From: a virus | IMG/VR virus record: IMGVR_UViG_3300046167_000498 | Coordinates: 1-35,167 of that record | Length of the DNA: 35,167 nt | Direction: 5' to 3' (one strand) | Shown here: positions 1 to 35,167 of the stretch, piece by piece | Position numbering within the stretch: the first letter of the stretch is position 1 | Layout of the letters: every line of letters starts with the position of its first letter | Made by a program: the position numbers and the translations under genes | The notes under the pieces: generated by a model | The model's database searches: none | What the model was told of the DNA's origin: nothing | The model's input: only the letters and a program-made list of their open reading frames with translations

Positions 1-24
1 TTTATGATAAAGTTCATCACGCAT
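1..24 (-). CDS. NlpC/P60 tail assembly peptidase, first 8 codons (5' part)
   Basis: An ATG at 24 overlaps the stop of the upstream tail gene (TAATG) and opens a frame of eight codons, MRDELYHK, running off base 1. The frame continues without interruption at base 35167 if the molecule is circular, giving MRDELYHK-SYDKNNYNCAHF. This places the family's catalytic Cys at residue 17 of a 116-residue protein, a normal N-terminus for phage NlpC/P60 proteins. The one-base overlap with the preceding gene and the exact frame match make this the true start. The circular join itself is inference. Confidence 0.85.
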
Positions 25-521
25 TATAAGAACCCACGCAACATCGGAAAACGTGCAAAGGTATATAGCTCACCTGTTTTATTTATATTTAAGCTTGGTG
101 CTTTTGCTTGAAATACTGAACCTTGTTCGTTAAATGTAAAGCTCTCTACTTCTAGTGTTACTACAAATAATGGCGCAGTTAAAACGTCTGACCTATATGT
201 ACGATAAATCAATACTGGCTTTTCACCAAACCCATCTGCTGTTGCTACTGCGTCTAATTCGGTTGGCAGTATCTCACCTAAATCGCCTAGTGTTATTTTA
301 AATGACTGGTCTAAGTTATCTCTTGTTTCAGCTGCGTCTATAGCTAATGGATAATATGTAAAAGCAACACTTGCACCTGTCTCTGTGGTTGCTGTAATGC
401 CATTGGTTGCATTTCTTACTACTCGATAGGTCTGTGTGAAATCGCTATGCGACAGCTCTATAGTTTCTAGCTGCACTATGTTGCTGTCACTGTTTAAATA
501 GAACTCTGTATAATTACTCAT
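24..521 (-). CDS. DUF1833-like minor tail protein
   Basis: This 165-residue protein resembles the DUF1833 family of phage tail proteins, with a mostly beta-type sequence and a C-terminus of the form ARFPMLRGF that I recognise from that family. It sits between a duplicated-domain tail protein (8-nt overlap upstream) and the NlpC/P60 gene (TAATG overlap downstream). That is the usual place for tail-tip or distal-tail components equivalent to lambda M/L. It most likely forms part of the tail-tip complex assembled under the tape measure. No membrane segment or signal peptide is visible. The role is inferred from family resemblance and position; the exact structural role is unknown. Confidence 0.75.
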   Translation of the reverse strand: MSNYTEFYLNSDSNIVQLETIELSHSDFTQTYRVVRNATNGITATTETGASVAFTYYPLAIDAAETRDNLDQSFKITLGDLGEILPTELDAVATADGFGEKPVLIYRTYRSDVLTAPLFVVTLEVESFTFNEQGSVFQAKAPSLNINKTGELYTFARFPMLRGFL

Positions 522-1386
522 TTAGATAGCTCGGAAAGTCTGTGTTTATGATGATATCTATATCATTTTCGCTTGGCGGGAACAAGGTCGCATAGTTTTC
601 GCCGTACTCTGGGTATAAGACAAGTGCAATTAAATCAGTGTCTGTGTCTCTTGGTTTAGCATTTAACTCTAGCTGTGCTTGCACCCTAAAGAAGCCATCT
701 GCATATCTTGATGTAGATAGGCTGTCTGGTATAATGCGTGCGTCGTATTCTTCCAGTGTGCCATAGTTAATAGCTAAGTCTATTTTAAAGCTTGTTGTTC
801 CTGCAGCTGTAGTTAATTTATAGAACTCTCTAAAGTCTGCATATTCTGTTGTGTTTAACACCCAACTAACATTCGCAATCGTAGCTGCATCAATAATATC
901 ACGTCTATATCGACTTGTGCCGCCCTCTAATGGGATTGCTATAGTTTCTTGTCGTGTGTCTAAACTGTATGATGCTTGGTTAGGTGTATAGTTTAGCTTA
1001 TATGGCGTGCTTGGTGTTCCTGATGCCGTTAATGGCTTTGCCTTAAGCTCTAGGCTAGCTGATACGGAATAATCTGTAGCACTCACTGCATTTGTGTTTA
1101 TGCTGTCATCAAGGAAATATGCTGTGTATTGCTCTAGTGCTGTCCCATCTATAGCTAGGTCAATCTCAAAAGGTAATGAGCCACTTTTGGTATATAATGC
1201 ATAAAATGCCTTGAAGTAATTATAGCCACCTACATCAAATGTCCACTCTACTGATACAACAGCTGCAGGGTTTTTAATGGTCTGCCTATACTTACCAAGT
1301 CCACCTTGCATAACTGCACCAACTGTCTCAGCACGTTCAGTAAATCTATAACTTGCGCTGCTTGGTGTAATAGCAAATTTAGTCAT
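514..1386 (-). CDS. tail protein with two tandem homologous domains
   Basis: The 290-residue protein contains two diverged copies of a domain of about 115 residues. Copy 1 is roughly residues 3-118 and copy 2 roughly residues 128-246. Shared landmarks are a start like Y-x-x-x-P-x-x-A-S-Y, a G-x-x-x-Y-R segment, V-x-W in the middle, F-x-x-F-Y, S/T-x-x-F-x-I-D-L-A-I, L-E-x-Y and a closing ELxAKP. It begins 3 nt after the tape-measure stop and its end overlaps the next gene by 8 nt. Position between tape measure and NlpC/P60 points to a distal-tail or tail-tip protein. I do not recognise a named family with certainty. The duplication may let one chain supply two subunits of a ring. Confidence 0.65.
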   Translation of the reverse strand: MTKFAITPSSASYRFTERAETVGAVMQGGLGKYRQTIKNPAAVVSVEWTFDVGGYNYFKAFYALYTKSGSLPFEIDLAIDGTALEQYTAYFLDDSINTNAVSATDYSVSASLELKAKPLTASGTPSTPYKLNYTPNQASYSLDTRQETIAIPLEGGTSRYRRDIIDAATIANVSWVLNTTEYADFREFYKLTTAAGTTSFKIDLAINYGTLEEYDARIIPDSLSTSRYADGFFRVQAQLELNAKPRDTDTDLIALVLYPEYGENYATLFPPSENDIDIIINTDFPSYLNE

Positions 1387-1389
1387 GTC

Positions 1390-3855
1390 TTAACGCCTTC
1401 GCTGTGTACTTGTTTTAGTCGCTAATGTTTTACTCACTCTGCCGTTGGGATTAGATAGGTCTGATGCAATTACTCTAGGTGCTTCACGCTGTACTGTCTG
1501 GCTTGCTACTTCTCTTGCTATTATACGCACGTCTGTTTCGCTAATCTTTTGCACGCTAATGTTAGAGCTGCCATAATTCTCAACAGTAACGTTAAGCCGA
1601 CCACCACCTAACATGTTATTCGGTGTAATTTTGCCCATGCTGTTATTGGGCATGTTTAATATTTCTGGGCCACGCTCGCCAACTAAATAACTTTGTCCAC
1701 CTCTTACTTGTCCACCCAATGCTCTTGCGCCTGTTGCACTTGTCGATGCCGTTGCAACTGTAGCTAGAAGTGGTGCAGTGGCTGTTAACGCAGCTGTCAA
1801 TGCAGCTGGTGCTGCTAGATAACCTGTCAACGGCACTGCTGCAGCTGATGCATAAGCTTGTATTCCAGCCATTGCCTGTGCAGCTGTTGCATTTGCTATC
1901 ATTGCTGCTGCACCTGACGCTGCTGCTGACTTACCTAGTGCTTTATCCATCAAGAATAGTGTAAGTCTTTCAGCCGCCATCTGACCTAGTGCTGCAATTT
2001 GTGCTCTAGCCATGTCCTCAAATATACCAGAGACAACACCTTTAATACCTTCGCCGTCCATAATGACTTGCTCGAACGCTGAGCCAAAACCACTCTGAAA
2101 TGCATTTACGCCTGATGCTGTAATATCATTAAATGTAGTCATTGCGTTCTGTGCATTCGCTAACCACAATGCCCAATATTCCTCATTTACTGATAGCTTT
2201 TCTATATTTGCTGCTGTCTCATTTACAATCTGTTCTTGCAGTCGCATTTTATCTTGTGCATCTGCCTGTGCTATTGCTGCATTGTAGTCATCTGTATACT
2301 GTTGCTGCAGTACCTTCTTCTGTTCTGCATATTTAACATCTAATGTGCTTAAGTATTCTTGCTGCCGTAAATATTCTTCAGCAGCTAATGTGCGTGCATT
2401 TTTAGTTGCTTTCATTTCATTTTCTAGGCGTTTTCTTACTTCCTTATCTTTCTCTATGGTCTTTTTTACTTCACTATCAAGATGCGCCTTAGTATCGGCC
2501 TCAATAATACCTGAAAGCCCACGAATTAAACCTGTTATGCTTTTCCTAATAGTTATGTTATCTTTTAGTGCATTGTTTATGTCAATCTGGTCTTGCAGCT
2601 GTTGCTTTTGCATAGGTGACAATGTGTCGTCTAAATCTATTGCTGCAGTTTTAACCCCTGATAACAGTTTGCCTTCAATCTGTAGCTTTGTTAATCTAGC
2701 TTCAAATCGCTTGTTAGCTGCTTTCTGTGCTTGCTCAACACGTTTATCATTTGCCTCTTGTGTCTTAGCATTCTTAATTCGTGTCTCTTGTTCTATTATT
2801 AAAGCTGCAGTTGTCGCGTCATATTTCTTTGTAAGCACATCAGTTCTAGTAATAAGTCCTTCCTCTAAGTCTGCTCGTTCTTTAAGCTTACTGATTAAGT
2901 CTGCAATTTCATTAGTCTGATTTGTAACACCAGTAACAGCTGCATCGTTCAACTTATTTAGTGTTGCTTGGTTAGTTGCTGCCCCAAGTATTGCATCTGC
3001 AAACCGTCTAAATTTATTAGTTATGTCTTTGCCTTCAAGCTCTACCAAACTTTTTACATAATCAGTAGCTTTATCAGCTGCACCCTCTTTACCTTCCTCT
3101 AGTGATTTAATTAATGGTATTAATGTTTCTAGCTGCTCTTTTTCAATGCCGTATGCTTCAGCGTTTTTAGCTAGTACAATATTATATGCTTCTTCTTTTT
3201 CTTTCGCGTTGCTTATCTTTGTGCCTAATACACTGTATTGATTACCTAGCTCGATTGCTATTTGTGACTGATTAGGCATTACCTTAACAAATTCTTTATT
3301 AAGTGCAGCAATACTATCTCTTGCACCTTTAGCTATATCAACTTTTTGTAATTCTAATGCTAGTTCACCAACTGAGCCGAAATTATCTATAAGCGTTTGC
3401 AATGACTTTGATAGTGTAACTGTGCCGTCTTTTCCTATATTGAAGCTTTCTGCTAACTTTTCATTCAGCTTAGTAAGTTTCTCAGTGTTCATAGCTGCGT
3501 TAGACAACATAGGTATAAGAACTGACGCAATGGCAGCTGATATACCGACAACAGCACCTAGTAATGGTGTACCTAACACAAAGCCTAAGTCGGCTGCTTG
3601 TACGCCAACTGCACGCATTGGGTTTTGCCCCATAGCTATTTGACCTGCTAACTGCTCGAACTGTACGCCAGCCATACCAGCTTTACGACCAAAGCCACTA
3701 ACGTCTTTACCGCCTTTATCAGTATCTTTAGCTAACTCTTTAATCTTAGATTTAGTCTTAATCGCGGATAAGCCCATAGCTTCAAGCTGCTTTTGTGCTT
3801 TACCAATGTCTTTTGTGTCGACCTTAAATACTAATACTGCTTGTTCGGTGGCCAT
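1390..3855 (-). CDS. tail tape measure protein
   Basis: At 821 residues this is one of the largest genes, directly after the tail chaperone pair. The chain is long and mainly helical, with a hydrophobic stretch at about residues 95-117 and a second Ala-rich hydrophobic region at about 630-710. The C-terminus has the GGQVRGGQSYLVGERGPE motif common in phage tape measures. Tape measures set tail length and are ejected with the DNA. At about 0.15 nm per residue the length implies a tail near 120 nm, consistent with a siphovirus. The ATG at 3855 has a strong GAGGAG ribosome site and lies inside the end of the frameshifted chaperone frame. The end of the gene is basic (TQRRR). Confidence 0.93.
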   Translation of the reverse strand: MATEQAVLVFKVDTKDIGKAQKQLEAMGLSAIKTKSKIKELAKDTDKGGKDVSGFGRKAGMAGVQFEQLAGQIAMGQNPMRAVGVQAADLGFVLGTPLLGAVVGISAAIASVLIPMLSNAAMNTEKLTKLNEKLAESFNIGKDGTVTLSKSLQTLIDNFGSVGELALELQKVDIAKGARDSIAALNKEFVKVMPNQSQIAIELGNQYSVLGTKISNAKEKEEAYNIVLAKNAEAYGIEKEQLETLIPLIKSLEEGKEGAADKATDYVKSLVELEGKDITNKFRRFADAILGAATNQATLNKLNDAAVTGVTNQTNEIADLISKLKERADLEEGLITRTDVLTKKYDATTAALIIEQETRIKNAKTQEANDKRVEQAQKAANKRFEARLTKLQIEGKLLSGVKTAAIDLDDTLSPMQKQQLQDQIDINNALKDNITIRKSITGLIRGLSGIIEADTKAHLDSEVKKTIEKDKEVRKRLENEMKATKNARTLAAEEYLRQQEYLSTLDVKYAEQKKVLQQQYTDDYNAAIAQADAQDKMRLQEQIVNETAANIEKLSVNEEYWALWLANAQNAMTTFNDITASGVNAFQSGFGSAFEQVIMDGEGIKGVVSGIFEDMARAQIAALGQMAAERLTLFLMDKALGKSAAASGAAAMIANATAAQAMAGIQAYASAAAVPLTGYLAAPAALTAALTATAPLLATVATASTSATGARALGGQVRGGQSYLVGERGPEILNMPNNSMGKITPNNMLGGGRLNVTVENYGSSNISVQKISETDVRIIAREVASQTVQREAPRVIASDLSNPNGRVSKTLATKTSTQRRR

Positions 3856-4564
3856 CTGTTTAACTCCTCACCCATGTATCGGGTCAACTTCATAATAGCT
3901 GTAACTTCCCAAGGGCTTAATGAAATGCCAGTCATTGTTACGTATGCAGCAAGCTCATTATAACTAGGTTCACGCATTTCGCAAAATAAAGTCCATAAGC
4001 TAAGCAGTTCGCTTCGCAGCTCTGGTGCGTTACGTAGCTCAGCTGGTGTTTTACCTGTGCTTTTCTCTACCTGCTTATATGTATCAAAACGACTGATGTC
4101 TGAGCCTTTTGGCCTTTGCCTTATGTAGTTAGCCCACCGACCATAGGCTACAAAGTCGTCAATCAGTCCTGCATAAAATTTTCGCCATTACCTATAAAAT
4201 GTAACAGCTGCTTTACGACGTCTGGTGCTTGCTCATATAAATCCTTAGCTGCTTCAGCTGTAAACTTAACATCTTTGCCTTTATTAGCTAAGCCTCTCCA
4301 GTCCAGTGTAGCTCCTACAAGTGCTTCAATATCTAGTGCATCAAAGTCTATATCAATGTCCTCATAGGTCTGACCGTCCTTTAGATTAGAGCGTGCTGTA
4401 ATTATTGCATTGGTTTGCTTTTTCTTTGCAGCTCTCCACACCTTACTGTCTGAGCCACAAACCTTTACATAAAAGTCTGTTGGTTCATTGGTAACGGGGT
4501 TAAGTATATTGCACTCAGCCCCGTTCTCATGTCGGCCTACTGTCGCTAGTTGATTAAATTCCAT
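3831..4564 (-). CDS. tail assembly chaperone G-T fusion made by -1 frameshift
   Basis: The frame starting at 4564 can slip by -1 at the heptamer 4175-4181 and then read an otherwise unassigned frame to a TAG at 3831-3833. The fusion has 130 residues from the zero frame plus 114 from the -1 frame, 244 in all. The downstream part runs from YAGLIDDFVAYGRWANY to ELNRWPPNKQY and has no stop for its whole length. No strong start of its own is obvious. It ends 25 nt inside the tape measure gene. Order (tube, chaperone, tape measure), overlapping frames and slippery site are the standard arrangement of lambda G/GT and its equivalents, which recruit tube protein onto the tape measure. The frameshift is inferred, not measured. 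Confidence 0.85.
4163..4564 (-). CDS. tail assembly chaperone, unshifted G form
   Basis: This 133-residue protein is the zero-frame product, ending at a TGA at 4163-4165 just 9 nt beyond the slippery site. It starts at an ATG overlapping the tail tube stop (TAATG), so it is translationally coupled to the tube gene. The sequence has an acidic central segment (YEDIDIDFDALDIEALVG) and a helical C-terminus. Phages of this type need both the short and the shifted form in a fixed ratio; neither is usually in the finished virion. It could be called simply a tail protein of unknown function without the frameshift context, but the gene order makes the chaperone role likely. Confidence 0.85.
   Translation of the reverse strand: MEFNQLATVGRHENGAECNILNPVTNEPTDFYVKVCGSDSKVWRAAKKKQTNAIITARSNLKDGQTYEDIDIDFDALDIEALVGATLDWRGLANKGKDVKFTAEAAKDLYEQAPDVVKQLLHFIGNGENFMQD
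4175..4181 (-). promoter_or_regulatory. -1 programmed frameshift heptamer A AAT TTT
   Basis: Read on the minus strand in the chaperone frame the bases are A AAT TTT, which fits the X XXY YYZ rule exactly, so both tRNAs can re-pair as AAA TTT after slipping one base back. The zero-frame stop follows 9 nt later. An AGGT that could act as an internal Shine-Dalgarno-like stimulator lies 8 nt upstream. I see no clear downstream pseudoknot or stem. Confidence 0.85.
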
Positions 4565-5481
4565 TAACCATCAGCCCTAGTTATTTTAATCTGTGTTGCA
4601 TCACTTGTATTGTATAATGCCACAAATTCCATACCGATTGTAATAGCACCTTCACCTGACACATCTGGCTGTCCACTATTGTACTTAACACGTGGCAAGT
4701 CGATTGTGTATGAGTTACCATCTAAGTCTGTCAACACTAGCTGTATTGTGCTTTCTGTTTCATTTAAGAACTTCTCATATAATGTTTTATTCTCAAAGTA
4801 CGTTGTAAGCGTGCCAGTTAATCGTGACTTGCCGATTGATGGTCGTTGTGTGGTTTGGCTACCAACTGCAAACAATGGCTCTATGCCGTTCTCTAGGCTC
4901 ATCTCAATAGATGTAACTGATGCGATAGCTGAGCCACCTTCCTGTATTGAACCAGTAAAACTATCAAATGGCTTGTTTGTGCTATCAGCTGCATATGCTG
5001 AGCCTGTAATAGCCGCTGTACCGATAGACAAGTTCTGCCCTACAACACCAAATGTAGCTTCGACCATTGCATTAGGTGAAACAGATAAGCTTAAGGCATT
5101 AAACTCGCAGCCTGTATTTCTGTGCCACTCTGGTGCAGTTAAATCTGCAAACTTACGCTCGATAGTAAATGACCGTCGTGTTGTACCTGCTTTTAACACA
5201 TTAGTGTTCCAAGTTCCGCATAAGACGGCTTCTAGTATATCGTCAAATGCTTCATATTCTAGTTCTGCCGTTACATCGCCACTGACTGACTTGTTACCAT
5301 GCCTAAAGTCCTCAACTTGTCTGTCACCTCTAAGCTTTTCGCTCTCTATTCCATCTTTACTGATACCAAGTGATGTTCCAGTATTTCCAAATGGTTTAAA
5401 TGCAGGTGTTGATGGTGTTGTTCCATATGTTGTCTCAGCAATATAGGCAATGCTGTGCTGCGCTCCGTTCGCTATTGTCAT
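4564..5481 (-). CDS. major tail protein (tail tube)
   Basis: The ATG at 5481 is chosen because it has an AGGAG eight bases upstream and overlaps the previous stop as ATGA. The longer frame to 5535 would overlap that gene by 58 nt and lacks such a signal. The 305-residue product begins MTIANGAQHSIAYIAETTYG, typical of siphovirus tube proteins. It is rich in beta structure and ends with YNSGQPDVSGEGAITIGMEF, the tube-family C-terminal strand region. It should polymerise in hexameric rings around the tape measure. Neighbours (tail terminator upstream, chaperone downstream) fit. No extra Ig-like domain is obvious. Confidence 0.9.
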   Translation of the reverse strand: MTIANGAQHSIAYIAETTYGTTPSTPAFKPFGNTGTSLGISKDGIESEKLRGDRQVEDFRHGNKSVSGDVTAELEYEAFDDILEAVLCGTWNTNVLKAGTTRRSFTIERKFADLTAPEWHRNTGCEFNALSLSVSPNAMVEATFGVVGQNLSIGTAAITGSAYAADSTNKPFDSFTGSIQEGGSAIASVTSIEMSLENGIEPLFAVGSQTTQRPSIGKSRLTGTLTTYFENKTLYEKFLNETESTIQLVLTDLDGNSYTIDLPRVKYNSGQPDVSGEGAITIGMEFVALYNTSDATQIKITRADG

Positions 5482-5888
5482 AACCTTGCTCCTGTGTAGG
5501 TTTGTGTTGAGACGGAAAGTGGAACGAAAAACCATGCTCCGTCTTGTATTGCAGGTGCGATACTAACCGACCTTACTCGCAATTTCAAATTGTTATAAGT
5601 TAGCACTGTTCCACGTTTAAAGTGGTCTGCTACGCTGTCCGTTAATGTGCTACGTCCAGCACCTCTAGGGCTTACAACATCTATTTGGTATATGGCTAAT
5701 GTCTCATCTTTGCCATTCGCACCTAAGCTAACTTGCTGTGTCTCAGCTGGTATAAAGTTTGCACGCAAATACGTAGCATTACCCACTGGCTCATACGTTA
5801 TATTAGGCCATGCAATATCATAGCCACCAGATAGTGTACTTAAGTGTGTGTCTAACGCAGCTTGCATATCATTAAAGAACGTACTCAT
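5478..5888 (-). CDS. tail terminator / tail completion protein, DUF4128-like
   Basis: The 136-residue protein resembles the DUF4128 family found immediately before the tube gene in many siphoviruses: a small N-terminal helix (FFNDMQAALDTHL), a core with GRSTLTDSVADHFKRG and a C-terminal strand pair (GAWFFVPLSVSTQTY). Tail terminators of the lambda gpU type cap the tube and bind the head connector. It overlaps the genes on both sides by 4 nt (ATGA), so it is coupled within the connector-tail operon. Assignment rests on family resemblance and gene order. Confidence 0.75.
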   Translation of the reverse strand: MSTFFNDMQAALDTHLSTLSGGYDIAWPNITYEPVGNATYLRANFIPAETQQVSLGANGKDETLAIYQIDVVSPRGAGRSTLTDSVADHFKRGTVLTYNNLKLRVRSVSIAPAIQDGAWFFVPLSVSTQTYTGARL

Positions 5889-6355
5889 CTTCTAGCCTTG
5901 CTCTGTGCTTTTGTAATGGCTTCATTGTAAGACAATAACACTTTTCTGACAATGCCTGTAGGTGCTTGTGTACTGTGGCCAAATTCTAACTCTACCGCAT
6001 AAGGTAAGTTATTTGTCATGTAGAATGTATTGCCAGCTTGTAATGCCTCAACTGCTTTCATTAGTCGTTCTTGTGACTTACTGCCTGTTTTATCTTTGGC
6101 TTTAGTAACTCTAGGGCTTGGTCTGTCCAATGTTGATTGCCATGCTCCTCTAAATCTGCCTCCAGTGTAACCTCTTGGCTTCTTTGCTTTTGGATTAGCC
6201 TGATACTTTTTCCATAGCTTATAGTTACCAACTGGACTTGATTGTATTATGTCACTGCCCATTGCAAATATAGTGCCTCGCACCACGTCTGTATTTTGTA
6301 GCTGCAGCTTTTGCACTAACTGTTTAAACTCTTTGTCTGTTGTCTCTTTTGCCAT
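5885..6355 (-). CDS. head-tail connector / neck protein (HK97 gp10-like)
   Basis: The protein has 156 residues and is basic, with a conserved pattern near the C-terminus: YMTNNLPYAVELEFGHS followed by APTGIVRKVL. That pattern is typical of the gp10/neck group in head-tail joining modules. The middle is rich in Lys and Arg (KAKKPRGYTGGRFRGAWQ). It lies between the head closure gene and the tail terminator, with TAATG and ATGA overlaps. It is expected to act at the head-tail interface. It could instead be called a minor tail protein; sequence alone does not separate these. Confidence 0.7.
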   Translation of the reverse strand: MAKETTDKEFKQLVQKLQLQNTDVVRGTIFAMGSDIIQSSPVGNYKLWKKYQANPKAKKPRGYTGGRFRGAWQSTLDRPSPRVTKAKDKTGSKSQERLMKAVEALQAGNTFYMTNNLPYAVELEFGHSTQAPTGIVRKVLLSYNEAITKAQSKARR

Positions 6356-6717
6356 TACTTACGCACCTGTAAGTTAGCCGCAACAATATCGCTGCCGTTC
6401 GGTCTTATCTCATTAACATTAATCACCTTAAATATATCGCTGCCAATAACCACTGTGTCATTTATCTCGTAGCTGTGACCTTCAGCAAGCATACGCCTGT
6501 CGCCCTGCAGCACTGTCTGTCCAGCTCTGTCTGCGTCTGTATAATCAAACACACAAGCATACTTCTTATATGTTGCCGTCGTCTGTGCTACTGAACCTGT
6601 AGCTGGATTGTATACGCCATCAGTTGTACGTGTAAACGTAAATTCCTCACCAAATCTAGTAATAAGTGCTTCTGCTGATTTCGTTATAGGTGAATAGTTA
6701 TAACCTGCATGTGCCAT
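6355..6717 (-). CDS. head closure protein
   Basis: This 120-residue beta-rich protein sits third after the capsid gene. It has the pattern of head-closure proteins: GEEFTFTR near residue 23, NPATGSVAQT, GDRRMLAEG and a C-terminal VIGSDIFKVINVNEIRPNG strand region. The family closes the connector after DNA packaging and gives the tail a docking surface. Its stop and the next start overlap as TAATG. No catalytic motifs are visible. The assignment is from fold-like sequence pattern and position, so moderate confidence. Confidence 0.7.
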   Translation of the reverse strand: MAHAGYNYSPITKSAEALITRFGEEFTFTRTTDGVYNPATGSVAQTTATYKKYACVFDYTDADRAGQTVLQGDRRMLAEGHSYEINDTVVIGSDIFKVINVNEIRPNGSDIVAANLQVRK

Positions 6718-6719
6718 GA

Positions 6720-7193
6720 TTATGCACGCATTACTGTGTTAGGTGATTGTACTAACTTTCTTAACGCTCTTGTTAATGCGGGTGTCTGTCTTTGCTGTCC
6801 TGCAGTATCCTTATAAGTAATAGATATAACATCGACGCTTTCACTGACAACTTGCCTATCAATTGGGTCTTGCTTGCTGTCACCATCTATAACTGTTTTA
6901 ACGGCCTCATATACTGCCACTTTAAGTTCGTCTGGTATTGTGCTTGCATCTAGTCCAAAGCCATCAATAACTACGTTAACTCTTGGCCACTGTAATGCTT
7001 GTGTCTCTGTTTCCTTAAATCCTATAAAGCTTAAGTCCTCAATGTAATCCATTGCACGCAAGATATATGCATTAACATGACTGTCACTACTATACGTGAT
7101 TAACCTTGCATCTGCCCAAGCCTTAAACTCTGCTAGGCTAACATATGTATTAGCATTTGCAACGCGACTTCCATCTTCAACAATAAGTGTCAT
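6720..7193 (-). CDS. head-tail adaptor protein (DnaT_2-like family)
   Basis: The 157-residue, mostly helical protein begins MTLIVEDGSRVANANTYVSL. That opening (VEDGS...ANSYVS) is characteristic of a phage adaptor family that databases have labelled putative DnaT-like ssDNA-binding (DnaT_2). In this position, just after the capsid gene, it is best read as the adaptor ring between portal and head closure protein. The ssDNA-binding label should not be taken literally. The start lies 4 nt after the stop of the 48-residue basic protein upstream. Confidence 0.75.
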   Translation of the reverse strand: MTLIVEDGSRVANANTYVSLAEFKAWADARLITYSSDSHVNAYILRAMDYIEDLSFIGFKETETQALQWPRVNVVIDGFGLDASTIPDELKVAVYEAVKTVIDGDSKQDPIDRQVVSESVDVISITYKDTAGQQRQTPALTRALRKLVQSPNTVMRA

Positions 7194-7196
7194 TGT

Positions 7197-7343
7197 CTAA
7201 GCCTTTTCGTAACCGCCTGAGCGATAGTTTTCTACTTCTGTGGGATGTACGTCTGCGGACTTGCCGTCTGGTCGTACCATTTTAACTGTTTTAGCCACTT
7301 TGGGCTTGGCAATCTTCTTTGCGGGTTTCTTCTTAAGTGCCAT
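7197..7343 (-). CDS. small basic head protein, 48 aa
   Basis: An ATG at 7343 with GAGG about 10 nt upstream opens a 48-codon frame ending at TAG 7197-7199. It starts MALKKKPAKK and contains MVRPDGKSADVHPTEVENY followed by RSGGY. The VRPDG...VHP.EV..Y..GGY pattern is one I associate with small proteins next to capsid or connector genes in other siphoviruses. The N-terminal third is nearly all Lys, Ala and Pro, suggesting nucleic-acid or capsid binding. It lies between a terminator hairpin after the capsid gene and the adaptor gene. Function is not established. Confidence 0.75.
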   Translation of the reverse strand: MALKKKPAKKIAKPKVAKTVKMVRPDGKSADVHPTEVENYRSGGYEKA

Positions 7344-7370
7344 TTTATTTACCTCGCTATGTTATGTGTG

Positions 7371-7396
7371 AATAAAGGGACGGCAAATGCCGCCCC
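7371..7396 (-). terminator. intrinsic terminator/attenuator after major capsid gene
   Basis: On the minus strand an 8-bp stem (GGGGCGGC / GCCGTCCC, one G-T wobble) with loop ATTT is followed by TTTATT. It lies 17 nt past the capsid stop and before the small basic head gene. It would cut back transcription of the connector and tail genes relative to the capsid gene, as is common after capsid genes. On the plus strand there is no T tract. Confidence 0.75.
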
Positions 7397-7412
7397 CTGT
7401 CATCAGTCTCGA

Positions 7413-8558
7413 CTAACCGAGTAGTGTTGCTATGAAGTCTGGCTTCCAAGCTTTTACACCCCAAGCAACGGCAACTTCAATCATTGCCTTGCGATATCCT
7501 TTGTACATACGTACTTCGAATACCATCCCTGAGTGTGGGTCTTGCACTAAGATAGCGTCATCTGCAGTGTCACCGCCTTCTGGAACAGCAGGTGCCCTAA
7601 CAGCTAATTCTAACGCACGTCTGTGCATTGCAATGTTTGCTGTATATGAGTTTCCGACTGTGATAGCGGCATTGTCTGCAGCGGCTGAACGTAGTCCAGT
7701 GTTACCGATTGTGAATGAGCCACCAGATAGTGCAGTGTTAACGCAATACTTATTGCTGTCACCATTGATTGTAATGATGTCGCCTTTAAGGATTGTACCT
7801 GAGCCACCATCTGCAGCAATTGATGTATCGCCAATAGCTGAGCTAGCGTCGTTTACAAGATAGCTAGTGCCAGTGCCTTTAGTATGTGACTGCACTTGTG
7901 CGCTCTCACGCATTGCTAACCCTTGTAGGTCAAGTAATACACCTTGTCTTAGCAAATCACTAGAACCTGCGTCTGAAACGCTTTGTAGTGTAGCTAACTG
8001 ACGTAGGTTTGTACCTGCGACTGAGTTCATAATAAGTGAACACTGTCCGTCATTTGATGGCATACCATTATCAACTAAGATTTGACGTATTTCAGCTACG
8101 TCACCAAAGTTAGAACCGAATGGTGTAGTTCCTGCTGTACCAAATGCACGTGAAGCGTTCTTATAAGCTTCTGTTGCAAGGTCTACTTCAATCTCATTTG
8201 ATAGTGTACGCATTGCCTGTACGAGTTGGTCGCCATAAACAGTCTCAAAACCAATACCATTGTTAAGATGTCTTACATCTTCTCCAGTGTAAGGGATTTG
8301 CACTGCACGTGACTTAGAGATTGATAGTGTTTTGCTATCTACTGTTTGGTCTGTTCCTTCTGGAATAGTCATGCTCTCTGCTACGTCAACAGCTGATGCT
8401 TCACGTGTGAATGATGCTCGAACTGTATCGCCTTTAGCAACTCTCTCTGAGCCGTCTGCGTTGATTGTTGATGCAGGGATAAAGCCTACTAGCTCTCTAC
8501 CTACGACGTCTGCAGCCTTATATATATCAGCCGCCAAGTTTGTTAATACGTTAGCCAT
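7413..8558 (-). CDS. major capsid protein, P22 coat-like (HK97 fold)
   Basis: The 381-residue protein starts MANVLTNLAADIYKAADVVG and ends VAVAWGVKAWKPDFIATLLG, both typical of the P22 gene 5-type coat family. An IP.TGEDVR segment near residue 88 and QVQSHTKG...NDASSAIGDTSI in the middle fit the same family. Residues about 230-300 form a beta-rich insertion compatible with the accessory domain seen in that group. The ATG has a strong AGGAGG site. The scaffold gene lies immediately upstream and a terminator downstream. This is the most abundant virion protein expected. Confidence 0.92.
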   Translation of the reverse strand: MANVLTNLAADIYKAADVVGRELVGFIPASTINADGSERVAKGDTVRASFTREASAVDVAESMTIPEGTDQTVDSKTLSISKSRAVQIPYTGEDVRHLNNGIGFETVYGDQLVQAMRTLSNEIEVDLATEAYKNASRAFGTAGTTPFGSNFGDVAEIRQILVDNGMPSNDGQCSLIMNSVAGTNLRQLATLQSVSDAGSSDLLRQGVLLDLQGLAMRESAQVQSHTKGTGTSYLVNDASSAIGDTSIAADGGSGTILKGDIITINGDSNKYCVNTALSGGSFTIGNTGLRSAAADNAAITVGNSYTANIAMHRRALELAVRAPAVPEGGDTADDAILVQDPHSGMVFEVRMYKGYRKAMIEVAVAWGVKAWKPDFIATLLG

Positions 8559-8578
8559 TTGCGGCCTCCTATGTTAAA

Positions 8579-9244
8579 TTAATCGTTAGTTATTTTGCCG
8601 CCTGACTTGATATAATGCGCTCTTTGACCTTGTGACATGCCATCGAAGTCATTACGACTTATCTCTTTACCACGCTCGGCACTACCTTGCGCTCTTGTGG
8701 CACTGCCACCTGATGATTGTGAACCATCAACTAAAAAGGGATAATTAGTTTTTATAGAACCTGTTAAGTCCTCCAGTGTTGATACAGTTAATGCACCAGA
8801 CTGGTCTGTCACCCTTAGTTCGCCATCAACAATAGTAAGCCTCTGGCTTATCTGCTGCTGTAACAATTCTGCTCTGCCTGTGTCCTTAGTTAGTCCACTT
8901 GCAATCTTACCTGCTTCACCACTAATACGACTTCGCGTTATATCAGTGTTCATTTTCTCAATTGTCCCACGCAACGTATCGGCTTCTGCCTTTTGCGCTT
9001 CGAACAACTGCTTATAATCGTTCTCTGCCTGAGCCTTACTTTCGGCTTGGGCTTTTGCTTCGGCTTGAGCTTGCTCACGCTCCTGTTGCGCTCGCTTTTT
9101 CTCACCTAATAATTCGTCTACTTTAGACTTCAATCCTTTTGTTTCGTCGTCTAGCTTACTCTTTATAGCCTGATTTACCTTTTCGGACAAAGCATTTTTT
9201 ACATCGTCCTCTAGCTCAATTCCTTCAAATAGTTCATTAGTCAT
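8579..9244 (-). CDS. capsid scaffolding protein
   Basis: This 221-residue acidic and Gln/Ala/Lys-rich protein has a long predicted coiled coil at about residues 40-105 (GEKKRAQQEREQAQAEAKAQ and on). A flexible Ser/Gly region and a small basic C-terminal helix-turn segment follow (GKEISRNDFDGMSQGQRAHY IKSGG). That is the usual build of phage scaffolds, where the C-terminal segment binds coat protein. It sits directly before the capsid gene with a GGAGG ribosome site. No protease motif is present, so scaffold exit is probably without cleavage, as in P22. Confidence 0.88.
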   Translation of the reverse strand: MTNELFEGIELEDDVKNALSEKVNQAIKSKLDDETKGLKSKVDELLGEKKRAQQEREQAQAEAKAQAESKAQAENDYKQLFEAQKAEADTLRGTIEKMNTDITRSRISGEAGKIASGLTKDTGRAELLQQQISQRLTIVDGELRVTDQSGALTVSTLEDLTGSIKTNYPFLVDGSQSSGGSATRAQGSAERGKEISRNDFDGMSQGQRAHYIKSGGKITND

Positions 9245-9287
9245 GCTGTAACCTCCAGTTTGTTAGCATTATGTGGCTCTGCCACGA

Positions 9288-9479
9288 TTAGTATTCTACC
9301 CCAATAGTTTCTGGGTCTGTTTCTATATAAGGCACATTAGTATCAATTGCATCTAAAAACTCCTCTATAAACCACTCTTTTGGTTCTGACCAATTTGCTC
9401 CATATATTATTGGCTCATAGCCAAATTTATCTTTGTGCAATAAGACTGCTTCGTCATATGTTGTTTTTATATTTGCCAT
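9288..9479 (-). CDS. hypothetical acidic protein, 63 aa
   Basis: The gene has a strong ribosome site (GAGGAG before ATAAAATG) and lies between the minor head protein and the scaffold, so it is probably expressed with the head genes. The product, MANIKTTYDEAVLLHKDKFG onward, is acidic in its second half (EEFLDAIDTNVPYIETDPET). No family is recognised and there is no membrane segment. A capsid-assembly accessory role would fit the position but there is no direct evidence. Confidence 0.65.
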   Translation of the reverse strand: MANIKTTYDEAVLLHKDKFGYEPIIYGANWSEPKEWFIEEFLDAIDTNVPYIETDPETIGVEY

Positions 9480-9491
9480 TTTATCTCCTCA

Positions 9492-11414
9492 TCAATAATA
9501 TTTTAGATAGTCCTCTAATATGTCCTCAAATGCCTTAAATAAATTAGGGAACATTTTACGTGCCTTCCTTGCAGCAGGGGTATTGTTTTTATGTAATGCC
9601 CATAATTGTGCAAATACTTCTTTTTCTTTCATGCCTTTAATTCTAAAATACCTTACACCATGCCCACTATGTGTTCGACTATGGAACTGCCCTAAGCTCA
9701 TTGCGTCTAGTATGTCATCAATTGCGCCCCAACCATAACCAGTATACTCATCTCTTTTCTTAAATGTACGATAACCAGCACGCTGACTAGCAACTTCCTT
9801 CCATGTTTCTTTCTGCCAAGCTTTACCAAAAGCAGTTTTCTCACTTTTATTTTTCCAAAGTGCTTTACGGTCACTTTTAAATGCTTCTATAAATCGTTTA
9901 TCCATCATTGATACGTAGTATCTTGTGTCAAGGTTACTTATGCTATCATCTAGTTTATGTTTATCCATAAAGACTGTTTTATTTCTACTTAATATTCCCT
10001 TTTTGTAGCCAGCAATGCTTCTTTCTCTAGCTGCTCTCCCTATCATATCGTCAATAAAGTGACCATACTCATGCGTCATAACTGCCTTGCTTTTGTCTAA
10101 TGTCCCTTGTTTTATGTTAATTAAACTGTCATTACGATTATAAAAGCCACCCTTTTTACCTAAATTAAATGCCTTCAACTTAGGTGCTTTAGCCGCGACC
10201 TGTGCAGTCAATGTTGATAGGTTTGGTAATAACGCATTATACATATCTTTCTTTATCTTATCGTCTACACGTGTCTCCTCGAATAACTCTTTTAATACCT
10301 TCTCTATAGGCGTTGCTTTAGGTGTTACAACAGCTGCTTGTACTACTTGAGCTAATGGCACGCCTCCAGCGCCTCCAGTGCCACCCATGCTGCGCTCTAA
10401 TGCGCGTAATTGCGCTAAGCTTAATGGTCTGCCATTTGCATCAACAAACTTATCTAGTTTAACCTTACCTGACCTAAATATACTGGCTTTGCCCTTGCCT
10501 AACACTTCGTCCTGAAATGCTTTAGGCTGCGTCCTGAGCCACTTTGCATAATTTGTGTCGTCACTAACCAGCTTAGCCTTGTTATCAGCTCCTACGCTCG
10601 GCCTAGTGCCTTTAACGTCCCTTCCTAAGTTAAATTCTGGCTTTACTATATAACTTATAGTGCTTCTGCAGTTAAAGTGTGCTGGTGGCTTCGGGTTCTT
10701 CTTTAAGTCCTTAAATATCTTACCATCCAAGCCCATACAGATAAGACTGGTGAAGCTGTCCAGTGTGGCAACCCATTTGTAGTGGCTAATGACGTCGCTG
10801 TTCTCACGCATAGTAGTCGTCCTAGCTACTGTGCTAACGCGATTGATTATAGTCCTAGCTAATGTGGCTGCTTGTCTGCGCTGCGTCATACCTATTGCGA
10901 CAATTGCTTTGGTTATATTACTTGTTGTGCTTCCTTTTATAATGCCGTCGCGTATCTGCTGTATTATCTGCGTCTGTTTCTTAGTGTCAAAGTTCCTGAG
11001 TGCATTAGCTATTGTATAACCCTTGTTCGGCTCCAGCTGCATAACATCAGTAAACATTGCAGCCTCTAACAGCTGGGAACTGGGCAAGGTAAAATTGGCA
11101 TAGTTACCGACGTTCTGTCTTAGCAGCTCAGTGTTAAACTCTGCCTCATAGTTAGCAAAGTCTATTATCTCGCTATATAACTTAGCCTGATAGTCATCTG
11201 ACAGACGTGTCATGTAGTTCTGCATGTCTGTTAACTGTGCTGATAGTCGTGCTTGCGTGTATACTGTGTTGTCACCACGTCCTAGCTCACTGCTTATACC
11301 TCGTATCAGTCTCCTTATGTAAGCCTCAGCCTCACGCTCACGACCTTTTGCATATCGTTGCACGAATATCTGATGCCTTATAAATGCACTTTCTAGCGTA
11401 TCATTAACGCTCAT
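9492..11414 (-). CDS. minor head protein (Mu gpF-like) fused to zincin-type metallopeptidase domain
   Basis: The 640-residue protein has an N-terminal helical part (1-200), then a Mu F-like head-morphogenesis core around 190-260 with RTTTMRENSD, a Cys in SLICMGLDGKIF and PPAHFNCRSTI. A Gly/Ala-rich linker lies at about 342-365. The C-terminal part carries HEYGH at 448-452 (HExxH) and a GHGVRYF...KEVFAQLWAL segment in which Glu599 could be the third zinc ligand. The family core is known to be a minor capsid protein ejected or packaged with the head. The peptidase reading is inference from the motif pair. It follows the two small basic genes after portal. Confidence 0.82.
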   Translation of the reverse strand: MSVNDTLESAFIRHQIFVQRYAKGREREAEAYIRRLIRGISSELGRGDNTVYTQARLSAQLTDMQNYMTRLSDDYQAKLYSEIIDFANYEAEFNTELLRQNVGNYANFTLPSSQLLEAAMFTDVMQLEPNKGYTIANALRNFDTKKQTQIIQQIRDGIIKGSTTSNITKAIVAIGMTQRRQAATLARTIINRVSTVARTTTMRENSDVISHYKWVATLDSFTSLICMGLDGKIFKDLKKNPKPPAHFNCRSTISYIVKPEFNLGRDVKGTRPSVGADNKAKLVSDDTNYAKWLRTQPKAFQDEVLGKGKASIFRSGKVKLDKFVDANGRPLSLAQLRALERSMGGTGGAGGVPLAQVVQAAVVTPKATPIEKVLKELFEETRVDDKIKKDMYNALLPNLSTLTAQVAAKAPKLKAFNLGKKGGFYNRNDSLINIKQGTLDKSKAVMTHEYGHFIDDMIGRAARERSIAGYKKGILSRNKTVFMDKHKLDDSISNLDTRYYVSMMDKRFIEAFKSDRKALWKNKSEKTAFGKAWQKETWKEVASQRAGYRTFKKRDEYTGYGWGAIDDILDAMSLGQFHSRTHSGHGVRYFRIKGMKEKEVFAQLWALHKNNTPAARKARKMFPNLFKAFEDILEDYLKYY

Positions 11415-11417
11415 AAG

Positions 11418-11510
11418 CTATTTCTTTTTGTATTGCCTTGGCTTTGCTTTAGTCTTGCTTGGCTTTGCTTTAGCTTTATTAGCTGTCTTACTTTTGTTTT
11501 TATACGGCAT
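11418..11510 (-). CDS. very small Lys-rich protein, 30 aa
   Basis: An ATG at 11510, 7 nt after the stop of the preceding gene and preceded by GGTGAG, opens a 30-codon frame ending at TAG. About half of the residues are Lys or Arg (MPYKNKSKTANKAKAKPSKT then KAKPRQYKKK). Its stop is 4 nt before the minor head start, so it fits the packed operon. Basic mini-proteins of this sort could bind DNA or act in head assembly. The coding call rests on the tight spacing and composition; the function is unknown. Confidence 0.55.
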   Translation of the reverse strand: MPYKNKSKTANKAKAKPSKTKAKPRQYKKK

Positions 11511-11516
11511 AATTTC

Positions 11517-11789
11517 TCACCATTTTTCCTTCGCTGACCAGTATGCTGCGCTCATTTTACCTTTTGCTATGTTCTTAGCATGTCTTGCCTTAAAGCTTGC
11601 TCTACGTGCCTTAGATGCCTTGCTTTCACCCTTTCTAGCTGGTGAACCCTTAACACCTTGCTGTCCAAATCGTATTATCTTTTCCTTGCCACCTTCACAT
11701 GCTTTTACGACGTGTGATTTGGTTGCATGACTAGGTGTACGTTTCGGTGTGTTACACTTCATTTTAGACTTATCGATTTGCTTAGCCAT
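11517..11789 (-). CDS. conserved small basic phage protein, 90 aa
   Basis: The ATG at 11789 (MAKQIDKSKMKCNTPKRTPS) is preferred over an in-frame start at 11816 because it lies just past the portal stop with GGAG upstream. The protein is strongly basic, with the segment KSHVVKACEGGKEKIIRFGQ followed by QGVKGSPARKGESKASKARR and a C-terminal KGKMSAAYW. I have seen closely similar small proteins in marine phage genomes near portal or terminase genes, but I know no function. The FGQQGVKG and HAKNI..GKMSAAYW motifs look like structured contacts, perhaps with DNA or portal. Confidence 0.75.
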   Translation of the reverse strand: MAKQIDKSKMKCNTPKRTPSHATKSHVVKACEGGKEKIIRFGQQGVKGSPARKGESKASKARRASFKARHAKNIAKGKMSAAYWSAKEKW

Positions 11790-11793
11790 GTTT

Positions 11794-13188
11794 CTACTCC
11801 AGTGGTGACAAGTCACCTAGCTCATCACGCACATCATCTAGTGTGCGCTCTGCATCAATTAGGCCACCTGATTTAAGTCTGTCAAATATATCTTGGCTAC
11901 TAACTATCTGTCTGTCCAACAATGTCACTAGGCTCATTATTGTTTGTGGGTCAACGGACTTATCGTAAAACTCTCTATTGATTGTAAATACGCAGTCATC
12001 AGTTGGTGCACCCATATACTCACCACACCAATATATACATGTCTTAATAGCTGATGATAAGTTACCAACTATATCACCAAGCACGCTGTTCTCTGATGCA
12101 AAGCGTATTCTAGCCCCTTCAGCTGTCTCATTGCTTCCCCTGTCGGTTATTATACGCGCACCAATGGCAACCATTTGCTGCTCTTTAGCGTTCATAGCTT
12201 CCATGACAAGATTATTAGGGTTTGCTTGCAGTAGATTAGCACTACCAGTCTCGCCTAATACATGTCCAGCACGACTGCCTATCTTTATGCCCTCTGGGTT
12301 ATACTCGCTCCATTGCTCTTGTGTTAGGCTGTGCGTGATAAATAGCGTTGGTTGACCTGTAATAAAGCAACTCTCCTCATAATCAGCTGAGTTTCTGTAG
12401 TGCGCCATATTTACATCCGCTATATCTGATAGTGGTGCATCGTCAATTGTAGGGTCATTGTTTTGGCTGCCAACAAAAACAGCTGGAATATAATCAAATG
12501 TGCTGCCATCTGATTTACGTGGATAATACATTTCAGTGTAGGGTTTGTGGTCACGATATAACTGCTGGCTATAACCTTGGTCGTCCAGTCTCATAACCCT
12601 GTATTGCGTTTTGGTTTCGTGACTAAACTCATCACTGTTCTCTAGGTATGGCTCTGCCGTTACCACAAGTGTCAATACATTACGTCCAGCGACAACATCT
12701 GTTTTCCAGTTGATAACAGCTTCAGCTGCATAAGGCACGATAGATGCACGCATATCATATAGCTGCACTTCCTCTGCTGATAAGCCTTCGTCTGCAGTAG
12801 GATAATCAACCAGCAACATTGTTCTACCTGTTTCTAGTAAGTTACTCAGCTCATCTTTAGCTAATTGCTCCAGTGATAACCCATCACCTGTTGCGTCATC
12901 TATTAAGTATTGTAGGGCTTCTGGCAGCTCTACTATTGGTGCTTTCCTAAATGCTGCGCCAACTAATGCGTTCTTTGTTCGTCCTGTGTAGTTAGTAAAT
13001 ACCGCACGATTTATATATTGCTTGTATCTAACGCTATCAATTCCTCTAGGGTTTGTGTCTGCATCTGGGACTGGTAGATATTGTGCTTTCTTGTCTTTGA
13101 CTGCCACTGAGCCTCTCACTGCGTCACGTGTCTTTATCCAGACGTTTTTGTATAGGTCGTATGTTGGGTTAGTTGTATCGACTGGCAT
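11794..13188 (-). CDS. portal protein (DUF4055 family)
   Basis: The 464-residue protein begins MPVDTTNPTYDLYKNVWIKT and has the DUF4055 layout: RDAVRGSVAVKDK, the GRTKNALVGAAFRKAP segment near residue 70, ELSNLLETGRTMLLVDYP near 110-127 and NRGSNETAEGARIRFASENS-like sequence in the C-terminal third (TDRGSNETAEGARI). Portals form the dodecameric DNA channel at one capsid vertex. The gene follows the large terminase and precedes the basic small proteins and minor head gene, the standard order. The ATG has AGAGG upstream. Confidence 0.9.
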   Translation of the reverse strand: MPVDTTNPTYDLYKNVWIKTRDAVRGSVAVKDKKAQYLPVPDADTNPRGIDSVRYKQYINRAVFTNYTGRTKNALVGAAFRKAPIVELPEALQYLIDDATGDGLSLEQLAKDELSNLLETGRTMLLVDYPTADEGLSAEEVQLYDMRASIVPYAAEAVINWKTDVVAGRNVLTLVVTAEPYLENSDEFSHETKTQYRVMRLDDQGYSQQLYRDHKPYTEMYYPRKSDGSTFDYIPAVFVGSQNNDPTIDDAPLSDIADVNMAHYRNSADYEESCFITGQPTLFITHSLTQEQWSEYNPEGIKIGSRAGHVLGETGSANLLQANPNNLVMEAMNAKEQQMVAIGARIITDRGSNETAEGARIRFASENSVLGDIVGNLSSAIKTCIYWCGEYMGAPTDDCVFTINREFYDKSVDPQTIMSLVTLLDRQIVSSQDIFDRLKSGGLIDAERTLDDVRDELGDLSPLE

Positions 13189-13224
13189 AATGGAACCTCT
13201 TTTTCATTTGTTTAGCACAAATCG

Positions 13225-14454
13225 TTAATTAGTGAAAGTAAAGTCTACCTTAGCCACTGGTCTGACTATCGGGAACTCATATGCTATTGGATATGTTGTT
13301 GCATCGTTCTGATGGTCTGTGCCACTGGTCTTATCGGGTTCGCCGTTCTTGTATGCTTGCTGCTCTAAGCACTCAGCTGTTGTCGGGCAAGCACTATCAT
13401 TTATCTTAACAAACCCTTGGTCAAACGCTCTGTTAGCTGCCATCACCCTGTCACGCACTCTGGGATTGCTTGGCTTAGCACGTATAACAAACCCTGCTTG
13501 CTGCAGTAAGCTTATATCACTAACGCTTGCGTTGTTAGTGCTGCGTCCTCTGCCTGATGCGTCTGGATACATATATATCTTATGGTCATTGTACTTTGAT
13601 TTAATGATATCAATCATATCTGGCGTGTCATACATATCAACCAGCTCATCAACAGCGTGCCATGTCTTGCCCCTCAGCACGTAAATGGTGGCTGCTTGCT
13701 TAGTTACGTTAAAGTCACAACCAATAAACAATGGCTCTCTATCAGTAACAACCTCATGCGACCTACATGCAGCTCTGTCATAGCTGTTGTAAACTGTCCC
13801 TGAGTTAAGATTAACAAACTGTCCTTCTAGGTATGCTGCAAGCAGCTGTGGTGAATAAGTCTCACGTAATCTATCTATGTAATCAGCTGGCAGGTTCTTT
13901 GCATTGCTCGACGTTGGTGCAGTGATTAGCTCATAGCTTGGACTAGGGTTCTTTTTCCAGCGTTCGTATACAAAGCCAAAGCCCTCTGGTGTTGTTCCAA
14001 CTGCAACTGTATTGATGCCTGTTGGCAATTTCTGTCGGTTACGTGCTATAATCTGCTCCCAACATCGCTGAGCCTTTAATTTTGGCAAAGTGTCTAACTC
14101 ATCTACATAGGAATGGCTACACTCGTATCCCACTATGCGCTCTGGTCTATCTAATGTCCTAAATATAATTCTCTTACCTAATACTTCAATGAAGTTACCT
14201 TGTGCATTTAACCTGTAAGGTATATTGCAGCTGCTAAGCAATTCACGCCAGCGTGGGTAGCAAATATCCCTAATTAATTGGTATGTTGGCATGTAGAAAG
14301 CTTGGTCTAATCCATCAGTGATAAGCATACGCAAGCACCTAAGCATAAGGCCATGTGTTTTACCTGCACCAAAGCCAGCGACCATACAAACGAAAGGACT
14401 ATTGCTTTCTATAAATGCTTTCTGTGGTTCTGATGCTGACGTTTCTAATATCAT
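13225..14454 (-). CDS. terL: terminase large subunit
   Basis: The 409-residue packaging motor shows a Walker A GFGAGKT at 27-33, Walker B ending in D118-E119 (SYVDEL), the coupling motif GTTPEG at 153-158, and an RNase H-like nuclease with candidate metal ligands D247 (GCDF), D298 (PDAS) and D384 (HQNDA). It therefore has both ATPase and DNA-cleaving activity. The start overlaps the small subunit stop as ATGA. The length is in the normal range. A headful mode would fit the circular permutation suggested by the window ends, but the sequence does not prove the packaging type. Confidence 0.95.
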   Translation of the reverse strand: MILETSASEPQKAFIESNSPFVCMVAGFGAGKTHGLMLRCLRMLITDGLDQAFYMPTYQLIRDICYPRWRELLSSCNIPYRLNAQGNFIEVLGKRIIFRTLDRPERIVGYECSHSYVDELDTLPKLKAQRCWEQIIARNRQKLPTGINTVAVGTTPEGFGFVYERWKKNPSPSYELITAPTSSNAKNLPADYIDRLRETYSPQLLAAYLEGQFVNLNSGTVYNSYDRAACRSHEVVTDREPLFIGCDFNVTKQAATIYVLRGKTWHAVDELVDMYDTPDMIDIIKSKYNDHKIYMYPDASGRGRSTNNASVSDISLLQQAGFVIRAKPSNPRVRDRVMAANRAFDQGFVKINDSACPTTAECLEQQAYKNGEPDKTSGTDHQNDATTYPIAYEFPIVRPVAKVDFTFTN

Positions 14455-14846
14455 TCACTTAAGTCTGTCTCATTGTCCTGACTGACAACCCTAAATCCTG
14501 TAAGCTTAACCTCTGCTTGTACTTCTTGTGCGCCATCTGTTTGACCTAACCAGTTACGACCTAACCACTTAAGCAATACTGGATTGCCTTCCATCGCTAC
14601 CTTATACTGCTTTCTACGCAAGTTCACTAAACCCTCAGCCCGATTAAGCCTAAAATACTCCGTAAATCCATAGCCTAATTCACGCTTTAATCCGTTATTC
14701 AATGTATCATAATCCATACCTAGTATTGACGCACATTCCTCGCCAGTACTTTGCAAACCACATAAGTTAGACAACACTTTGTAATCTATAACCTTATAAG
14801 GTCGACCACTACGCTTTGGTTGGTTTTTCGGTTTTGGCTTTGTCAT
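14451..14846 (-). CDS. terS: terminase small subunit
   Basis: The 131-residue protein lies directly before the large terminase with an ATGA overlap. It has a basic N-terminus (KPKPKNQPKRSGRPYK), an HTH-like helical part around residues 20-55 (EECASILGMDYDTLNNGLKR) and a segment VNLRRKQYKVAMEGNPVLLKWLG RNWLGQ, which is typical of small terminases (GN..MLIWLGKQWLGQ). It would recognise the packaging start and recruit TerL. The ATG at 14846 is preferred to the TTG one codon earlier. Its first 38 nt overlap the DUF5664 gene. Confidence 0.88.
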   Translation of the reverse strand: MTKPKPKNQPKRSGRPYKVIDYKVLSNLCGLQSTGEECASILGMDYDTLNNGLKRELGYGFTEYFRLNRAEGLVNLRRKQYKVAMEGNPVLLKWLGRNWLGQTDGAQEVQAEVKLTGFRVVSQDNETDLSE

Positions 14847-15129
14847 CAATTATTGCTCTCTCATTTATAAACATTAGCGACGTAATAGCTGCGCTTATAT
14901 GGCTATAACCTGTCTCATCGTCGTATCTTTCACCTCTGGCATGTGCATTGAGATGTCTTAACGCAGCTGCCATATAGCGTTTCTTATATCCTTCAACATA
15001 TAGCCAGTTGTTATCGTCATATTTTCTCGCTCCAATACGTAATACATGACTTATCTCAAGCATTGTATGTGGTGGCAATAGGTCAAATCTAGCTTTGTCA
15101 CTATCATATTTTCTGCCTATAGATTTCAT
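14809..15129 (-). CDS. DUF5664 / dATP-dGTP diphosphohydrolase-like (MazG-like) protein
   Basis: The 106 residues match the DUF5664 pattern: KYDSDKARFDLLPP near the N-terminus, IGARKYDDNNW, then RYMAAALRHLNAHARGERYD DETGYSH with conserved Arg, His and Asp residues, and SHISAAITSLMF. This family has been named dATP/dGTP diphosphohydrolase N-terminal domain and is related to the MazG-type dNTP pyrophosphohydrolases. It would trim the dNTP pool during infection. No PurZ or DatZ partner is found here, so a base-modification pathway is not indicated. Substrate is inference. It sits between a GcrA-like gene and terS. Confidence 0.75.
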   Translation of the reverse strand: MKSIGRKYDSDKARFDLLPPHTMLEISHVLRIGARKYDDNNWLYVEGYKKRYMAAALRHLNAHARGERYDDETGYSHISAAITSLMFINERAIIDDKAKTEKPTKA

Positions 15130-15138
15130 GTTAATCTT

Positions 15139-15720
15139 TCATTCTTTTATAATAACTACGGTAAACTTGCAATCATCTATCATATTAAGTGCCTGAGTGT
15201 AAGTACCCCGCCAGCTATATGACTTTTGTTGTGTAATCGTCTTGCCTGACATATGCAAGTAACCAGCCATATGTTTTAGCCTGTAACCTTCACCAACCTT
15301 AGCAAACTTACCATCTGTAACTCTATAGTCATCTCTCTTAACTCTACGTTGTTTGTCTCTGGGCTTGAACCTGTCTGGTGCATATTCTCTCATCTTAGCA
15401 AATGTCTTTTCTGACATATTCAATGACCTATAGATATCTTTGATGTAGCACTGACCTTCCCATAATTTTACTGCTGCGTTGATTTGATTGATATCGGCAT
15501 AGCGTTTGTAGCGATTTCGCTGTATTGCCTTTTTGCGTGTTACAAGCTTTTTCTTGGTGCGTCTGGGCAGTCCATTAGTTCTGTTTCTATGCGCGTGTAA
15601 TTGTAAGCTGGCATAAGTTACACCAAGTCTTTCTGCAATATGTATTGTCTGTAAATCTGTAGCCCACAACTCAACTGCAAGCTCGTGCTTACTAGCTGTC
15701 CATGTGCGCTTCTTAGGCAT
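15139..15720 (-). CDS. GcrA-like multi-HTH DNA-binding protein
   Basis: The 193-residue basic protein has repeated helix-turn-helix units: one at about 9-45 (ELAVELWATDLQTIHIAERL then GVTYASLQLHAHRNR), similar in pattern to the GcrA N-terminus. A second lies at about 78-112 (INAAVKLWEGQCYIKDIYRS then LNMSEKTFAKMR), and a third, looser one near 150-165. GcrA is a methylation-sensitive transcription factor of Alphaproteobacteria. A phage homologue could act on late transcription or host cell-cycle promoters. A structural or terminase-like role is also possible from the position three genes before terL. The start overlaps the previous stop as TAATG. Confidence 0.65.
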   Translation of the reverse strand: MPKKRTWTASKHELAVELWATDLQTIHIAERLGVTYASLQLHAHRNRTNGLPRRTKKKLVTRKKAIQRNRYKRYADINQINAAVKLWEGQCYIKDIYRSLNMSEKTFAKMREYAPDRFKPRDKQRRVKRDDYRVTDGKFAKVGEGYRLKHMAGYLHMSGKTITQQKSYSWRGTYTQALNMIDDCKFTVVIIKE

Positions 15721-15929
15721 TACTTCTTATTAGGATATAGCAGCTCATCTAACAATGTATCTTCATTAGTTATATATGCACTTATGGTTACATATGTTCT
15801 ATCGCCAGATGTAGTTGCAGCAGCTACCGAAAAACAACCAGACAAATAACTGCCATCGTTTAACATAACCACTGCATCGCCTTTTGATATTTCTACGCAA
15901 TCAATGTATCTGCGTACCTCTTTAGTCAT
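15720..15929 (-). CDS. hypothetical protein, 69 aa
   Basis: The frame starts at ATG 15929 (MTKEVRRYIDCVEISKGDAV) rather than the TTG one codon earlier, and overlaps the end of the HTH gene by 8 nt and the next gene by one base. The product looks like a small beta-type protein: VEISKGDAVVMLNDGSYLSG then CFSVAAATTSGDRTYVTISA. No family is recognised. Location between two DNA-binding proteins suggests it belongs to the same regulatory cluster. Confidence 0.7.
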   Translation of the reverse strand: MTKEVRRYIDCVEISKGDAVVMLNDGSYLSGCFSVAAATTSGDRTYVTISAYITNEDTLLDELLYPNKK

Positions 15930-16161
15930 CAAGTGTGTCTTTACTCTTAGGTTTTGCCTTAGTCTTAGACTTTGGCTTGCTTACCTTTAGCTGTCCGTCC
16001 TCAAGCCAGTTTAGTATGTTACAGTAAACTGTTGGGATAGGCGTGTAAGCTCCTTGGCAGTATCTTATTATTGTACTTCTGTTGACGCCACACAACCTTG
16101 CAAATTGTGCAAAGTTATAACCTACGTCATTCATTTTAGCTTTAAATTCTACTGGCTCCAT
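15922..16161 (-). CDS. Cro/CI-type HTH transcriptional regulator
   Basis: The ATG at 16161 is chosen because GGAG lies 8 nt upstream; a longer frame to 16212 has no ribosome site. The 79-residue product starts MEPVEFKAKMNDVGYNFAQF and continues ARLCGVNRSTIIRYCQG, a clear helix-turn-helix (FAQFARLCGVNRSTIIRYC). A basic, Pro/Lys/Ser-rich tail follows (KPKSKTKAKPKSK). It likely binds DNA near early or late promoters of the phage. It could be a repressor or an activator; the sequence does not say which. It lies upstream of the GcrA-like gene in the same operon. Confidence 0.75.
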   Translation of the reverse strand: MEPVEFKAKMNDVGYNFAQFARLCGVNRSTIIRYCQGAYTPIPTVYCNILNWLEDGQLKVSKPKSKTKAKPKSKDTLDD

Positions 16162-16242
16162 AGTGTCGCTCCTCATATTGTGTAATAAAGCATTACGGAT
16201 ACTATTAACCATAATGCCTTAAACCTGTGCTTGTAAAGTTCT

Positions 16243-16452
16243 TTATGCATGTGTGTTATACCTGTCCCAAAACTCGTCAATCCATTGCTCTAATGTCAAT
16301 TCATTTAATCTGTTAACCATAACTGATTTCGTCTGTGTCAACATACAAAGTGCATTGGTGTTGTGCCAATAGAAATAACCTTCACCACGACACAACTCCC
16401 AATTATTAGCTAATGTTGCTATTTTGTTATTTATCTTTTTTAACGTCAACAT
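16243..16452 (-). CDS. hypothetical protein, 69 aa
   Basis: The product begins MLTLKKINNKIATLANNWEL and contains GEGYFYWHNTNALCMLTQTK, a pattern seen in small unknown phage proteins. The second half is an amphipathic helix with LNELTLEQWIDEFWDRYN. Its start overlaps the stop of the previous gene (TAATG) with GGGGAG upstream, so it is coupled. No membrane segment, no recognised domain. Confidence 0.7.
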   Translation of the reverse strand: MLTLKKINNKIATLANNWELCRGEGYFYWHNTNALCMLTQTKSVMVNRLNELTLEQWIDEFWDRYNTHA

Positions 16453-16748
16453 TATACAAACTCCCCAATCTTTTTATCATAGCTAAGTGCTATATGTATA
16501 AGGTCGTCCATACGTTCTGGCAACTCTTGTGCAATCTGCCATGCGCTAGGTCTACGTAATTTTGTGTCATGTAGTTTACCTGCGGCCATGCTTGTTATTG
16601 CAAATGCATCTGTTAGCGGGTCATCACCACACACTAATGCTTCTTGTGCTTGCTCCAGTGCGCTAGTAAAGTCTAATGCATCACACTCTAGGAACAGTTC
16701 ATATGCTTTAATTATTAGCTTTTGCCATACTCGTTTTTGCTGTCTCAT
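16452..16748 (-). CDS. hypothetical helical protein, 98 aa
   Basis: The 98-residue product is probably mostly helical (KLIIKAYELFLECDALDFTS onward). It has an AGKL...RRPSAWQIAQEL segment and a KKIGEFV end. A good AAGGG ribosome site overlaps the stop of the gene before it. I recognise no family. It belongs to the run of small early-region genes that begins at 17895. Confidence 0.7.
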   Translation of the reverse strand: MRQQKRVWQKLIIKAYELFLECDALDFTSALEQAQEALVCGDDPLTDAFAITSMAAGKLHDTKLRRPSAWQIAQELPERMDDLIHIALSYDKKIGEFV

Positions 16749-16749
16749 C

Positions 16750-17076
16750 TTATTTACCCTTACCTTCTAATACATTTATTATTCGCGCACGATAGTCATC
16801 AGTCAATGCCCACCCATCTGCATGTAGATAACAACCTAAATCTTTAGCAGGCATAAAAGACGTATTTTGCTCAATTTTGCCATCACTTTTTCTATGAGCT
16901 ATGCAATACCAACCTTTATTATTTCGGTGTATAAAACTAGTACGTGGCTTTGCATTTCTCTCAAACTCTTTAATTGTTTCTTGGTTGCCAGCTAGCCTAA
17001 CTAAAACAGGAACGCGGGTGTAATCTTGTAGAATTAGTAATGCTGCTTTAAGTTTTTTATAAGTTATACGTGTCAT
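16750..17076 (-). CDS. hypothetical protein, 108 aa, behind leader motif
   Basis: The start ATG is preceded by AAAGGAAATAAA and by the GGCAATTAAGCC leader found at four other genes. The 108-residue product starts MTRITYKKLKAALLILQDYT. It is basic at the N-terminus and has a beta-like middle (TSFIHRNNKGWYCIAHRKSD) and an aromatic segment GCYLHADGWALTDDYRARI. No known domain. The shared leader suggests it is controlled together with the other leader-bearing small genes. Confidence 0.75.
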   Translation of the reverse strand: MTRITYKKLKAALLILQDYTRVPVLVRLAGNQETIKEFERNAKPRTSFIHRNNKGWYCIAHRKSDGKIEQNTSFMPAKDLGCYLHADGWALTDDYRARIINVLEGKGK

Positions 17077-17108
17077 TTTATTTCCTTTCGTGGTGGCTTA
17101 ATTGCCTT
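17077..17108 (-). promoter_or_regulatory. leader motif copy a
   Basis: Minus-strand AAGGCAATTAAGCCACC, three variable bases, then GAAAGGAAATAAA leads into the ATG at 17076. The dyad GGC...GCC is at 17095-17106 with the 6-base centre AATTAA. It lies directly after the stop of the previous gene, so there is no room for a separate promoter; it would act inside a polycistronic message or as an operator. Confidence 0.75.
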
Positions 17109-17472
17109 ATATTTTCACATTGTCTAGGCAACCTTTACAAAGTTCTTCTGTGTCCTCCATTGTACTTTGTAACGTTTGTAATATTAATATTGCATTTTCG
17201 ATATTACTGTGCGTTTGCCTAACTTTTTCTAAATCCATTGTAGATACGCCTCTTATACCCGCAATGTGTTCACCTATACTACCTTTAGGGGCATGAAAAT
17301 TATCGGTCATAGCCGCCGCAATACACGATATATCAAATAGCATATCTTTTGTAATATTTTCGCAAACTGTAGAAAGTCCGTCTAGCATTTTTGCACATGT
17401 TATCATTTGGCTTCGTGCTTGTGGTGCAAAATCTTCTAAGCGTTCCCACTCTGCTCTTATTAATTTAGTCAT
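17107..17472 (-). CDS. hypothetical protein, 121 aa, behind leader motif
   Basis: The ATG at 17472 has AAAGGAAATAAA in front and the shared leader upstream; the longer frame from a TTG at 17487 would run through the ribosome site. The product begins MTKLIRAEWERLEDFAPQAR and is mostly helical, with Cys residues at several points and the C-terminal pattern VRQTHSNIENAILILQTLQS. The same C-terminal helix pattern occurs in the next gene upstream (VNNTITNIDTAIMQLELLKK), so the two may be diverged duplicates. No known domain. Confidence 0.72.
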   Translation of the reverse strand: MTKLIRAEWERLEDFAPQARSQMITCAKMLDGLSTVCENITKDMLFDISCIAAAMTDNFHAPKGSIGEHIAGIRGVSTMDLEKVRQTHSNIENAILILQTLQSTMEDTEELCKGCLDNVKI

Positions 17473-17504
17473 TTTATTTCCTTTCAAGGTGGCTTAATTG
17501 CCTT
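17473..17504 (-). promoter_or_regulatory. leader motif copy b
   Basis: AAGGCAATTAAGCCACC, then TTGAAAGGAAATAAA and the ATG at 17472. The dyad is at 17491-17502. Apart from three bases it is identical to copy a over more than 30 positions, including the start codon and the following AC. Confidence 0.75.
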
Positions 17505-17505
17505 A

Positions 17506-17895
17506 TTATTTTCTGTTAGCGTTTTTAATAGCAGTCTTATGAACTTGCTCAGTAATAAGTATTGATTTTTTTAACAACTCTAACTGCATTATTGCTGTGT
17601 CAATATTGGTAATAGTATTATTAACATCTTCTTCAGACAATTGTGTAGTTGAGCTCTCAATATGTTTATCGCGCTTATCACTGTGCATCGGATGCCATAG
17701 CTTACCAGTATGACTATTACTCATTGTAAGCATATTTACCATGCCAATTCTCATGCAAATTACACTACCAAGTACACGCTTAACTGCAGCACTCGCTAAA
17801 TCTGCTATTTTCTCATTTGTTATATTATGCTCTACAATGTTTTGTAAATCATCATCGTCCAAACTACTTAACTTTGTTTCTTTTACTATAGTCAT
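17506..17895 (-). CDS. hypothetical protein, 129 aa, behind leader motif
   Basis: The 129-residue product starts MTIVKETKLSSLDDDDLQNI and is helical. It has a middle segment VICMRIGMVNMLTMSNSHTG and a C-terminal VNNTITNIDTAIMQLELLKK that resembles the downstream 121-residue protein. It is the first gene after an 84-bp gap that holds a promoter candidate and leader copy c. Function unknown; probably an early accessory protein. Confidence 0.72.
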   Translation of the reverse strand: MTIVKETKLSSLDDDDLQNIVEHNITNEKIADLASAAVKRVLGSVICMRIGMVNMLTMSNSHTGKLWHPMHSDKRDKHIESSTTQLSEEDVNNTITNIDTAIMQLELLKKSILITEQVHKTAIKNANRK

Positions 17896-17927
17896 TTTAT
17901 TTCCTTTGTAGGTGGCTTAATTGCCTC
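17896..17927 (-). promoter_or_regulatory. leader motif copy c
   Basis: GAGGCAATTAAGCCACC, then TACAAAGGAAATAAA before the ATG at 17895. The dyad is at 17914-17925. Unlike copies a and b this one follows a non-coding gap with promoter-like sequence, 11 nt after a CTAG as in copy d. Confidence 0.75.
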
Positions 17928-17936
17928 TGATATATC

Positions 17937-17965
17937 CTAGATAATGATTATAACTAATATTGCAA
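17937..17965 (-). promoter_or_regulatory. candidate promoter for the 17895 gene
   Basis: On the minus strand TTGCAA (17960-17965), a 17-nt spacer and ATCTAG (17937-17942) lie in the 84-bp gap between genes. A perfect TATAAT is also present at 17947-17952 but without a good -35 at the normal distance. The same spacing of CTAG to the leader motif (11 nt) is seen upstream of 22672. Weak consensus match, so tentative. Confidence 0.4.
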
Positions 17966-17979
17966 GTACTTTTTGTCCA

Positions 17980-18195
17980 TTAACTTAATTTAATTAATCC
18001 GCGTAGTGCTTTGCTGTTAGTCTCATAGTCTTTTAACCTACGTATCTCAGCTGTTTTTATTTTGTTAAATGTAGTACCTGCTGCGCTGCAAGTACCTGTG
18101 ACACTCGCTGGTGTTGTGTTCAATGCAAATGCCACTTGGCTAATTGTCCACCACGGGCATGCCTTAACCTCGTCATATATTTTATTAATCAACAT
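17980..18195 (-). CDS. small HTH-like protein, 71 aa
   Basis: The product starts MLINKIYDEVKACPWWTISQ and continues VAFALNTTPASVTGTCSAAG, which has the look of a helix-turn-helix (ISQVAFALNTTPASVTGTCSA). A basic end follows (KIKTAEIRRLKDYE). It overlaps the upstream replication-associated gene by 11 nt and is the last gene before an 84-bp gap. It could bind DNA, perhaps as a small regulator of the replication block. Family not recognised. Confidence 0.6.
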   Translation of the reverse strand: MLINKIYDEVKACPWWTISQVAFALNTTPASVTGTCSAAGTTFNKIKTAEIRRLKDYETNSKALRGLIKLS

Positions 18196-18673
18196 TAGTT
18201 ATCTCTAATACAGTTTTTGCTTTACGATACATCACAACCCGTCTGACGTATTCTGATTTGACACTTTCCATCAAGACGCCAGCTGAGCGTGGTGCATAGT
18301 TGTTGTTGCTGCGCCTCCAGTTGTTGCAAGCTAGTTCAATTAAGTCTGCTGGGTATTCTCTTAAGTCATCTATCCACTCTTTATCAATTTCGTCTTGGAC
18401 TGTCGGGTTTGTATCGCGCTGATAGTACCTACTTTCTAATATTTCTATCTTTCCTAATATATATGTTGCTTCACTTGGCTGTAACAAGCTCAAGTAATGC
18501 TCCCTGACTTCTATGATGTTTTTCTTATGCTGTTTAGATGTCTGCCTGTCTTGCTCTGCACTAAATCGTCTAGGCCAACCCACCAGTGGACTTAAGCTGC
18601 TCAAGAAGCGCTCCCCTTCGATTACGTCTTTGGTCGCTAATTTCTTTGAGTGTATTGGTATTATATTTGACAT
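18185..18673 (-). CDS. putative replication accessory protein, 162 aa
   Basis: The gene overlaps the DUF1376 gene by 104 nt, but its ATG has a strong GGAG site and there is no later good start, so the overlap seems real. The product contains LSPLVGWPRRFSAEQDRQTS, a helical middle, and IDDLREYPADLIELACNNWR followed by APRSAGVLMESV. This last pattern (Y/FP.D....AC..W.....FAP....L) is one I associate with unknown proteins paired with phage replication initiators. A helicase-loader or initiator-partner role is possible but unproven. Confidence 0.68.
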   Translation of the reverse strand: MSNIIPIHSKKLATKDVIEGERFLSSLSPLVGWPRRFSAEQDRQTSKQHKKNIIEVREHYLSLLQPSEATYILGKIEILESRYYQRDTNPTVQDEIDKEWIDDLREYPADLIELACNNWRRSNNNYAPRSAGVLMESVKSEYVRRVVMYRKAKTVLEITNVD

Positions 18674-19325
18674 TGGTATTATCTCCTTTTTCTAGTTTCC
18701 ATTGTAGATTGTTTTGCAGCCAAGCTCTGTACTGCTTATTAAAGTCATTCGATAAGGTACGCTTCTCTGTGTGATAAGCTATAAATTTCTCAAGCTGTAA
18801 CTCTAACTCCTCTGCAGTCATATGCTTACTGACAAGTGCAGCTGTCTTAGTTTTCTTGTTAAGTTCATTTGGTCTAAAATCTATATTAATATAACTACTG
18901 TTATTGTGATTGTGATTGTGATTGTGATTGGTAGAGCCATGCTTTGCTTTTGCTTTAGCATTGCTAGACTTAGTTTTGTTTGTTTTCAGTGCCTTAGCCA
19001 GTCCACCACGTTTACCAGCTTCTACACGTGATTTATGCTTAGCAGTACCTTCGACAAACTCTTCATGTAATCTTTTGTTATAATATCTATCTTTTTTTAT
19101 GTGAAAGAACTCGTCTAACACTGATGTTAATATTTGTATGTCTGCGTCTGACCTGCACAAGCATTTACGTGCTATCCATGTAATGTCTGCTGGTAAGCTG
19201 CAAGTTGCTGTAGTCCATGTAAGCCTGAGCAGTCTGTGATAATAACCCTCCTCCTCAGCTGTCAAATGCGCGACTGCATATCCAAAATCTTTTACGTAGT
19301 AACTGAACCAAGGTAAGCTACTCAT
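18570..19325 (-). CDS. DUF1376 replication protein (initiator/helicase-loader type)
   Basis: The N-terminus MSSLPWFSYYVKDFGYAVAH then LTAEEEGYYHRLLRLTW matches DUF1376, a family found in phage replication modules in place of lambda O or P. The 251-residue protein has a winged-helix-like N-terminal part (1-90), a basic region (KHKSRVEAGKRGGLAKAL) and a low-complexity NHNHNHNHNN stretch around residues 132-141. The C-terminal part is about 100 residues. The start overlaps the RusA stop (ATGA) with GGAG upstream. With no polymerase or helicase gene in the genome, it probably recruits host replication proteins. Confidence 0.8.
   Translation of the reverse strand: MSSLPWFSYYVKDFGYAVAHLTAEEEGYYHRLLRLTWTTATCSLPADITWIARKCLCRSDADIQILTSVLDEFFHIKKDRYYNKRLHEEFVEGTAKHKSRVEAGKRGGLAKALKTNKTKSSNAKAKAKHGSTNHNHNHNHNNSSYINIDFRPNELNKKTKTAALVSKHMTAEELELQLEKFIAYHTEKRTLSNDFNKQYRAWLQNNLQWKLEKGDNTNVKYNTNTLKEISDQRRNRRGALLEQLKSTGGLA
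18906..18929. repeat. four perfect GTGATT hexamers inside the replication gene
   Basis: Four head-to-tail copies of GTGATT (AATCAC on the coding strand) encode the Asn-His repeat in the DUF1376 protein. Direct repeats in the middle of a replication initiator gene recall the origin iterons in lambda O. It may mark the origin or may be simple sequence prone to copy-number change. Confidence 0.6.
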
Positions 19326-19684
19326 TTTCTATCTCCTATTTTATATTTTGTAATCGTTAGCTCTGCGTAGCCACCCTTTGATTGTGGCAACCAGCTCATC
19401 TTTAGTTCACGTATTAAGCAATCGTCAACTATGATTGTGCCTGTCATTACGTCCTGTAAGCCCTTAGCATGATTATCTAAGTCTCTCCGACGCTTGCAGG
19501 GAACGCTGAGAGCGATTTGCAAACTAATGTCACAACTTAGCGGCAATCCTGTATATTGCTCTGTAATCGCTTCCAGTGCCTTTGCACGCCATAATCTGTA
19601 TCTTTTAGACTTAATCCGTCTGCGTCCATGATTAGAATACATCGAATTGACTGATATAGGAAATGGCAGCACCAATTTAAGCAT
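19322..19684 (-). CDS. rusA: RusA-like Holliday junction resolvase
   Basis: The 120-residue protein starts MLKLVLPFPISVNSMYSNHG and carries the RusA signature KRRRDLDNHAKGLQDVMTG with acidic residues D68 and D70, plus DD at 87-88 in IVDDCL. These are the expected catalytic acidic positions. RusA enzymes cut four-way junctions formed in recombination and replication. The gene overlaps NinB upstream by 8 nt and DUF1376 downstream by 4 nt, in the order found in lambdoid nin-like regions. Confidence 0.9.
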   Translation of the reverse strand: MLKLVLPFPISVNSMYSNHGRRRIKSKRYRLWRAKALEAITEQYTGLPLSCDISLQIALSVPCKRRRDLDNHAKGLQDVMTGTIIVDDCLIRELKMSWLPQSKGGYAELTITKYKIGDRK

Positions 19685-20102
19685 CAGTTATGTCCTTTAT
19701 TTCTATACCCCACTTTGCAGCCTGACTAATTATAAGCTCAGTAAGCAGCGTAAATTGCTCAACATTAAATTTAGACGTTGCTGGGTTAAGAGGCAGCATA
19801 CCACCATGCAAGTCTGGTATCCAATTTGTCTCTTTTACAATTGAGCTAGCGAAAACTACTTTCCATGCTTCAGCTGAATATCTAGCACCAACCTTGTGCA
19901 AACCCCATTCATTACCATTCCACCTAATCTGATTTGATATTATATTAAGTAATGCCCACATCATTTTATTTTGCTGTGTGCTTCTTGTGTCTGACTTGTT
20001 GCGCTTGAAAGTTATATATGTATTGGCTGGACTGCGATTGATAAGGTCACGTGCTTTGTTGCGCGTAACCTCATCAGTTAATTGTAGTGTGTACTCACCC
20101 AT
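19677..20102 (-). CDS. ninB: NinB/Orf-like recombination protein
   Basis: The 141-residue protein resembles lambda NinB (Orf): an N-terminal strand region, then RSTQQNKMMWALLNIISNQI and RWNGNEWGLHKVGARYSAEA WK...F followed by LHGGMLPLNPATSKFNVEQF. The Q-N-(K)-MW-LL and W..K..F patterns are typical. NinB works with SSB and annealing proteins as a recombination mediator in the RecF pathway. It lies between SSB and RusA, consistent with that role. Confidence 0.85.
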   Translation of the reverse strand: MGEYTLQLTDEVTRNKARDLINRSPANTYITFKRNKSDTRSTQQNKMMWALLNIISNQIRWNGNEWGLHKVGARYSAEAWKVVFASSIVKETNWIPDLHGGMLPLNPATSKFNVEQFTLLTELIISQAAKWGIEIKDITDA

Positions 20103-20104
20103 AT

Positions 20105-20521
20105 TTAAAATGGTATATCATCGTCTAATGGATAATCACTTGTTACTGGTTTGTCTGGCAGTGTTGCTAGTCCAGTTCCGCTGTTAGTTGCACCAAGCAG
20201 CTTAATCTCACCATTATACTTTTCCAATACAACCTCAGTCACATACTTGTCACCACTGTCACTCGTGTACTTACGTGTGCTTAGTTTGCCTTCAATATAT
20301 ATCTTGCTGCCTTGTCCTGCATAATTCTCAATGAGCTTAATCAAGTTCTCATTGAAGATACTAATTTTGTGCCAGCTGGTCTTTTCTTGCTTTTCACCAG
20401 TCTTACTTTTCCAGCGTTCATTAGTTGCTAATGAAAAGCTCATATGTCTGTTATTATTACTAAAGGTGCGTGCGACTGGTTCACTACCTATGTTCCCTAT
20501 TAAAATTACTTTATTAACCAT
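20105..20521 (-). CDS. ssb: single-stranded DNA-binding protein
   Basis: The 138-residue protein has the OB-fold SSB pattern: MVNKVILIGNIGSEPVARTF, SFSLATNERWKSKTG, WHKISIFNENLIKL, AGQGSKIYIEGKLSTRKYT. It has a short linker and the acidic tip DDDIPF that binds partner proteins. It protects ssDNA in replication and recombination and would work with the ERF and exonuclease neighbours. The start overlaps the exonuclease stop (TAATG) with AAGGAG upstream. The linker is short compared with host SSBs, as usual in phages. Confidence 0.95.
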   Translation of the reverse strand: MVNKVILIGNIGSEPVARTFSNNNRHMSFSLATNERWKSKTGEKQEKTSWHKISIFNENLIKLIENYAGQGSKIYIEGKLSTRKYTSDSGDKYVTEVVLEKYNGEIKLLGATNSGTGLATLPDKPVTSDYPLDDDIPF

Positions 20522-21156
20522 TATGTGTCTCCTTGTTGTTGGTTTAATTTAATTATGGTTTCGTCAATTTCTGTATGTGCTTTATGTATCTCACATAGCA
20601 ATCTATCTTGATATTCACTGTCTGCCATTACTCTGACTATTGCCAGCTGTAAGTGGTCTGGAAATCTATCGTCAAAACTGCAAACGTCTGTCCAAGGTTT
20701 GCCAGTGACTAACATTTGATGCTGCACTTGGTTGTAATATTCTACGGCATGTTTTTGCTCGCTGAGATACGTTATGTGCTTGTGACTGGTTGGGCATTTT
20801 ATCTCAACTAAACCATCTTCCATAACGCCGTCTGGTGATGCACCAATATAGTCGAACTCATCATGCAAGCAAAAGCCAACCTCTACTGGGCTAGTTCCAG
20901 TATGAAATGCATATGCATCTCTAGCAGTTGCCTCCAGCTCTATACCTCGCAGCATATGACTAGATGTAAATCCTTGCTCAATTGTACCTGTCAACCTCTG
21001 TACGACCATCTCACCTATAAGTGTAGCACGTCCTGCTGATGGTTTGCCTGATTTAAGATTAGCCATCAGTGGTTTTGTTCTACTCGCTGTGAATACACCA
21101 GCTCTGCACGATTGCCATTCTGGTGTACCCTGTATGATATTATCTATAACTCTCAT
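20521..21156 (-). CDS. YqaJ-type viral exonuclease (lambda Exo family)
   Basis: The 211-residue protein has the YqaJ/lambda Exo motifs in order: an N-terminal GTPEWQSCRAGVFTASR, GIELEATARD at 71-80, GASPDGVM with D109, LVEIKCP with E118 and K120, and YYNQVQHQM with Q143. These are the metal-binding and catalytic positions. It would chew one strand from a DNA end and pass the ssDNA to the ERF annealing protein encoded just upstream (ATGA overlap). The pair forms a Red-like recombination system. Confidence 0.92.
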   Translation of the reverse strand: MRVIDNIIQGTPEWQSCRAGVFTASRTKPLMANLKSGKPSAGRATLIGEMVVQRLTGTIEQGFTSSHMLRGIELEATARDAYAFHTGTSPVEVGFCLHDEFDYIGASPDGVMEDGLVEIKCPTSHKHITYLSEQKHAVEYYNQVQHQMLVTGKPWTDVCSFDDRFPDHLQLAIVRVMADSEYQDRLLCEIHKAHTEIDETIIKLNQQQGDT

Positions 21157-21749
21157 GTGTCTGCCTCAGTTTCAGCTGTCTGTGCTTTATCTAAGGACTG
21201 CTTACGAATGTTCCATGCTGAGCGTAGTTTGTTTTTAGATGCATTATCCATTTGCGTCGTCTTAATTACATTGCCAGCCAGACTAAGCTGCTCCAGCGTC
21301 GCGCACGCTTCTATGCTTTGCAGCAATGGCTCTGTGTCAAATTCTGGTTTTGCATCATGCGACTTGTTACCATCGTCATCTTCAACTGGCATATTAAGTA
21401 GTGCTGATATTGCATTACGTCGGCAATAAGTAAATGTACTCATTAGCACGTGGATGTCTTTGTTTTTCAGTGGTGCTTCTGTATCTGTTTCAATCCACTC
21501 ACCACTTTCTCCATGCGTAAGTCGTGTGACTACTATGATTGTTTGGTTTTTAGTTATGCGTCCAAGCTCTTGCTGTATACTTAAATCATTGTCATGTAGT
21601 GCTTTATTGGACGCATTAATAACTGAACTTAGTGTTGCATATGTTGATTTGTAATGTGGGTTTTTGCCATCTTTCTTAGCTCCCGTTATTGCATTACTAG
21701 CAGCTGTGACAGCTGCTGCTATGTTTTTATATGTTTCTGAATGTCGCAT
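21153..21749 (-). CDS. erf: ERF-family ssDNA annealing protein
   Basis: The 198-residue protein has the ERF pattern: AAAVTAASNAITGAKKDGKN then PHYKSTYATLSSVINASNKA, GLSIQQ-type L-S-I-Q-Q, GEWIETDTEAPLKNKDIHV and STFTYCRRNAISALLNM with an acidic DDDGN after it. ERF proteins anneal complementary ssDNA and help phage genomes circularise by homologous recombination, which would suit terminally redundant DNA. The start has an AGGAG site. It is the first gene of the recombination block. Confidence 0.9.
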   Translation of the reverse strand: MRHSETYKNIAAAVTAASNAITGAKKDGKNPHYKSTYATLSSVINASNKALHDNDLSIQQELGRITKNQTIIVVTRLTHGESGEWIETDTEAPLKNKDIHVLMSTFTYCRRNAISALLNMPVEDDDGNKSHDAKPEFDTEPLLQSIEACATLEQLSLAGNVIKTTQMDNASKNKLRSAWNIRKQSLDKAQTAETEADT

Positions 21750-21781
21750 ATTTTAATCTCCTATTTTTTTTATGCTATCGT

Positions 21782-22036
21782 TTATGTTACTGCAATTGCG
21801 AATAATGTAAAGCCGAACGTAAATCCAGCCCAACCAACAAAGCTCACAAAGTCACGCAGCAATGTTTTACCAGCTGCGATTGCTTCTGCTTTCTCAGCTG
21901 CATCTGCTAAGTCCCAATCTAGTAGACTAATGTTAAGTCTAATAGGCTCGTAGTAACAGTCGTAACAACTAACAACACCATTGGTAATGTTAGCGTCACG
22001 ATTATCAATTATAATTTTACACTTATTACATTTCAT
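21782..22036 (-). CDS. zinc-ribbon protein with one C-terminal membrane segment, 84 aa
   Basis: The 84-residue product starts MKCNKCKIIIDNRDANITNG and has a second CxxC in SCYDCYY, giving a four-Cys zinc ribbon in the first 30 residues. The C-terminal FVGWAGFTFGFTLFAIAVT is a hydrophobic segment long enough to span a membrane. A helical Ala/Glu-rich link joins them (LADAAEKAEAIAAGKTLL). Strong GGGAG ribosome site. Such a tail-anchored early protein could act at the cell membrane, for example in superinfection exclusion, but this is a guess. Confidence 0.7.
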   Translation of the reverse strand: MKCNKCKIIIDNRDANITNGVVSCYDCYYEPIRLNISLLDWDLADAAEKAEAIAAGKTLLRDFVSFVGWAGFTFGFTLFAIAVT

Positions 22037-22050
22037 TTTTACATCTCCCT

Positions 22051-22329
22051 TTAATTATATTGCTTTTTTACTTTTATATATTGCCATGAAATTACGTTAT
22101 CAAAACTAATTGTATCATCATGCGAATTATATCTACTAACTTCACAACCCCAAAATTTATTACCATATTGATTAGTATATATATAATAGAAGGCAATGTA
22201 TTCTTGACCTTCATATTCAAATTGAAATTCTGCATCAGTGCATTTAATATTTTGCTCTAATTTGTGCATTAACATTTTAATAGTTATATCTTTAAGTTTA
22301 GATTTATTTATTTTTGTTTGTTTAATCAT
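22051..22329 (-). CDS. hypothetical protein, 92 aa
   Basis: The ATG at 22329 lies one base after the stop of the upstream gene and is chosen over an upstream in-frame start at 22368 that would overlap that gene by 38 nt. The product begins MIKQTKINKSKLKDITIKML and has a beta-like, aromatic part (FQFEYEGQEYIAFYYIYTNQ YGNKFWG). No domain recognised. Codon use is AT-rich like its neighbours. Confidence 0.65.
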   Translation of the reverse strand: MIKQTKINKSKLKDITIKMLMHKLEQNIKCTDAEFQFEYEGQEYIAFYYIYTNQYGNKFWGCEVSRYNSHDDTISFDNVISWQYIKVKKQYN

Positions 22330-22330
22330 C

Positions 22331-22672
22331 TTATTGACCCCACTTCTTAATATTAAAACTACTATCAATTACTTTAAAACGTTCTACCCAAAAATCATCT
22401 GTATCGAGTAAAAATAGAGAAAAGCCTTCTTCGTCATACCACTTAGCCTCAATTACATATTCACGCCAAGCCTCGTTGTGGCTTAGGTCTAAACCTTTAA
22501 TAATGCTAGCAACATTGTTAAAATCATGTGCAGTCTCATCGTCATGCGCATAATGTACGTATGTGTCACCAAACTTGTAGCGCCATGCTTCTGGGCACTC
22601 GCCCTCGCCGTTCCAAGTCGGCCAAGCTTTATTTTCCATTGCTTGTGTTTGTATTACTAATATTTTATACAT
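22331..22672 (-). CDS. hypothetical acidic protein, 113 aa, first leftward gene
   Basis: This is the first minus-strand gene after the divergent intergenic region, with leader copy d and a promoter candidate upstream, so it is probably one of the first genes expressed. The 113-residue product starts MYKILVIQTQAMENKAWPTW and is rich in Asp, Glu and Trp (AHDDETAHDFNN, WYDEEGFSLFLLDTDDFW). Net charge is clearly negative. Small acidic first-expressed phage proteins are often host-interacting or counter-defence factors; no family match supports that here. Confidence 0.72.
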   Translation of the reverse strand: MYKILVIQTQAMENKAWPTWNGEGECPEAWRYKFGDTYVHYAHDDETAHDFNNVASIIKGLDLSHNEAWREYVIEAKWYDEEGFSLFLLDTDDFWVERFKVIDSSFNIKKWGQ

Positions 22673-22706
22673 TTTAATTCCTTAAATTAGGTCGCTTAAT
22701 TGCGTC
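22673..22706 (-). promoter_or_regulatory. leader motif copy d (compensatory variant)
   Basis: Minus-strand CGCAATTAAGCG at 22693-22704 replaces GGC...GCC with CGC...GCG, keeping the three base pairs of the dyad. ACC follows, then AAGGAATTAAA and the ATG at 22672. The 9 bases ATTACATAG just upstream (22706-22714) recur in front of copy e on the other strand. Confidence 0.7.
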
Positions 22707-22715
22707 TATGTAATT

Positions 22716-22744
22716 CTAGTATTGGAACTTTTGTACGACGTCAA
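22716..22744 (-). promoter_or_regulatory. candidate leftward early promoter
   Basis: TTGACG (22739-22744) and TACTAG (22716-22721) are 17 nt apart on the minus strand, in the 182-bp region between divergent genes. A transcript from here would begin a few bases before leader copy d. The -35 is good and the -10 is weak. Confidence 0.5.
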
Positions 22745-22780
22745 CAGTTAATATGCATATAAAACAATTTAATTTAAGTG

Positions 22781-22809
22781 TTGCGTTTTAATCTCACATC
22801 ATTTAACGG
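22781..22809 (+). promoter_or_regulatory. possible rightward promoter
   Basis: TTGCGT (22781-22786), a 17-nt spacer and TAACGG (22804-22809) precede leader copy e. The -10 matches poorly. A promoter must exist in this divergent gap for the plus-strand operon, but its exact position is uncertain. Confidence 0.25.
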
Positions 22810-22821
22810 ACAAATATTACA

Positions 22822-22854
22822 TAGGCAATCAAGCCACATAAATGGAGATGTAAT
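22822..22854 (+). promoter_or_regulatory. leader motif copy e on the plus strand
   Basis: GGCAATCAAGCC at 22824-22835, then ACATAAATGGAGATGTAAT and the ATG at 22855. It matches the minus-strand leaders except for one base in the centre, keeps the dyad, and keeps the distance to the start codon (19 nt). ATTACATAG overlaps its left side as in copy d. Confidence 0.65.
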
Positions 22855-23172
22855 ATGACAAATAAAATAATATATGAGACTAGCAAAGAGGGTAATGGTG
22901 TTTTTAATGTTAAGATATTTGACGATGGAACAGTTGACACGACTGACGATGACAATATGAACTTGAATGTATTCGACAATGTTAATGATGCTATCAACTG
23001 GCATTACAAACAATATCGCCTCATAAAAAACAGAGAGGCAAATTCACACGAAAATATCGTTTATCATTTAATGCCTTTCCATAATTATGACATGCCACTA
23101 ATTGTGGATAGCCAATGGAATATCATAAGTGCAGTTTGGGATAATACTGAACCAAAAGGAGTAGAAACATGA
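22855..23172 (+). CDS. hypothetical protein, 105 aa, first gene of rightward operon
   Basis: This plus-strand gene opens the only rightward operon and carries leader copy e with GGAG upstream. The 105-residue product begins MTNKIIYETSKEGNGVFNVK and is acidic, with a Thr/Asp run (DGTVDTTDDDNMNLNVFDNV) and an aromatic middle (INWHYKQYRLIKNREAN). No known domain. Its stop overlaps the start of the Cro-like regulator (ATGA), so both are made together. Confidence 0.72.
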   Translation: MTNKIIYETSKEGNGVFNVKIFDDGTVDTTDDDNMNLNVFDNVNDAINWHYKQYRLIKNREANSHENIVYHLMPFHNYDMPLIVDSQWNIISAVWDNTEPKGVET

Positions 23173-23381
23173 CTAAATATACAGTTGAAGGCATTATAGA
23201 AAACTGTGGTGGTGCATCTGTCATAGCATCACATTGCACTAACCTAAAAGCTGACAGCATTCGTAAATGGATTACACGTGGAATACCTGAGAAACACTGG
23301 TCAACCATAATTAAATTACATGGCTGGCTGCTTAATGCTAATCAGCTGCATAAGCTAAATGAAAGTGTACGTGATGATTGA
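23169..23381 (+). CDS. Cro/YdaS-like HTH regulator, 70 aa
   Basis: The 70-residue product has the pattern IIENCGGASVIASHC, then ADSIRKWITRGIPEKHWSTI IKLHGW. This is the signature of small Cro-like phage regulators (C-G-G-x-x-x-I-A ... V/I-x-x-W-x-x-R-G-I-P-x-x-x-W). It would bind operators in the divergent region and govern leftward against rightward transcription. AGGAG precedes the start. There is no integrase in the genome, so it does not by itself show lysogeny. No CI-like partner with a peptidase domain is present. Confidence 0.82.
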   Translation: MTKYTVEGIIENCGGASVIASHCTNLKADSIRKWITRGIPEKHWSTIIKLHGWLLNANQLHKLNESVRDD

Positions 23382-23553
23382 GCAAGTAAAAGATAAGTCT
23401 GGCGTTAGCACATATTATACTACGCACCCATACTACAACAAATTTAAGTATCGTAACGCTGTTTTAAGACGTGACAAACGCGACCAACATCATTGGCTTG
23501 CAAAGGTTAAGCAAGATATAATCAACTCTCTGCGAGGCTCTGGTGCGCTTTAG
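23359..23553 (+). CDS. hypothetical basic protein, 64 aa
   Basis: The frame overlaps the end of the Cro-like gene by 23 nt and the HNH gene by 11 nt. The product, MKVYVMIEQVKDKSGVSTYY onward, is basic with many His, Lys, Arg and Tyr (HPYYNKFKYRNAVLRRDKRD QHHW). A second Met at position 6 (23374) is an alternative start with less overlap; neither has a strong ribosome site. No known family. It may be translated by coupling from its neighbour. Confidence 0.55.
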   Translation: MKVYVMIEQVKDKSGVSTYYTTHPYYNKFKYRNAVLRRDKRDQHHWLAKVKQDIINSLRGSGAL

Positions 23554-23905
23554 TGACGATATAACATATCAGCGTTACAAGCCATTAACCAAGTATGAGT
23601 TTGCTGAACTATTCTTGCAGCAGCAAGGTTTATGCTCGACGTGCTCAACCAAGCTAGAATTAAAGCCTTACAAGATACATACTGAGCATCTCAGCCAACG
23701 TGCTTTGTCTGATAGCAACGCACATAACTTATCCAACATTGCACTAACATGTGTGCCTTGCAGCAAAGTTAAGAACGCAGCTGATGCAAAGGCAAGGGCT
23801 AAAGTAAGACGGCTGTTAGGTGTAAACAAAGATAAACCAAAGCAAAAGATAGCTAGTCGGAAATTTAATCAAGTAAGCAAACCAAACATAAGGGAAATAG
23901 ACTAA
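23543..23905 (+). CDS. HNH endonuclease
   Basis: A GTG at 23543 starts a 120-residue protein with an HNH core: CSTCSTKLEL, then IHTEHLSQRALSDSNAHNLS and NIALTCVPCSKVKN. The two CxxC pairs bind a structural zinc, and H-x-E-H with the following Asn residues form the nuclease site. A basic tail follows (KARAKVRRLLGVNKDKPKQK). HNH enzymes beside packaging genes help terminase, but here it is in the rightward operon far from terL, so it may be a homing-type or host-DNA nuclease. The start codon is uncertain. Confidence 0.8.
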   Translation: MRFSDDITYQRYKPLTKYEFAELFLQQQGLCSTCSTKLELKPYKIHTEHLSQRALSDSNAHNLSNIALTCVPCSKVKNAADAKARAKVRRLLGVNKDKPKQKIASRKFNQVSKPNIREID

Positions 23906-24207
23906 TGGCTTTTATACAAAAATGGAATTGGCACGATAACATTGACGAATACATGAACACATACTTTCTTAACCAAGAGCTTGTCCATGAAGATGATGAC
24001 TGCTTAAAGTATGACTTTCATTTATTTAGACGTGATGTCTACACTAACAAGTTCAATTTTATTGAGACACTAAACTGGTCGTCATACACGACTTATGGTG
24101 CTGATAAGGCAACTGAGTTTTATGCTATTTGTGATAAATTAGAGCTACAATATAAACAAGCTGCTAACGTGGCCTCACGGTTGTTCGGTGGACTTCGCCA
24201 AGTTTAG
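23905..24207 (+). CDS. hypothetical protein, 100 aa, last gene of rightward operon
   Basis: The start overlaps the HNH stop (TAATG). The product begins MAFIQKWNWHDNIDEYMNTY and is acidic and aromatic-rich. It ends with a helical LQYKQAANVASRLFGGLRQV. Its last 44 nt overlap the end of the metallophosphoesterase gene on the other strand, so the two operons meet tail to tail with no gap. No domain recognised. Confidence 0.68.
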   Translation: MAFIQKWNWHDNIDEYMNTYFLNQELVHEDDDCLKYDFHLFRRDVYTNKFNFIETLNWSSYTTYGADKATEFYAICDKLELQYKQAANVASRLFGGLRQV

Positions 24208-25345
24208 AATGATATGTAATTACTTTAGCACCTCTTGCTGATACCCAACCGCCTCTGGCGCTATATGCATCTCGTGTTGACAAAGAAGGATTTTGCTCCA
24301 CGATAGCGCCCATATCCTCCACCACACGTTCGTGGTGCATATGTCCAGTGTGAATATAAGCTTGTGTTGCTTTTCCCCATAGCTTTCTAAAACGTGGCTC
24401 ACTCGCAAACAGCTTTGGCAGTTGTGCCATTTTCTTTTTATGCCCATGATGGAAGCCTAACAATATCTCACCATGTAAATACGCATAATATGGAAATTCG
24501 TTGTCAATGACTTCTACTCTATCGTCTTGACTAAATACATATTTTATATGTTTTCTGAGCCAGATTGAACCTGACATATCGTGATTGCCTTCGGCCTGTA
24601 CTACTACAACCTTACCAAATTTCTTTAACATCATCTGAACAGCTTGTGTCATAATTTCTATTGTTAGTTCAACTAGCTTACTATAGCGCGTATCAGCGTC
24701 AAGAATATGTCCTGACATAGGCGTAACAGCCGTTATGCCATCGAAATGCAGGAAGTCACCAAGCTGGCAAAGAAAGCCTGTATGAGCCTTTGGCGCGGCT
24801 TCTATCATATCTGATATTGCATTAAGAAACACACGCTTGGATATATTTACATCCCAATCATCACCAGTTTCAGCCTCCCAAGCATACATTCCCAAATGGA
24901 AGTCGGTAATGGTAATTAATGATAATAAGTCTTTATCTGTGTGCTTCACTTTAGGGCTTGGCTTAAATGGCTTATAGTTTTTATGCGTTTCTTCAATAGC
25001 CAGCAACATAATCTCATGTTGTCGTTCTTTGTCACCAATCGTCTTAACCCATTGGCCTGTTTTTTGTCCGCTTGCATTATAATATGTGCTTACGCCTTTG
25101 ACTTGAAAACCATCTGGTGCTGTTGCTGTCATATCATGCTCTGGCGCATGACCTTTGCGTGCGGCTCTAGCTTTAACTGCACCTGAAATAGTATATATCG
25201 CCCTTATGGATACACCAAATTTAGCGGCTGTCTCGTCCACTGTATCATCAACAGCTCTTGCGGAAATTACTGATAATTCGCGCTCACTTATACAATATTC
25301 CTTAAGTTCTGCCCAATTAACTTTACTTGAATTTGTTTTTCCCAT
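24164..25345 (-). CDS. metallophosphoesterase with N-terminal HTH-like domain
   Basis: The ATG at 25345 has GAGG upstream and is preferred over a TTG at 25360. The 393-residue protein has an N-terminal HTH-like part (VDETAAKFGVSIRAIYTISG) and a linker STYYNASGQKTGQWVKT. A calcineurin-type phosphoesterase domain follows from about residue 140: DFH at 148-150, GD at 196-197, GNHD at 253-256, HHGH at 299-302 and GHMHH at 334-338. All five metal-binding motifs are present, so it should be active. It is the last gene of the long leftward unit, after lysis genes. Substrate unknown; nucleic acid or cyclic nucleotide is possible. Confidence 0.85.
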   Translation of the reverse strand: MGKTNSSKVNWAELKEYCISERELSVISARAVDDTVDETAAKFGVSIRAIYTISGAVKARAARKGHAPEHDMTATAPDGFQVKGVSTYYNASGQKTGQWVKTIGDKERQHEIMLLAIEETHKNYKPFKPSPKVKHTDKDLLSLITITDFHLGMYAWEAETGDDWDVNISKRVFLNAISDMIEAAPKAHTGFLCQLGDFLHFDGITAVTPMSGHILDADTRYSKLVELTIEIMTQAVQMMLKKFGKVVVVQAEGNHDMSGSIWLRKHIKYVFSQDDRVEVIDNEFPYYAYLHGEILLGFHHGHKKKMAQLPKLFASEPRFRKLWGKATQAYIHTGHMHHERVVEDMGAIVEQNPSLSTRDAYSARGGWVSARGAKVITYHSKLGEVHRTTVRPR

Positions 25346-25411
25346 TTGGCTTTTCCTCAAACTTATGATACTCGTTGTCTGCAGGGTTTCTTATCCCCTA
25401 TTCCCTGTCAC

Positions 25412-25825
25412 TTAGAGGTCACTTAGTTGTGGCCTCTTTTTTGACAACTGGTAATGTGGCATATCAATAAATGACTTCCATAATCCACCCCACTCTAATT
25501 TAACTCCTAACTCACTTGCTGATTGTAGCATAGCAGTTGCAACCATTGCTAAATGTTCCTCTTTCCAAGATGCACTACCATCGACAAATGCATATACATC
25601 TAATGCCTCGCCAGTCTGATGCGAGCTTATCTTTTGATAGCCATCACACTTAGATAAGCCAGCTGTGAATAGTTCATATTGCTCTGCTTGTGTTCGTAAT
25701 CCACCATGCATTGGTATGCCAAAGTCTATCTTAGTGATTTGTATAGCAAGCCTAGCTACCTTAAATATCTCTGGGTCAACACCTAGCAATCTATTTTTGC
25801 TACTTTTACTAAATCTAAAAGGCAT
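25412..25825 (-). CDS. endolysin, peptidase M15 / VanY-like (L-Ala-D-Glu or D-Ala peptidase)
   Basis: The 137-residue enzyme has the M15 motifs: GLRTQAEQYELF (near 42), SSHQTGEALD with zinc ligands H69 and D76, E111 as a candidate catalytic base in KLEWGGLW, and DMPHYQL with H124 as the third ligand. It matches small phage endolysins such as T5 Lys in size and layout. There is no signal peptide, so it needs the holin encoded just upstream. It would cut peptidoglycan cross-links or stem peptides at the end of infection. Confidence 0.92.
   Translation of the reverse strand: MPFRFSKSSKNRLLGVDPEIFKVARLAIQITKIDFGIPMHGGLRTQAEQYELFTAGLSKCDGYQKISSHQTGEALDVYAFVDGSASWKEEHLAMVATAMLQSASELGVKLEWGGLWKSFIDMPHYQLSKKRPQLSDL
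25414..25442 (+). terminator. plus-strand intrinsic terminator, antisense to endolysin 3' end
   Basis: AGAGGTCAC and GTGGCCTCT form a 9-bp stem (one G-T wobble) with loop TTAGTT, followed by six Ts on the plus strand. On the minus strand there is no T tract, so it should stop rightward transcripts only. The nearest plus-strand operon ends 1.2 kb to the left, so the transcript would run antisense through the metallophosphoesterase gene. Confidence 0.75.
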
Positions 25826-26242
25826 TTACTCGCCTGAACCTTTAAGCGTCTTAATAGCTTTCTCTACTGACCTACCACCAATATAGCCACCAACACCCAA
25901 AGTGATTAAGTTCCATAAGCTTTGATATTCTTTCTCTGTCATGCCTTCAGCCTCAAATCCTAGAAATCGTGCTACAACTAATCCTGTAAATGTAAGCATG
26001 ACTAATGGCCTCCAGTTAGCTGTTAACCAATGTTCTGAGCTTGCTTCGCTGTTGACTATCTTGGCCTGTCCCATAAGCAACTCTGTGTTGTACTCATGCA
26101 CCCTGTCCATCGCTCGGCCTTGTACTTCTAGCAACAGACGTTTCTGCTCAAGCTTTTCTTCCTTCGAAGTATGTAGATTGTCTATTAGCTCTGTAGCTGG
26201 CTTAAATATGCCTGCTATAAGTTCTGTAATACCTAAACTCAT
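25826..26242 (-). CDS. holin, GTA-type 3TM family
   Basis: The 138-residue protein starts MSLGITELIAGIFKPATELI and contains EASSEHWLTANWRPLVMLTF, the signature (E-A...S-x-H-W-L-T-A-x-W-R-P) of the holin family first defined in gene transfer agents. Hydrophobic segments are at about residues 79-96 and 108-124, after a charged helical N-terminal half. It should form the membrane lesion that lets the endolysin, encoded next, reach the wall. ATGA overlap with the gene upstream. Confidence 0.85.
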   Translation of the reverse strand: MSLGITELIAGIFKPATELIDNLHTSKEEKLEQKRLLLEVQGRAMDRVHEYNTELLMGQAKIVNSEASSEHWLTANWRPLVMLTFTGLVVARFLGFEAEGMTEKEYQSLWNLITLGVGGYIGGRSVEKAIKTLKGSGE

Positions 26243-26490
26243 TTATCAACCTTTGCGTCTAGCTTCTGGTCTATTGCATCAAGCTTACTAAATAATCGCT
26301 GCACCATGTCGTTAAATTCTGCGCGTCTTATGTAGTTACCTGCAACAGTAACTTCTATTTTAGTTAGTTTGTCGTTAATCTCTTTGTCGGACTGCTCTAA
26401 GTCTTTTACTGATTGCCAGATTGTCTTAAGCATTGCTCCAAGCATCAAACTTGCGCCACCTAGTAATACATTTACGAGTGTCTGTTCCAT
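26239..26490 (-). CDS. membrane-anchored coiled-coil protein (spanin/holin-accessory candidate)
   Basis: The ATG at 26490 is preferred over a TTG three codons earlier. The 83-residue product has a hydrophobic N-terminal helix (VNVLLGGASLMLGAMLKTIW) followed by a charged coiled coil (VKDLEQSDKEINDKLTKIEV) and the segment YIRRAEFNDMVQRLFSKLDA IDQKLDAK. That build, beside the holin, suits an i-spanin-like or holin-accessory protein. No o-spanin lipobox gene is seen nearby. The family is common next to holins in marine phages, function not shown. Confidence 0.7.
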   Translation of the reverse strand: MEQTLVNVLLGGASLMLGAMLKTIWQSVKDLEQSDKEINDKLTKIEVTVAGNYIRRAEFNDMVQRLFSKLDAIDQKLDAKVDK

Positions 26491-26903
26491 AATAACCAAC
26501 GTTCATAGCGACCTAGCAAAAGCTTATAGCCAATATATGGCAAAGCCAGCCTAAATCTAAATTGATACATAGGTTCACTACATTCAAGATTGCAGCGATT
26601 AACCCAAGCACGTTTATTTAAATCTATGAAACGTCCCTGACTTTTCACTACGAGTGTCTTGGCTCCACCAAGTTTAACAGAATAGATACTGCAGCGTCTG
26701 GTCAATAACGAAAGCAATGTTCTTTTTGTACTGTTCTTGTTCAATAAATATACTGCTGTGACTGCATAGTCAAATGTGTCACCTACATAATTACCACTGT
26801 AATCCGGATTTATAATTTGCCAACCATCAACTAATTTATGCTTATCGCCTATAGTCCAGTCATTTGTAATGTTAAGCAGTTTTTCGCGCATAAGCTTTGA
26901 CAT
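26472..26903 (-). CDS. hypothetical protein, 143 aa, in lysis region
   Basis: The ATG at 26903 has GAGG upstream and overlaps the preceding gene by 32 nt; a longer frame to 26948 is less likely. The product begins MSKLMREKLLNITNDWTIGD and has a TFDYAVTAVYLLNKNSTKRT middle, then a basic C-terminus with LALPYIGYKLLLGRYERWLL. The end could be membrane-associated. No recognised family. It sits between virion protein genes and lysis genes and overlaps the next gene by 19 nt. Confidence 0.65.
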   Translation of the reverse strand: MSKLMREKLLNITNDWTIGDKHKLVDGWQIINPDYSGNYVGDTFDYAVTAVYLLNKNSTKRTLLSLLTRRCSIYSVKLGGAKTLVVKSQGRFIDLNKRAWVNRCNLECSEPMYQFRFRLALPYIGYKLLLGRYERWLLWNRHS

Positions 26904-27720
26904 GTGTAATCGCCTCTGTTCTTGTATTATAAACACAACCCCAAACAAACAACATTGGGTTTATTGTTGTATCATTAACATCATACGGAAATGTATGACC
27001 ATTGACACTACACCAAACTTCCATGACATTTGGGTCTGCTTGAAAGTAAACATCTACATTCTCATTTATAACACCTTCTTTATTATGTATACGTGCGTAA
27101 AATTGATAGCTAACGGCAGGTAATAAGTCATTTACTTTGTTATATGTTTGCCCATCAACTCGTTCCATTTCTGTTGCAGGTATGACAAATTTTGCCAGTG
27201 CATCTTTTGTTACTGTATCAAACTTTAATCCATACCACATTTTATATTCTTGATATGTTGCAGCGTACGTTTCTTTTATTTCGTCTGTGGGAGTGTCAAA
27301 GTTATAAAATGATAAACTATTATTAATATTATATGGTGGACGCTGTGCAGTGTACTCGCCAACTAAATTTAATGGGTTGTCATCAAAACTAGCAACTTCA
27401 CCAGAAAACTCTTGCTTTAGCTTTTCTACTATGAGTTTGCCGCCATCCGTACCTACTGCATAATCAGTTCGTGTAGGATTGCCGTTGATATATGTAGTGT
27501 CACAAACTTTAGTTGCGTCTACAGTTGTTGTCCTGTCCAGTTGCTCCTGCACTGTTGTATTCTGATAATACTGAGTGTCTGCAAGCTTAACAGACTTTGG
27601 TTTATTTACTGTATTATCGTCGTTTAGTATTGACGGTACTTCAACGTAGTAACCATCTGTGTCGGTCAATGTTGTTATCTGTATGTCATCTCTGGTTATA
27701 TATGTATACTTTAAGGTCAT
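26872..27720 (-). CDS. putative virion-associated protein, 282 aa
   Basis: The 282-residue product starts MTLKYTYITRDDIQITTLTD. It contains long stretches typical of beta-type virion proteins (GEYTAQRPPYNINNSLSFYN, AVSYQFYARIHNKEGVINEN). The start overlaps the stop of the preceding tail-appendage gene as TAATG, so it is expressed with the fibre genes. There is no domain I can name. A fibre attachment or adhesin role is plausible by position only. Confidence 0.65.
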   Translation of the reverse strand: MTLKYTYITRDDIQITTLTDTDGYYVEVPSILNDDNTVNKPKSVKLADTQYYQNTTVQEQLDRTTTVDATKVCDTTYINGNPTRTDYAVGTDGGKLIVEKLKQEFSGEVASFDDNPLNLVGEYTAQRPPYNINNSLSFYNFDTPTDEIKETYAATYQEYKMWYGLKFDTVTKDALAKFVIPATEMERVDGQTYNKVNDLLPAVSYQFYARIHNKEGVINENVDVYFQADPNVMEVWCSVNGHTFPYDVNDTTINPMLFVWGCVYNTRTEAITHVKAYARKTA

Positions 27721-28280
27721 TATAGCATTTCCATAAAGTTAGTTGTTGAAGTCGAGCCAAAGTATGTAGTTGTTGCTTGTCCTGTATTCCATGCCCATGT
27801 TGCCTGATTGTTACTAGATGAAAAATTACCTGCAGTTCTATTTAAAGTTAGGTCTGGATTACCTGCATTGGTGTTTTGACCTAAGTATAAATTCAATGAT
27901 GTAAAACCACTGTTAGTAAATGTTTTAGTTCCACTTGATACACCTAAAACTAAATTCATAGTGCCGTTAAAATTCATTAATGCTTCTATATATACATTTG
28001 TGCTACCTTGGTATGTACCTATAGTGCTATCATTCATACTACCAGTGCTAGTGCTTTGGTCATAGCCACTTGTGCTGAAGTATTGACTTGCACTGTAATC
28101 AGCTACAAATGATGTACCATGTATATTACCTGATAACCCATAAAAGTCTGAAAGTGCTAACGGTTGCCCTGCGGCAATAGTAGTTTGTGAACGATAGCTG
28201 TCTAAGCTTAATGGTATTGCACCACCAAACTCAACTTGTAAGCTTATTAATGATATTTGACCTGATGCAGGTAAGGCCAT
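27720..28280 (-). CDS. virion/tail appendage protein, 186 aa
   Basis: The N-terminus MALPASGQISLISLQVEFGG (LP.SGQISL..L..E.G) is a motif common in phage tail and appendage proteins. It is followed by ALSDFYGLSG and a Ser/Thr/Gly-rich beta region (QSTSTGSMNDSTIGTYQGST) to the end. The start overlaps the tail fibre stop (TAATG). The protein is probably a fibre tip or decoration that binds the tail fibre or receptor. Function inferred from composition and position. Confidence 0.7.
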   Translation of the reverse strand: MALPASGQISLISLQVEFGGAIPLSLDSYRSQTTIAAGQPLALSDFYGLSGNIHGTSFVADYSASQYFSTSGYDQSTSTGSMNDSTIGTYQGSTNVYIEALMNFNGTMNLVLGVSSGTKTFTNSGFTSLNLYLGQNTNAGNPDLTLNRTAGNFSSSNNQATWAWNTGQATTTYFGSTSTTNFMEML

Positions 28281-31210
28281 TACATATCACCAAGTTTTGC
28301 TTTTAGCATATCTATTTCAGCTTGCTGTTCTTTCATGCCCTCAATCAGTAACGCTATCATTTTTTCATAGCGCACTGCTTTATAACCATTGTCGCGAGTA
28401 GTTACGACTTCTGGTAACACGGCTTCAACCTCTTGTGCAATCACACCAACATCTTTAGTGCCAACAAGATATTCTGACTGCTTATCGTTCCATTCAAAAG
28501 TATTACCTGATAGCTTACTTATTTTATCCATAGCGTTTGCTATAGGCTTGATGTTGTCTTTTAGCTGCTTATCTGACGAACCATATGCAATAACATCGCC
28601 TGTCGCTGTAAGTGTAGTTGATACTAATACACCATCAGTCCTAACTTCAAACCTTTCATTACCTGCCGCAACAACTCTCCATTGGTTTGACGCATGAAAT
28701 TGTGTATATGTATCAGTATCACCTGAGTGTATAATTTTATTTGGCGTGTATAGGTCTTGGTAAATAATAGCACCAGTATTATTTAAGCGCAGTCGCGTAC
28801 TGCCACCTGTAACAAAGTTTTGAGTGTCTGTTGTAAACTGTTTATAATTATCAGTGTCGCCATGATGAAATATTCTATCACCTAAATATATGTGATTTAC
28901 ATTATCAATAATTTGACCACTCATTGCTAGGTTACGATAACATACTAAATCATTGTTATTGATTGTGACGGCAGTTGTACCACCTGTAACAAAACTTTGT
29001 GAGTCCGTACCAAATTGAAACCAATTGTCTGTATCAGCATCGTGAAAAATTCTATCCCTTAAATAAATATCCTCAACGTCATTAATTATATTTCCGTTCA
29101 TTTGTAGTTGACCTTGCATAGTCAAAACATCGGAACTTAACTGCATTAAAGTATTAGTACCCGCCCCGTTTCTAAAGTGTATGTCATCACTATCCATAAA
29201 CAAAACGCCCGTTCCTGCCTCTCTAATATAAGAGTCATTACCATCGTGAAACAGTTGCAAATCTGTGTTTGTACCTATTTGTAATCTTGCGTTATCAGCA
29301 AAAACTAAGTTTGCGTTCATGTAATCTGTTGTATCGCTCCTTAGATATGAAGCACCATTAACACCATCAAGTGTATCAGCATCTAATCCAGAACCTGAAC
29401 CGTCAACAGTTTTTACGGCAGTAAGTAAAGCACTTGCTTGTTGGTTAAAGAAGTTTGCAGGTGACATATATCGTATATAACCATCATTATCTCCCATATA
29501 CATTCTGGTAATAGTGGTTGATGTAGCGCCTGATGTAGTATTAATCCAACCTAATTGTGAATAACCACTGCCGTCTGTCCTTACTATTTGGTTAGCAGTA
29601 TTATTTCTCCCTGTACCTACGTGTAATCCGTCACAAGTATCAGCATCTAAACCTGAACCTGCGCCTTGCGATACATTAAGTGTAACTGTACCTGACGTAC
29701 CACCACCCGTTAAACCTGTACCCGCCGTAACTCCCGTAATATCACCTGTATTTGTGGTGTAACCTGCACCGTTAGTTATAGCGTTATTATTTAGTGCTAT
29801 GTTAGCCGTACCGTTAAAAGAAACACCTGCTATTGTTCTAGCCGTTTGCAGTGCAGTTGCTGTTGCCGCATTACCTGTGGTATTTTGGTTAAGTGTTGAC
29901 ACGTTTAAAGTAACAGCACCCGATGTGCCGCCGCCAGTAAGCCCTGTTCCTGCAACTACTGACGTAATATCACCTGTCGGTATAGTCGCTACCTGCGTAT
30001 CTACATAAGACTTAATAGATTGTTGCGTAGCTAACTTGGTCGCACTATTTGAAGCCATATTATCTTCGTCCAGTATATCTGTAACTGTTACTGAGCCAGT
30101 ACCAGACAAGCCATCAAATTCTACTGTACCTGCAATATCTATATTACCTGTGCCTGTAATATCGTGTGAGTTAAGCGATAAGTTGCCTCCAAGCTGTGGA
30201 GAAGTGTCGTCAACTACATTTGTAATACCACCACTTGCAGTTGCGCTAATAACGCCACCAGCACTGATTGACACGTTTGTACCTGCCGATATCTCATCTA
30301 GTGTTACATCTGCACCTGTAGATATGCCATCCAGTTTAGTACCATCCGTTGCTACGTCGCGACCATCTACTGTGCCACTAACAACTACATTACCTATTAC
30401 ATCTATACCAGAAGCGGACGTTTCAAAAACCTTAGTATTATCATAATATAAATCAACAGAACCATTACCATCTGCTACCAAGTATTTTTCTCCCCCACCT
30501 GTTCTTAGTCGTAAACTTGTAGCATCAATAAATAGGTTACCTGAACCTACATCTTTAATATATGAGTTACTAGCGTCGTGATATATTTGTAAATCTGAAC
30601 CTGCTCCAAATATTGCTTTGCTACTATCGGCAAAAGTAATGTCGTCATTTGCTGATACTGCTATGTCTGTACCGCCTGTAGTATTACCAAGCCCTAGCAC
30701 TTCTGATAAGGTGTCTGCTGAGCCTACCTGTGCGTCTACATATGCTTTGATTGACTGCTGTGTGGCTAGTTTAGTGGCACTATTCGATGCCATGTTATCT
30801 TCGTCGGCTATGTCTGTGATTGTGACTGAGCCTGTTCCTGTTAGGCCATCGAACTCAACTGTGCCTGTAACGTTTATACCTGATGCCGATACGCTTATAC
30901 GCTCTGCACTAGCTGTCTGTATACTTATTGCACTGCCATCAATAGTTAAGTCGCCTGTGCCTGTATCTCTAATAAAACTACCTGAACCACTATGATATAT
31001 TTCTAGGTCATTACCTGTACCAAAACGAGCTTTAGCATTATCAACGAAATCAATGCCATTACTTCCAATGCTAGCAAGAAATTGCTGTATAGATTGTACT
31101 GACGTGCCACCAGATGTTGTATAACCTGTAGCTGAATTGACAAACGTGTCTAATCTATCCTCATTCGCCTTAAACCTTGGAACGGCTTGGTCTAGTGGTA
31201 ATTCTGCCAT
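28280..31210 (-). CDS. tail fibre with C-terminal S74 intramolecular chaperone
   Basis: The 976-residue protein has a short N-terminal attachment part (MAELPLDQAVPRFKANEDRL), then many beta repeats. One class is DL[EQ][IL][YF]H...S[FY]I[RK][DE].G.G.L..D (three copies); another is VEFDGL[TS]GTGSVT then DEDNMASNSATKLATQQSIK (two copies). A third class is GTGLTGGGTSG.VTLNVS (two copies). The last 100 residues are a peptidase S74 chaperone (SSDKQLKDNI, SKLSGNTFEW, DVGVIAQEVEAVLPEVV) with the Ser-Lys dyad S879/K884. It should trimerise the fibre and cut itself off near residue 878. The start has AGGAG. Likely a receptor-binding fibre. Confidence 0.9.
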   Translation of the reverse strand: MAELPLDQAVPRFKANEDRLDTFVNSATGYTTSGGTSVQSIQQFLASIGSNGIDFVDNAKARFGTGNDLEIYHSGSGSFIRDTGTGDLTIDGSAISIQTASAERISVSASGINVTGTVEFDGLTGTGSVTITDIADEDNMASNSATKLATQQSIKAYVDAQVGSADTLSEVLGLGNTTGGTDIAVSANDDITFADSSKAIFGAGSDLQIYHDASNSYIKDVGSGNLFIDATSLRLRTGGGEKYLVADGNGSVDLYYDNTKVFETSASGIDVIGNVVVSGTVDGRDVATDGTKLDGISTGADVTLDEISAGTNVSISAGGVISATASGGITNVVDDTSPQLGGNLSLNSHDITGTGNIDIAGTVEFDGLSGTGSVTVTDILDEDNMASNSATKLATQQSIKSYVDTQVATIPTGDITSVVAGTGLTGGGTSGAVTLNVSTLNQNTTGNAATATALQTARTIAGVSFNGTANIALNNNAITNGAGYTTNTGDITGVTAGTGLTGGGTSGTVTLNVSQGAGSGLDADTCDGLHVGTGRNNTANQIVRTDGSGYSQLGWINTTSGATSTTITRMYMGDNDGYIRYMSPANFFNQQASALLTAVKTVDGSGSGLDADTLDGVNGASYLRSDTTDYMNANLVFADNARLQIGTNTDLQLFHDGNDSYIREAGTGVLFMDSDDIHFRNGAGTNTLMQLSSDVLTMQGQLQMNGNIINDVEDIYLRDRIFHDADTDNWFQFGTDSQSFVTGGTTAVTINNNDLVCYRNLAMSGQIIDNVNHIYLGDRIFHHGDTDNYKQFTTDTQNFVTGGSTRLRLNNTGAIIYQDLYTPNKIIHSGDTDTYTQFHASNQWRVVAAGNERFEVRTDGVLVSTTLTATGDVIAYGSSDKQLKDNIKPIANAMDKISKLSGNTFEWNDKQSEYLVGTKDVGVIAQEVEAVLPEVVTTRDNGYKAVRYEKMIALLIEGMKEQQAEIDMLKAKLGDM

Positions 31211-31220
31211 TTACTTGCTC

Positions 31221-34200
31221 CTAAATTTCATCGCCATCGATATCAACAACGCCTGTAAGATAATCGTTATCTTGGGTATAGTATTTATCACTATAATTAA
31301 CAGCTGTTAGTCTTGACGTAAAGTTATCGTTTGCTTGCTTCTCAGTTACAAGAAATGCAGTGCCACGTGCTTCATTACTTGCGACGATGTTATAACCTGT
31401 CTGTGCGTATTTGTTTTGGTCTGTCACTAAGCTTAATCTCGGTGCATTTGCTAAAATAACTTTATTGCTAGCTGTACCAGCTGTGATGCCAATACTTTCT
31501 ACTGTTCCATCTACATGCTGCAAAAATATTGTATATGTAACACCACCACCAGCAAAAGTTACGTCTTGCGATAAAGTAAGCTCTAACACATTAACAGCCG
31601 TTACTTGCCCGTCCTGCGTGCCAGTTCGTGTATTATCAGCTACTAATATTCTGTCATTCGTAACCAATAAGTCTGCTTCTTGTGTCGCCTCAAAGTCAAC
31701 CACTGTATTTTGATACTGTATTTTGTTCCAAGCTCTATTTGCTGCAAAGTATGCTTGCACGTCATTTCTGATGCCAACACTTTCTATTTTATCTGGGTTC
31801 GTTGCACTCTGGTCGCTGGGTATAAATATACTTATTAGTGCATCATCGTCTGGGCTTGCATAAACAAACTCAATACCATCGTGGTCACTTGTATTACCAA
31901 ACCTGACTGAACGTGCTTCCGATTGTGGCAATTTGTTTCTATGGTTAAACAATAACACACTGTCGTCTGTTTCCTTCTCAAAGCTCAGCTTTAACTTGCT
32001 GCCTTGCCTGTACGCCTGAGTATATATTGCAGTTGCTATAGTTTGCGTAGTTTCCTCGAAGCTTAGATTATCAGCGTCAAACGTGTAATTAAACTCTGCT
32101 GCTTTAGTTGTTCCAAAGTAATCGGAAACGCTCTCAGCTGTGCTTAAAACGCTTTCTAGGTCTACTTCTGTCAATAATCTGCGCCCAATGTAAGGGTCAA
32201 CGCATATGTTAGTCAATATTTGTGCAGCATCTGTTGTTGCATGTTTTGTTACGCCAAGTTCTTGCGCCTTAACTCTAAGATTACGTAGCGCAAAGAACGT
32301 ACTGCTCTGTGTGCTATATATAACGACACGACCTGCTGTTTTAGCCGTATGTGTTAATGTTACTGACCTGCTACCTGCAGTTACAGTTACTACATTTGAC
32401 ATTGGTTGATTTGAGTTGTCCAGTATAACAACATTAACAGACGTGCTTGTAGAGGCTGATAATAAGTCAAAGTCTACAATAGTTTTATATCCTGTGTTGC
32501 CATATTCTATAGGCGTACTAAGTCCATAACTGCTGCCATCATTAGCTACTTTAACGCCGCCGTATTGATACGTAATTACACCGCCATAGTATGTATCTGC
32601 ACTAATGGTCTGCGTGCTAGGGTAATCCTCGCCACTAACCTGCATATCTGTTACAGTAAAATATGTGTCATTATTAGCACACTGCAATAATACAAATGGG
32701 TTTGCTTCTGCCCCTGTTGTAGTCAATGTATATGTCGCTGTGCCGTTGGTTACTGTTGCTGTGTTAGATATAAAGCTTGTGCCATCATGCAGCCCAATAG
32801 TTACTGTCGTAGCTGTAGTCTTAGTATTGTCCAGTGTAAGTGTTACTGTAATAACCTGCCCATTACTGACAGCATCTAAATCAGCATAGCCACCATAACT
32901 ACTACCGTCGCTACTTATTGTTACATTGTTACCTGCAACCTTAACTAAACCGTTGCTATGGCTTGTCCAGCTCATAGGGAATGTAAAACGGTCATATTGT
33001 ATTTTAGGTAACTTGCGTGTCACTTCCATGTTTAACTTACGTGACTTAACAGCTAATGCGCCATCAGTAGCATACGTTACTGATTGCACTGTAGTTACAT
33101 CACCAAAGTGCTGCTCTGTCACTGGTGACATTGCATATAAATCACGCCACTTTACCTCATCAACTACGCTACCTTCAAAGTTAGTATCACTATTTGTAAT
33201 GCGTTTAACTCGTACCCTGCAATATCCTGTAAAAGTAGGATTTATTTTCATAGTCAAAGCACGTGTACTCTTGCTGCTACTTGAACCTAATACTGTGCCT
33301 GTAAATGTTTCTACCGTACCTGTTGGCGTACCAGTTGCACTTGTTTGCTCGACTTGCACCTGCACTGCTATGTTGAACGCATATTGCTGCTCGCCATCGT
33401 CTTTATATAACCCCTGCAATGCAACCAAGTTAATGTATATCTTATCAAGGTCTGCAACCAGCAAGTTAAACCAACCAATAAAAGCTTCGCCTGTAGATGA
33501 TATGCGTGGGCTTATTAATCCAGTTTCATTTGCAGGATTGTCATAATCATCTAATTTGTTCCAGTCGCTATTTACACTAGCAGGGTTACTCAAACTGACT
33601 GTAGTTGCTGTTACACTAGATATTGTATAACTACCTGCTAGATTAACGCTGACAACAGTGCCAAGATTTGTTAGAAATACATTCTTTGTGCCTGTCTCGC
33701 CTGCGGAAAACTCGTTAGGTATTTGTCCCCAATTAACATTCACGTCTGCTGGATAGTCAAGCGTAATAGTTGTACTTGTGACAGCTTTAACAGTATAATC
33801 ACCATTAAGACTTAATGTGCTACTGTCATCTGTCTGAAATAATGCAAGCTCAAGCCTTACACCATCACCAACACTAAAATCATTTGTTGGATTATTACTT
33901 GTATATACTATCTCACCATCTGAAAGATTAGATGCTAATTTACATTTTACATTACGTGTAAGTCGGCTACCTGCTGTTCCAACCACTGCTGTATAACTAG
34001 CATTAGAAACAACTAATGTTGAACCTGCTACAAATTCCTGTGTAAAATCTATGCCTGATGCTGTGGTTGTAATTTGATTTGGATACACAAACTTAGTATT
34101 AAGATTTCCGTTAAAAGATGCAGCATCTGGTGCTTTAAGTGTCTGACCATTAGCTGCATCACTCCTGACTGACTTAAGGACTGGCTCATTAATTGCTGAA

Positions 34201-34847
34201 CCGATTGTAAGCTGTGGCGTGCCGCTATTTGGGCTAGTTTGTGGGCCATACACTGCAACAGATGCACCTGAGATATCACTAAACTTTGTGTCACCATCTT
34301 TTATGTTATCGGCTGCAATGTCATAACTGCCACGTCCAACACACATATAGGCATACTCAACCTCCTGATGGTCGATAAATTCTTTGTAGGGTAAATTTAG
34401 CAAGTCTGGTGTTGACCTAACTTTACCAAATATATCTGGAATACGTGCTAATATTCTTGCTTTGTTTTTCCTATCTGACAAACCATTATTTGGACTTTCA
34501 GTTTGTGTATTTCTTTGCGTTGGTGTTGGTGGCTTTGGCATAAGCAACAATGAAACGGCAACAGATGCGACTGCAAATATTACGCCTACTACCCATAAGG
34601 GTATGGTAATACCTGCAGGATACATGACAACTATAATTACACCATCAAGATTATTAAGTGTCTCTATTTGCTGCTCATTCGTTGGCGTAACGTCTTTATC
34701 AACACTAACTTCATTATGATAAATACGTGCATTATCTGGAAGCCTGTCATATCTTTCCATCAAGAAATCTGTCACATTACTTACGTGATGTACTGTCCAT
34801 GTCTCTGGCTCTAACGCATTCTCTGCCAATATAACTTGCTTCAACAT
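31221..34847 (-). CDS. tail tip / host specificity protein, TipJ-like
   Basis: The 1208-residue protein has a hydrophobic segment at about 83-103 (PLWVVGVIFAVASVAVSLLL) followed by PTQRNTQTESPNN..SDRKNK and RILARIPDIFGKVRSTPDLL, the hallmark of the TipJ-like tail-tip family. Two related beta modules repeat within residues about 290-440 (GDYTVKAVTSTTITLDYPAD; GSYTISSVTATTVSLSNPAS). Two more lie at about 640-870 (jelly-roll-like, DGSSYG each time). The rest is a gpJ-like hub. It makes the central tail tip that contacts the receptor. The start overlaps the NlpC/P60 stop. Confidence 0.88.
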   Translation of the reverse strand: MLKQVILAENALEPETWTVHHVSNVTDFLMERYDRLPDNARIYHNEVSVDKDVTPTNEQQIETLNNLDGVIIVVMYPAGITIPLWVVGVIFAVASVAVSLLLMPKPPTPTQRNTQTESPNNGLSDRKNKARILARIPDIFGKVRSTPDLLNLPYKEFIDHQEVEYAYMCVGRGSYDIAADNIKDGDTKFSDISGASVAVYGPQTSPNSGTPQLTIGSAINEPVLKSVRSDAANGQTLKAPDAASFNGNLNTKFVYPNQITTTASGIDFTQEFVAGSTLVVSNASYTAVVGTAGSRLTRNVKCKLASNLSDGEIVYTSNNPTNDFSVGDGVRLELALFQTDDSSTLSLNGDYTVKAVTSTTITLDYPADVNVNWGQIPNEFSAGETGTKNVFLTNLGTVVSVNLAGSYTISSVTATTVSLSNPASVNSDWNKLDDYDNPANETGLISPRISSTGEAFIGWFNLLVADLDKIYINLVALQGLYKDDGEQQYAFNIAVQVQVEQTSATGTPTGTVETFTGTVLGSSSSKSTRALTMKINPTFTGYCRVRVKRITNSDTNFEGSVVDEVKWRDLYAMSPVTEQHFGDVTTVQSVTYATDGALAVKSRKLNMEVTRKLPKIQYDRFTFPMSWTSHSNGLVKVAGNNVTISSDGSSYGGYADLDAVSNGQVITVTLTLDNTKTTATTVTIGLHDGTSFISNTATVTNGTATYTLTTTGAEANPFVLLQCANNDTYFTVTDMQVSGEDYPSTQTISADTYYGGVITYQYGGVKVANDGSSYGLSTPIEYGNTGYKTIVDFDLLSASTSTSVNVVILDNSNQPMSNVVTVTAGSRSVTLTHTAKTAGRVVIYSTQSSTFFALRNLRVKAQELGVTKHATTDAAQILTNICVDPYIGRRLLTEVDLESVLSTAESVSDYFGTTKAAEFNYTFDADNLSFEETTQTIATAIYTQAYRQGSKLKLSFEKETDDSVLLFNHRNKLPQSEARSVRFGNTSDHDGIEFVYASPDDDALISIFIPSDQSATNPDKIESVGIRNDVQAYFAANRAWNKIQYQNTVVDFEATQEADLLVTNDRILVADNTRTGTQDGQVTAVNVLELTLSQDVTFAGGGVTYTIFLQHVDGTVESIGITAGTASNKVILANAPRLSLVTDQNKYAQTGYNIVASNEARGTAFLVTEKQANDNFTSRLTAVNYSDKYYTQDNDYLTGVVDIDGDEI

Positions 34848-35167
34848 TTGTAATAACCCAACTTATTAAAACCCATACTGGCTATATGTAATGAAACATA
34901 TTGCACGCCATGCTCACGTATATGTATCACTTTATCACGTATAAATACACCCACATGTGGCGCAACTCTACTACCTAACATTATAACTAGGCAGGGGCTT
35001 ATAGGTCTGTCTAGTTTAATTAGTCTATGTCTCTTAGCCATATCGACTACACGTTTGCTTGGTGGCAATAGAAAGCCTGACAATGTGTCACCAATATCTT
35101 TACCTGTTTCTGCTAGATATACATCGCGTGCAAAATGAGCGCAATTATAGTTATTCTTGTCATAAGA
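34841..35167 (-). CDS. NlpC/P60 tail assembly peptidase, main part (continues across window join)
   Basis: The frame is open to the right edge of the window: SYDKNNYNCAHFARDVYLAE, with the catalytic Cys in YNCAHF, the His in APHVGVF and a further His in REHGVQY. This is the Cys-His papain-like NlpC/P60 fold used by phages such as lambda gpK at the tail tip, either to cut peptidoglycan during DNA entry or as a structural piece. Only 108 residues are here; joined to bases 24..1 the protein is 116 residues. A TTG at 35083 is not the start, as it would lose the catalytic Cys. Its stop overlaps the TipJ-like start. Confidence 0.88.
   Translation of the reverse strand, partial: SYDKNNYNCAHFARDVYLAETGKDIGDTLSGFLLPPSKRVVDMAKRHRLIKLDRPISPCLVIMLGSRVAPHVGVFIRDKVIHIREHGVQYVSLHIASMGFNKLGYYKC

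What the first reader, a model, noticed from the sequence alone, without database searches (positions are those of the whole stretch)
9492..11414. Minor head protein fused to an HExxH metallopeptidase domain
The Mu F-like core ends near residue 260; beyond a Gly/Ala linker the C-terminal half has HEYGH (448-452) and a GHG...Y...E-V-F-A segment with Glu599 as possible third zinc ligand. This would put a protease inside the capsid, possibly injected with DNA or used in head maturation. The scaffold has no protease of its own.
Basis: partly seen in the sequence, partly recalled or inferred. Interest (0 to 1): 0.65.

Follow-up and report, generated by a model that had tools for sequence, protein, structure and literature searches.

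The report
Phage head protein with protease cassette
A phage's minor head protein ends in a predicted zinc protease related to the lethal-factor/Pro-Pro-endopeptidase group, encoded together with a small partner protein and swapped between related phages as one unit, so it is most likely a virion-carried effector (a known kind, the MuF toxins) rather than a head-maturation enzyme.

Summary
The gene lies on the minus strand (9492-11414, 640 aa): a MuF/SPP1-gp7 head protein whose C-terminal ~270 residues contain HEYGH (448-452) and E599. In a 20-sequence alignment of MuF-fused relatives (15-27% identical outside the closest four) the invariant residues are H448, E449, H452, D455, D567, H585, Y589, E599 and A602. 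AlphaFold gives a good model (pTM 0.81). Its best solved matches are lethal factor and Pro-Pro endopeptidases, and a profile search agrees. The domain is therefore a predicted LF-like zincin.

A 63-aa ORF (9288-9479) starts 12 nt after the stop. Every intact MuF-zincin gene I could read has such an ORF, and these form one family. Between near-identical phages the zincin plus this ORF diverge sharply (dS 1.5-2.2 and 0.6-0.8, against 0.2-0.3 in adjacent head genes); outside this segment identity returns to about 94%. It is an exchanged cassette. Phages with the same MuF/scaffold type lack it, which argues against head maturation.

Best reading: a MuF-type virion-delivered protease effector with a cognate small partner, probably an inhibitor. 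This is a new member of a known kind (Jamet 2017). Target, activity and inhibition are untested.

The parts
9492..11414 (-). MuF-zincin fusion protein, 640 aa
   Evidence: ORF; phrog_241, Phage_Mu_F, TIGR01641; 100% identical in IMG/VR contigs L001 and L002
10392..11414 (-). MuF / SPP1 gp7-type head morphogenesis core, residues 1-341
   Evidence: tblastn to many phages stops at ~residue 341; phrog_241 1-350
10656..10970 (-). Pfam Phage_Mu_F domain, residues 149-253
   Evidence: E 2.8e-15
10326..10388 (-). Gly/Ala-rich linker, residues 343-363; divergence from related phages starts just after it (~10300)
   Evidence: sequence; identity profile
9495..10304 (-). LF/PPEP-like zincin (predicted metallopeptidase) domain, residues 371-640
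   Evidence: model pLDDT 77, pTM 0.81; Foldseek to lethal factor/PPEP; profile hits; phrog_4728 E 1.1e-12
10059..10073 (-). HEYGH (H448, E449, H452), predicted zinc ligands and catalytic Glu
   Evidence: invariant in 20/20, partly by search design
10050..10052 (-). D455 of HExxHxxD
   Evidence: invariant 20/20
9714..9716 (-). D567, invariant
   Evidence: 20/20
9648..9662 (-). H585...Y589 (HGVRY); Y589 a candidate catalytic Tyr
   Evidence: H585 and Y589 20/20, Y to E spacing 10 in 19 of 20
9618..9620 (-). E599, predicted third zinc ligand (E.FA motif)
   Evidence: 20/20; helix 233-246 of the model
9288..9479 (-). 63-aa acidic (pI 4.1) partner protein, candidate inhibitor/immunity protein; GAGGAG ribosome site upstream
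   Evidence: ORF; family membership E 5.3e-6 in leave-out HMM; diverges together with the zincin domain
9288..10304 (-). Exchanged cassette: zincin domain plus partner (left edge approximate, right edge at the partner stop codon)
   Evidence: identity 51-86% inside versus about 94% outside; flank returns to 19-20/20 from 9280 on; dS 1.5-2.2 in the zincin and 0.6-0.8 in the partner versus 0.2-0.3 in MuF core, scaffold and capsid genes
8579..9244 (-). Scaffold protein, phrog_206, no protease domain

Best explanation
The gene encodes a MuF-type minor head protein that carries a lethal-factor/PPEP-like zinc metallopeptidase as a C-terminal effector. The MuF half puts a few copies at the portal/inside the head (inferred from the SPP1 gp7 and Mu F families); the copies enter the host with the DNA, where the protease cleaves a bacterial protein (target unknown). 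The adjacent 63-aa protein, made in the producing cell, binds the protease and keeps it inactive until packaging or delivery. Protease domain and partner are exchanged between phages as one cassette. Shown by sequence: the fusion, the invariant zincin residues, the paired partner family, the cassette divergence. Supported by prediction: the fold. Inferred: packaging, injection, proteolysis, inhibition.
For: MuF domain. Invariant HExxHxxD, D, H..Y and E.FA in MuF-fused relatives down to 15% identity. Confident model, best PDB matches lethal factor and PPEP-1. Profile of the 20 sequences finds lethal factor at E 7.7e-6 and PPEP at 0.05. Every intact MuF-zincin gene that could be read is followed, from -11 to +12 nt, by a 50-85 aa ORF. 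These ORFs form one family: the window's scores E 5.3e-6 against a model of sequences under 45% identical, among 527 decoys. None is found in 8 control MuF loci without the cassette. Domain plus partner diverge as a block with high dS while dN/dS stays 0.14-0.36 in window comparisons. Partner distances follow peptidase distances after correction for the MuF core (partial r 0.53). Two MuF toxins with neutralising neighbours are proven: Apk2 (PMC12226406) and Bxa (PMC11699363).
Against: No experimental evidence of proteolysis, toxicity or binding for any member. No complex could be modelled. Partner distances also track the MuF core (partial r 0.51), so vertical co-inheritance explains part of the pairing. 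The strong conservation of one partner family is unusual for immunity proteins and would fit a chaperone too. No integrase was recognised in the window, whereas MuF toxins were described from temperate phages; the record may be incomplete.
Confidence: 0.64

Rival explanations
1. Autoprocessing peptidase: the zincin cuts its own MuF protein (or a neighbour) during assembly or after injection, releasing the head-bound part, as proposed for metallopeptidase domains of phage polyvalent proteins.
For: Iyer et al. 2017 (PMC5512222) propose autoproteolysis for phage MPTase domains, citing processing of P1 DdrB.
Against: Here the zincin is the last domain with no further effector to release, and it comes with its own partner gene. 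Allelic exchange of the domain is not expected of a self-processing module whose substrate, the MuF core, stays nearly identical.
Confidence: 0.13
2. The pair is an enzyme and its folding/packaging chaperone: the small partner helps load the bulky C-terminal domain into the procapsid rather than inhibiting it.
For: Partner is always adjacent, small and in one conserved family, just before the scaffold gene in this window.
Against: The partner is mostly acidic, diverges with the catalytic domain and not with the MuF core or scaffold. Published analogues (IapK, Bsi) are inhibitors (PMC12226406, PMC11699363).
Confidence: 0.14
3. Head-maturation protease that trims scaffold or capsid protein.
For: Gene order portal, MuF-zincin, partner, scaffold, major capsid; no separate head protease recognised.
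Against: Phages with the same MuF family and a phrog_206 scaffold, e.g. phiSD1, have a MuF protein without the domain. The domain diverges while the presumed substrates are nearly identical (MuF core, scaffold and capsid dN about 0.01).
Confidence: 0.06
4. Degenerate or inactive zincin kept only as a structural extension of the head protein.
For: No activity is known for any member.
Against: All predicted catalytic and metal residues are invariant across very distant members and dN/dS of the domain is 0.14-0.19 against the related phages.
Confidence: 0.03

Closest known systems
MuF polymorphic toxins of temperate phages (Jamet et al. 2017, PMC5576092)
   Same: MuF N-terminal domain next to the portal gene, C-terminal enzymatic domain, small ORF immediately downstream; 20% of their 191 putative MuF toxins have a metallopeptidase domain and 89.4% a small downstream ORF.
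   Different: The partner family shared by LF-like zincin members and the cassette exchange were not mentioned in the passages I read; lysogeny of this phage is not shown.
Apk2 and Bxa MuF toxins with IapK/Aph1 and Bsi/BAH (PMC12226406, PMC11699363)
   Same: Same architecture and gene order, with experimentally proven toxicity and neutralisation.
   Different: Their catalytic domains are a (p)ppApp synthetase and an ADP-ribosyltransferase, not a protease.
Lethal factor (M34/ATLF) and Pro-Pro endopeptidase zincins
   Same: Closest solved folds and profile matches: HExxH helix, later Glu.
   Different: Very remote (Foldseek E 0.03, TM 0.40 to LF; Pfam ATLF below cut-off); no delivery part of those proteins; fused to a phage head protein.
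Zincin-like MPTase of polyvalent proteins (Iyer et al. 2017, PMC5512222)
   Same: Phage virion-associated zincin, with Asp three residues after HExxH as here (D455).
   Different: No conserved His before the motif (none in residues 371-447); Pfam MPTase-PolyVal not matched by the window domain.
phrog_4728 (head morphogenesis)
   Same: MuF plus this C-terminal domain; window C-terminus E 1.1e-12.
   Different: Annotated only as head morphogenesis; the protease is not named.

Membership tests
MuF (Phage_Mu_F / SPP1 gp7) minor head proteins | Phage_Mu_F domain above Pfam cut-off | tested here: met
   57.5 bits against cut-off 29.6; TIGR01641 57.7 against 39.65
MuF (Phage_Mu_F / SPP1 gp7) minor head proteins | Gene next to terminase/portal and scaffold/capsid genes | tested here: met
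   terL 13225-14454, portal 11794-13188, scaffold 8579-9244, capsid 7413-8558
MuF polymorphic toxins | C-terminal enzymatic domain after the MuF domain | tested here: met
   Zincin domain 371-640
MuF polymorphic toxins | Small ORF immediately downstream (candidate immunity gene) | tested here: met
   63-aa ORF 12 nt downstream, family conserved
MuF polymorphic toxins | C-terminal domain exchanged while the N-terminus is conserved | tested here: met
   dS 1.5-2.2 versus 0.2-0.3; only alleles of the same zincin class were seen in close relatives
MuF polymorphic toxins | Toxicity neutralised by the partner | not testable with these tools
   needs expression experiments
MuF polymorphic toxins | Carried by a temperate phage | tested here: inconclusive
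   No integrase among the proteins scanned; virus record, completeness unknown
Clan MA zincins, LF/PPEP (M34-like) group | HExxH plus downstream Glu ligand, conserved | tested here: met
   20/20, with search bias for HExxH
Clan MA zincins, LF/PPEP (M34-like) group | Fold match to solved members | tested here: met
   Foldseek probability 1.00 to lethal factor, 0.4-0.75 to PPEP-1/Zmp1, but E 0.03-2; profile E 7.7e-6
Clan MA zincins, LF/PPEP (M34-like) group | Pfam ATLF (PF07737) above cut-off | tested here: not met
   14.1 bits against 27.4; so it is called LF-like, not a member of that Pfam family
Clan MA zincins, LF/PPEP (M34-like) group | H448, H452 and E599 converge on one zinc site | tested here: inconclusive
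MPTase-PolyVal (PF18818) | Pfam match | tested here: not met
   No match for the window domain
Head maturation protease | Required in the capsid module of the family | tested here: not met
   Same-family MuF/scaffold phages lack the domain

The most novel reading that the evidence does not exclude
LF-like MuF zincins and one family of 50-85 aa partner proteins form an obligate protease-inhibitor pair spread over unrelated tailed phages (hosts include Streptococcus, Enterococcus, Listeria, Clostridioides and Stenotrophomonas, plus environmental phages), exchanged as a two-gene cassette. It would be the first defined protease-inhibitor class of virion-delivered MuF effectors, possibly also in non-temperate phages.
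Probability: 0.42. Interest if true: 0.6.

Novelty: new member of a known kind. Interest (0 to 1): 0.42.

Why it matters
Only two MuF toxin activities are experimentally known, (p)ppApp synthesis and ADP-ribosylation. Metallopeptidases make up about a fifth of the predicted MuF toxins but none has a known target or inhibitor, as far as the papers searched show. Here the catalytic residues, the domain edges and a specific partner gene are defined, with natural alleles on a near-identical backbone that allow cognate versus non-cognate partner tests. That makes the question of what a phage does with a protease carried in its head directly testable.

Tried and rejected
Plus-strand reading of 9492-11414: many stops, not coding. 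Sequence search of the domain alone in PDB: nothing; it needed the 20-member profile. Genome-contig searches with the domain: no relatives. Plasmids: none. Pfam, NCBIfam and PADLOC for the partner: no match; PHROGs only phrog_36451 (unknown function) for the Listeria B054 partner. Partner model (pLDDT 78, alpha-beta-alpha-beta): no PDB fold match. Pfam M48 hit (E 0.0008) is below cut-off and covers mainly the region before and at HExxH; rejected as the family because fold and profile favour LF/PPEP. The weak TssO hit was ignored as chance. Relaxed selection as the cause of the domain's divergence was rejected because synonymous divergence is also high there. Printing residue-level alignments to lethal factor was not done, as no toxin of a listed germ was to be fetched.

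Full report
What is there. The ORF at 9492-11414 is on the minus strand and encodes 640 aa. It lies between the portal (phrog_145, 11794-13188) and scaffold (phrog_206, 8579-9244) genes of a tailed-phage head module, with terL upstream and the major capsid gene downstream. Residues 1-350 match phrog_241 head morphogenesis (E 1.6e-96), with Phage_Mu_F at 149-253. A Gly/Ala-rich stretch (343-363) links it to the C-terminal domain.

The C-terminal domain. HEYGH is at 448-452; chance expectation is 0.007 per protein of this composition. Single-sequence searches gave only weak peptidase hits (M48 0.0008, ATLF 0.04). tblastn with the domain alone reached Listeria phage B054, Streptococcus phage Javan202 and Flyfo myovirus, all MuF proteins ending in HExxHxxD ... 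H..Y ... E.FA (B054 and Flyfo vary slightly between these motifs). From these I collected further MuF-fused relatives in phages and IMG/VR. In the 20-member alignment H448, E449, H452, D455, D567, H585, Y589, E599 and A602 are invariant. Caveat: two searches used patterns containing HExxH or the later Glu motif, so part of that invariance is selected. AlphaFold on this alignment gave pLDDT 77 and pTM 0.81, with three strands before the HExxH helix and E599 on a later helix. The best PDB folds are lethal factor (probability 1.00, TM 0.40, E 0.03), then PPEP-1/Zmp1; the best viral models are minor capsid proteins. The profile independently finds lethal factor (E 7.7e-6 to 0.002) and PPEP (0.05) by sequence. 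I conclude that it is a predicted LF/PPEP-like zincin, though not above the Pfam ATLF cut-off.

The partner. A 63-aa acidic ORF (9288-9479) starts 12 nt after the stop behind a GAGGAG ribosome site. In every locus with an intact MuF-zincin gene and sequence beyond it, an ORF of 50-85 aa begins -11 to +12 nt from the stop (BUCT702 only looks like an exception because its record is cut there). The ORFs reduce to 20 non-redundant sequences; models built without close relatives recover the window's at E 5.3e-6 and most others (the weakest are Javan351 at E 0.96 and B054 at 0.09). L084 adds one more. Eight MuF loci without this cassette show no such ORF (best E 0.71). In the phage collection the searched partners occur only beside MuF-zincin genes, apart from satellite phage Javan343, which keeps an intact partner next to a truncated zincin piece. 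The partner model is a small alpha-beta-alpha-beta domain without a known fold match.

The cassette. Three related IMG/VR phages (L003, L004, L005) share about 94% DNA identity with the window in the MuF core, scaffold and capsid genes. From ~10300 down to the partner stop codon identity falls to 51-86%, then returns at once. dS is 1.5-2.2 in the zincin domain and 0.6-0.8 in the partner, against 0.2-0.3 in the MuF core, scaffold and capsid genes, while dN/dS stays 0.14-0.36. High synonymous divergence means replacement by recombination rather than relaxed selection. Across 21 loci partner distance correlates with peptidase distance (r 0.70; partial r 0.53 given the MuF core), and also with the core itself (partial 0.51).

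Function. Zhang 2012 (PMC3482391), Jamet 2017 (PMC5576092) and Iyer 2017 (PMC5512222) describe MuF fusions as virion-delivered effectors; Jamet reports metallopeptidases in 20% of MuF toxins and small ORFs after 89.4%. Apk2 and Bxa prove toxin plus neutraliser for two other enzyme types. The present pair fits that scheme: a head-carried protease with a co-exchanged partner, most likely an inhibitor. Head maturation is unlikely because phages with the same MuF and scaffold families, such as phiSD1, lack the domain and because the presumed substrates are nearly identical while the protease allele changes. Autoprocessing and a chaperone role for the partner remain open.

Limits. No activity, binding or packaging was tested; no coordinates were available to measure the zinc site; the complex was not modelled; no integrase was recognised among the proteins scanned, so temperate lifestyle is unproven.

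Noticed in passing
window 9273-9285 (minus strand): A short perfect hairpin (GTGGC-AGA-GCCAC) follows the partner stop codon, inside a 43-nt stretch identical in all five IMG/VR relatives; no T run, function unknown.
   Followed up: partly
L003:996-2611: A related phage carries two extra genes between portal and the small pre-MuF gene: one similar to the N-terminus of type II methyltransferases (PADLOC MTase_II 1.1e-37), one ATPase-like with weak mad3 similarity.
   Followed up: partly
L027 (Streptococcus satellite phage Javan343) 2483-2958: Truncated MuF-zincin C-terminus without HExxH, followed by an intact partner gene 97.6% identical to that of phage Javan351: an orphan partner on a satellite.
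   Followed up: partly
window 11420-11816 (minus strand): Between portal and MuF lie a basic 99-aa ORF (phrog_7595; in part similar to phrog_220 minor head protein and DNA pilot) and a ~30-aa very Lys-rich peptide ORF just before the MuF start.
   Followed up: no
L088 (Bordetella phage CN2) and L085 (Variovorax phage V45iii): Long ORFs in these head modules hold other HExxH motifs in different positions (HEYAH, HELGH) without the partner family; possibly other zincin types fused to head proteins.
   Followed up: no
window 22855-24207 (plus strand): A small divergent group of short plus-strand ORFs, including an HNH endonuclease (23543-23905), opposite to all other genes; may be an early or regulatory region.
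   Followed up: partly

Follow-up and report, generated by a model that had tools for sequence, protein, structure and literature searches.

Stabilising hairpins at the 5' end are a feature of some bacterial and phage mRNAs, such as the ompA and T7 leaders; for hairpins of this type we know of no conserved hexaloop in front of many genes and of no role in gene exchange. PeSLs are small regulatory cassettes located at the junctions of shuffled accessory genes; they are described as promoter-terminator motifs, and some copies carry a promoter. The cassettes are known from T4-type phages (Arbiol 2010 and Comeau 2014, both named in PMC4503421). In two further papers, Start-Associated Sequences (SAS/ESAS) are reported from Cluster K mycobacteriophages and Cluster EF Microbacterium phages as a 13-bp asymmetric consensus, GGGATAGGAGCCC or its EF form, which includes the Shine-Dalgarno sequence and typically lies 3–7 bp from the start codon, the authors finding scant evidence that the extended repeats pair as hairpins (PMC3203893, PMC7302621). 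Cluster O mycobacteriophages carry 17-bp dyad repeats at which insertions or deletions seem to have arisen by recombination, a likeness to the element reported below; in contrast to it, however, their repeats are not closely linked to start codons, have no meaningful orientation and lie inside genes in about one third of cases (PMC4351075).

The window, by which we mean the whole 35,167-nt stretch of viral DNA analysed, contains exactly five matches to SGCAATYAAGCS, all aimed at a downstream start codon; no match was found in 100 dinucleotide shuffles of the window. With two mismatches allowed, the motif occurs in the window at chance frequency (15 sites found vs a mean of 12.1), and therefore only the five exact copies were counted. 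Copy a (17095–17106, minus strand; GGC-AATTAA-GCC, folding as a 3-bp hairpin) stands 18 nt before the start at 17076 of gene a (16750–17076, minus, 108 aa), copy b (17491–17502, minus) 18 nt before the start at 17472 of gene b (17107–17472, minus, 121 aa), and copy c (17914–17925, minus) 18 nt before the start at 17895 of gene c (17506–17895, minus, 129 aa). Copies d (22693–22704, minus) and e (22824–22835, plus; GGC-AATCAA-GCC) diverge from each other, and are followed after 20 and 19 nt by genes d (22331–22672, minus, 113 aa; start at 22672) and e (22855–23172, plus, 105 aa; start at 22855). This confirms the five copies, their start codons and their 18–20-nt spacers as described in an earlier, sequence-only reading, along with its two finer details: copy d swaps GGC/GCC for CGC/GCG, a compensatory change of the outer pair, and two copies abut a stop codon, namely a, immediately 3' of the stop codon of gene b, and b, immediately 3' of the stop codons of gene c.

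No family was found for any of the five gene products. Whole-gene duplication of a, b and c is ruled out as a source of the repeats, as the proteins behind these near-identical copies fall into three separate clusters (P11, P5 and P1); the possibility, raised in the same reading, that the repeats are found only as recent duplicates of the whole gene does not apply. Downstream of gene e lies a 70-aa helix-turn-helix-like protein (23169–23381, plus) with weak matches to YdaS and phrog_8008. Situated between the leaders, all on the minus strand, are genes for RusA Holliday-junction endonuclease (19322–19684), NinB/Orf recombination mediator (19677–20102), SSB, a single-strand DNA binding protein (20105–20521), YqaJ exonuclease (20521–21156), a candidate part of the recombination machinery, and ERF single-strand annealing protein (21153–21749). 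A further window protein (15139–15720) has a transposase-type HTH match in Pfam.

The leader is conserved in sequence, in position and in the complementarity of its outer pair. All of 20 related virus records, which were chosen for having a copy, match the motif, 16 of them with two or more copies, and a backwards control motif matched none of the 20. Together with the window, these records hold 59 leaders of the form NGC-AATYAA-GCN followed by a ribosome-binding site and a start, with 26 protein clusters behind them. Since the search pattern fixed both inner pairs, variation was possible in the outer pair alone, which is complementary in 59/59 leaders (G-C 50, C-G 5, A-T 3, T-A 1); therefore pairing is conserved, beyond sequence alone. 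All four Watson-Crick outer pairs are thus seen among the relatives, which supports both the hairpin with a compensatory stem change that had been proposed from copy d and its expected conservation in related phages. The loop is AATYAA in 41 of the 46 NGC-N6-GCN hairpins at leader positions (279 distinct gene starts scanned), a count that includes roughly one site per record for which the record had been selected; AATAAA, AATGAA and AACGAA are also present. A first scan of seed-selected loci for other 3-bp stems around AATYAA gave 9 paired sites vs 5.1 expected, with no enrichment. The hairpin end and the Shine-Dalgarno sequence are 3–9 nt apart, and 55 of 56 SGC..GCS matches in the 20 records and the window are oriented towards a start, in the arrangement counted here.

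Predicted energies of the 3-bp hairpin are -2.8, -1.9 and -1.1 kcal/mol for G-C, C-G and A-T outer pairs, and the window leaders fold barely better than shuffles (10, 15, 12, 20 and 37 of 200 equally good); in the minimum-energy fold of copy e with its flanks the hairpin is missing, another fold being preferred. Rfam 15 covariance models gave no match at E up to 5 in window positions 16900–23000. A second helix over the Shine-Dalgarno sequence is predicted in 27 of 45 leaders (CCU/AGG 22, CUC/GAG 4, CCA/UGG 1) and missing from 18, compared with a head-shuffled mean of 19.7 and 1/5000 shuffles as high. In predicted folds of the window leaders, it takes the form CCU/AGG in spacers b (17473–17490, minus) and c (17896–17913, minus) and of a 2-bp CC/GG helix in spacer a (17077–17094, minus); in the near-identical record G001 two adjacent bases of spacer b (17486–17487) differ, giving the sequence of spacer a.

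The best predicted promoter has its +1 at -12..0 of the motif in 10/18 flank clusters (shuffled mean 4.7, 0/400), as do all 8 flank clusters scoring ≥6 (shuffled mean 1.6, 0/400). No promoter is predicted at -12..0 in 8/18 flank clusters, including those to which copies a, b, c and e of the window belong; leaders of this kind stand after a stop codon or a GGGGGC hairpin, and copies c and e have the place expected for a promoter without a prediction. Copy d is the sole window copy with a predicted promoter, a sigma70-like site (score 6.9) with its +1 about 7 nt before the hairpin, which is not significant alone as 0.24 of shuffles were as good.

Homology switches inside the leader, between flank and gene. 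Leader pairs sharing an upstream flank had unrelated genes downstream in 67/96 cases, vs 25/410 at ordinary starts and 13/218 at small neighbouring genes, the regional control. The same gene with different upstream DNA was equally common at leaders (30/59) and at ordinary starts (445/830), and therefore the same-flank statistic alone discriminates. Two or more gene families are carried by 10 of the 13 flank clusters with at least two sites, six gene families are found behind two or more flanks, and relatives of gene d stand behind four different ones. Behind one flank, genes have been lost or gained as far as the ERF gene in the window, L032, L057 and L382, and in L382 the flank and leader of gene e stand directly before the HTH gene instead. 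In five records, remnants GGCAATAAAGG come after flank U16, and in one case flank U15 lacks a leader. Assembly chimeras were rejected as a source of these combinations: flank U0 has three gene families and U1 and U3 two each, every family in at least two records; the pair showing U3 with gene d, however, consists of the window and G001, its near-twin. The same-flank counts support the earlier idea of a mark of modular small genes, in a refined form: flank and gene appear to trade partners across the leader, behind which genes also appear to be lost or gained, another gene then taking the leader over.

The defining features that we tested for SAS and PeSLs fail, and the two are the closest known kinds. 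As with SAS, at least in the accounts cited above, a short conserved repeat stands before start codons of different gene families, mostly in one orientation (5/5 window copies); the genes are non-structural, and a family may have or lack the repeat in different phages. Unlike the SAS of these accounts, the 12-mer NGCAATYAAGCN is separate from the Shine-Dalgarno sequence, which lies downstream, the hairpin is 15–23 nt from the start (45 distinct leaders), and the outer pair covaries. The leader resembles PeSLs in marking a junction of modular gene shuffling. As for their early sigma70-like promoter, 8/18 flank clusters have a site scoring ≥6 at -12..0 and 8/18 have no best site there. In place of a terminator stem-loop there is a 3-bp stem of -2.8 kcal/mol with no T-run in the leaders listed, judging by sequence only, and the hairpin lies between the predicted transcription start and the ribosome-binding site, next to the latter. 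It shares with the ompA and T7 hairpins a place near the mRNA 5' end, here a predicted one, ahead of the Shine-Dalgarno sequence.

Beyond these relatives, the leader pattern is widespread in viral contigs (89 stretches, at least 119 in a second scan and 40 with the reverse-complement core). With one outer base free, 127 of 214 nonredundant matches were complementary vs 53.8 expected from the margins, among the matches listed for 119/119, 120/120 and 93/119 stretches of three scans. We rejected a single family across unrelated phages: more than one copy is present in 2/15 non-kin records (pattern limited to G/C outer bases), stems exceed 3 bp in 35/57 paired sites, some hits lie in coding sequence, and a coding-site filter did not discriminate (complementary in 57/86 vs 21.9 outside long open frames and 62/113 vs 31.4 inside). 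We take the wider hits to reflect the general occurrence of hairpins ahead of ribosome-binding sites. At sites that do not precede a start, the outer pair was complementary in 75/98 cases vs 46.8, and in a second set in 24/30 vs 14.7, the latter consisting mostly of reverse strands of reverse-complement seeds; without loci L193–L232 this control gave 5/10, three of them near-identical. These controls were left unused because they were spoiled. Cellular genomes gave at least 117 stretches, by appearance mostly unrelated single hits; a PstS-like gene of Vibrio and Photobacterium recurs among the matches listed. In cultured phages there was no megablast match for window positions 12000–24500 and none for protein d, and an 88-nt promoter-plus-leader query returned 37 records, none at 80% coverage, the best (Yersinia phage phiR1-37) without the hairpin; the motif was unmatched in three phage records scanned whole. 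The exact 12-mer was absent from a literature search, and other spellings gave nothing phage-related by title among the matches listed; the SAS papers, the Cluster O paper and the papers citing PeSLs were found by phrase.

We suggest that the element is probably a 5'-leader RNA hairpin of accessory genes in one uncultured phage group, doubling as a recombination joint. As RNA, NGC-AAUYAA-GCN would act as a standard 5'-end and ribosome-binding-site module, placed within ~10 nt of the predicted mRNA 5' end in copies with a predicted promoter and often followed by the putative second, weak helix over the Shine-Dalgarno sequence. Such a module may shield the mRNA 5' end or insulate translation from upstream context, possibly with the involvement of a protein reading the hairpin loop. 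The shared leader of ~32 nt could at the same time provide microhomology for phage annealing recombination (YqaJ, ERF, NinB, SSB, RusA), which would swap or delete genes in such a way that each new first gene keeps a working leader.

A translational operator would differ in that a phage or host protein binds the AAUYAA loop and turns translation on or off jointly for the whole set of leader genes, the second helix concealing the Shine-Dalgarno sequence. The constancy of the loop beside a varying outer pair, the types of second helix and the start spacing would all suit such a switch, but no candidate RNA-binding regulator was identified, the 18 leaders without the second helix and the variant loops speak against it, and we regard it as rather unlikely. 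Binding of the dyad as DNA by a dimeric repressor, e.g. the 70-aa HTH protein, is very improbable, even though the dyad is short, some copies are near predicted promoters and the HTH gene belongs to the divergent operon. The centre of the dyad is non-palindromic, and nearly all sites face a start, where a dyad site would be free to take either orientation. The operator role for the Cro-like protein that had been proposed is unsupported because the sites face the gene, there is no room for a promoter at copies a and b inside the operon, and any Watson-Crick pair may form the outer pair, which nevertheless stays complementary.

Junction statistics alone would also fit passive hitch-hiking, with the leader a shared sequence spread by recombination and devoid of its own function; the compensatory outer pairs on unrelated flanks, the nearly fixed distance to the start and the placement at predicted mRNA 5' ends nonetheless make this improbable. 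Junctions at a hairpin-forming leader might equally bring to mind an integron-like system in which a site-specific recombinase uses the hairpin as its target. Such junctions are, however, scattered from the motif to the ATG, the spacer being identical in 5/49 same-flank/different-gene pairs, and no such recombinase was found among the 30 window proteins, all from outside the structural genes, that were searched in Pfam, although one of them has the transposase-type HTH match noted above; we consider this extremely improbable.

Extending the hairpin-and-joint reading, we put forward, as a tentative idea, that the leader could be a standardised RNA 'socket', with a 5'-end hairpin, a conserved loop and a masked ribosome-binding site, that forms a landing point for accessory genes. 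If so, the phages' own annealing system would exchange genes by microhomology and bring every incoming gene under one shared control, making the leader a natural counterpart of an insulated expression cassette. The finding bears on how small genes can be gained and lost by phages while expression stays intact: the conserved leader is a concrete joint, where most same-flank comparisons show a switch in homology, and its hairpin with compensatory pairs is a small RNA element with a possible role in translation, mRNA stability or regulation.

The sequence SGCAATYAAGCS occurs exactly five times in the window, a virus record of 35,167 bp, and in none of 100 shuffles, which bears out the sequence-only reading of five leader copies (a to d on the minus strand, e on the plus strand) lying 18–20 nt before start codons. 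A Shine-Dalgarno sequence sits between it and the start codon at every copy. Copies a and b do adjoin the stop codon of the preceding gene, as that reading had stated, and copies d and e are divergent, with a 182-bp intergenic region separating their genes. To place these leaders among relatives, viral contigs were scanned for GGCAATYAAGCC plus AAGGAAA, giving 89 stretches, and 20 related (kin) records were chosen by eye for a leader resembling that of the window, mostly GGCAATTAAGCC-ACC; the kin sequence compared comprised 18 records (14 whole, 4 in part) together with L032 and L057. The expected conservation in related phages was found, in that all 20 records, chosen for having the leader, match when searched whole (51 matches in total), at least two copies being present in 16 of them; a backwards control motif matched none of the 20 searched whole. 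One of these kin, G001, represents almost the same virus, with 8 differences from the window across 22,209 bp.

The proposed compensatory change in the stem held throughout: with any outer base allowed in the hairpin NGC-AATYAA-GCN, the outer pair is complementary at all 59 sites with a Shine-Dalgarno and a start in the 21 records (G-C 50, C-G 5, A-T 3, T-A 1). Two matches lacking these were excluded, L057:2337 (complementary) and L391:16841 (G/A, not complementary), and 55 of the 56 SGC..GCS matches (51 in kin, 5 in the window) belong to the 59. Collapsed to 45 distinct leaders, the outer pairs are G-C 40, C-G 2, A-T 2 and T-A 1, and the loops AATTAA 41 and AATCAA 4. The hairpin of this group ends 3–9 nt ahead of the Shine-Dalgarno. 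Hairpins of the form NGC-N6-GCN stand at leader positions of 46 among 279 distinct gene starts in window and kin, 41 with an AATYAA loop and one with AATAAA, although about one AATYAA hairpin per record is not independent of sampling because records were chosen for holding one. In other kin, too, a divergent region can bear a leader at each end (L388:6566-6700 and L392:1173-1310), and one of these leaders has A-T as its outer pair.

The bare 12-mer is predicted to fold at -2.8 kcal/mol when its outer pair is G-C, at -1.9 when it is C-G and at -1.1 when it is A-T. Four of the five window leaders are predicted to form two tandem hairpins, the second covering the Shine-Dalgarno; a different fold is preferred for copy e, and none of the window leaders folds far off its own shuffles (z -0.85 to -1.93). 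Among the 45 distinct leaders the second helix is CCU/AGG in 22, CUC/GAG in 4, CCA/UGG in 1 and absent in 18, so that 27 carry one versus a mean of 19.7 with head-shuffled spacers (1 of 5000 as high); for the 34 distinct spacers only, the count is 18 versus 12.0 (9 of 5000).

The leader also marks a probable joint of gene exchange. Flanks were clustered on 50 nt upstream at 70% identity and downstream proteins compared by blastp (E 1e-3); 10 of the 13 flank clusters having at least two sites lead into at least two protein families, and six families each lie behind at least two flanks. The same flank was followed by an unrelated gene in 67 of 96 pairs at 56 leader genes, versus 25 of 410 at 323 ordinary starts and 13 of 218 when the control was confined to ordinary small genes no more than 3 kb away from a leader gene; the compared 50 nt take in about six motif bases, and flanks stopping before the motif gave 69 of 100 at leaders. 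The same gene behind different upstream DNA showed no leader excess (30 of 59 versus 445 of 830 at ordinary starts). The flank of copy d (U3) illustrates the pattern: it is followed in the window by d, MKCNKCK and ERF, in L032 by MITIYQ, leader, d, MKCSKCK and ERF, in L057 by MITIYQ, leader, MTKQTKI, MKCSKCK and ERF, and in L382 by MITIYQ, leader, MKCSKCK and ERF. A small window gene (22051-22368) between d and MKCNKCK was missed by the gene list used. The leader is optional within a gene family: it precedes MKCSKCK in 3 of 11 places, and 1 of 14 members of the HTH family has it.

Along 49 distinct pairs sharing a flank and differing in gene, identity is 0.84–0.87 upstream and 0.99 in the motif, runs through 0.74, 0.60 and 0.79 in the spacer, and falls to 0.60, 0.44 and then 0.30 in the coding sequence; in 21 pairs of different flank and same gene it is 0.25–0.32 upstream and 0.87–0.92 in the gene, and in pairs differing in both, 0.30–0.32 upstream and 0.29 in codons 11–30. 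Because few spacers are identical (5 among the 49 same-flank pairs, 1 among the 21 same-gene pairs), crossovers seem, from these alignments, to be distributed across the leader. In G001 the copy b spacer equals that of copy a, differing from the window's copy b at two adjacent bases. The protein at L383:8850 starts MTIVKET like the gene c family and continues like the gene b family, as if a crossover had fallen inside the first codons. Leader remnants (GGCAATAAAGG), having lost the hairpin 3' half, lie at L383:6902, L384:1117, L389:5806, L393:3361 and L399:9148, and may act as the Shine-Dalgarno of the HTH gene.

RusA, NinB, SSB, YqaJ exonuclease and ERF annealing protein are encoded between the two leader groups (SSB and RusA confirmed by search), and from their known roles could act at the leader. 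A Pfam search of 30 proteins from the window turned up no site-specific recombinase, and the proteins of the five leader genes matched no family in Pfam or PHROGs. A 193-aa protein near the terminase genes (15139-15720, minus strand) matched the transposase-type HTH family HTH_Tnp_1 in Pfam just above cut-off.

The best sigma70-like site was sought in the 75 nt upstream of one representative per flank cluster. For 10 of the 18 clusters the predicted transcription start falls at -12 to 0 from the motif, whereas shuffles average 4.7 and 0 of 400 reach as many; the ten include all eight that score at least 6 (shuffled mean 1.6, 0 of 400). No best site fell there in U4, U12, U6, U11, U0, U5, U8 and U15; U4 and U12 follow a gene end, and U6 and U11 a GGGGGC hairpin. 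Within the window a promoter is predicted in place at copy d only, and none at copies a (U12), b (U4), c (U8) and e (U5). The hairpin GGGGGC-(GNAA or TCAA)-GCCCC(C), with no T-run, stands 8 nt before several leaders (L382:6400-6435, U6, U11).

Ribosome-binding sites of many other viral contigs also have a hairpin of this apex ahead of them, with an outer pair that likewise covaries (127 of 214 complementary versus 53.8 expected, among the matches listed). The 102 non-kin sites form 80 flank clusters, and 6 of the 12 clusters with at least two sites carry at least two gene families. Of 15 records outside the kin, 2 are multi-copy; we confine our claim to the window's group. A small protein beginning MAYISQ lies behind such leaders in kin and non-kin phages alike (L109, L150, L180, L393) and has relatives in 15 cultured phage records; its upstream stretch, in the two cultured phages checked, has no such hairpin and is promoter-like by eye. 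The same 12-mer precedes a PstS-like phosphate-binding protein gene (named by eye) at 13 Vibrio/Photobacterium loci (L235, L246, L249, L256, L260, L294, L310, L316, L327, L336, L341, L261 and L297). Among 118 genomes searched in the genus to which the L235 genome belongs, 14 match the pattern, 12 of them with the leader letters of the PstS-like gene, and this leader is probably independent of the phage element.

No description of the element was found in the literature searched by sequence and phrase. The nearest described repeats are the Start-Associated Sequences of Cluster K mycobacteriophages and Cluster EF Microbacterium phages (SAS/ESAS; PMC3203893, PMC7302621) and the promoter/stem-loop cassettes of T4-type phages (PeSLs; PMC4503421). 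The window leader differs from SAS in sequence and position and, judged by sequence, lacks the terminator of PeSLs. The leader works in part like both: it recurs at the starts of many unrelated genes, and it is a joint for gene shuffling.
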